DNA of 34,046 bases from Nitrospirota bacterium (lineage in GTDB: Bacteria > Nitrospirota > Thermodesulfovibrionia > Thermodesulfovibrionales > JdFR-85): positions 1-34,046 of the forward strand of contig WFMM01000014.1 in NCBI GenBank assembly GCA_015484595.1, given 5' to 3'. Of this stretch, positions 1 through 34,046 are shown piece after piece. Numbering within the stretch: the first letter of the stretch is position 1; every line of letters starts with the position of its first letter. Below the pieces are notes generated by a model. That model did not search any database and was not told the origin of the DNA. It was given only the letters and a program-made list of their open reading frames with translations. The translations under genes and the position numbers were made by a program.

Positions 1-2
1 GG

Positions 3-3000
3 TATGAGATACCTGTAAGCACGCTTACAGGTGGATTAAGTATGAACCAGGGTGAGTGGTACTGGCTTAAGCCAAAGCTTCAGTCATCAGGTGGGACAAA
101 GATATACGACAAGGGTGAGATAATGTTTCTCTACCAGAATGGTCCAACCTGCTCAGCCACAGCACCAACTGACCTTACTGCAACCAATGTCCAGTCAACT
201 CAGGTTGACCTTCAGTGGACTGCAGACTGCACAAACAACGACACATACAATGTCTATCGTGACGGCACACAGATTGCCTCAGGAATTGCCTGTACTGCAG
301 GCACCATGACATACACTGATACCACGGTATCAGCAAATACATCCTATACATACACGGTTCGTGGCTACAACAACACTGATGCCTGTGAAAGTGGTGATTC
401 AAATGCAGTAAATGTCACCACACCAAACTGCACGGAGGCAACACCTTCATCCATCATCTGGAACGGCACAAACACGGCAAGTGGTAACTTCAATGGTTCT
501 TCCTTCGTAACAGCAACAGACATCCAGAATCTGGAGTTCAAGATTACGCAAACGACAACAGGTAGCGGAGGATGTTTAGCAACAGGTGATTATCAGCAAT
601 CATCAAATACAGACAGACTTATAACATCCGTAAACGGCACACCATCAATGCACTTTAATATAGGAGACCAGATAACCATTGAATTTCATACAGCAACGAG
701 GTTTGGCGATGCAACTCAGGCATTAAATATCAAGGATTCGCAAAATAACAATATCGTTAATAACCAGCCAATGAACGAACAGCAACAGGGCACAGAGTGG
801 GTATATACTTACACTTGGAATACAAATGGTGCAAGTGCTGATTTTTATCAGATCGAGGTTAAGGACAAAGCAGATAATGACCCGAAGGCTGGAGTTACCA
901 TTGTGCTTGGTAATCCATCAGTTGGGATGTATTTCTATAGTGATGCAGGATACACAAACCAGACCGACACCTTTGCAGATGGTGACACAGTATATGTGGA
1001 GGTAAGGCTTAGTGGTAATGAGTCTACAATAAAAAAATCAGAGCTTAACAACTGGTACAACACAAAGGTTAATACAACCAATAATATAGACCAGACAGGT
1101 AAAACCTTCAGGTATCACTTTACTGTTAACTTTGCAAATGCTGGTATATCAAATGGCGATTGGGGTTATGTAAAGTGGCAGGGTAATACTGTTAACGATA
1201 GGTTTGAAAGAGCGATATATCGTAATGACAGCGGCTGTACAACGACAACTGAGACAGTCCTTCTCGACTGGAATCCTGACCCACAGGAGGCATCAGGAGT
1301 TCTGGTGGATGGTCAGCAGTATAACCTCTATGCAAGAGGTCAGGACCCAGAGTGTGGTACCATGTACTATGGTGACCCATCGGTTGCAAACACCACCGCT
1401 GACGGTGTTGCCCAGCAGTTTACATGGAGTGCCTGCACTGACCCTGACCCAACGACCGGTGTAACCGTCTCTCCTGCTTCTAACTCTACAGTAAACGGAA
1501 CAGTCACGGTTTCAGCTACCATTTCAGGTGAGACCACACCAGATGCAGGCTCAGCAACGGTGACCATCACAGGAAGCACGGCCTGTGATGTAACCTCTGC
1601 AGCTATGACATGGAACGCCACCTCAGGTGCGTGGGAGTACACCTGGGATACATCAGCCTGTGGCTCTGTAAACCCTGAATCTGGTATCACCATACAGGTT
1701 AACTACACTGACCCTGACTGCGGCACGGTTACCACAGGCACATCTAATAACATAACAATTGACAACCGTTGTCCAGCCACAGCACCAACAGACTTAAGCG
1801 GAACTGCGGCAAGCTCAAGTCAGGTTGACCTAACATGGACAGCTGATTGCACAGTAAACGATACTTACAATATCTATCGTGACGGCACACAGATTGCCTC
1901 AGGAATTGCCTGTACAGCAGGCACAATGACTTACAGCGACACCACAGTAGCACCTAACACCACTTATAACTACACTGTTCGTGGTTATGATAATGCACAG
2001 GCCTGTGAAAGCGGTGATTCAAATACTGCCACAGTAACCACACCAAATGGTCCGGTATACAACATAACATCCTGCACAGACTGTCACGGTCAGCCACCTG
2101 CTGAGGGTGCCACGAGGTCAGCAGGAACAGGTCAGCTTGGTGGTGGACAGGTAATCGGCTCACACTCAATCCATGTTACACAGCTTGGCCTTGCCTGCAC
2201 CGAGTGTCATGTGGACAATGGAACAAACCTCAGCCATCGTAATGGTGTAATCAACTTTGTAACGATTCGTGGTGGCTCCTATTCACCATCTGCTTCAGAG
2301 ACAGACCTTTCAAACACAGGTGAGCCGCTTCAGGACATAGAAGACGGCACAGGGCTTGGTACCTGTAATAACACTGGTTGTCACGGTGTGCAGTCACCAA
2401 CCTGGGGGACAACAACAAACAATCCAACCTGTTACAAGTGTCACGGCACACAGGCTAATGGAAACAATGCCCCAAGCTCAGCCTCAGATACACCAAGCGG
2501 CAATGCTAACAAGGTGGGAGCCCACCAGGCACACCTGCAGGCAATTGACAACTACAGTTCACCAATACAGTGCTCAGAGTGCCACACCGTGCCGAATGCA
2601 CCAATGGATGCAGGACACCTCTACGACGGCACAAACGACACCACCCTCATTCAGGCTGAACTTAACTTTGGCACACTGGCAACGAACAATGGTGCACCTG
2701 GCACATACAATTATTCAACACAGACCTGTGATGTTTACTGCCACAACGAGCAGTACTTTAAGAACGCTTGGGGTACAGGCACAGCACCCACATGGAACGA
2801 TTCAACCTATTTAAATGGCACGCAATCAGACTGTTCCAAATGTCATGGCGACCCACCTGGTGGCGGGCATCCATCGGTTGCACAGAACGCCTGCTCACAG
2901 TGTCATAATCATGTAAATGCAAACGGTAATGGATTTATTGATCCGACACTTCATGTAAACGGAAAGGTTGAGGGCGGGACTTGTACAACCTGTCATAACG

Positions 3001-4217
3001 GTGTCCCCACAGGTGCCACTTATGTAACGAGGGATGTAGTTGGCTCAGACTTTACACAGGCATCACGACATGTTATGGGTGGAACCGTGACGAACTGGGA
3101 TTGTATAGTCTGCCATGCTGAAGGTGATGCAAATCAAGCAGTAAACGGAAAAGTCTCCACTGACAGTGTGCTTCATCACAATGGAGGCACGCCTGTGGTT
3201 GACCTGAGAAATGTGGACAACCCAACACAGGTAGTGGTGCAGTGGGATAAAAACAACATAACCCCTGCAATGGAGAAAGGTCTTGATGATTTCTGCATGA
3301 CCTGTCACGACTCAAACGGTGCAAGCGGAATTGCAGTTGCATCAACGAACGACAGGATCACGCTTACACCAACCACTCAGGAGGCAATGGCACCCTTTAA
3401 TGACTCCGACGGTGGATACGGTGCTCTAAATGCAAGTGGGCCAACAGGGCATGCTACGAGGCCACATGTGGTGGATGTATATGACCAGTTCAACCCTGGA
3501 ACCTACACATGGCCAGCAGGTGATGGAACCATGCCAGGTGGCTTTACAGGCACGAATTACAATGGTAATGCCTCCCAGCACGCAGTAAGGGGTCCGAGAT
3601 ACAGCACGACGAATGCTAACTGGAACACCTGGGTAAACAGGACACTTAAGTCTGGGCAGAACCTTGCCACCTCAAGGGAGACCTCACAGCTACACTGTGC
3701 AGACTGTCATACGGTTGACCAGAATGCACACGGTGGTGCAAATGTCTTCATGCTTACAGCACAGGGCACGAGCAATACTGGCTCTGCAATAGATAAGACC
3801 TGCACCCAGTGCCATAGTTCAAATGTGTACCTTGGCGGTACAGGTGGCAGATGGGATCATAAAAATGAAGGTGATGTATGGCGGAGTCCTAACCTTGCAT
3901 CCTATTGGGACAACTCACAGTGTCTGCTCTGTCACGGTGGTGGTTCAGGCGACTTCAACGGCATGCCTGAACAGTATGGTGGTATTCACGGTATGAACAG
4001 CAATGATCCTCGTTCAAACACTCCACCATACAGGTTCATGGGTGGTTCCTATATCTATCCAAATCCTGGCGGTAACGGAAGCTGGAACTCTGCTGCTACC
4101 AGTACAACATGCTATGGAAGCTCATCGACAACTAAGTGGGCAAGCTGTAACAAACATGATGGCAGCACAGGTAGCAAAGGCTGGACATACAACTACGGAA
4201 GACCTACGACATACTAA
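3..4217 (+). CDS. multiheme c-type cytochrome with fibronectin-III domains, 5' end outside window
   Basis: The reading frame is open to the left edge, and residues before the first Met (position 42) continue a beta-rich domain without a signal peptide, so the true start lies upstream. Numbering from the Met at 42, FN3-like domains lie at about 33-127 and 580-675, with beta-sandwich-like Cys-containing segments between them. The C-terminal half, from residue 678 to 1298, holds 14 heme c attachment motifs: 12 CxxCH, one CxxxCH (CDVYCH) and one CxxxxCH (CNNTGCH, followed by CYKCH). The CxxxxCH...CxxCH pairing is the pattern known from Geobacter-type surface cytochromes. The final Cys pair (CYG...SCNKH) lacks a CH and probably forms a disulfide. 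The likely role is periplasmic or extracellular electron transfer, with the FN3 domains acting as adhesive or spacer modules. A terminator follows the stop directly. The family call is firm; the electron acceptor is unknown. Confidence 0.93.
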   Translation, partial: YEIPVSTLTGGLSMNQGEWYWLKPKLQSSGGTKIYDKGEIMFLYQNGPTCSATAPTDLTATNVQSTQVDLQWTADCTNNDTYNVYRDGTQIASGIACTAGTMTYTDTTVSANTSYTYTVRGYNNTDACESGDSNAVNVTTPNCTEATPSSIIWNGTNTASGNFNGSSFVTATDIQNLEFKITQTTTGSGGCLATGDYQQSSNTDRLITSVNGTPSMHFNIGDQITIEFHTATRFGDATQALNIKDSQNNNIVNNQPMNEQQQGTEWVYTYTWNTNGASADFYQIEVKDKADNDPKAGVTIVLGNPSVGMYFYSDAGYTNQTDTFADGDTVYVEVRLSGNESTIKKSELNNWYNTKVNTTNNIDQTGKTFRYHFTVNFANAGISNGDWGYVKWQGNTVNDRFERAIYRNDSGCTTTTETVLLDWNPDPQEASGVLVDGQQYNLYARGQDPECGTMYYGDPSVANTTADGVAQQFTWSACTDPDPTTGVTVSPASNSTVNGTVTVSATISGETTPDAGSATVTITGSTACDVTSAAMTWNATSGAWEYTWDTSACGSVNPESGITIQVNYTDPDCGTVTTGTSNNITIDNRCPATAPTDLSGTAASSSQVDLTWTADCTVNDTYNIYRDGTQIASGIACTAGTMTYSDTTVAPNTTYNYTVRGYDNAQACESGDSNTATVTTPNGPVYNITSCTDCHGQPPAEGATRSAGTGQLGGGQVIGSHSIHVTQLGLACTECHVDNGTNLSHRNGVINFVTIRGGSYSPSASETDLSNTGEPLQDIEDGTGLGTCNNTGCHGVQSPTWGTTTNNPTCYKCHGTQANGNNAPSSASDTPSGNANKVGAHQAHLQAIDNYSSPIQCSECHTVPNAPMDAGHLYDGTNDTTLIQAELNFGTLATNNGAPGTYNYSTQTCDVYCHNEQYFKNAWGTGTAPTWNDSTYLNGTQSDCSKCHGDPPGGGHPSVAQNACSQCHNHVNANGNGFIDPTLHVNGKVEGGTCTTCHNGVPTGATYVTRDVVGSDFTQASRHVMGGTVTNWDCIVCHAEGDANQAVNGKVSTDSVLHHNGGTPVVDLRNVDNPTQVVVQWDKNNITPAMEKGLDDFCMTCHDSNGASGIAVASTNDRITLTPTTQEAMAPFNDSDGGYGALNASGPTGHATRPHVVDVYDQFNPGTYTWPAGDGTMPGGFTGTNYNGNASQHAVRGPRYSTTNANWNTWVNRTLKSGQNLATSRETSQLHCADCHTVDQNAHGGANVFMLTAQGTSNTGSAIDKTCTQCHSSNVYLGGTGGRWDHKNEGDVWRSPNLASYWDNSQCLLCHGGGSGDFNGMPEQYGGIHGMNSNDPRSNTPPYRFMGGSYIYPNPGGNGSWNSAATSTTCYGSSSTTKWASCNKHDGSTGSKGWTYNYGRPTTY
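253..295 (+). repeat. 43-bp exact internal repeat, copy 1 (FN3 domain 1)
   Basis: These 43 bases are identical to 1873-1915, inside the two FN3 domains of the multiheme cytochrome, 1620 bp (540 codons) apart. The flanking codons already differ at synonymous positions, so the identical core suggests recent duplication or gene conversion of the module. Confidence 0.9.
1873..1915 (+). repeat. 43-bp exact internal repeat, copy 2 (FN3 domain 2)
   Basis: Second copy of the 43-base identical block at 253-295; it encodes the YRDGTQIASGIACT strand region of the second FN3 domain. Confidence 0.9.
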
Positions 4218-4249
4218 GATTTGTTTGAGAAAAAAAGATAGAAGTTAAG

Positions 4250-4280
4250 AAAAAGGGCGGCTTTAAGCCGCCCTTTTTCT
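4250..4280 (+). terminator. intrinsic terminator after the multiheme cytochrome
   Basis: A perfect hairpin: five A then GGGCGGC, a short TTTAA loop, then GCCGCCC followed by five T. It lies 32 nt after the cytochrome stop. Because the A and T tracts also pair, it could work in both directions, but no minus-strand gene ends here. Confidence 0.93.
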
Positions 4281-4396
4281 TTGAAAATACATAGCTAATA
4301 TCTAATGCAATTCAGAGAGCTATAATCTTTTACAAGACAATGGGAGAATCGGGGAAAGAAAAGTTTCTTAAGCATATTGTTGCTTCTGGCGGGTAA

Positions 4397-4426
4397 TTGA
4401 TACATTGGATATAGGTATATTATAAT
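4397..4426 (+). promoter_or_regulatory. sigma70-type promoter of the RHH/PIN operon
   Basis: TTGATA at 4397-4402 and a perfect TATAAT at 4421-4426 with an 18-bp spacer. Transcription would start near 4433, about 25 nt before the antitoxin start codon. Confidence 0.75.
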
Positions 4427-4440
4427 GTATACATATACAT
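4425..4440. promoter_or_regulatory. palindromic operator candidate overlapping the -10 and start site
   Basis: A perfect inverted repeat, ATGTATA-CA-TATACAT, begins inside the -10 box and covers the predicted start site. RHH antitoxins typically repress their own operon from short palindromes in this position. The binding assignment is inference. Confidence 0.6.
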
Positions 4441-4457
4441 CATTTATGGAGGAATGT

Positions 4458-4727
4458 ATGGCTGTTGCAGAAAAGAGGACACAGGTTTACTTTCCTGAGG
4501 ACTTGTATAAGCGTCTTAAAAGGCGAGCAAAGAAAGAGGGAAAGTCAGTTGCAGCCCTTATCAGGGAGGCTTCAGAAGAGTACCTGAAAAAAGAAGAGAG
4601 AGAGATTGACTGGGAAAACGACCCTCTTTTGAAGGCTATCGGGTTCTGTAAAGTAGATGTGGATGACCTGTCTGTCAATCATGACCATTATCTCTATGGT
4701 GCACCTAAAAGGAAGGCAAAGCATTGA
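4458..4727 (+). CDS. ribbon-helix-helix antitoxin (VapB/CopG-type)
   Basis: An 89-residue protein. I chose the ATG at 4458 because GGAGGA lies 4 nt upstream and the RHH strand (TQVYFPEDLYKRLKRRAKKEGKSV) then follows at the usual distance; the ATGs at 4425 and 4446 lack a ribosome site, and 4425 lies inside the -10 box. Residues about 6-50 form the DNA-binding RHH fold. The C-terminal part (LSVNHDHYLYG) resembles the toxin-neutralising tail of VapB-type antitoxins. Its stop codon overlaps the toxin start by one base (TGATG), so translation is coupled. It is probably repressed by its own complex through the palindrome at 4425-4440. Confidence 0.88.
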   Translation: MAVAEKRTQVYFPEDLYKRLKRRAKKEGKSVAALIREASEEYLKKEEREIDWENDPLLKAIGFCKVDVDDLSVNHDHYLYGAPKRKAKH

Positions 4728-5128
4728 TGGTCTTTTTTGATACCAGTGCTGCAGTGGCACTTTTTCTTGAAAAGGACAGGAATCACGAAGAGGCAAAAAC
4801 ACTTGTTCAAAAGGCGATCCAGAAGAGACAGATATTGTTGATAACTGACTATATATTTGATGAGACAATAACAACAATGCTTGCCCGTGCTGGTCACAGC
4901 GATGCAGTTAAGGCAGGCAGATTTCTTCTTGTAAGTTCTATTGTAAAAATAATCTATCTTGACACTGAATTGAAGCTTCGTGCATGGGAGTATTTCAAGA
5001 GGCACAAAGACAAAAACTTCTCCTTCACTGACTGCACCAGTTTTGTCCTTATGAAAGAGATGGGACTCAGACATTACATTGCCTTTGACGAGCATTTCAG
5101 CCAGGTTGGGTTTACTATATTTGAATGA
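4727..5128 (+). CDS. PIN-domain ribonuclease toxin (VapC-like)
   Basis: A 133-residue single PIN domain. The ATG at 4727 overlaps the antitoxin stop; an in-frame TTG three bases earlier is less likely. The acidic metal-binding set expected of PIN nucleases is visible: D5 in the opening FFDTS strand, the Glu of the DYIFDET helix, and the FTDCTSF acidic motif late in the protein, followed by the typical tail in which AFDEHFSQVGF occupies the usual 'D..F' position. The family acts as an Mg2+-dependent endoribonuclease, commonly on tRNA or rRNA; the target here cannot be read from sequence. It looks intact, so the pair is probably functional. A small hairpin follows the gene. Confidence 0.9.
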   Translation: MVFFDTSAAVALFLEKDRNHEEAKTLVQKAIQKRQILLITDYIFDETITTMLARAGHSDAVKAGRFLLVSSIVKIIYLDTELKLRAWEYFKRHKDKNFSFTDCTSFVLMKEMGLRHYIAFDEHFSQVGFTIFE

Positions 5129-5135
5129 AAATCGC

Positions 5136-5169
5136 ATCCTGCATTTCCCTCAATGGGAAATGCGGGGAT
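5136..5169 (+). other. hairpin downstream of the PIN toxin
   Basis: Inverted repeat GCATTTCCC (5141-5149) / GGGAAATGC (5155-5163), extended by ATCC/GGAT outside a small bulge. No T tract follows, so it is not a canonical intrinsic terminator; it may protect the 3' end of the mRNA. The rest of 5129-5279 shows nothing clear except AAGGTGA near 5264-5270, the ribosome site of the next gene. Confidence 0.5.
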
Positions 5170-5279
5170 ATAATAAACAATGTTATTAAAGAGGACAGGT
5201 CTTGCACTTTATGAAAAAAATATCATTTGGTATGCTGTCCAAAGTATCAGAAGTAGATACTCAAAGGTGATATACAGGT

Positions 5280-6755
5280 ATGAATAAATTAACCTATAAG
5301 TTGATATTTACATTATGTATTACATCTATCCTTTTTATTTCATCCTGCACAAATAGGGGGTTGAAAAAGAAGTACCCTGTCCTTGGAAGAGAGCCCATAA
5401 AGGATGTGTTTGTTTGTGAAGACCACTCCGAAGTCCTTACGGAATGGGCAAAAAGGGGATTCAGGGATATTACGGTAATACATGTTGATGCCCACGATGA
5501 CCTTGGATTCATTGACGAGGGGAAAATTAAAGGGATTAAAAAACTGATTGATGAAAAAAACTGGCAGGAGCTTGAGAAGGAAAGAGACAGAGGAGCAAAG
5601 GGGCTTTACACGCTTGCCAACTTTCTCTACGCAGCAGCACACACAGGCATTGTTAAAAAGGTTTACTGGGTAATGCCCTTTGATTTCTTCCTTCACGCTG
5701 GAGGTGGAGAAAAACTGAGAAATTTCCTGAAGATAGGTGGAGGGTCTTTGATGAATCCCCTTGAGGTTGAGGCAATGAAGATGGAGTTTGGCTGTCTTAC
5801 GGGAACACTAAAGGGAATAGATGTAAGTATCTGTGGACCTGAAACATTACCCAGAATAGGCATACCCGTAGTTCTTGATATAGATACTGATTTTTTTCCT
5901 ACATATTCTCTTGAAAGAAACTGGACGAAGCTTCAGGGTATCAAGGCATTCTTTGATGCCCTTTACAATAGAAACATAATGCTCAGATATGTGGATATTA
6001 CCTATTCAGTGAATAAGGGGTATCTGAAACCCATCCATCGCTGGCTCGTTGATGTAATAAAGGACATCCTTCAAAAACCGGATATCATAAAACAGCCCTC
6101 TCCTCCAGAGTTGTGGGCTTTTCTTGATGTAGTTGACTATGCCCTGATAGCTGGAAAACCCGGAGAGGGAGAAAAGACCCTGAAAGAGGCACTTAAGAAG
6201 TATCCAGAAAATCTTTCCATCAGGGCTTACGATGCTTACTACAGTCTCGTTTACAGAGGGGATTACGATTCAGCACTTAAAAAGGCAGTGAAGCTCTGCA
6301 AAGAAGACAAGAGGTATTATTATCTCCTTCCCTTTCTTGGAAAAGTGATTAAAGACAGCAAGTATCCTGAAAGGGCTGAGCCCTTTTACAAACAGGCTTT
6401 AGAGCTGGTGCCAGATAACTTTTACTTTAACAGGGAATACGGCAGGTATCTGTTAAAAGTGAAGCGATATGATGAGGCTATGGTTTATTTAAAAAAGGCT
6501 GTCTCCCTTGAGGATGATATGTATGTATGGCTCAGGCTTGGTGATGCCGCCTATGAGGCAGGCCGTAAAAAGGAGGCTGCAGGGTTTTACGAAAGGGCCC
6601 TCCTTGAATACGACCCCCTTGTAGGTATTAATCTGAGCAAGGAAAACGGAAGAAGTATAAAGAGGATGATGGAGTATTTCAGGTCTAAAGGAAGAGACGA
6701 CCTGGCACAGAAGGCTGGTATGATATTGCTAACAGAGGGTGGAAGACTGAGGTGA
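5280..6755 (+). CDS. lipoprotein with UPF0489 (arginase-like) domain and C-terminal TPR repeats
   Basis: A 491-residue protein with a lipoprotein signal: hydrophobic residues 8-20 and lipobox ISSC with Cys23. Residues about 40-260 match the UPF0489 pattern: VCEDHSEVL, the arginase-type metal motif HVDAHDDL (H68, D70, H72, D74), NFLYAAAH...VKKVYWVMP (114-133) and DIDTDFF (D200, D202, D204). UPF0489 has an arginase/deacetylase-like core and, as I recall, includes peptide arginases that convert Arg to ornithine in ribosomal peptides. Residues about 285-490 are TPR-like helices. The expected location is the outer face of a membrane, which is unusual for this family. It opens the operon, and its TGA overlaps the GTG of the ResB gene. 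Substrate unknown; the domain call is good, the activity inferred. Confidence 0.8.
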   Translation: MNKLTYKLIFTLCITSILFISSCTNRGLKKKYPVLGREPIKDVFVCEDHSEVLTEWAKRGFRDITVIHVDAHDDLGFIDEGKIKGIKKLIDEKNWQELEKERDRGAKGLYTLANFLYAAAHTGIVKKVYWVMPFDFFLHAGGGEKLRNFLKIGGGSLMNPLEVEAMKMEFGCLTGTLKGIDVSICGPETLPRIGIPVVLDIDTDFFPTYSLERNWTKLQGIKAFFDALYNRNIMLRYVDITYSVNKGYLKPIHRWLVDVIKDILQKPDIIKQPSPPELWAFLDVVDYALIAGKPGEGEKTLKEALKKYPENLSIRAYDAYYSLVYRGDYDSALKKAVKLCKEDKRYYYLLPFLGKVIKDSKYPERAEPFYKQALELVPDNFYFNREYGRYLLKVKRYDEAMVYLKKAVSLEDDMYVWLRLGDAAYEAGRKKEAAGFYERALLEYDPLVGINLSKENGRSIKRMMEYFRSKGRDDLAQKAGMILLTEGGRLR

Positions 6756-8143
6756 GCCTTGCTGGGGGCATCTATAACAGGTTTAAGAGTGTCAAGACCA
6801 CTGCTTTTATATTTGGCTCTTTGATTGTGGTTTATTTTGCCGGTCTCGTCATACCGCAAAAGACACTTTTTTCTTCTTACAGTGAATATCAGACATGGCT
6901 CCAAAAAAGCATCTTTTACAGGCTCTTTGACCTTCTTGGACTTACGGACATATATCTGTCGCCCATCACTATCGGTCTGCTCGTGTTGTTTTTCCTGAAT
7001 CTGCTTGTTGTGGTTGGCGAAAGGACAAAGCTGGTGATGAGGAAGGTCTATTTAACAGCTAAGCCGAGTTTAATGGGGCCCGAGGAGATAAAGGGCAGAC
7101 AGTCACATCTAAGTATAGAGACCACTCTTAATCGAGAGGCTGTCTTTGATAAGGTCCTCAGGATATTGAGAAGGAACAGGTGGAAGCCACTCAGAGTAGA
7201 CACTACAGGGATGGCTTTTTTAATTAAGAACAGGTTATCTCCTGTGGGGTTTTTGCTATTCCATCTTAGTTTTCTGCTCTGTCTGATAGGTGGATTGCTA
7301 ATTACATATACCCGTTTTTATGGTTATCTGACCATAACAGAGGGTCAGAGACTCGGAGATGCAAGGCCACACATAACGAGGATAATAAAAAAACCTAAGA
7401 TATTTAAGGAACTACCCCATTTTGGTTTGAGCCTTATAAGGGTTGAGCCTCAATACCAGAAGGATGTTCCCACTGACCTGTTTGTCTATCTTGATGTATT
7501 ATACAGGGGGAAGGTAAAAAGGGAGGTTCTTAAGGTGAACGAACCTGTAAAAAGAGGACCTCTCAGTCTTGTGGTTCAGGACATCTGGCTTGCCCCATTG
7601 ATGGTGGTAAGAGATGACAGGGGAAGAATGATAGACGGTGCCTATGTTGCACTGAATCTGCTTCACGGGCAGGAGGATTCCTTCTGGTTTGACAGCTTGA
7701 AGGGCTACAGGTTTTATGCCATATTCTTTCCTGATTATGTGGAGCGTGACGGTGTGGAGACCACAAAGAGCATTGTGATAAGAAACCCTGCCCTTCATCT
7801 GAGGGTGGAAAGGGATGGCAATGCGGTTGCAGAGGGCACCTTAAAACCCAAAGAGTCTTTGAGGTTTGATAGATACAGCATATCCTTTCAGGGATACCGT
7901 TACAGCGTGTATCTTAATGTGATAAGAGAATACGGCAGGGTGCCACTTATAGCAGGGTTTGTGCTTGCCCTTGCAGGATTACTTATGAGATTGATTTTCT
8001 ATCAGAAAAGGCTCTGGGTGGCTGTTTCAGGAGCTGGAGAAAACTCAGTGGTGCTGATTTATGGAAGAAGTGAGTATTTTCATTTGAGTTTTAAAGAGGA
8101 ACTTAAGAGGCTTTCTGAAAGGATAGGAGATGCCCTGAGATGA
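6752..8143 (+). CDS. resB: ResB/Ccs1-type cytochrome c biogenesis protein
   Basis: A 463-residue membrane protein starting with GTG that overlaps the previous stop (GTGA). Topology is typical of ResB: TM1 near residues 17-36, TM2 near 68-90, TM3 near 163-187, a large periplasmic domain of about 200 residues, and a last TM near 393-412. The N-terminal stretch FKSVKTTAFIFGSLIVVYFAG and the VGFLLFHLSFLLCLIGG helix are characteristic. ResB works with CcsA/ResC as the System II heme exporter and holocytochrome c synthase at the periplasmic face; the CcsA partner lies at 13054. The abundant CxxCH proteins in the window are plausible clients. No defect is visible. Confidence 0.87.
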   Translation: MSLAGGIYNRFKSVKTTAFIFGSLIVVYFAGLVIPQKTLFSSYSEYQTWLQKSIFYRLFDLLGLTDIYLSPITIGLLVLFFLNLLVVVGERTKLVMRKVYLTAKPSLMGPEEIKGRQSHLSIETTLNREAVFDKVLRILRRNRWKPLRVDTTGMAFLIKNRLSPVGFLLFHLSFLLCLIGGLLITYTRFYGYLTITEGQRLGDARPHITRIIKKPKIFKELPHFGLSLIRVEPQYQKDVPTDLFVYLDVLYRGKVKREVLKVNEPVKRGPLSLVVQDIWLAPLMVVRDDRGRMIDGAYVALNLLHGQEDSFWFDSLKGYRFYAIFFPDYVERDGVETTKSIVIRNPALHLRVERDGNAVAEGTLKPKESLRFDRYSISFQGYRYSVYLNVIREYGRVPLIAGFVLALAGLLMRLIFYQKRLWVAVSGAGENSVVLIYGRSEYFHLSFKEELKRLSERIGDALR

Positions 8144-8691
8144 TAAGGAATCTCTTTGTAACACTGATTATACCGGTTTTGCTTGCCTTTGGAGTCTGTT
8201 ATCTTCAGGCCCCATCTGGCGGGGCCTATCTCAGGTACCACCTGGGTTTATACGACCTTAAGAAGGAGGAAAAACTGATAAAGAAGTCCATAAAGCAGTT
8301 TAACATAGACTACGCAACGGTGTTTAACACAGGAGGCACAACCTATGTGATTGATGAGTACCCTGCTGCAAATCTCGTAAAAAGAAGGACCTATCAGGAG
8401 GCAAACATCTGGGCGAGACAGAAGATGGTGCTCGTTTACGACAGGGATAAGACCACCATTGAAGGCATCAGGTTTTACAGCCCCTTCAGGGCAGTGGTTG
8501 TGGCAAAGGAACTCTGGTTTTTGAACTTTCAGGACATAAAAACCAGGGATTATCTGAGCCCCCTTAAGGCAGACAAGATCAGGGTGAGATACCTGATGAA
8601 GAAGGTGCCTGGTAAGGGCTGGATCGTGCAGGAGTACGAGGTTTACTCTGACACTGAAAAGGTAACCACAGAGGTGGACAGACCATGGTAA
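8140..8691 (+). CDS. membrane-anchored periplasmic protein of unknown function
   Basis: 183 residues; the ATG overlaps the ResB stop (ATGA) and the 3' end overlaps the next gene by 7 nt, so it is part of the same translationally coupled operon. A single N-terminal hydrophobic segment (about residues 4-22) would anchor a soluble extracytoplasmic domain. The C-terminal part is rich in beta-type strands and charged residues (FYSPFRAVVVAKELWFLNFQDI; YEVYSDTEKVTTEVD). I see no CxxC, heme or catalytic motif and do not recognise the family. Its position between two ResB-like genes suggests an accessory subunit of that complex. Confidence 0.8.
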   Translation: MIRNLFVTLIIPVLLAFGVCYLQAPSGGAYLRYHLGLYDLKKEEKLIKKSIKQFNIDYATVFNTGGTTYVIDEYPAANLVKRRTYQEANIWARQKMVLVYDRDKTTIEGIRFYSPFRAVVVAKELWFLNFQDIKTRDYLSPLKADKIRVRYLMKKVPGKGWIVQEYEVYSDTEKVTTEVDRPW

Positions 8692-9608
8692 AGTCAGTGA
8701 TAAGGGGACTCTGGGTATTCGTGGTCTTTTTTATGGTTTTTAAGCTTTCGGGGCTTTTTACAGAGGTGCCTTCAGGTTTTTTCAGGACCCTTTACAGCCC
8801 ATTCGTAATTGTTCCGATTTTGTTGATTTTCCTTCTCAGGGTTTATCAGTTTCTTAAGTGCAGGCGACCTTCTCACCTGTTGGTTGACCTTGGAATACTT
8901 ACACTGCTTGTGGGCCTTGTAATCGGGTATCTTTACGCTGATTCAAAGGAGATCGTGATAACGGTAGGACAGGTCTACAGGACAGACAGGGATTATCCAC
9001 TGAAGGAGATATTATACAAGGGACCAAAGGCGAAAGATAGCTGGTTTTTGATAAAATTCAATCGCGCCTTTGCCTCTTTCAGTAAAGATGGACGGAGATT
9101 AAAGGGGCTTAAGGCAGAGTTTGACCTCTACCGAGACCTAAGGGGAAAAGTGAAAAAACTCGTTCTCAAAAAGGGATTTTTAAGGCCCGGACCTGGTGGG
9201 ATGCTCTTTGGCATAAGGGACTTTGGTTACTCCATGCATTATCTTTTTAGCTTTGAAGGTGCAGCTGATGAGGCCTTTGTCGCCCTTGAGCTTTTTCCAC
9301 CTGGGAAAGAGGATTACTTCAGACTGGTCTTTTCACCTCATACCTACTACATAAGGTATCTGCCACAGAAGAAGGAAAAGCCCATCGGGCTAAGGATTGC
9401 AAGAAACAAGGACCTGATTTATGACAGTTTCATCGGGTTTCATGAGCCTGTGAAGTTTGAAAAGGCAACCCTTACCTTCACAGAGGCAAGGAAGTGGACT
9501 CGGCTTATCGTAATCAACGACATGGGGCTCTATGTTGACATCCTCTCTGTGGTCTTTTTTGTTGTGGGTGCCATATTAAAGACGAAAGAGAGAATCCCTG
9601 ATGCGTAG
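8685..9608 (+). CDS. second, shorter ResB-like membrane protein
   Basis: 307 residues with ResB-like topology: TMs near 7-25, 38-57 and 64-84, a periplasmic domain from about 90 to 275, and a C-terminal TM near 280-300. The junction KWTRLIVINDMGLYVDILSVVFF closely follows the ResB signature in which a short basic strand and an N/D-x-G step lead into the final helix. It is about 150 residues shorter than the ResB at 6752 and much diverged, so it is probably an ancient paralogue with a specialised role rather than a spare copy. It overlaps the next gene by 8 nt. The ResB relationship is inferred from layout and motif. Confidence 0.7.
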   Translation: MVKSVIRGLWVFVVFFMVFKLSGLFTEVPSGFFRTLYSPFVIVPILLIFLLRVYQFLKCRRPSHLLVDLGILTLLVGLVIGYLYADSKEIVITVGQVYRTDRDYPLKEILYKGPKAKDSWFLIKFNRAFASFSKDGRRLKGLKAEFDLYRDLRGKVKKLVLKKGFLRPGPGGMLFGIRDFGYSMHYLFSFEGAADEAFVALELFPPGKEDYFRLVFSPHTYYIRYLPQKKEKPIGLRIARNKDLIYDSFIGFHEPVKFEKATLTFTEARKWTRLIVINDMGLYVDILSVVFFVVGAILKTKERIPDA

Positions 9609-10311
9609 GAAAGCTCTGGTGGCTCAGATATTGATATTTGTTTTTCTCTGTTTTTCTTTCTTTTTAATAGACAGCCACTCAAGGTCAGTAAGGAAATACC
9701 CCCGAAAGAGCTCACTCAGATTTTACAGGGTAAGCACTGGAAAGGATGTTTACAGGGTTTACAGGATGCTAAAACTGAAGGGTGCTACGGTTGTTCATCT
9801 CAGTAATACCCCTGGTATGGAAGAGTTCTATCCATCTGAGGAAACAGAGCCAATAGGTTATCCCATCCCTGTGAGGGATGTGTTACCCCTTTATGAAAAG
9901 GGACTTAACTCTGAGAACTTTCTCTTTATAGCCTCAAGGGCATCAATGCTCAGGAAGGTTTATAACATCCTGCCTCCCTCAGTGTTCAGACTGAAAAAAG
10001 ACAGGCTTAAGGGAGAATTTGAATACACTGTAAGTGGTAATAGTGTTGATGGTTTTGTCAGGGACATACATCAGATAATCACGACCCTTGAGGCTGTTAA
10101 GCGGATTGATGAGCCTGTGGTGATAAACATTGATGCCGGTTACTTTGTTGAGGCACAGGACCCAATGAGGACAGTGGTGGAGATAATAAAGCATTTCAGG
10201 GACATAAGGGCGGTTGTGTTAATAGACTCTGTTGACAGGGATTATGTGAGTGCTGAGATGAGGAAAAAACTCGACCTTATGCTTCAGGGATTAGAGAGGG
10301 CGCTTGGATGA
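9601..10311 (+). CDS. membrane-anchored, degenerate UPF0489-like protein
   Basis: 236 residues with an N-terminal anchor (about 7-23). By eye it parallels the UPF0489 domain encoded at 5280: NFLFIASRASMLRKVYNILP (106-125) against NFLYAAAHTGIVKKVYWVMP, and EPVVINIDAGYF (171-182) against IPVVLDIDTDFF. The metal motifs are lost: the HVDAHDDL position reads HLSNTPGM (66-73), and DIDTD reads NIDAG. It is therefore probably a pseudoenzyme paralogue, for example a partner or scaffold for the intact copy. No homology search was possible; the alignment is mine. It overlaps its neighbours by 8 and 4 nt, so it is co-translated with them. Confidence 0.7.
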   Translation: MRRKALVAQILIFVFLCFSFFLIDSHSRSVRKYPRKSSLRFYRVSTGKDVYRVYRMLKLKGATVVHLSNTPGMEEFYPSEETEPIGYPIPVRDVLPLYEKGLNSENFLFIASRASMLRKVYNILPPSVFRLKKDRLKGEFEYTVSGNSVDGFVRDIHQIITTLEAVKRIDEPVVINIDAGYFVEAQDPMRTVVEIIKHFRDIRAVVLIDSVDRDYVSAEMRKKLDLMLQGLERALG

Positions 10312-11564
10312 ACGGAAAAAAGAGGCTTTATCTGATAGTTTTTGGCATCTTTCTTCTTGGTCTTCTCTTAAGGGTTTATGGTATCACCTCGCAGCCACCG
10401 ACATCTGATGAGGTGGCCTCTGCTTACGCTGCGGAAAACTACATCAGGCATGGCATCTTCGGTCAGATAATGTGGTATCATCCCCAGTTAAGAAACATAC
10501 TGATTTATATTTCAGCCCATATCTCAGGTGGATACGATGCGTGGGGGCTTAAGGCTGCATCTCTGCTTACCGGGAGTTTGTCTGTTGTCCTGCTTGCTGC
10601 CCTGGCATACAGTCTAAGTGGCAACATGGTAGTTGCCTGGCTTTCTGCTTTTTTTCTTGCCGTGGACCCGCTTCACATAGCGCTTTCAAGAGAGGCTGTT
10701 CAGGCAGCAATGACGCCGTTTTTTATTCTGCTTGGCGTGCTTTTCTCAGTAGAGGGTTTAAAGAGGGAGAGGCTTTTGTTTCATTATCTGGCAGGAGTCA
10801 GTTTTGGACTTGCAACGGCCAGCAAGTGGCATGGACTCTTTCCATGGGCAATGATGGCTCTTTTTGCCCTGTACGATAGAGTTAAAAAGGGAGAGTCCAA
10901 AGGCCTGGATCAATGGATAGGGCTTTTAAATGCCTATCTCCTCGTGCCTGTTCTGATATACCTCATTTCCTATCTCCCCTGGCTTAACAGAGGCAATGAC
11001 CTTATGGATTTTTTAAGGTTTCAGATGTTCTTAGTAAAGAGACAGATTTATCACCGAGGACCTGCCTATGCCGAGGCTTTTATGAGCCATCGTGCATGGC
11101 AGTGGTTTGTCTGGCCAACGGCATGGGTGGATTTTGTATTCCTAAACGGCAGGCCCTATCTTAACATTGCCATGGGCAATCTGCTGGTGTGGTTCCTTAC
11201 GATCCCCTCAACAGTGTTCTTTTTTTACAGGTGGAAAAAACAGGGAGGCAGAAACAGGCTGGTCCTCCTTCTGGTATTTTTAGTGTCCTACCTTCCTCTG
11301 GTCTTTACCACCCGCGGGATATGGGTGTTTTCAGCCACATCGGTTATCCCCTTTGCCTTTTTAATTATTGCCTGGAGCACGGGGATGCTTATCGAATCGG
11401 GCAGGCTGAAAAGGGCTACGCTAATGGTGTATATCTGCCTGGTCTTTCTGCTTTCTCTGGTGATGTATCCCATGTCCACCTTCAGGGCCTATGAGCATAC
11501 CTATCTAAAGCCTATCGTTGAGCATTACAACCCCCATGGAAAGAGATGGAGTTTAAGAAGGTAG
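10308..11564 (+). CDS. PMT/GT39-type membrane glycosyltransferase (C-superfamily)
   Basis: 418 residues, about 10-11 transmembrane helices. The first loop has the acidic TSDE motif (D34, E35) typical of the catalytic site of ArnT/PMT-like enzymes, followed by AAENYIRHGIF and, later, LATASKWHGLFPW, a common GT39/PMT_2 landmark. Such enzymes transfer a sugar from a polyprenyl-phosphate donor to protein or lipid on the outer side of the inner membrane. The GT2 enzyme at 16535 resembles polyprenyl-phosphate sugar synthases and could supply the donor. The gene overlaps the previous one by 4 nt and the following radical SAM gene by 19 nt. Acceptor unknown. Confidence 0.83.
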   Translation: MNGKKRLYLIVFGIFLLGLLLRVYGITSQPPTSDEVASAYAAENYIRHGIFGQIMWYHPQLRNILIYISAHISGGYDAWGLKAASLLTGSLSVVLLAALAYSLSGNMVVAWLSAFFLAVDPLHIALSREAVQAAMTPFFILLGVLFSVEGLKRERLLFHYLAGVSFGLATASKWHGLFPWAMMALFALYDRVKKGESKGLDQWIGLLNAYLLVPVLIYLISYLPWLNRGNDLMDFLRFQMFLVKRQIYHRGPAYAEAFMSHRAWQWFVWPTAWVDFVFLNGRPYLNIAMGNLLVWFLTIPSTVFFFYRWKKQGGRNRLVLLLVFLVSYLPLVFTTRGIWVFSATSVIPFAFLIIAWSTGMLIESGRLKRATLMVYICLVFLLSLVMYPMSTFRAYEHTYLKPIVEHYNPHGKRWSLRR

Positions 11565-12946
11565 TCCTTATAAACCCTGCAAACCCCTCCTCAAGGGGAA
11601 CAAACCGCTCAACCCTTTACCCGCCAATAGGTCTTGCCTATCTGGCAGCAGTGCTTGAAAGAGAGGGTTTTGATGTAAAGGTGATTGATGCCTCGGTAAA
11701 AAACCTCAGTCCACGGGATGTGGTTGCGGAGTTGTCAAGAGACTTTCCAGACTTGGTGGGATTAAGTGTAAATGTCATTAACGCCTCAGGGGCAGTTGAG
11801 ATTGCCCGGGAGTTAACAAAAGGACAGGGCATTAAAGTGGTGCTTGGTGGGCCACTTGCAAGCACCTGTTACGAAGAGATTTACCAGAGGGTGAAGCCTT
11901 ACTGCATCGTGATAGGAGAGGGTGAGCAGAGTTTCTTGAGGGTCTGCCGTGGTGAGCCCCTTGAGGAGATTGAGGGGATATGCTATCTGGATAAAGGCTC
12001 TTTTTTGAGAGTCAATCCACCCTCGAAGCCAATTGAGGACCTCGACCAGCTTCCCCTTCCTGCCTATCATCTTCTTCCTGAACTCAGGCTCTACCGTTCA
12101 AGGGCAAGAAGATACCCTGTAGCACCTGTTATCACCTCAAGGGGATGCCCCTTTGGGTGTGCCTATTGTAATTCTTCAATATTTGGCAGGCGTTTCAGGG
12201 CAAAGAGTCCGGAGGCAGTGGTTGAGGAGATAGAGTTTCTTGTAAGGAGGTTCGGGGTTCGCCAGATTGACATCGTTGATGATAACTTCACGCTTGAAAT
12301 TCAAAGGGCAGAAAGGATACTTGAGTTGATAATTAAAAGGGGTCTTAATATAGCCATTAACCTTCAAAACGGTATCAGGGCTGACAGGCTTACCCCTGAA
12401 CTGGTAAGGCTTATGAAGAGGGCAGGGGTGTATAAGGCATCCATAGGTGTGGAGTCTTCAAGCCCTGAAGTGCTAAGGGCAATTGGTAAGAGACCCAGGC
12501 TTCAGAATATAAAGCTTGCAGTAAAATGGTTCAGAGATGAAGGCATCTCAACGGCTGCATTTTTTATCATCGGGCTTCCTGATGACACTGAGGACAGTAT
12601 CCTTCAGACCATAGAATTTGCTGTGAGGCTTGACCCCGTGGTTGCGGTCTTTTCAAGGTTTATCCCCCTTCCTGGAACCCCTTACCACGAGCGGCTCAAG
12701 AAAGAGGGGCTTCTCAGGATAAACCCCTGTGAGGGATTCTCAGGTGGTTTTTTCACGCCCACTGGTTACTTTAAACACCCTGTGTTAAGGGATGAGCAGA
12801 TTGACAGGCTTCACAGGATGGCCTACAGGAGGTTTTATCTGAGACCAAAGAAGATTGCTGAAATACTGAGAGATATGGGTTCATTAAAAGAGATCGGCTG
12901 GCTCCTGAGAAGTAGTCTCAATATCATAACAGAGCTTGGGATATAA
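11546..12946 (+). CDS. B12-binding-domain radical SAM enzyme (BchE-like class)
   Basis: 466 residues. Residues 1-140 form a Rossmann-like B12-binding domain (KVVLINPANPS; LVGLSVNVINA; VVLGGPLAS; IVIGEGEQSF) without the DxHxxG cobalt-ligand motif, as is common in this class. The radical SAM core has the 4Fe-4S motif CPFGCAYC (C201, C205, C208) and FDIVDDNFTL-type, IGVESSSPEVL and FIIGLPDDTED segments. Related enzymes methylate or cyclise unactivated carbons in lipids, porphyrins and peptides. The start sits 19 nt inside the previous gene behind GGAAAGAG. Substrate unknown; a shared substrate with the second such enzyme at 15108 is possible. Confidence 0.88.
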   Translation: MEFKKVVLINPANPSSRGTNRSTLYPPIGLAYLAAVLEREGFDVKVIDASVKNLSPRDVVAELSRDFPDLVGLSVNVINASGAVEIARELTKGQGIKVVLGGPLASTCYEEIYQRVKPYCIVIGEGEQSFLRVCRGEPLEEIEGICYLDKGSFLRVNPPSKPIEDLDQLPLPAYHLLPELRLYRSRARRYPVAPVITSRGCPFGCAYCNSSIFGRRFRAKSPEAVVEEIEFLVRRFGVRQIDIVDDNFTLEIQRAERILELIIKRGLNIAINLQNGIRADRLTPELVRLMKRAGVYKASIGVESSSPEVLRAIGKRPRLQNIKLAVKWFRDEGISTAAFFIIGLPDDTEDSILQTIEFAVRLDPVVAVFSRFIPLPGTPYHERLKKEGLLRINPCEGFSGGFFTPTGYFKHPVLRDEQIDRLHRMAYRRFYLRPKKIAEILRDMGSLKEIGWLLRSSLNIITELGI

Positions 12947-12954
12947 CCCTTATC

Positions 12955-12985
12955 TTTAGAAACAAAACATCGTTATGTTATAATC
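12955..12985 (+). promoter_or_regulatory. weak promoter candidate upstream of ccsA
   Basis: A perfect TATAAT at 12980-12985, preceded by a poor -35 (TTTAGA, 19-bp spacer). Transcription would start near 12992, at the edge of the structured leader. The gap suggests the ccsA half of the cluster has its own transcription start. Confidence 0.4.
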
Positions 12986-12991
12986 TTACTA

Positions 12992-13053
12992 AGGACCTGC
13001 AAAAGGCACACCTTTAAAATAGGCAGGCCGGCTCCGTAACCTTCGGCAAACTT
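12992..13053 (+). promoter_or_regulatory. structured 5' leader of the ccsA gene
   Basis: CCTGC and GCAGG form an outer stem enclosing an AAAGG-CACA-CCTTT hairpin; a second hairpin can form between GCCG and CGGC just before the start codon. There is no Shine-Dalgarno sequence between the leader and ATG 13054. It does not match any riboswitch consensus I know (parts recall c-di-GMP-I, but the GAAA loop and core are missing). It may be an RNA control element or simply a hairpin. Confidence 0.4.
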
Positions 13054-13905
13054 ATGAACACAAGGCTTATAGAGGATATACTTATATGGGGTTGCATATA
13101 TCTTTATGCATCGGCAAGTATATTGCTCCTTACGGGCTTTGTATTTAATAAAGAGAAACTCCTAAGGATTGCTGGTTATCTTATTATCCCTGCCTTCTTT
13201 GCACATACCGTCGTCTTTGCAATGAGGTGGGCAAGAACGGGTTACTTCCCAGCAAACGGAGAGCTTGAAAACGCCCTCACAGGTGGATGGTTTGCAATCG
13301 GTTTTACTGTTTATCTTTTTATAAAGAACCGTTCACTTTCCGGTGTAGCGCTTTTTACAGTGCCTGCAACACTGCTCTTCCTTGGTTATGGAATCATGAA
13401 GGCACCAAACCCCTTGCCACTGGTTGCATCACTTAAAAGTAGCTGGCTAATAGTGCATGTTGCCTTTGCACAGCTTGCCTTTGGAGCCTATGCAATCGCA
13501 TCAGGTATGGGGTTACTTTATATACTGAAGGATAACAATGAGAAGAAGGAAGTAAAGAGGCCCTTTTATCAGAGATTCCCTGGCCTTGATGTGATTGACG
13601 AGCTGATGTTTAAGTTCGTGGTCTATGGCTTCATTGCAGAGGCGATAATGATAGTGGCAGGTGCCATATGGGCTAAGGACCTCTGGGGGAGTTACTGGGG
13701 GTGGGACCCTGTGGAGGTCTGGTCCCTGGTTTCATGGCTCCTTTACGGCTTTACCATTCATCTAAAGGTTACACTGGGATGGAAGGGAAGAAAACTGGCC
13801 TGGATTGTCATGGTCCTTATACTGACCGTTATAATTACATACTGGGGAATAAACATCGTGATTGAAAACTCAAGGCATGTCTTTGGTGTAGTATCTCAGG
13901 GATGA
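13054..13905 (+). CDS. ccsA: CcsA/ResC-type heme handling protein of System II cytochrome c maturation
   Basis: 283 residues, about eight TM helices. The tryptophan-rich WWD-type heme-binding segment is WGSYWGWDPVEVWSL (211-225), located in a periplasmic loop, and candidate axial His residues lie at H51, H135, H236 and H275. Length and ending (SRHVFG) are typical for CcsA/ResC. It binds heme from the cytoplasmic side and, with ResB, ligates it to CxxCH. The two ResB-like genes are just upstream (6752, 8685); placing a radical SAM gene between them is unusual. Its stop overlaps the next ATG (ATGA). Confidence 0.92.
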   Translation: MNTRLIEDILIWGCIYLYASASILLLTGFVFNKEKLLRIAGYLIIPAFFAHTVVFAMRWARTGYFPANGELENALTGGWFAIGFTVYLFIKNRSLSGVALFTVPATLLFLGYGIMKAPNPLPLVASLKSSWLIVHVAFAQLAFGAYAIASGMGLLYILKDNNEKKEVKRPFYQRFPGLDVIDELMFKFVVYGFIAEAIMIVAGAIWAKDLWGSYWGWDPVEVWSLVSWLLYGFTIHLKVTLGWKGRKLAWIVMVLILTVIITYWGINIVIENSRHVFGVVSQG

Positions 13906-14981
13906 CGCTGTCTGACCTTTTCCTCAAATTTAGATACCTCCTTTATGTAGCAGTTTTTGGAAGATACTCTAAAAGACCCTACCACTGCCAGTTTCAGGTT
14001 ACAAGACGGTGCAATCTTCGATGTCGTTACTGCTGCGTATGGAGAGATGAGTGGGGAGGGGAGCTGTCTTTAAAAGAGATTGAATTGCTTGCAGGAAATC
14101 TCAGACATTCAGGACTTAAGAGTGTGGTAATAACCGGTGGGGAGCCCCTTTTGAGAGATGATATAGTGGATGTGATAGGGGTTTTTAAAAGGGCAGGCCT
14201 AATAGTAAGGCTTCAGACTAATGGAATTTTGCTGACATCTGAGCTGTCCTCTGAGCTTTTTAAAGCAGGGCTTGATGATGTTTATGTATCCCTTGATACA
14301 CTAAGAGCTGAGAGATTCATTAAGATTGCTGCCTTAAGAGACGATGGAGCCCATCAAAGACTTATTGAGAACATAAAGATGCTCTCTTCAGTGGCAAAGA
14401 GACACAGGTCAGGCAGGTTTTTGCTTACCGTTATAACACCTGATAACCATGATGAAGTTGAGGAACTCGTGAGTTTTGCAGGCAGGTGGGGATATCTTAT
14501 TGGTTTATACGGTGTGGAGACATCTGACACTCAAAAAGGCGATGCCGAGATAAGGGTGTCAGGAGCACTTTTCAGGATGAAAGACAACGAAAGGCTTCTT
14601 CTTAAAAGGGCTTTTCAGAAGGCACTCATGTTAAAGAAAAAAAAGGGCACTCCGATATTTAATTCAGAGAGACTCCTTAAGGATTATGTTGAATTTTATG
14701 GCTTAGCAAAGCCTGATATGCATTGGCATTGCAGGGCAGGAAGACATTATCTGGTTGTGCTTCCTGATGGAAAGGTCTCGGTCTGTAATGGGACTGCGCC
14801 AGTTAAGGGTTACGATTATCAGAACCTTCCTGAGTTGTACAGGAGAAAGGACAGAGAGGATATCTTCAGCCATTACAGGATGAACTGTAGCGGCTGTATC
14901 TGTACAAGACAGCTTGAGTATCTGCTTTTTGAGCCATGGGATATGGTTAAAAAGACCTTAATGTATCTCGGGAACCTTTGA
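13902..14981 (+). CDS. radical SAM protein with C-terminal auxiliary cluster (SPASM/twitch-like)
   Basis: 359 residues. The radical SAM motif is CNLRCRYC (C37, C41, C44), followed by VVITGGEPLL and the DVYVSLDTL strand. The C-terminal region carries further Cys residues: HCRAG, SVCNG and NCSGCIC, which fit a SPASM or twitch auxiliary iron-sulfur site. Many such proteins modify ribosomal peptides or proteins; others (HpnH-like) act on lipids. Translation is coupled to ccsA by a 4-nt overlap. I could not find a short precursor peptide next to it. Substrate unknown. Confidence 0.85.
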   Translation: MTLSDLFLKFRYLLYVAVFGRYSKRPYHCQFQVTRRCNLRCRYCCVWRDEWGGELSLKEIELLAGNLRHSGLKSVVITGGEPLLRDDIVDVIGVFKRAGLIVRLQTNGILLTSELSSELFKAGLDDVYVSLDTLRAERFIKIAALRDDGAHQRLIENIKMLSSVAKRHRSGRFLLTVITPDNHDEVEELVSFAGRWGYLIGLYGVETSDTQKGDAEIRVSGALFRMKDNERLLLKRAFQKALMLKKKKGTPIFNSERLLKDYVEFYGLAKPDMHWHCRAGRHYLVVLPDGKVSVCNGTAPVKGYDYQNLPELYRRKDREDIFSHYRMNCSGCICTRQLEYLLFEPWDMVKKTLMYLGNL

Positions 14982-15057
14982 TTTTCCACGAATTTGCTGA
15001 TTTTGTTATTATATTACATAGAATGATTAATCCCGCTGAAAGACCGCTGGGTAGCTT

Positions 15058-15087
15058 TTGATATGTAAGGAAGTTTTATTTCATTAT
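15058..15087 (+). promoter_or_regulatory. tentative promoter in the 14982-15107 gap
   Basis: TTGATA (15058-15063) with an 18-bp spacer to CATTAT (15082-15087). The gap is AT-rich and has no terminator or ORF. The following gene has no Shine-Dalgarno sequence. Confidence 0.3.
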
Positions 15088-15107
15088 ATTCTCGCTGTGC
15101 ATATTCT

Positions 15108-16538
15108 ATGAAAAGGATTTTATTTATATACCCGCCTTCCCGTCCGATCTTAAGAGAGGACAGATGCCCTGTTCCATCAGGTAACCCTGTTATGTCTCCC
15201 CGACTGCCACCTACTGACCTTATGTATCTGGCATCTATTGCTGAGAGTCGTGGTTATGAGTGCATGATAAGGGATTACTCAGGTAAGCCAGATGGAATAA
15301 GTCTCTTTATTAGTGATTTAAAGAGCTTTCGACCTTGTGTGCTCTTTGTGAATGTAACAACCCCGACATTTATAGATGATATTAAGTCATGTGTTACTGC
15401 AAGGTCTATACTGCCAGAGCTCAGGATAATAATTAAAGGTGCACATCTTTTAAGGTACGATGTAGAGGTCATGATGGATGTGCCGGAAGTGGACATTGTT
15501 GTCAGGGGTGAGGCGGAGTTTGCATTCGGAGAGATCCTTGCTGATAAACCTTTGAAAGATATTAAGGGCATTACATGGAGGGAAAATGGCAGGGTCTTAA
15601 GAAACCCTGATAGGGACCATGAAAGGGATGATGTAGATAGTCTTCCACCGCCATCACGCCATCTTGTGAATAACAGCCATTATAAAAGGCCAGACAATGG
15701 GATGCCTCTTGGTGTGATAAGGGTCTCCAGGGGATGTCCTCATGGATGTTTTTTTTGCCTTGCCACGCCGGTTTATGGCAGAAAGGTAAGAATGAGGTCG
15801 GTGCAGTCAGTGGTTGATGAGATATCAAAATGCATAAGAGATTATGGAATAAACAATTTTATATTCTGGTCTGACCTTTTTAATGCATCTTCACAGTGGG
15901 TATCATCACTTTGTGAGGAAATAATAAGAAAAGGGATAAAGATTCAATGGTCTGCAAATATAAGGGCAGACAGATTCAATGAAGAAATGGCTTTGTTGAT
16001 GAAAAGAGCAGGCTGTGAGCTTTTGAGTGTGGGAGTTGAAAGCGGTAGTCAGGATATACTGAATCGCGTAGGTAAAAATATCGCCCTTGAAGATTATGTA
16101 AGAGCCTTTGTAATTATGAAAAAAACGGGGATAAGAAGCATAGCCTATTACATACTTGGCTTGCCTTGGGAGAGTAGGGAAAGCGCAAATAAGACAATGG
16201 AGTTTTCAAGAAGACTTGATAGCGACTTTGCAAACTTTTATGTTTTTGCTCCACTGCCTGGTACAGCCGGCTATGAATATGTTATTAATGAGGCACTGGC
16301 AGAGGAGTCAGCACTGATAGGTGGGGCGTTAAAGAATGCCTACTACAGTGCCGTCTGTTCAGGGCATTACATGAGCAAAGATGAAATAAATGCTCTGAGG
16401 AAAGAGGCTATAAGGGCATTTTATTTCAGGGCAGGATATGCTATCAAGAGGCTAAGGGAAATAGATTCCTTTGATGAGCTGAAGAACTATATTAGAGCTG
16501 TTTTTTCGATGTTGAAGATGCTTCCGACGAGGTTATGA
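15108..16538 (+). CDS. second B12-binding-domain radical SAM enzyme
   Basis: 476 residues. N-terminal B12-binding-like domain (ILFIYPPSRP; VLFVNVTTPTF; IIIKGAHLL; IVVRGEAEFAF), again without DxHxxG. The radical SAM core has CPHGCFFC (C210, C214, C217), FWSDLFNAS, SVGVESGSQDIL and YYILGLPWESRES. It is not a close copy of the enzyme at 11546, so it probably performs a different step. The ATG at 15108 follows directly from the conserved opening strand; no ribosome site is seen. The 3' end overlaps the GT2 gene (ATGATG), so the two are coupled. Confidence 0.88.
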   Translation: MKRILFIYPPSRPILREDRCPVPSGNPVMSPRLPPTDLMYLASIAESRGYECMIRDYSGKPDGISLFISDLKSFRPCVLFVNVTTPTFIDDIKSCVTARSILPELRIIIKGAHLLRYDVEVMMDVPEVDIVVRGEAEFAFGEILADKPLKDIKGITWRENGRVLRNPDRDHERDDVDSLPPPSRHLVNNSHYKRPDNGMPLGVIRVSRGCPHGCFFCLATPVYGRKVRMRSVQSVVDEISKCIRDYGINNFIFWSDLFNASSQWVSSLCEEIIRKGIKIQWSANIRADRFNEEMALLMKRAGCELLSVGVESGSQDILNRVGKNIALEDYVRAFVIMKKTGIRSIAYYILGLPWESRESANKTMEFSRRLDSDFANFYVFAPLPGTAGYEYVINEALAEESALIGGALKNAYYSAVCSGHYMSKDEINALRKEAIRAFYFRAGYAIKRLREIDSFDELKNYIRAVFSMLKMLPTRL

Positions 16539-17245
16539 TGTTGTTGGGCAAGAAGGTAGTAGTCATTATGCCGGCTTACAATGCAGAGTTGACCCTGAAA
16601 AGGACTGTAGAAGAAGTGCCAGATGGAATAGTGGACGGTATTGTGGTTATTGACGATGCTTCAAAGGATTTAACGGTTGAAATAGCAAGGCAACTGGGAT
16701 TGGATGTTATCATTCATTCCAGTAATCTGGGGTATGGTGCAGCTCAAAAAACAGGCTATAAAAGGGCGCTTCAGAAAGGAGCAGATATTATTATAATGGT
16801 TCATCCTGATTATCAGTACTCACCCAATCTGATTCCTGCTATGGCTTCTATGGTGGCCTCTGGCCATTACGATATGGTGCTTGCCTCAAGGATATCTGGA
16901 GGAGGGGCTTTAAAAGGTGGTATGCCACTTTACAAATATCTGGCCAATAGATTTTTGACCTTTGTGCAGAATTTGGTTTTAGGGATTAAGTTGAGTGAAT
17001 ATCATACAGGATACAGGGCTTACAGCAGGAGACTACTTGAGAGTATTGATTTTGAGGCCAATTCAGATGGCTTTCTCTTTGATAACCAGATAATACTGCA
17101 GGCTGTAAAGGCTGGTTTCAACATAGGTGAAATAAGCTGTCCTACCCGATATTTTCCCGAGGCATCTTCGATAAACTTTTATGAAAGTATTAGGTATGGC
17201 TTAGGGGTGTTGAAGATAACATTAAAGTTTCTATTTCAGAAGTAG
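16535..17245 (+). CDS. family 2 glycosyltransferase, polyprenyl-phosphate sugar synthase type
   Basis: 236 residues with a GT-A fold: VVVIMPAYNAELTLKRTV, GIVVIDDASKD, then SSNLGYGAAQKTGYKRAL and the metal-binding region IIIMVHPDYQYSP in place of a classical DxD. The later segments (LASRISGGG, LSEYHTGYRAYSRRLL) match dolichyl/polyprenyl-phosphate hexose synthase-like members. It has no C-terminal TM pair, so it is likely peripheral at the cytoplasmic side. In the cluster it could make the lipid-linked donor for the PMT-type enzyme at 10308. It is the last gene of the cluster. Confidence 0.85.
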   Translation: MMLLGKKVVVIMPAYNAELTLKRTVEEVPDGIVDGIVVIDDASKDLTVEIARQLGLDVIIHSSNLGYGAAQKTGYKRALQKGADIIIMVHPDYQYSPNLIPAMASMVASGHYDMVLASRISGGGALKGGMPLYKYLANRFLTFVQNLVLGIKLSEYHTGYRAYSRRLLESIDFEANSDGFLFDNQIILQAVKAGFNIGEISCPTRYFPEASSINFYESIRYGLGVLKITLKFLFQK

Positions 17246-17267
17246 CTGAATTGCTTTGAGATTGGAT

Positions 17268-17297
17268 TTGAAAAAAGCACCTCATATCTTTTAGACT
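17268..17297 (+). promoter_or_regulatory. promoter candidate, possibly leaderless, for the SH3b gene
   Basis: TTGAAA (17268-17273), 18-bp spacer, TAGACT (17292-17297). The start site would fall at about 17304-17306, on the start codon, which agrees with the missing ribosome site. Confidence 0.4.
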
Positions 17298-17305
17298 ATT
17301 TTATT

Positions 17306-17749
17306 ATGAAAAGAAGCATCATATTATTATTGATCCTTTTTGATCTAATATTCAGCATAAGTGCCTCAGCTCTTTGTGTGATAACCGAGGAGGCAAACCT
17401 TCGGAGTGGACCTGGTACAAACTACGACAAAACCTGGCAGGTCTTCAAATACATGCCCCTTAAGAAGCTTGAAAAAAAAGGAAAGTGGTACAGGGTAAGG
17501 GATGTGGACGGCGACGAGCACTGGGTGTATGAGAAGCTGGTCACTGATAAGTTCAGATGCGCTGTGGTCAAGGTTGACAAGGCTAACATCCGTAGGGGCC
17601 CTGGTTTAAAATACAGAAAGACCGACTTCAGTCCTGTGATAAAGTACGACTCCTTCAGGATTATAAAGAAAAAGGGCCTCTGGTACAAGGTAAAAGACGA
17701 GTTTGGTCAGGTGGGCTGGATTCACAAAAAGCTCATCTGGATTCAATGA
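17306..17749 (+). CDS. exported protein with two bacterial SH3 domains
   Basis: 147 residues with a signal peptide (about 1-22, cleavage after SASA). Two SH3b repeats follow: ANLRSGPGTNYDKTW...WYRVRDVDGDEHWVYEKLV (about 28-78) and ANIRRGPGLKYRKT...WYKVKDEFGQVGWIHKKLI (about 92-145). Such domains bind peptidoglycan peptides or proteins at the cell wall; no hydrolase domain is attached, so a binding or scaffold role is likely. The gene overlaps the 3' end of the convergent LysE gene by 7 nt. No Shine-Dalgarno sequence is visible. Confidence 0.87.
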   Translation: MKRSIILLLILFDLIFSISASALCVITEEANLRSGPGTNYDKTWQVFKYMPLKKLEKKGKWYRVRDVDGDEHWVYEKLVTDKFRCAVVKVDKANIRRGPGLKYRKTDFSPVIKYDSFRIIKKKGLWYKVKDEFGQVGWIHKKLIWIQ

Positions 17750-18390
17750 ATAAGTAAATACAGAGACTTTCCAACCAGATAAAAAGAAAAGCCTATCAGA
17801 AATATTCCGGAAAAAACCGTTATCCTCATAATTAACTTTGGTGACAGAAAATGCTTAAGCCAGTAAAGTGTAAGGGCGAGGAACACAGGATAGGTTATCA
17901 TACCGAGGCAGCCTGTTAACAGATAGGTTACCCCTGTGCTTCCCGTGAAGTCCTTTACAAGCCCAAGCTCAACAAGCACCCTCTCCCCAAGGAGCCACCA
18001 GAGTATCATCATTGGATTTGAAAGGGCAAGCAACAGTCCTGTGACAAAGGCTATCCCTCTGTGTTTAAGCCTCTTCCTTGGTCTTTCAAGGTTGAAATAG
18101 TCAAGGCCATGCTTTATCACCGTGTAACCAAGCCAGATGAGTAAAAGTCCACCAAAGAGCCAGAAATAGGCCATAATGGATTTTTTCTTAAGAAGAGGAA
18201 GCAGCCCGAATATTGCAACTGCACCATAAATGAAATCCGCTGTAAGGGAACCAAGGGATACGCTGATGGCTGCCCTGAGATGACCGTGAAGTGCCCTCGT
18301 TGCCACCTCTATCTGAACAGCACCAATGGGGATGGCACTTAGAAAGCCCATTATGAATGTAATAAGCAGAAACAGAACCTCTTTTATCAT
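17743..18390 (-). CDS. LysE/RhtB-family exporter
   Basis: 215 residues with six predicted TM helices. The N-terminal GFLSAIPIGAVQIEVATRAL is the LysE-family signature (conserved Pro-Gly region followed by a helix), and the central ALSNPMMILWWLL segment carries the family's NP motif. Members export amino acids or related metabolites by proton exchange; the substrate cannot be read here. It is divergent from crcB with a 65-bp gap and convergent with the SH3b gene. Confidence 0.85.
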   Translation of the reverse strand: MIKEVLFLLITFIMGFLSAIPIGAVQIEVATRALHGHLRAAISVSLGSLTADFIYGAVAIFGLLPLLKKKSIMAYFWLFGGLLLIWLGYTVIKHGLDYFNLERPRKRLKHRGIAFVTGLLLALSNPMMILWWLLGERVLVELGLVKDFTGSTGVTYLLTGCLGMITYPVFLALTLYWLKHFLSPKLIMRITVFSGIFLIGFSFYLVGKSLYLLIH

Positions 18391-18419
18391 CAGATGATTA
18401 TAACAGATAGGTCAGGCGT

Positions 18420-18449
18420 TTGAAAAAAACTGCTGCTTTTATGTAATAT
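18420..18449 (+). promoter_or_regulatory. promoter candidate of crcB, possibly leaderless
   Basis: TTGAAA (18420-18425), 18-bp spacer, TAATAT (18444-18449). Seven bases on is the ATG at 18456, and no ribosome site exists. I looked for a fluoride riboswitch here and found none. Confidence 0.4.
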
Positions 18450-18455
18450 TGTGCT

Positions 18456-18839
18456 ATGGAAATGGTGGTGAATCTTATCTTCGTTGGTGCTGGTGGCTTC
18501 ATTGGTGCCATATCAAGGTTTCTGGTAAGTGTGTGGGTAGGTCAGCGATGGGGAAGGGTATTCCCCTTTGGAACATTCGTTGCAAATGTGCTTGGATGTT
18601 TTTTTATTGGCCTTGCCATGACCATTTTCAACGAACGGATTATAGCAAGCCCACACCTTAGATTGCTAATAGGCGTTGGATTCATAGGTGCCTTTACAAC
18701 CTTTTCAACCTTTGAGTACGAAACAGGTGCGCTCCTGATGGACGGTGAGTGGTTGATGGCATTCTTGAATGTTATTGGCAGTCTTACGGCAGGCTTTATT
18801 GCACTAAAGGCAGGAGAACTGCTTGCAAGAACGATATAG
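18456..18839 (+). CDS. crcB: fluoride ion channel CrcB/Fluc
   Basis: 127 residues, four TM helices, normal length for the family. Diagnostic motifs are GAGGFIGAISRF near the start, FPFGTFVANVLGCFFIG with the conserved Asn, and GFIGAFTTFSTFEYE, which carries the pore Phe and Thr residues and the TM3 break. It forms a dual-topology dimer that exports fluoride. It is followed 14 nt later by a DUF190 gene, a common companion of crcB. Confidence 0.95.
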   Translation: MEMVVNLIFVGAGGFIGAISRFLVSVWVGQRWGRVFPFGTFVANVLGCFFIGLAMTIFNERIIASPHLRLLIGVGFIGAFTTFSTFEYETGALLMDGEWLMAFLNVIGSLTAGFIALKAGELLARTI

Positions 18840-18853
18840 AAGGAGAGTGAAAA

Positions 18854-19567
18854 TTGGTTAAGAAGGGAAAGGCTAAAAAGCTTTCTGTCTATGTTGACGA
18901 GTCAGACAAGTATGGGCGTAAACCTGTGTATGAGGTGCTTATTGACATCTTTTACAAAAAGAAGATTGCAGGCGTAAGTGTGTTCCGGGGAGTGGCAGGT
19001 TATGGAAGTGATGGGATGCTTCATACATCAAAAAAACTCACCCTTTCAGCATCCATGCCCGTTAAGGTGGAGGTGGTTGATTCAGAGGAGATGATTCAGA
19101 AGGTGCTTCCTGATGTGTATCAGGTGGTTGAAAAGGGATTGATAGAGGTTACCGATACCGAGGTAATCAAGTGCTGTAGAGGGAAAGAAACTGAAGAGCC
19201 ACAGGAGGAGACAATGAAACTTCAGGGTAAGGCAAAGATGCTCAGAGTAATAGTAAGGGAGGACCACAAGTGGGAGGGGGAGCCCCTTTACGAGGCGCTT
19301 GTTAAGCGTTTCATCATGATGGATGTGGCAGGTGCAACCGTGTATAAGGCAATGGCAGGATATGGACCACACAGGAGATTCAGAAAGATGAAGTTTCTCA
19401 CCCGAGGCGGAGAGCTTCCTGTGCAGATAACCGTTGTGGATACCGAGGAAAAGATAAAGGAGATACTTCCTGTGCTTGATGACATGGTCAAAGAGGGCAT
19501 AGTGCTTATCTCTGATGTGGAGGTTATAAAGTACACCCACAGTCAGGCAGAGACGGATATCATGTAA
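18854..19567 (+). CDS. tandem DUF190 protein
   Basis: 237 residues. Two DUF190 domains lie in series, about 8-110 and 128-230, with matching segments KLSVYVDESDKYGRKPVYE / MLRVIVREDHKWEGEPLYE, AGVSVFRGVAGYG / AGATVYKAMAGYG and ADVEV-type endings (TDTEVIK / SDVEVIK). DUF190 has a PII-like ferredoxin fold and is usually a single-domain protein next to crcB, so this one is a fused duplication. The start is TTG at 18854, chosen because AGGAGAG lies 6 nt upstream and no ATG exists before the first domain. Function is presumed regulatory for the channel or a related transporter. Confidence 0.88.
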   Translation: MVKKGKAKKLSVYVDESDKYGRKPVYEVLIDIFYKKKIAGVSVFRGVAGYGSDGMLHTSKKLTLSASMPVKVEVVDSEEMIQKVLPDVYQVVEKGLIEVTDTEVIKCCRGKETEEPQEETMKLQGKAKMLRVIVREDHKWEGEPLYEALVKRFIMMDVAGATVYKAMAGYGPHRRFRKMKFLTRGGELPVQITVVDTEEKIKEILPVLDDMVKEGIVLISDVEVIKYTHSQAETDIM

Positions 19568-19568
19568 G

Positions 19569-19970
19569 GTGAAAAAGCAAAAGGATATTGCCCTTCAGAT
19601 AAAGGAGTGTTTTGAAGAGCTAAGCCCATTAATAGAGTATTTCACCTCAGAGGTGTGCCCTTCCTGCCAGAGTGTCTGCTGTCGGCACAAACACTCCCTT
19701 TATGACGAAGAAGACAGGCTCTTTCTTCAGGCCCTTTCTGTTAAGGCTGTAAACAACCTGAGCCTTGATCCTGAAGGCCCCTGTGAGTTTTTAAAAGAGA
19801 CAGGTTGTATAAGGGAAAGATGGCAGCGTCCCTTTAGATGTACCTGGTACTTCTGTGATGCCCTGCTTCAGTACATGCCAGAGGCATCAGGCAGGCGTTA
19901 CAGGGAGATGGTGAATCTGCTGAATAAATTGATTTCCCTCCGCAGGAGATTGCTATCGACTAAGCCCTGA
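19569..19970 (+). CDS. Cys-rich YkgJ-like protein
   Basis: 133 residues, soluble. The cysteine pattern CPSCQSVCC (C30, C33, C37, C38), then C72 (PCEFL), C80 (GCIRERWQRPFRC), C91 and C96 follows the layout of the YkgJ family, which binds zinc or iron-sulfur clusters. The start is GTG, two bases after the DUF190 stop; no earlier ATG exists. It is likely co-transcribed with crcB and DUF190. The terminator-like hairpin at its end overlaps the stop codon. Confidence 0.72.
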   Translation: MKKQKDIALQIKECFEELSPLIEYFTSEVCPSCQSVCCRHKHSLYDEEDRLFLQALSVKAVNNLSLDPEGPCEFLKETGCIRERWQRPFRCTWYFCDALLQYMPEASGRRYREMVNLLNKLISLRRRLLSTKP

Positions 19971-19997
19971 TGTCATAATCTTCAGGCTCTCTTTTTT
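19963..19997 (+). terminator. probable intrinsic terminator of the crcB operon
   Basis: AGCC-C-TGA (19963-19970, including the stop codon) pairs with TCAGGCT (19982-19988), followed by CTC and six T. The stem has one bulged C and a 11-nt loop, so it is only moderately strong. Confidence 0.6.
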
Positions 19998-20103
19998 ATT
20001 CTCCTGACTCAAGGATTTTAATGAACTCTTCTGGGGTAAGCACATGGAGTGTTGCCTTTTTAATCAGCTCCTCATCCATTCTTAATGTCAATTTAGTAGT
20101 CAT
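19996..20103 (-). pseudogene. collapsed toxin-antitoxin remnant (antitoxin N-terminus joined to toxin C-terminus)
   Basis: A 35-codon minus-strand frame with a good ribosome site (GGAGA, 7 nt before ATG). Residues 1-17 (MTTKLTLRMDEELIKKA) are the start of an RHH/DUF6364-type antitoxin. The rest (VLTPEEFIKILE) looks like the conserved end of a PIN-domain toxin. The intervening antitoxin core and nearly all of the toxin are missing, as though a deletion fused the two genes. It sits under the consensus promoter at 20137-20165. The reading is inference from motifs; a short real peptide is the alternative. Confidence 0.6.
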
Positions 20104-20136
20104 CTTTGGTTCTCCAATACGGCTATTTCTAAAAAT

Positions 20137-20165
20137 ATTATACGGCATAGTCATATGTCTGTCAA
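20137..20165 (-). promoter_or_regulatory. perfect consensus sigma70 promoter, minus strand
   Basis: On the minus strand TTGACA (20165-20160), a 17-bp spacer and TATAAT (20142-20137): every consensus base is present. It reads into the 35-codon remnant and, in the opposite sense, covers the possible upstream start of the DUF4160 gene. Confidence 0.8.
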
Positions 20166-20190
20166 GCGTGAAGATATGGTAAAATTAAAT

Positions 20191-20379
20191 ATGAGCCCAA
20201 CTATATTTTTCGAGAAAGGGTATAGGTTCTTTTTCTTTTCACGAGAAGAGTCAAGGATGCATGTTCATATATATTGTGCTGATGGTGAAGCTAAATTCTG
20301 GTTAGAACCAGAGATAGAACTTGCAAAAAATTTTAATCTTTCAAGGAAACAATTAAAAGAAATTGAAAATATCTTATAG
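20191..20379 (+). CDS. DUF4160 protein, partner of the DUF2442 gene
   Basis: 62 residues from ATG 20191, where the family's usual opening (MSPTIFF) begins; an ATG at 20155 would add 12 residues but lies inside the minus-strand promoter and has no ribosome site. The pattern GYRFFFFSREESRMHVHIYCADGEAKFWLEPEIELA is characteristic of DUF4160. The family is usually paired with DUF2442 in what is thought to be a toxin-antitoxin-like module. Its stop overlaps the ribosome site of the DUF2442 gene, so the two are coupled. Biochemical role unproven. Confidence 0.8.
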   Translation: MSPTIFFEKGYRFFFFSREESRMHVHIYCADGEAKFWLEPEIELAKNFNLSRKQLKEIENIL

Positions 20380-20386
20380 GAGCATA

Positions 20387-20659
20387 ATGATGAAATCAGG
20401 TCAGCTTGGCAGGAATGGTTTAAAAGTTGAGGTAACTAATATATCAAGTCATGGTATATGGTTATTAACCAGAGACAAAGAGTTATTTTTATCCTATGAT
20501 GATTTTCCCTGGTTCAAAGATGTTCCGGTTAAGAAAATATTAAATGTGCAAGAAGTTGCAGCAGATCATTTTTACTGGCCAGAACTTGATGTGGACCTGA
20601 GTGTTGAAATTATAGAACATCCTGAAAGATTTCCTCTAAAGGCTAAAATCAAGAAATGA
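20387..20659 (+). CDS. DUF2442 protein
   Basis: 90 residues. ATG 20387 or 20390 follows AGGAG (20378-20382); a TTG at 20363 within the previous gene is less likely. The signature segments NISSHGIWLLTRDKELFLSYDDFPWFK and HFYWPELDVDLSVEIIEHPERFPL are typical of DUF2442 and nearly full length. It forms a two-gene module with the DUF4160 protein. The downstream gap to the convergent gene (20660-20729) shows no terminator. Confidence 0.88.
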   Translation: MMKSGQLGRNGLKVEVTNISSHGIWLLTRDKELFLSYDDFPWFKDVPVKKILNVQEVAADHFYWPELDVDLSVEIIEHPERFPLKAKIKK

Positions 20660-20729
20660 CCATAACACCCCTTTCCCACTGACGGTAGAAGCCGCCGCAG
20701 AAATTGGCAATATACGATAAATCCAGTTA

Positions 20730-21737
20730 CTAATACCCCTGAAGCGTAAAACTTGAAAACACCATTGGCCAGAGGCTGATGATAAGGAAAAGGAGTCCAA
20801 AGACAAGCCCGGAAAGGGTCGTTTTCCTCTGCAGTCTGTCAACCACATCCTTCCTTTCCACTTTACGCCTTAATGCCTCATAAATCCCTGTAAGCATGGA
20901 TGTTATGGTGCAGAGAAAAAGGCTTATGTACAGGGGATAGCCCACATAGTTGAAGTCTGCCTGGAGTATGTCAAAGGGGCAGTGGTGAGTGGGAAGCTCA
21001 TAAAAATAAAGGGATATAAAGGAGACCACTGAGGCAAGGCTCACAACAAAGGCAAGGACAGAGATGATAGAAAAGACATATTTGAAAGAGGAAACTTTGT
21101 ATTTTAAAGAGAGAGTGCCTGATATAAAAAATAAGGTCCACACAAGGGCAAATCCTGCTTCAGCCTTCTTTACAGGTATTGCAGTAAGAGAGGAGGCAAG
21201 CCCCTTCCCCTGGGCGCTAAACATAGAGCCACAGCAGGAGGTGATGACAGCAGGGTCAAGCCCCAGAAAGTATCGGACCTCGAGGTAACCCTCGGCAGCT
21301 ATAAGAGGAAGCAAAATGAGCACCAGTGCTGACTTAAGCCGTGTCAGGGGGTACTCAGGACTTCGCTGGTCAAGGATGTTTATACCAATCCAGAGCCCTG
21401 AAAGAAGCAGGTTTAGGACCTTAAGATAAAGCACATACCAGCCAACAGGGTTTGCATTGAGCACCCCGGTTGCACACATGGCGCCAACGAACTCTGTATG
21501 AAGGCTGTCAACGGTGTAGATAAAAAGTAGTGCGGATACTATCTGATAACCAAGGATGTAATTCATGATGGTTGATGTGAGATAGGTTTTTCGCTCAAGG
21601 GAAAGCTGTAGTTCAGAGCTGCTTCGGATATCCCAGTAACGAAGCACCCTTACTGAAAGCAGGGAGATATAAAGAAGCATCAGTACCACCACAGCTGAGC
21701 CAAGAAAAAGCGCAATTATGCCCGGGTGAAAGATCAT
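20730..21737 (-). CDS. polytopic membrane protein with conserved Cys/His motifs, last gene of the NosL/ABC operon
   Basis: 335 residues, about eight TM helices. Cysteines are placed at helix ends: MCATGVLNAN (C88), ITSCCGSMFS (C168, C169) and THHCPFDILQADFNYVGYP (C253 preceded by two His). The motifs look like a thiol or soft-metal site near the membrane face, which would suit copper or redox handling. I do not recognise a named family. The start overlaps the upstream ATPase stop by 4 nt, so it belongs to the transporter operon and may be its integral subunit. Confidence 0.8.
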   Translation of the reverse strand: MIFHPGIIALFLGSAVVVLMLLYISLLSVRVLRYWDIRSSSELQLSLERKTYLTSTIMNYILGYQIVSALLFIYTVDSLHTEFVGAMCATGVLNANPVGWYVLYLKVLNLLLSGLWIGINILDQRSPEYPLTRLKSALVLILLPLIAAEGYLEVRYFLGLDPAVITSCCGSMFSAQGKGLASSLTAIPVKKAEAGFALVWTLFFISGTLSLKYKVSSFKYVFSIISVLAFVVSLASVVSFISLYFYELPTHHCPFDILQADFNYVGYPLYISLFLCTITSMLTGIYEALRRKVERKDVVDRLQRKTTLSGLVFGLLFLIISLWPMVFSSFTLQGY

Positions 21738-22423
21738 CTCTCCCTGACCCTTCCGTCTCTTACCTCGTATACCCTGTCAACCATTTCAGTTTCAAACACA
21801 AGTGGGTCGTGGGTGGCAATCACGATGGTCATGCCCCTGGACTTAAGCAGGCCAAGGGTCTCAAGGAGATTCATGGAGAGTTTGCTGTCAAGGTGAGCAG
21901 TGGGCTCGTCAGCCATAAGGATGTCGGGGTTGTTAATTAACGCCCTTGCAATGGCTACCCGTTGCTGTTCACCGCCTGATAGTATTTCAACAGGAAAACC
22001 TGCCCTGTGAGATAGAGACAGGGTCTCCATAAGTTCCTCAACCCGTTCAGACATCTGTCCAAAGGACATACCCGTGGGATAAAGGGGTAGCAGGATGTTT
22101 TCCCTGACACTTATGCCCTTTATCAGATTGAATTGCTGAAAGATAAAGCCAAAGGTCTTACGCCTTATTTCAGTGAGAAAACGCTCTGGAAGCTTTGCCA
22201 CATCCTGACCTTTCAGGATTATCCTCCCAGAGGTTGGACGGCTCATACATCCAATAAGGCCAAGCAGGGTTGTCTTGCCTGAGCCGCTGGGCCCTTTTAG
22301 AACCACTACCTCACCCTTTTTGACATAAAGGGATGCCTCCCTGACAGGCCATATCTCATTAGGTCTGCCACGGTTAAAGCACTTGCTCACCTTTTGAACA
22401 CTTATCAAAATATCACTGTTCAT
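21734..22423 (-). CDS. ABC transporter ATP-binding protein, LolD/MacB type
   Basis: 229 residues. Walker A GPSGSGKTTLL, Q-loop region FIFQQFNLI, signature LSGGEQQRVAIARAL, Walker B DILMADEPTAHLD and switch His in IATHDP are all intact. The architecture is that of the LolD/MacB group that pairs with FtsX-like permeases in mechanotransmission or lipoprotein/metal export. Its likely partner is the permease at 22716, although a 292-bp repeat-bearing gap separates them. Confidence 0.9.
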   Translation of the reverse strand: MNSDILISVQKVSKCFNRGRPNEIWPVREASLYVKKGEVVVLKGPSGSGKTTLLGLIGCMSRPTSGRIILKGQDVAKLPERFLTEIRRKTFGFIFQQFNLIKGISVRENILLPLYPTGMSFGQMSERVEELMETLSLSHRAGFPVEILSGGEQQRVAIARALINNPDILMADEPTAHLDSKLSMNLLETLGLLKSRGMTIVIATHDPLVFETEMVDRVYEVRDGRVRER

Positions 22424-22596
22424 TATTTTTTTAAGTTACAAAAAACCTCAGAGAACGAAAATTCTAATTTATAATTTCTAAATACTAAACAAATCCCAAA
22501 TGCCAATTTTTCAATTTTCCAAACCTTCAGCTCTTCCTAACTCCTGCGCTTCTCTTCTATAATAACCACAGAGAGCACAGAGTATCTAAATTATAA

Positions 22597-22706
22597 GGAG
22601 TAGGGTTAAAGTTGAGTTATTAATGTTGAGTTTTGAGTTATTGGTTAAGATTTCTATCTAAACACTCAACACTAAGCACTCAAAACTAAAAACTACCCCC
22701 TACCCC
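22597..22706. repeat. heptamer-phased, hairpin-forming repeat in the 22424-22715 gap
   Basis: The right arm is seven consecutive 7-mers (22658-22706), each beginning CT: CTAAACA, CTCAACA, CTAAGCA, CTCAAAA, CTAAAAA, CTACCCC, CTACCCC. The left arm has TTGAGTT at 22612, 22626 and 22633, all in 7-bp phase and complementary to the CTCAA(A/C)A type units. The arms can fold into an imperfect stem around an AT-rich centre. The rest of the gap (22424-22596) is AT-rich with short A/T runs and no ORF. A related element lies at 33578-33687. Confidence 0.75.
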
Positions 22707-22715
22707 CTGTATTTA

Positions 22716-23879
22716 TTATCCCCTCATCACACTATCCGGGTCTGTTATTGCTGCCTTCCATGACGGTATTATGGTTGATGCCGTATAGGGAACCACCGTG
22801 ACCATAAAGAGCACAAAGCACTGATAGAGGTCAACATAGGGCCTGAGTCTGAAATCAGGAAACAGCACCGACCATCCCTTCAAAGCAGGCTCAAAGAGCA
22901 CTGCAGAAAAATAAAACACATGAATGTAAGCCAGTATGATGCCAGTTAAAAAGGAGATAAGCGATATACTTGCCCCTTCCCAGAACTTAAGTGTCAACAC
23001 ATCAGATGTCTCCCAGCCAATGGCCTTAAGTATCCCTATCTCCTGTCGTTCCTCTGCACTGAGCCCCGTTGCCTTATCCCATGCAAGTATTACAAAGGCA
23101 AGCACAGAGGATGCAAAGAGGGCAAGAAGCATCCCGCCTCGCCAGTTAAAGAGCGAGTCGTAGGTGCGAAGGATCTCTGAACGGGTGATTGGACGTGTGT
23201 CGGGAAGGAGCTTTTTTACCTTTCCTGCAATGTTTTGTATCTCTGTGGGGTTATAGACCTGAACCGTAAGGTCAGTGGCATGGCCTTCGGGGAAGCCAAA
23301 GAGACGGTCAAAGTCGGGTCTTGATATTATCACAAGGTCATTGGTCAGTATCTGGGAGGACTTTTTAAATATGCCCCTTACCTTAAGGCTCAGCACCCTT
23401 CCTTTTATGTCCTGTAAGAAGAGCTCGTCGCCAATCTGTAAAAACCTTGCATCAGCCACACCGCTTCCAATCAGGCAGTAACCATGCTCGTTGGCTCCTG
23501 GGAGGCTTCCCTCAATTATCTCCGTCTTTCTGATGCCCTCTGGATAGGCAATTACAGTAAAGTTTGCCCCTGTCAGGGGGTCGTAGTAGTATCCCCAGTA
23601 GCGAGGTCTCACATCACCCACTCCGGGAAGCCCTTTTATGGCATCCACATAGCTTAGTGGAATCAGGGCGTGCCTGCCTGCCTGTATGCGTTGCACTATG
23701 AGTTCAGGAGAGCCTTGAAGGATCAGAAGTGCCTCCTTCTTGAACGAATGTGTTAGAAAGAGTATGGATGCAATCACCATGGTTACGGTGGTAAAGACAG
23801 ATACAATTGCCAGGTTTTTCAGCTTCCTCCTTAGCAGTGATGAAAGGGCAAACTCGAGGATCTTAAGATGCTTAATCAC
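22716..23879 (-). CDS. FtsX/MacB-type ABC permease
   Basis: 387 residues: TM1 at about 20-45, a periplasmic domain of about 200 residues (45-250) and three C-terminal TMs (about 255-280, 303-330, 352-375). The EERQEIGILKAIGWETSDVL segment is the coupling-helix signature of FtsX permeases (normally EI.. .KAIG). It should form a homodimer with a LolD-type ATPase. The start overlaps the stop of the 96-residue gene by 4 nt. Confidence 0.88.
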   Translation of the reverse strand: MIKHLKILEFALSSLLRRKLKNLAIVSVFTTVTMVIASILFLTHSFKKEALLILQGSPELIVQRIQAGRHALIPLSYVDAIKGLPGVGDVRPRYWGYYYDPLTGANFTVIAYPEGIRKTEIIEGSLPGANEHGYCLIGSGVADARFLQIGDELFLQDIKGRVLSLKVRGIFKKSSQILTNDLVIISRPDFDRLFGFPEGHATDLTVQVYNPTEIQNIAGKVKKLLPDTRPITRSEILRTYDSLFNWRGGMLLALFASSVLAFVILAWDKATGLSAEERQEIGILKAIGWETSDVLTLKFWEGASISLISFLTGIILAYIHVFYFSAVLFEPALKGWSVLFPDFRLRPYVDLYQCFVLFMVTVVPYTASTIIPSWKAAITDPDSVMRG

Positions 23880-24166
23880 CTCTTCCTCCTCATGGGCGGC
23901 TCTATAAGTGAGCCTGCAGGGAAGTGCTCCACTGATGATGGAAAGTCCTGAAATGGTGAAAACCAGTCAGCCTGCGATGGATTCCTTGTATACCTTGCTT
24001 CGGTCCATACAGAAAGGTCGGTAAGGGAAAGCTCGCTGCAGAGGTCTTTCAGGGAAAGCATCTCTTTTTTCCCCTTTGCTACCTGAGCAGAGGCAGAAAA
24101 CAGTAAAAAGACCAGCACGATAATCTCGAATAAAAAAATGGATATAAATATCTGGTATCTCTTCAT
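23876..24166 (-). CDS. small exported conserved protein of the NosL operon
   Basis: 96 residues with an N-terminal hydrophobic segment (about 5-27) that may be cleaved after ASA. The soluble part LSLKDLCSELSLTDLSVWTEARYTRNPSQADWFSPFQDFPSSVEHFPAGSL has one Cys (C43) and several Trp/Phe/Pro, and ends in a basic tail (PMRRKR). I recall similar sequences beside NosL and MacB-type genes but no function. The 4-nt overlap with the permease suggests coupled translation. Confidence 0.78.
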   Translation of the reverse strand: MKRYQIFISIFLFEIIVLVFLLFSASAQVAKGKKEMLSLKDLCSELSLTDLSVWTEARYTRNPSQADWFSPFQDFPSSVEHFPAGSLIEPPMRRKR

Positions 24167-24188
24167 TATTTCCCTTAAATCTGAGATT

Positions 24189-24235
24189 CCACTGGGCAGT
24201 GGGGATAAGTCTCCACTGCCCAGTGGGGACTTATC
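24189..24235 (-). promoter_or_regulatory. nested alternative hairpins after nosL
   Basis: CCACTGGGCAGTGG (24189-24202) and CCACTGCCCAGTGG (24213-24226) are exact reverse complements and each is itself almost a palindrome. Outside the second, GATAAGTC (24204-24211) and GACTTATC (24228-24235, inside which lies the nosL stop) form another stem, so two mutually exclusive folds exist. No T tract follows in the minus direction. It lies between nosL and the next gene in an operon, so mRNA processing, stabilisation or attenuation is possible. Confidence 0.6.
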
Positions 24236-24770
24236 AGCATCCCTTCATTATCATCTTCTTTTTCTTCATTTTCATCTTCATCTTCATCATGCCCTTTGGT
24301 ATGTCATCAGGGGTAACCTCACTGAAGTGAAGCATCCTTTTTCCGTGGTGGTCCTTCATGAAGGTCTCTGCCTGAGCCTTTCCTTTTACAGGGACAAGCT
24401 CCACACCCATTGGGCCATATACATCGCTACCTAAAATAAAGTAGACATCAGGGTCCTTTGCGTTTACAACCCTGGTTGAGTAGTACTCGGTTACATAGAT
24501 ATCCTCAATCTCGGACTGGCTGTGCTTTGAGTATTTTTCAGGATGAAAGTAAAATCTGAACATATCCTTTGGGCCGTCAAAAGCCACATAGGAGCCGTCT
24601 TTAAATACGATCTCTGCATTCCAGTTTGGGTACATAGAGGCCTTCATACCACAGACCGGGCAGCGGTCAGCAGGCCCTGGTTTCTTAAACTCACCTGCCA
24701 TTGCCAGTGAGGCAACAAATACAAAGAGACCGATTAAAAGGACATAGATTATGCCTCTATGATTCTTCAT
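24234..24770 (-). CDS. nosL: NosL-family copper-binding protein with Met/Lys-rich tail
   Basis: 178 residues. Signal peptide about 1-25 (cleaved after AMA), with no lipobox Cys, unlike the usual NosL lipoprotein. The NosL metal motif CPVCGM (C37, C40, M42) is followed by NWNAEIVFKDGSYVAFDG and YVTEYYSTRVVNAKDPDVYFILGSD. NosL delivers Cu(I) to nitrous oxide reductase in denitrifiers, but no nosZ lies in the window, so another client is likely. The C-terminus (about 159-178) is a Met/Lys-rich tail that ends in KGC, which could bind Cu(I). Ribosome site AAGGAG precedes the ATG. Confidence 0.88.
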   Translation of the reverse strand: MKNHRGIIYVLLIGLFVFVASLAMAGEFKKPGPADRCPVCGMKASMYPNWNAEIVFKDGSYVAFDGPKDMFRFYFHPEKYSKHSQSEIEDIYVTEYYSTRVVNAKDPDVYFILGSDVYGPMGVELVPVKGKAQAETFMKDHHGKRMLHFSEVTPDDIPKGMMKMKMKMKKKKMIMKGC

Positions 24771-24836
24771 CGTGCACTCCTTTGGTGTGAGGGTTTTACA
24801 GGGTAAGACCCCGCATTAAGCCTGTTGGGACAGACT

Positions 24837-25151
24837 CTATCGGGTTTTCGGTGGGTGGAAAAACTGGTTGGTGGTTATGGGGAGGAAGAAACTGTTTTTT
24901 ATAATGGGTAAAACCGTTACCAGGACTGTTATAAGCATGGTACAGGCAGGTCTTATGGGAAAGAAGAGCACATTAATGCTACCTGAGGGTTTCTTTGAGC
25001 AAACATCAGCAGTTATCACCAACTGATGCCCTGACCATTCTGGGGCGGCAATTGTTGCCTGTGAAGTACTTACGAAAAACACAGGCATCACAAGCTTAAG
25101 AAGCAGAGCAGCTATCAGGGCAATGTATATTGTCTTTTTTAAGGTATTCAT
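24837..25151 (-). CDS. small membrane protein in the transporter operon
   Basis: 104 residues, with two hydrophobic segments (about 7-32 and 68-90) and a Cys at 51 (DVCSKKPSG) and at 70. The ATG overlaps the ATPase stop (4 nt), so its position in the operon supports a real gene, although base-level evidence is limited. No recognised family. Confidence 0.68.
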   Translation of the reverse strand: MNTLKKTIYIALIAALLLKLVMPVFFVSTSQATIAAPEWSGHQLVITADVCSKKPSGSINVLFFPIRPACTMLITVLVTVLPIIKNSFFLPITTNQFFHPPKTR

Positions 25152-25816
25152 TCCTCTATGAGTTTCCCCTTTGACATCCTGAATACACGCTCAGTCTGCC
25201 TTGCAAGCTCTGAACTATGGGTTACCATCACAAAGGTTATACCCCTTTCTTTGTTCATCCTCTTAAAGAGCTCCATTACCTCTGCCTCGGTCTCCTCGTC
25301 AAGGTCGCCTGTGGGCTCATCAGCAAGTATGATATCAGGGTTGTTAATAAATGCCCTTGCGATGGCAGCGCGTCGCTGCTGTCCACCACTTAGGTGAGCA
25401 GGATAGGAGTTTACCTTGTCCTTTATACCCATCTGTTCAAGTAGCTCCATGGCAAGCTCAACCTGAGAGTCCTGCGTTTCATTACCAAAGTAAGTTGGAA
25501 GTAACACATTTTCAATCACCGTGAGTGTTGATATGAGACTTGAAAATTGATATATAAAGTTTAGCTTTCTGTTTCTGAACTCTGAAAGGTCATCGTCACT
25601 TAGTGCCCAGATGTCGGTTCCATCAATAAGCACGGTGCCCCTGTCAGGTCTTGTAAGTCCACCCATGAGGCTTAAAAGGGTTGTTTTACCGCTTCCCGAG
25701 TGACCAAGTATGGAGACGAACTCTCCCTTTTTTATGTGTAGGGTAACCCCATCTACTGCTACTATTTCGTCGCCACCCACATAGTATCTCTTAGAGACAT
25801 CGATTACTTCGATCAT
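25148..25816 (-). CDS. ABC transporter ATP-binding protein, LolD/MacB type (second)
   Basis: 222 residues. Walker A GHSGSGKTTLL, signature LSGGQQRRAAIARAF, Walker B DIILADEPTGDLD and switch MVTHSS are intact. It is the ATPase of the upstream FtsX permease at 26901 (four-gene run of permease, two lipoproteins and ATPase). It and the 21734 ATPase are clearly related but not near-identical, so the operon appears to carry two transporters. Confidence 0.9.
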   Translation of the reverse strand: MIEVIDVSKRYYVGGDEIVAVDGVTLHIKKGEFVSILGHSGSGKTTLLSLMGGLTRPDRGTVLIDGTDIWALSDDDLSEFRNRKLNFIYQFSSLISTLTVIENVLLPTYFGNETQDSQVELAMELLEQMGIKDKVNSYPAHLSGGQQRRAAIARAFINNPDIILADEPTGDLDEETEAEVMELFKRMNKERGITFVMVTHSSELARQTERVFRMSKGKLIEE

Positions 25817-25819
25817 CTT

Positions 25820-26449
25820 TTATGAAATACCTCCTTTTTCTTTAATCTTCTTTAAGAGTTCGTCAGCGAATCTCTGATGAAGTTTGCTTAATGCTTCGTA
25901 CTCCTTCTTTGCCTTATCAAGGTCACCTGCATCAAGATAGGCAAGCCCAAGATTAAAATGAGCTGTGGAATAGCTTGGCCTCAGCTGCACTGCCTTTTCA
26001 AGTGCTCTTATTCGTTCTTTAAGCATACCAAGCCGACTGTATGAATAAGCAATATTGTTATAGGCTACTGCGTAGGTTGGCATCAGTTTGATGCACTTCT
26101 TGAATGCCTCGATGGCCTCTTTGTACTTTCCGAGTCTGTTGTAGGCAGTGCCCATCCTGAAGTAGGCATAACCCATCTTTGGGTCAAGCTTCACTACCTT
26201 TTTAAGTGCCTCCACCTCCTGCTCGTACAGCGATGCCCTGTCGTAGAGGTCTGACAGGTGATACCAGAGCCTGGGATTGTTCGGGTCTTTGTCAAGCTGT
26301 TTCTTTACCTGAACGAACACAGAGGTGCTATTGTAAGGATTTACAGCAGAGGGGAGTTCCTTCTTTTCTGTCTTTGCCTCCTCCTTCTTTTTGGAACATC
26401 CAGTAAAAAGCAGACATCCCATCAGTATTACCAGTATAAGTCTTTTCAT
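25820..26449 (-). CDS. TPR lipoprotein
   Basis: 209 residues. Lipobox LFTGC with Cys18, then a Lys/Glu-rich linker (20-40) and about four TPR motifs (from about 60 to 190) such as YAYFRMGTAYNRLGKYKEAIEAFKKCIKL and TAHFNLGLAYLDAGDLDKAKKEYEAL. TPRs mediate protein binding; here the protein sits in the periplasm on a membrane. It is next to the ATPase (3-nt gap), suggesting a role in assembly of a complex served by the transporter. Confidence 0.87.
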   Translation of the reverse strand: MKRLILVILMGCLLFTGCSKKKEEAKTEKKELPSAVNPYNSTSVFVQVKKQLDKDPNNPRLWYHLSDLYDRASLYEQEVEALKKVVKLDPKMGYAYFRMGTAYNRLGKYKEAIEAFKKCIKLMPTYAVAYNNIAYSYSRLGMLKERIRALEKAVQLRPSYSTAHFNLGLAYLDAGDLDKAKKEYEALSKLHQRFADELLKKIKEKGGIS

Positions 26450-26457
26450 CTTACCCC

Positions 26458-26904
26458 CTAACGAAAGAATCTGTAAGCCTTCCTGAGAAGGGCTTCTTTA
26501 ATTATAATATTACCATCTCTGAGCTCTGAATTAAGAGGTATCGGGACATGGTTTCCTCGCCAGCCTTCAGGGTTGTTAAGGTCAAAGGAGAAGTTGTGGT
26601 GAATGCAGATTAGCTTGTCATCCTCGGTCTTAAACCCCAGTTTGGCCTTGTAGCAAAGGTAGTCAGCGTCAAGATAGGTCTTTATATCTTCAGGTGAAAA
26701 CCTGATTACCATAAAGTCAATGTTTCTTCCCCTGTAACGATAGGTATAAAAGTTTACCCTTTGCTTGAGTGATTCAACTGGTATGCTTACCACACCCTTT
26801 GATGCCTCAACCAGAGTGAACTCCGGAGCCAGTCTTGCCTTTTTGCATGATAATGTAAAAAGTAACAGCAACAGTACAAACGAACTGAAAGCCTTCTTCA
26901 TCAT
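26458..26904 (-). CDS. DUF2318-like lipoprotein
   Basis: 148 residues. Lipobox LFTLSC (Cys20). The body resembles DUF2318: IPVESLKQRVNFYTYRYRGRNIDFMVIRF followed by DADYLCYKAKLGFKTEDDKLICIHHNFSFDL. In the canonical domain these lines read DACxxCY and CxxC; here C84 and C100 remain, while the other metal-binding Cys positions are Asp and His, so any cluster is altered or lost. It overlaps the upstream permease stop by 4 nt. Role unknown; domain assignment is by eye. Confidence 0.72.
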   Translation of the reverse strand: MMKKAFSSFVLLLLLFTLSCKKARLAPEFTLVEASKGVVSIPVESLKQRVNFYTYRYRGRNIDFMVIRFSPEDIKTYLDADYLCYKAKLGFKTEDDKLICIHHNFSFDLNNPEGWRGNHVPIPLNSELRDGNIIIKEALLRKAYRFFR

Positions 26905-28109
26905 TCGCCCTCCCGTATAGCCTCATAAGGCTCCAGTTTTGAGGCAACCATAGCAGGAAGTGCAGAGGCAATCAGCCCTGTAAGCTCAGCAAATACCACG
27001 GCGACAATTATCAGCATAATTAGCATTTGATTTGATGGAACCAGATAGGGAAGCTTCAGGTCCTTTTTTATGAGGTCCTTAACAAGACTTAGGAATATGC
27101 CTGAGCCAATTATGCCCATGATGCCACCAACAATGGAGATAAAGGATGCCTCAGAGATTATAAGCCTGAAGATGTGTCGTTTTTTTGCACCCATTGCCCT
27201 CAGTAACCCTATCTCTCTTTTTCGTTCGTTTACTATCATGGAGAAGGCAAAACCGATCAGCATAAGTGCTATAAGCCATACGACTACACTTATGGTAATT
27301 ATACCCCTTAAAAGTCCCTTCATCTGCTTTCTTACTGTGCTTATTACCTTGTCTGAGGCGATAGCCTTTACACCCGGAACATCGTGTTCAATCCTGATGG
27401 CAACCCTTTCGGGTGAGATGTTCTCGTCTACCTGAACAAGCACAGCAGAGATTTTGCTACGGTCTATCTTCAGTGGCACCATTGCACGCTCAACTGAGGC
27501 CTCTGCCATCTTGTATGCACCCTCCATGGTCATAAACACGCCCCGGTCAAAATATTCCATTCCTGTTGGCTCAAGAGTGCCAGCTACATCAAAGGCACTT
27601 CCATAAAAGGGTATGGTATCACCAACGATTACCGGGATATCTCTGCCTGTGATTATCTCGTTAAACTTAAGAGGCCTCTTTAAGTGCTGTTCAAGCCAGG
27701 GCTTAATGGTAAAGTCTGTCTTGGGGTCAAAGGCGGTTATAAAGACATCCACATTGTAGCAGCAGGTAAAGGATGTGGGTTTGATGTAAAGATGAGGAGA
27801 GGCCCTTTTTACGCCCCTAACCGCCTTTACCTTCTCAAGCACATCCTTTGACATGTAAAAGGTAGTGGGTTTTCCAGTAAGTAATGCACTCTTTGCCTGA
27901 GCCTCATAACCTTCAGGCACCACCAGTATGTCTGCACCGAGACGGTATGTGCCTATCTTGAGGGCGTTTTTCATACCAGAAGTAAAGATGGTGGCTCCAA
28001 AGAGTGCAGCACTTACCACTGAAACAGCAAGCAGAAGTATCAGGGTTCTTGCTAATTTCCGCTTTAGATTCCTGAGTGCAATTCCCATTATGCCTACTCT
28101 CTTTGCCAT
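26901..28109 (-). CDS. FtsX/MacB-type ABC permease, first gene of the NosL/ABC operon
   Basis: 402 residues with TM1 at about 20-45, a periplasmic domain and three TMs in the C-terminal half. The coupling motif VNERKREIGLLRAMGAKKRHIFRLI is a textbook FtsX/LolC signature. The periplasmic domain carries a vicinal Cys pair (TSFTCCYNVD, C116-C117), which could be a metal or thiol site. The ribosome site AAGGAG is 5 nt before ATG. A promoter candidate precedes it at 28164-28193. Confidence 0.9.
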   Translation of the reverse strand: MAKRVGIMGIALRNLKRKLARTLILLLAVSVVSAALFGATIFTSGMKNALKIGTYRLGADILVVPEGYEAQAKSALLTGKPTTFYMSKDVLEKVKAVRGVKRASPHLYIKPTSFTCCYNVDVFITAFDPKTDFTIKPWLEQHLKRPLKFNEIITGRDIPVIVGDTIPFYGSAFDVAGTLEPTGMEYFDRGVFMTMEGAYKMAEASVERAMVPLKIDRSKISAVLVQVDENISPERVAIRIEHDVPGVKAIASDKVISTVRKQMKGLLRGIITISVVVWLIALMLIGFAFSMIVNERKREIGLLRAMGAKKRHIFRLIISEASFISIVGGIMGIIGSGIFLSLVKDLIKKDLKLPYLVPSNQMLIMLIIVAVVFAELTGLIASALPAMVASKLEPYEAIREGE

Positions 28110-28163
28110 TTTTCTCCTTTCCTTAAAGGGGTATGTTCAGTCTGTATTGATTAGGTGAAGGGT

Positions 28164-28193
28164 ATTATAAAAAAGGGCGATGTCGCTTATAAA
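28164..28193 (-). promoter_or_regulatory. promoter of the NosL/ABC operon
   Basis: TATAAT on the minus strand (28169-28164), preceded by TTTATA (28193-28188) with an 18-bp spacer. The -10 is perfect; the -35 is weak. It reads toward the permease at 28109. Confidence 0.5.
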
Positions 28194-28200
28194 GCTTGAC

Positions 28201-28236
28201 AAAAAGAAGGAAAGGGGACCATGCCCCCTTTCCTTC
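28201..28236 (-). terminator. intrinsic terminator of the beta-propeller gene
   Basis: On the minus strand GAAGGAAAGGGG pairs with CCCCTTTCCTTC around a short GCATGGT-type loop, followed by TTTTTG. It lies 7 nt beyond the propeller stop codon and separates that gene from the downstream operon. Confidence 0.9.
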
Positions 28237-28242
28237 CTGCCT

Positions 28243-29328
28243 CTAACAGCCCTTTATGACTCTTCTTTTGTGTTTTTTAAGAGGTGCTGGGTTCCAGTCC
28301 ACCTCAATACCACAGAGAAGTGGTGAGCCCTGGTCAATTGTAACCTCTATTCCATACTTACTGTGGCAACTATAACATGCTGAGACCTTTTCCTCGATCT
28401 TGTGGGTCTTAGTGTTTATGACCACAAGGAGACTGTCGTTTTCGTAAGTCCTTGCTGCGGCAAGGGCATATTTCCCATCAGGTGTGAACTCAAAGTCGTG
28501 GGGCCTTATGTTATCTGGAAGCACGATGTGGTCTTTGACCGTATCGGTTGCTGTGTCGATGATTACCACCTGGCTATGGTGTGTGCCTGGTTTCAGGCCT
28601 GGATCAAACTCGTTAGGTGCACTAACCCAGAGCTCCTTGCCGTCAGGTGTGAGCTGGATCTGGTGGATAAAAGTCATCTCTGGGTCCTTGATCTCCTTTA
28701 TCTTCTTCTTTGTAGTCCAGTCGTAAACATAAATGGTGCCCGTTGGCATGTCTGCCATATAAGCCTTCTTGGTATCGTGGGTCCACTGGATACCACAGAT
28801 AGCCTTTCCAATCGGCATACTGTCAACGGTCTTCAGTTTCTTTGGATCCCACACATAAACATGACCATCGGCCATATCCTCGAGATAGACATTTCCATCT
28901 GGACCAAGGATTGCATCGCAGAACTTCTTTCCTACATGAAATGGCCCTTCTTTTTTACCTGTCCCGAAGTGATAAACATAAACATCACCGCTTAGCGTTC
29001 CTATGACCATTCTTTTATCTGAGCCACTTTTTAACAGAGCACCACCATGTGTGCCTCCACCCTTTTTGATATCCTCAAACTTCATACCAGCAATAATACC
29101 TTCCATCTCAGAACCCGATTCCGTTATAACTATCCTGTCCTTCATTATATCTGATGGTGACTTCATGGTTCTTAGGTCAATTATCGCAAAGTGCCCGCCA
29201 TGACCAGCAATGTAAGCGATTCCGTTAAAGGTCAGGTGTTTTTTTGCGTTTGCAGTTGAACCTGTAAGTAGGTATCCTGCCAAAGCAACTGCTAAGATTA
29301 GTGTTACAGTTAATACTTTCTTTTTCAT
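28243..29328 (-). CDS. beta-propeller protein with one c-type heme motif
   Basis: 361 residues. Signal peptide about 1-28 (TANA). The body is a YVTN/YncE or cytochrome-d1-like beta-propeller (repeats like KMVIGTLSGDVYVYHFGTGKKEG, KKAYMADMPTGTIYVYDWTTKKKIKE, GKYALAAARTYENDSLLVVINTKTHKIEE). A single CxxCH motif, CYSCH, lies at 318-322, just beyond the last blade. The tail is basic and ends KGC, as in NosL. It is probably a periplasmic monoheme electron-transfer or sensor protein; NirF-like proteins are the closest comparison, but that is inference. Its start overlaps the stop of a 46-codon ORF. Confidence 0.82.
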   Translation of the reverse strand: MKKKVLTVTLILAVALAGYLLTGSTANAKKHLTFNGIAYIAGHGGHFAIIDLRTMKSPSDIMKDRIVITESGSEMEGIIAGMKFEDIKKGGGTHGGALLKSGSDKRMVIGTLSGDVYVYHFGTGKKEGPFHVGKKFCDAILGPDGNVYLEDMADGHVYVWDPKKLKTVDSMPIGKAICGIQWTHDTKKAYMADMPTGTIYVYDWTTKKKIKEIKDPEMTFIHQIQLTPDGKELWVSAPNEFDPGLKPGTHHSQVVIIDTATDTVKDHIVLPDNIRPHDFEFTPDGKYALAAARTYENDSLLVVINTKTHKIEEKVSACYSCHSKYGIEVTIDQGSPLLCGIEVDWNPAPLKKHKRRVIKGC

Positions 29329-29465
29329 GCTTCCTCCCCAAAAAGGATTTCAAGGTTTAAAAAACCTTTTGTTTCTGGTTTTTCTGTTTTTTTGATCCTT
29401 ACCTTTTGGCTTATCTGTTTTTTTCGCCCCATCACCTCCTTTCTCTGAAATATATTTTGCCTCAT
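29325..29465 (-). CDS. 46-residue basic peptide, coupled to the beta-propeller gene
   Basis: A 46-codon frame whose TGA overlaps the next ATG (ATGA). GGGGAGG stands right before the first ATG (29465), and an internal in-frame ATG (12th codon) follows AAGGAGGTG, a near-perfect ribosome site. Content: basic N-half with KKQ and KTEKPETKG, then an acidic end LFGEEA. No signal peptide. It may be a small real protein, a leader controlling the heme protein by coupling, or a precursor peptide; I cannot tell which. Confidence 0.55.
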   Translation of the reverse strand: MRQNIFQRKEVMGRKKQISQKVRIKKTEKPETKGFLNLEILFGEEA

Positions 29466-29499
29466 TACCTCCCCTTAAAACTGACCGCAGTCTAAATAT

Positions 29500-29529
29500 A
29501 AAATAAATAAAAAAAACCCCCCTTGTCAA
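29500..29529 (-). promoter_or_regulatory. promoter candidate with G6-T8 spacer
   Basis: On the minus strand TTGACA (29529-29524) and TATTTT (29505-29500), 18-bp spacer. The spacer contains six G followed by eight T, a tract that could change length by slippage. It reads to the 46-codon ORF and the propeller gene. A second choice for the -10, TATATT, is five bases farther downstream. Confidence 0.5.
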
Positions 29530-29582
29530 CTTGAAATTTAAACTTTAGATTATCTATACAGGATGGAAGTATTGAAGTTTAA

Positions 29583-29604
29583 GGGGAGAGGAGAGGCTCT
29601 CCCC
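29583..29604 (-). terminator. hairpin after the sulfur transporter gene
   Basis: On the minus strand GGGGAGAG pairs with CTCTCCCC around a 6-nt loop, 13 nt after the transporter stop. Only two T follow, so termination would be weak or need a factor. Confidence 0.5.
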
Positions 29605-29617
29605 ATTAAAAAGGCCG

Positions 29618-30679
29618 TTATATATCGAGGTCCTGCATGGGTTTTATAAAGAGGAAGTAGACCATTGTCCAGTTTCCAAGTATGATGAAGATGGTTGCCA
29701 CGATGGATGAAAGTGCAAGGGTAGAAAAACCAGTAAGACCGTGCCCTACATTACAACCACCACCAATGGTTGCGCCAACACCCATTATAAGGCCACCAAC
29801 AAATACTCTTAATAGTTCCTCTGCACCTGGTGCCTTGAGCTTGAACTCCTTAAGTCCCCAGGCACTAAGGAGTGCCCCAATTGGTGTGCCAAGCACAAGC
29901 ATTGCAGACCATGTAGGCTTTTTTGAAAGCATTATGCTTGAGAAGAGTTCCTTTGTTGGGCCTGTATAGGATACACCCCTTGCACCACCACCCCAGATCT
30001 CAGAGGCCCACCAGGCAGCAATTATCACAAGGCCTGTGAGCACACCTGTAAGTGGCCAGGAGTAACCCTTCTGCGGTTTCTGCACACCGCCCTTTATGAG
30101 AAAGGGGATGACGATCACTGTAAAGGCTGCTATTACTATCCACTTGTTGATACCAAAGATATTATATAGGGTGGGCACTGTGAGGTCGACGCCCTGGTCC
30201 CAGAGCTTGTTTAACTGGCTTTCGTTTAAAACCCTGATTCCATCAGGTGTGACCCAGACACTTATCTTGCTAAGAAGGTTGTTAACCGGTGAGAGGAAGC
30301 CCTTGGCAGTAGTAAATATACCAATCATAAAGCCAAGCACTGATACCATGGCGTTTACCTGTCCCTCGCCCATCTTATACCAGATTCCGCTTCCGCATCC
30401 ACCAGCAAGCACTATGCCCAGACCGAAGATGTAACCACCAACGATGTTTGCAATCGGAAAAAATGCCTGTCTTCTTAACTCTTCGATCTGTCCAATGCTT
30501 TCAAGAAAGTTTGCTCCAATTGTGGTAATTATAAGTGCGAGCAGATAGGCCTTGAAAAGTGTGTAGTCGTTAATGAATATGGTGTCCCTGAAGGCAGTGT
30601 TCATACAGTAGCGGCCACGCTGAAAGATCCACCCAACTGCCATACCAATAATGAGTCCCGACAAAATGGTCATTACCAT
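29618..30679 (-). CDS. YeeE/YedE-family sulfur transporter (TsuA-like)
   Basis: 353 residues from ATG 30679; a GTG at 30694 in the same frame is really the ribosome site (GGGAGGG, 6 nt before the ATG). About ten TM helices in two homologous halves. Conserved Cys: RYCMNTAFR (about 24-32), LAGGCGSGIWYKMGEG (first half) and GGGCNVGHGLTG (second half); these form the thiosulfate-handling set in TsuA. It probably imports thiosulfate or another small sulfur compound. It lies alone in its orientation, upstream of the propeller gene with a 153-nt gap to the 46-codon ORF. Confidence 0.88.
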   Translation of the reverse strand: MVMTILSGLIIGMAVGWIFQRGRYCMNTAFRDTIFINDYTLFKAYLLALIITTIGANFLESIGQIEELRRQAFFPIANIVGGYIFGLGIVLAGGCGSGIWYKMGEGQVNAMVSVLGFMIGIFTTAKGFLSPVNNLLSKISVWVTPDGIRVLNESQLNKLWDQGVDLTVPTLYNIFGINKWIVIAAFTVIVIPFLIKGGVQKPQKGYSWPLTGVLTGLVIIAAWWASEIWGGGARGVSYTGPTKELFSSIMLSKKPTWSAMLVLGTPIGALLSAWGLKEFKLKAPGAEELLRVFVGGLIMGVGATIGGGCNVGHGLTGFSTLALSSIVATIFIILGNWTMVYFLFIKPMQDLDI

Positions 30680-30780
30680 AGCAGACCCTCCCACTTTATT
30701 ATAATTTTTGAGACCCCACGGTCCCTGACAGATTACAAAAGCAGGAATTTGTGGTTTTGATGTTTTTTTTCAGGTCATAA

Positions 30781-30810
30781 ATAATAGTTAAACTTGCCTG
30801 CTGATGTCAA
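30781..30810 (-). promoter_or_regulatory. sigma70-type promoter of the sulfur transporter gene
   Basis: On the minus strand TTGACA (30810-30805) and TATTAT (30786-30781), 18-bp spacer. It would give a roughly 95-nt leader. A nearer TATAAT (30703-30698) lacks a -35. The rest of the gap to mutL shows nothing else. Confidence 0.6.
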
Positions 30811-30822
30811 CTGATGAGAGGC

Positions 30823-32487
30823 TCAGCTCCTTTTAAAGAGCTTTCTTAACTCCTTTACATTAAGTCTTATACGGGTGGGTCTTCCGTGAGGGCAGTGTTC
30901 GGGGTCATGAGCAGTTTGAAGCTTTCTTATAAGCTCTATCATCTCCTCCTTACTGAGCCTTTCCTTTCCACGCACCGAGCTATGACAGGCAAGGGTTTTT
31001 ATCAGGGCGTCCTTTAATTTTTCAACAGGGGTTTGTCTTTTTTCTTCCATTATCAGCTTTGCAATGTCTGATAGCACGGCCCTTAAGTCAGCATCAAACA
31101 GAAAATCAGGCACAGCCCTGACAAGAACGGTATTTTCACCAAAGACCTCAATGTTTATAAGACCTTTAAGGAGTGAGAGGTTTTCTGATATCACATGGAA
31201 TTCCTGAGGTGGGAGGGTTATCTGTTTTGGAAAAAGCATGTAGGCCATGTTGTTTTCAGCGGAGTTCTTGAGTTTTTCGTATCTTATCCGTTCATGGGCA
31301 GCATGCTGGTCAACTATCACCACGCCGTCACCCTCGGAGTATGCAAAAAAGACATCACCTATGTATATGGGACCTTCAAGGTAGGGACCAGAGAAAGAGG
31401 AAGGCTCCTTCAGGATAGTTTCCCTTGATGATAAATCCTCGAAACTCACCTGATAGGTGGTTGGCTTTGGTTCTGGCTCGGTTTTTTTGATTTTTACCCT
31501 TTCGGTCCTCCTTTGTCCTGGAAGGAGGGTTGAGTTGATGATGTGGTAAACCTTGCCATAGATGGCAGACCTGTTTTTAAACCTCACTTCTGTCTTCTGG
31601 GGGTGCACATTGAAGTCCACATCCTCTGGAGGCAGGCTAAGATACAAAAAGAACACGGGATGCTTACCTGCTGGAAGGAGGTGTTCGTAGGCTGAGTAAA
31701 CTGCGTGTCTTAAGTAGCCATCCCGAACAGGCCGGTTGTTTATGAAGAGATACTGGTTTGACCTGGTATTTCTGAATCTTCCCTCCTTTGAAACAAAGGC
31801 AAGCAGAGGTGTGATGTTTACCTCTAAGAGCTCATCGAGGAACTCCATGCCAAAGATCTGCTGTATCCTTTCTCTGTGGCTTTTTGCCCTGCCAAGCTGA
31901 AGCACGGGGCCTTTGTCAACGAAGAGTTGAAAGGATATCCCAGGATGACAAAGGGCTGTCTCGGTTACGGTCTGTATGATGTGGGTGTTTTCGGTGCGGT
32001 CAGACTTGAGAAACTTCCTCCTTGCAGGTGTGTTGTAAAAGAGCTCCCTTACCTCAACCATTGTGCCTCTGAAGGGGATCTGTCTTTCAGCGACGACCCT
32101 TCCCTGCTCTATCTCTAAAGAGAGACCTGTGGAGTCTGTCCTCGGAGCAGATGTGAGCTTCATCTTTGAAACCGATGAGATTGAAGAGAGTGCCTCGCCC
32201 CTGAATCCAAGGGTCACTATTCTTAAAAGGTCCTCCTTTGTGGAGAGCTTGCTTGTTGCATGGGGAAGAAAACATATCCGCAGGTCATCAGGGCTCATAC
32301 CAGAGCCGTTGTCTGTTACGCGGATGAGCCTTTTTCCAGCTCCCACTATCTCTATAACGACCTCTGTTGCCCCTGCATCAATGGAGTTTTCCACAAGTTC
32401 CTTTACCACAGAGGCAGGCCGCTCCACAACCTCGCCTGCTGCTATCAGTTTCTGTAGTTCAGGGGGAAGTACTTTTATCTCTGCCAT
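30823..32487 (-). CDS. mutL: DNA mismatch repair protein MutL with endonuclease motif
   Basis: 554 residues. The GHKL ATPase domain has all landmarks: AAGEVVERPASVVKELVENSIDAGAT (catalytic Glu near 33), DNGSGM, TLGFRGEALSSI and NTPARRKFLK. The C-terminal domain carries DQHAAHERIRYE (393-404), the DQHA(X)2E(X)4E endonuclease motif found in MutL of organisms without MutH, together with ACHSSVRG and CPHGRPT. It should nick the strand after MutS recognition. The start codon lies 41 nt below the stop of the upstream ferredoxin gene, so it could be co-transcribed with it. Confidence 0.96.
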   Translation of the reverse strand: MAEIKVLPPELQKLIAAGEVVERPASVVKELVENSIDAGATEVVIEIVGAGKRLIRVTDNGSGMSPDDLRICFLPHATSKLSTKEDLLRIVTLGFRGEALSSISSVSKMKLTSAPRTDSTGLSLEIEQGRVVAERQIPFRGTMVEVRELFYNTPARRKFLKSDRTENTHIIQTVTETALCHPGISFQLFVDKGPVLQLGRAKSHRERIQQIFGMEFLDELLEVNITPLLAFVSKEGRFRNTRSNQYLFINNRPVRDGYLRHAVYSAYEHLLPAGKHPVFFLYLSLPPEDVDFNVHPQKTEVRFKNRSAIYGKVYHIINSTLLPGQRRTERVKIKKTEPEPKPTTYQVSFEDLSSRETILKEPSSFSGPYLEGPIYIGDVFFAYSEGDGVVIVDQHAAHERIRYEKLKNSAENNMAYMLFPKQITLPPQEFHVISENLSLLKGLINIEVFGENTVLVRAVPDFLFDADLRAVLSDIAKLIMEEKRQTPVEKLKDALIKTLACHSSVRGKERLSKEEMIELIRKLQTAHDPEHCPHGRPTRIRLNVKELRKLFKRS

Positions 32488-32528
32488 GTAGATAGTTTAA
32501 CACGGAGACAGGGGATAGTACATATTGA

Positions 32529-33515
32529 TTATTTGTGTGGTGAGAGGATCCGTTTGTATTCACTGTAGGGGAGTTTTGTCTGCCAGTGGCCGGTTATCTT
32601 GCCAGCAGCCACGAAGAGATAAAAAACCACCAGGATGGTGGCTATAAAATAGAGGGGTTTAACAGCTCGCTTTTTCCTAAAGGAGATATCAAGTGCACCC
32701 TTTGATGGACAGTGGCTTATGCAGGTCAGACATCCAAAACACTCTGCTGAGGTAACCACCTCTTTCTTTTCTACATCTATCAGGGTAGGGCAGTGCTTAG
32801 AGCAACTCTTACAGTGGATACAGTTTTCTTCATTCCTCTTTATCTTAAAAGGACTGAGTTTACTTACAAGACCAAGCAAGGCCCCATAGGGGCAGAGGTA
32901 TCGGCACCAGAAGTTTTTGTAAAGAAAGCTTAAAAGGAATATAACTGCCAGCACAATGGCTGTTGTCCTTGACATCTCGGTAAAGAACTTCATGGTTCGT
33001 ACATCAACTATCTTGTAATAGTCTGTTAAGAAAAAGAGCTTTATCATCATAGGAGCCATGCCGACCCAGATAAACCCAACGAAGAAGGCCATAACAATGT
33101 ACTTTATTGCCCTCAGCGGGATGTCATACTTTCTTTTCATCCTGAAGTTTCTGCCAAAGAGCCTCTCACCTGCCATCCAGACATACTGTGATACAGTGCC
33201 CACAGGACAGATCCATCCACAGAAGCCCTTTTTGGTAAGAAAGGACACCGCAAGGATTGCAACGAAGAGCACCAGTGCTGCTGGGTGGACTGGCTCTATA
33301 ATTCCTGTAAAAAGGGCGTATTTAAGGGAGACAAAACCTGCAATGGGAAGGAATCCCTCAACCGACGGAGGCCTTGGCACAAAGGGATGCCCTGTTTTTT
33401 CAAAGTGCAGGACAAACTGGTAAAACCTTATGCCAATGTATATACAGAAAAGCAAAAACCACAATTGCACTGCGTATCTTATGTACCTAAGATATGCCCT
33501 TCCCTCAGTCTTCAT
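32529..33515 (-). CDS. NapH/CcoG-like membrane ferredoxin
   Basis: 328 residues, about five TM helices. Two CxxxCP sites (C99-C103, C204-C208) are typical of NapH, NosR and CcoG relatives. Two 4Fe-4S ferredoxin motifs follow: CIHCKSCSKHCP (C232-C242) and CFGCLTCISHCP (C259-C269). Such proteins pass electrons between quinones and periplasmic oxidoreductases, or help cytochrome assembly; which, is unresolved. There is no ribosome site before ATG 33515. A -10-like CATAAT (33527-33522) would start transcription on the ATG, and an FNR-type palindrome lies 43.5 bp upstream. Confidence 0.88.
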   Translation of the reverse strand: MKTEGRAYLRYIRYAVQLWFLLFCIYIGIRFYQFVLHFEKTGHPFVPRPPSVEGFLPIAGFVSLKYALFTGIIEPVHPAALVLFVAILAVSFLTKKGFCGWICPVGTVSQYVWMAGERLFGRNFRMKRKYDIPLRAIKYIVMAFFVGFIWVGMAPMMIKLFFLTDYYKIVDVRTMKFFTEMSRTTAIVLAVIFLLSFLYKNFWCRYLCPYGALLGLVSKLSPFKIKRNEENCIHCKSCSKHCPTLIDVEKKEVVTSAECFGCLTCISHCPSKGALDISFRKKRAVKPLYFIATILVVFYLFVAAGKITGHWQTKLPYSEYKRILSPHK

Positions 33516-33543
33516 GGCTTTATTATGAAAAATACAGGTAATT

Positions 33544-33573
33544 TTGTGGGTATGATGTGTATCATAGTATAAT
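33544..33573 (+). promoter_or_regulatory. promoter candidate of the response regulator gene
   Basis: Perfect TATAAT at 33568-33573 with a weak -35 (TTGTGG, 33544-33549), 18-bp spacer. It would start at about 33580, exactly at the heptamer repeat, making the repeat the 5' leader. Confidence 0.5.
33551..33566. promoter_or_regulatory. FNR/CRP-type palindrome between the divergent genes
   Basis: TATGAT-GTGT-ATCATA is a perfect inverted repeat. The core TGAT-N4-ATCA is that of FNR/DNR family sites (TTGAT-N4-ATCAA). It lies between the -35 and -10 of the plus-strand promoter (repressing position), and about 42-44 bp upstream of the likely start of the ferredoxin transcript (activating position). 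The protein that binds it is unknown. Confidence 0.5.
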
Positions 33574-33577
33574 TAAA

Positions 33578-33687
33578 GACAGGGTGTAGGGTGTAGGGGG
33601 TAGGGGGTAAAAAAGACAGGGTGTAGGGTGTAAGGAGTAGTAAAAATTTTTCACTACCCCTACACGCTACCCCCTATACGCTATTTT
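33578..33687. repeat. heptamer-phased repeat with inverted right arm
   Basis: An 18-bp exact direct repeat (GACAGGGTGTAGGGTGTA at 33578-33595 and 33615-33632) is built from GGGTGTA/GGGGGTA heptamers in 7-bp phase. A right arm of CTACCCC, CTACCCC, CTATACG and CTATTTT follows after an AAAAATTTTT centre and is complementary in part. The element ends 1 nt before the start codon of the response regulator. CTACCCC units are shared with the element at 22597-22706. Confidence 0.78.
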
Positions 33688-33688
33688 T

Positions 33689-34046
33689 ATGAAAAAGATA
33701 TTAATAGTAGATGATGAGCCTGATATTTTGAGGCTTCTTGAGTATAACCTGAAAAAAGAGGGCTTTGCCGTAGAGTCTGTCACCACTGGCACAGATGCCC
33801 TTGAAAAGGTAAGGAAGGCTCAGTTTGACCTGGTGGTGCTTGACCTCATGCTGCCTGAGATGGACGGCTACGAGGTGATAAAAAGGATAAGGGCAGACAA
33901 GGAGATAAGCTCTGTCCCTGTTATCATGCTTACTGCAAGGTCTGAAGAGGTTGACAGGGTGCTCGGGCTTGAGCTTGGTGCTGACGATTATGTCACAAAG
34001 CCCTTCAGCCTGAGAGAGCTTATTGCAAGGGTAAGGGCTGTCTTAA
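33689..34046 (+). CDS. PhoB/OmpR-type response regulator, 3' end outside window
   Basis: 119 codons are visible, without stop, to the right edge. The whole receiver domain is seen: the acidic pair in [20 protein letters not shown] (D9-D10), phosphoacceptor Asp in [13 protein letters not shown], the conserved Thr of [10 protein letters not shown] and Lys of [13 protein letters not shown]. The continuing alpha-5 helix (LIARVRAVL) is typical of PhoB-type regulators, which carry a winged-helix DNA-binding domain (beyond the edge). The ATG at 33689 is the family's usual start, but no ribosome site is seen; the heptamer repeat abuts it. A sensor kinase may follow outside the window. Confidence 0.9.

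What the first reader, a model, noticed from the sequence alone, without database searches (positions are those of the whole stretch)
9601..10311. Pseudoenzyme-like paralogue of the UPF0489 arginase-like protein in the same operon
The product parallels the domain encoded at 5280 (NFLFIASRASMLRKVYNILP against NFLYAAAHTGIVKKVYWVMP; PVVINIDAGYF against PVVLDIDTDFF), but the metal-binding HVDAHDDL reads HLSNTPGM and DIDTD reads NIDAG. An active and a degenerate copy, both membrane-attached outside the cytoplasm and co-translated in the same operon, suggest an enzyme-partner pair. The alignment is by eye.
Basis: inference. Interest (0 to 1): 0.66.

Follow-up and report, generated by a model that had tools for sequence, protein, structure and literature searches.

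The report
Dead arginase domain paired with glycosyltransferase
A small membrane-anchored protein that has the shape of an arginine-cutting enzyme but has lost its metal site is, in almost every genome that has it, encoded directly beside a sugar-attaching membrane enzyme, often near genes for giant haem proteins; this suggests a helper for decorating electron-carrying proteins, not a partner of the intact enzyme copy in its own operon.

Summary
The 9601-10311 product is homologous to the UPF0489 domain at 5280 (profile-profile 99.5%, E 6e-23). Its confident model (pLDDT 84.9) has the crystallised peptide arginase OspR as best PDB match. The metal ligands are gone from it and from all 43 family members examined, while 5280 keeps all six.

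The "enzyme-partner pair" reading does not generalise. The dead family is one old clade (100/99), not a recent copy. Of 46 other genomes that have it, only 9 also have a UPF0489-TPR protein, and where that protein sits in the same ResB/CcsA cluster it is usually dead as well; the window is the exception. In 42 of 43 copies the adjacent gene is instead a PMT-type GT-C glycosyltransferase, nearly all with the catalytic-type Asp.

The module lies near giant multihaem cytochromes and CcsA-type haem lyases more often than control regions do.

Best explanation: a periplasmic, catalytically dead arginase-fold subunit of a dedicated glycosyltransferase, probably binding the acceptor polypeptide. The gene pairing is shown; the mechanism is inferred. 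No Pfam or NCBIfam family covers it.

The parts
9601..10311 (+). Metal-less arginase-fold membrane-anchored protein ('psi'), 236 aa
9604..9684 (+). N-terminal membrane anchor helix of psi (residues 2-28)
   Evidence: AF2 secondary structure H2-28; a hydrophobic 19-mer is present in 43/43 family members
9730..9765 (+). psi position of arginase motif I (EDH in the 5280 product, EEH in OspR), reads VSTGKDVYRVYR: ligand His absent
9796..9819 (+). psi position of the DxHxD motif, reads HLSNTPGM: ligands absent
10126..10146 (+). psi position of the DID motif, reads NIDAGYF: one Asp of two kept
10308..11564 (+). PMT-type GT-C glycosyltransferase, the conserved partner gene (ATGA overlap with psi); catalytic-type Asp34 kept
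   Evidence: Pfam PMT 7.6e-14; adjacent in 42/43 loci; Asp in 41/42
5280..6755 (+). UPF0489 / peptide-arginase-like lipoprotein with C-terminal TPRs, complete metal site
5418..5426 (+). 5280 product motif I, Glu47-Asp48-His49
   Evidence: aligned with EEH of OspR
5487..5501 (+). 5280 product motif II, DAHDD (residues 70-74)
5877..5885 (+). 5280 product motif III, DID (residues 200-202)
6752..8143 (+). ResB-like cytochrome c synthesis protein
   Evidence: Pfam ResB 1.8e-32
8140..8691 (+). 183-aa membrane protein of the cluster, no known family
   Evidence: homologues in the same clusters
8685..9608 (+). Membrane protein called 'ResB2' here; no Pfam match, relation to ResB inferred from position and layout
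13054..13905 (+). CcsA/CcsB-type haem lyase with WWD motif
   Evidence: Pfam 5.5e-35, NCBIfam TIGR03144 (below its cut-off)
16535..17245 (+). GT2 glycosyltransferase, candidate polyprenyl-phosphate sugar donor synthase
   Evidence: Pfam Glycos_transf_2 1.3e-23
3..4217 (+). Giant multihaem cytochrome with fn3 domain (open at the window edge), candidate substrate of the module
   Evidence: 12 CxxCH and 1 Cx4CH; Pfam cytochrome c7/c3, fn3

Best explanation
The 9601 gene encodes a membrane-anchored periplasmic protein whose single domain has the fold of UPF0489/peptide arginases but no metal site and so no arginase chemistry. It is the near-obligate partner of the PMT-type GT-C glycosyltransferase encoded directly after it. 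Proposed mechanism: a GT2 enzyme charges a polyprenyl phosphate with a sugar in the cytoplasm, the lipid-linked sugar is flipped, and the GT-C enzyme transfers it to a protein on the outer face of the inner membrane. The GT-C enzyme itself has little soluble part; the dead arginase domain supplies one and binds or presents the acceptor polypeptide, using the peptide-binding cleft inherited from peptide-arginase-like ancestors. The likely acceptors are the giant multihaem cytochromes encoded nearby, which the ResB/CcsA proteins load with haem in the same compartment. Shown: homology, fold, loss of metal ligands, membrane anchor, fixed gene pairing with PMT, enrichment beside giant cytochromes and CcsA. 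Inferred: physical complex, acceptor binding, identity of the acceptor and of the sugar.
For: Homology and fold: hhalign 99.5%, E 6.4e-23; AF2 pLDDT 84.9, pTM 0.79; Foldseek best PDB hits are peptide arginase OspR 8brp (E 3e-4, prob 1.00), then a plant arginase. No metal site in 43/43 family members. N-terminal membrane helix in 43/43. PMT gene adjacent, same strand, mostly 4-bp overlap, either order, in 42/43 copies from Nitrospirota and Geobacterales; two psi-PMT pairs near each other in L034 and in L091. GT-C Asp kept in 41/42 partners. Giant multihaem cytochromes near the module: Geobacterales 11/20 vs 0/20 control regions (p 1.5e-4), Nitrospirota 10/21 vs 2/20 (p 0.015; both control hits are small, 312-318 aa). 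CcsA near the module: 16/20 vs 0/20 and 10/21 vs 1/20.
Against: No psi-PMT fusion was found, and no complex could be modelled with the tools. Gene pairing does not prove contact. About half of the loci show no giant cytochrome in the stretch examined, and many lie in wider glycan or radical-SAM regions, so the acceptor could be another protein or a glycolipid. TM-scores to arginases are modest (about 0.5). Acceptor binding by the cleft is untested.
Confidence: 0.5

Rival explanations
1. Enzyme-pseudoenzyme pair: the dead 9601 domain forms a heteromer with the intact 5280 UPF0489 lipoprotein and caps or regulates its metal site, as MetCb does with MetCa in metformin hydrolase.
For: Same operon, same compartment, homologous folds; the precedent of MetCaCb (PMC11271267); OspR is a homodimer whose interface forms the substrate site (PMC10028609).
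Against: 37 of 46 other genomes with psi have no UPF0489-TPR protein; many genomes have UPF0489 without psi; in other genomes with a UPF0489 copy in such a ResB/CcsA cluster that copy is dead; the two clades are old and separate; the constant neighbour is PMT.
Confidence: 0.12
2. The psi-PMT module is a general envelope or secreted-protein glycosylation unit whose acceptor is not the cytochrome; the cytochrome and CcsA genes are neighbours only because these genomes cluster envelope and respiration genes.
For: About half of the loci lack a giant cytochrome gene in the stretch examined; B12-radical SAM, GT2, TPR membrane protein and SGNH genes nearby suggest wider glycan biosynthesis.
Against: Giant cytochrome and CcsA genes are enriched against control regions of psi-bearing genomes in both phyla.
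Confidence: 0.25
3. psi is a chaperone or stability factor for PMT, or keeps another ligand-binding activity in the altered pocket, and is not an acceptor-binding subunit.
For: The near-obligate pairing is equally explained by a stabiliser; an Arg sits in place of the motif II Ala in many members and could fill the empty metal pocket.
Against: The domain is a whole arginase-type core, more than a stabiliser needs; no direct test is available.
Confidence: 0.13

Closest known systems
Peptide arginases (OspR/FlmR, NCBIfam NF052474; PDB 8brp) and Pfam UPF0489 (PF12640)
   Same: Fold, order of secondary-structure elements, the NFLYAA--GI-KKVYW and DID-FF landmarks; best structural match of the psi model; the 5280 product keeps every ligand
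   Different: psi has no metal ligands, is membrane-anchored and periplasmic, lies beside PMT, and matches no curated family model
Metformin hydrolase MetCaCb (arginase-family enzyme plus metal-free subunit)
   Same: An arginase-family member that lost five of six metal ligands and was kept as a non-catalytic subunit (PMC11271267)
   Different: MetCb partners its own active paralogue, encoded next to it; psi sits beside a glycosyltransferase and usually has no UPF0489 relative of known active form in the genome
GT-C glycosyltransferases with extra extracytoplasmic domains (PMT/GT39; ArnT; EmbC and GT136 ORF12 with carbohydrate-binding modules)
   Same: A GT-C core using lipid-linked sugar, helped by an extracytoplasmic domain that engages the acceptor (PMC11127046)
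   Different: Here the extra domain would be a separate gene product with a dead arginase fold, a combination found in none of the sources searched

Membership tests
Peptide arginase / UPF0489 enzyme, 9601 product | Six metal ligands in three motifs (EEH, DxHxD, DxD) | tested here: not met
   At most one ligand kept; none of 43 family members has the DxHxD motif
Peptide arginase / UPF0489 enzyme, 9601 product | Match to the family model over its cut-off | tested here: not met
   No Pfam or relevant NCBIfam match
Arginase-type fold (superfamily level), 9601 product | Profile and fold similarity to peptide arginases | tested here: met
   hhalign 99.5% to the UPF0489 set; Foldseek 8brp E 3e-4, prob 1.00
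Peptide arginase / UPF0489 enzyme, 5280 product | Six metal ligands in three motifs | tested here: met
   EDH, DAHDD and DID align with OspR; profile E 7e-9 to 8brp
Peptide arginase / UPF0489 enzyme, 5280 product | Curated cut-off of PF12640 (27 bits) and NF052474 (350 bits) | tested here: inconclusive
   PF12640 27.7 bits in the genome search but 25.0 in hmmscan; NF052474 only 27.7 of 350
Peptide arginase / UPF0489 enzyme, 5280 product | Arg-to-Orn activity on a peptide | not testable with these tools
   Needs an assay
Enzyme-pseudoenzyme arginase pair (MetCaCb type) | Active and dead copies adjacent and co-occurring | tested here: not met
   37 of 46 psi genomes lack UPF0489-TPR; three genes lie between them in the window
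PMT-type GT-C glycosyltransferase, 10308 product | PMT Pfam match and the conserved first-loop Asp | tested here: met
   Pfam 7.6e-14 over cut-off; Asp34 in 41/42
PMT-type GT-C glycosyltransferase, 10308 product | Transfer of sugar to protein | not testable with these tools
   Needs mass spectrometry
System II cytochrome c synthesis cluster | ResB plus CcsA with WWD | tested here: met
   Pfam ResB 1.8e-32 and Cytochrom_C_asm 5.5e-35; WGSYWGWDP motif read in the sequence

The most novel reading that the evidence does not exclude
Nitrospirota and Geobacterales carry a dedicated machinery in which a two-gene GT-C glycosyltransferase, whose acceptor-binding subunit is a dead arginase domain, decorates giant multihaem cytochromes as a specialised ResB/CcsA synthase loads them with haem. 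In some of the same clusters a second arginase-fold protein, the UPF0489-TPR lipoprotein, is an active peptide arginase-like enzyme in one species and another dead subunit in others.
Probability: 0.35. Interest if true: 0.8.

Novelty: new variant of a known kind. Interest (0 to 1): 0.62.

Why it matters
It gives a likely function class, a partner and a testable mechanism to a family that has no entry in Pfam or NCBIfam. It suggests that an arginase-fold domain was recruited as the partner of a glycosyltransferase. It also points to glycosylation of giant multihaem cytochromes in Geobacterales and Nitrospirota, groups important for extracellular electron transfer, where two searches of the open literature found no paper combining these terms.

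Tried and rejected
Single-sequence searches of the 9601 product against Pfam, NCBIfam and PDB gave nothing useful; the link needed profiles. The A1 profile against PDB sequences gave only spurious hits to designed helical repeats. A genome-contig scan with the single sequence found nothing, and one with the wide alignment had no usable stretch. A possible psi-PMT fusion (a 669-aa frame in G732) turned out to be an intact UPF0489 with long TPRs. A Foldseek search of the 5280 model was swamped by TPR hits, so its arginase identity rests on the profile search. Considered and rejected: recent duplication of the 5280 gene (the tree splits the two sets); enzyme-partner pairing as the conserved function; chance neighbourhood with PMT (42/43).

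Full report
What is in the window. The finding lies in a 2.1-Mb genome (G000, contig C14) whose closest named relatives in these searches are mostly Nitrospirota MAGs. From 5280 to 12946 seven genes overlap end to start: a UPF0489-TPR lipoprotein (5280), a ResB-like protein (6752), a 183-aa membrane protein (8140), a second membrane protein called ResB2 here (8685), the 236-aa finding (9601, here 'psi'), a PMT-type glycosyltransferase (10308) and a B12-radical SAM protein (11546). A CcsA-type haem lyase (13054), further radical SAM proteins and a GT2 enzyme follow. Upstream lies a giant multihaem cytochrome (3-4217), separated from 5280 by a small toxin-antitoxin pair.

Is the similarity real? 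Yes. Single-sequence searches of psi find nothing, but homologues collected from 200 genomes of the class make a profile that finds the UPF0489 proteins at E down to 1e-16, and the reverse also works. Profile-profile comparison gives 99.5%, E 6.4e-23 over 188 columns. AlphaFold2 with an alignment of five psi sequences gives pLDDT 84.9, pTM 0.79. The best PDB match is the peptide arginase OspR (8brp, E 3e-4, probability 1.00), with a plant arginase third. The 5280 model (pLDDT 85.3) shows the same order of strands and helices in its N-terminal domain. The UPF0489 set matches OspR as the only significant hit in PDB (E 7e-9), with EDH, HVDxHDD and DIDxDFF aligned to the metal motifs of OspR.

The metal site. 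The 5280 product keeps all six ligands. psi keeps at most one, and none of 43 family members has the DxHxD motif. Loss of the metal site is therefore a stable property of the family. Conserved in most of the 43 are a Gly-Arg pair at 61-62 (Ala at 62 in the window itself), Ala111, Arg118, Pro125 and Glu171 (window numbering). In many members an Arg stands where the first Ala of DAHDD was.

Who is the partner? A tree puts psi in one clade (100/99) apart from the UPF0489-TPR proteins, so it is not a recent duplicate. Of 46 other psi genomes, only nine hold a UPF0489-TPR protein (G010, G066, G133, G134, G137, G169, G203, G429, G493; the remaining weak hits are psi itself or short fragments). And in the ResB/CcsA clusters of other genomes the UPF0489 lipoprotein has itself lost ligands (L034, L035, L041, L044, L089, L103, L107), the window copy being sister to that dead group (94/87). 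In contrast, 42 of 43 psi genes lie directly beside a PMT gene on the same strand, usually with a 4-bp overlap, in either order. In the one exception (G010) psi is on a short contig, while a PMT lies next to a UPF0489 gene at the end of another contig that may be its continuation (inference). The partner enzymes keep the GT-C Asp in 41 of 42.

Context. Giant multihaem cytochromes (at least 8 CxxCH, often with Cx4CH) lie in 10 of 21 Nitrospirota and 11 of 20 Geobacterales stretches with psi, against 2 of 20 and 0 of 20 control stretches from genomes that carry psi (p 0.015 and 1.5e-4). Both Nitrospirota control hits are small cytochromes of 312-318 aa. CcsA homologues lie in 10 of 21 and 16 of 20, against 1 of 20 and 0 of 20. 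Control stretches were taken at round coordinates, and the neighbour searches used window proteins as queries. UPF0489-TPR genes without psi nearby also often follow such cytochromes directly (L045-L049, L053). Both arginase-fold families are thus tied to similar cytochrome neighbourhoods by different partners.

Interpretation. Shown: fold, loss of the metal site, anchor, gene pairing with PMT, cytochrome context. Inferred: that psi and PMT form a complex, that psi binds the acceptor polypeptide, and that the acceptor is the giant cytochrome. The inference that psi binds polypeptide rests on its kinship with peptide arginases, which act on ribosomal peptides (PMC10028609), and on the small soluble part of the GT-C partner; GT-C enzymes elsewhere carry extra extracytoplasmic domains that engage the acceptor (PMC11127046). 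The family works like a non-catalytic subunit; it is not a member of the peptide arginases as enzymes.

Distribution. psi was found in 18 of 396 genomes of the Nitrospirota-type phylum sample, the window's own included, and in 29 of 141 genomes of the order of the Geobacter MAG L107, but hardly elsewhere in a sample of 395 genomes of that phylum.

Limits. The genomes searched are a sample. Complexes could not be folded. The cytochrome link is a neighbourhood statistic on about 20 loci per group, and stretches differ in length.

Noticed in passing
4425-5128 (+): A ribbon-helix-helix / PIN-domain toxin-antitoxin pair sits between the giant multihaem cytochrome and the UPF0489 operon.
   Followed up: no
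5280-6755 and loci L034, L035, L041, L044, L089, L103, L107: UPF0489-TPR lipoproteins inside ResB/CcsA clusters have lost metal ligands in seven other genomes, while the window copy is intact: a second family drifting to a pseudoenzyme in the same clusters.
   Followed up: partly
L045, L046, L047, L048, L049, L053: Intact UPF0489-TPR genes directly follow giant multihaem cytochrome genes at loci without psi, which hints at a peptide arginase-like enzyme acting on a cytochrome.
   Followed up: partly
3-4217 (+) and L107:1-345, L041, L044, L046, L088: The giant cytochromes share a C-terminal stretch after the last haem (R-F-GG---P---W---TCY---W--C--H----Y-RP--Y in the window) and many end in Tyr or Trp; it could be an export or anchoring signal.
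   Followed up: no
8140-8691 and 8685-9608 (+): Two membrane proteins without any Pfam family travel with ResB and CcsA in this cluster; they may be split or extra parts of the cytochrome c synthase.
   Followed up: no
11546-12946 and 15108-16538 (+): Two B12-binding radical SAM proteins related to HpnJ/BchE lie next to the glycosyltransferase genes; relatives recur near psi-PMT in both phyla.
   Followed up: no
L034:6616-8494 and 9155-11106; L091:7521-11349: Two psi-PMT pairs stand near each other, so pairs duplicate or assemble as units.
   Followed up: no
18854-19567 (+): A tandem fusion of two DUF190 (P-II-like) domains lies downstream of a CrcB-like fluoride channel gene (CrcB by reading only).
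   Followed up: no
24234-24770 (-): A NosL protein in a region of ABC transporter genes, with no nosZ seen in the window by reading.
   Followed up: no
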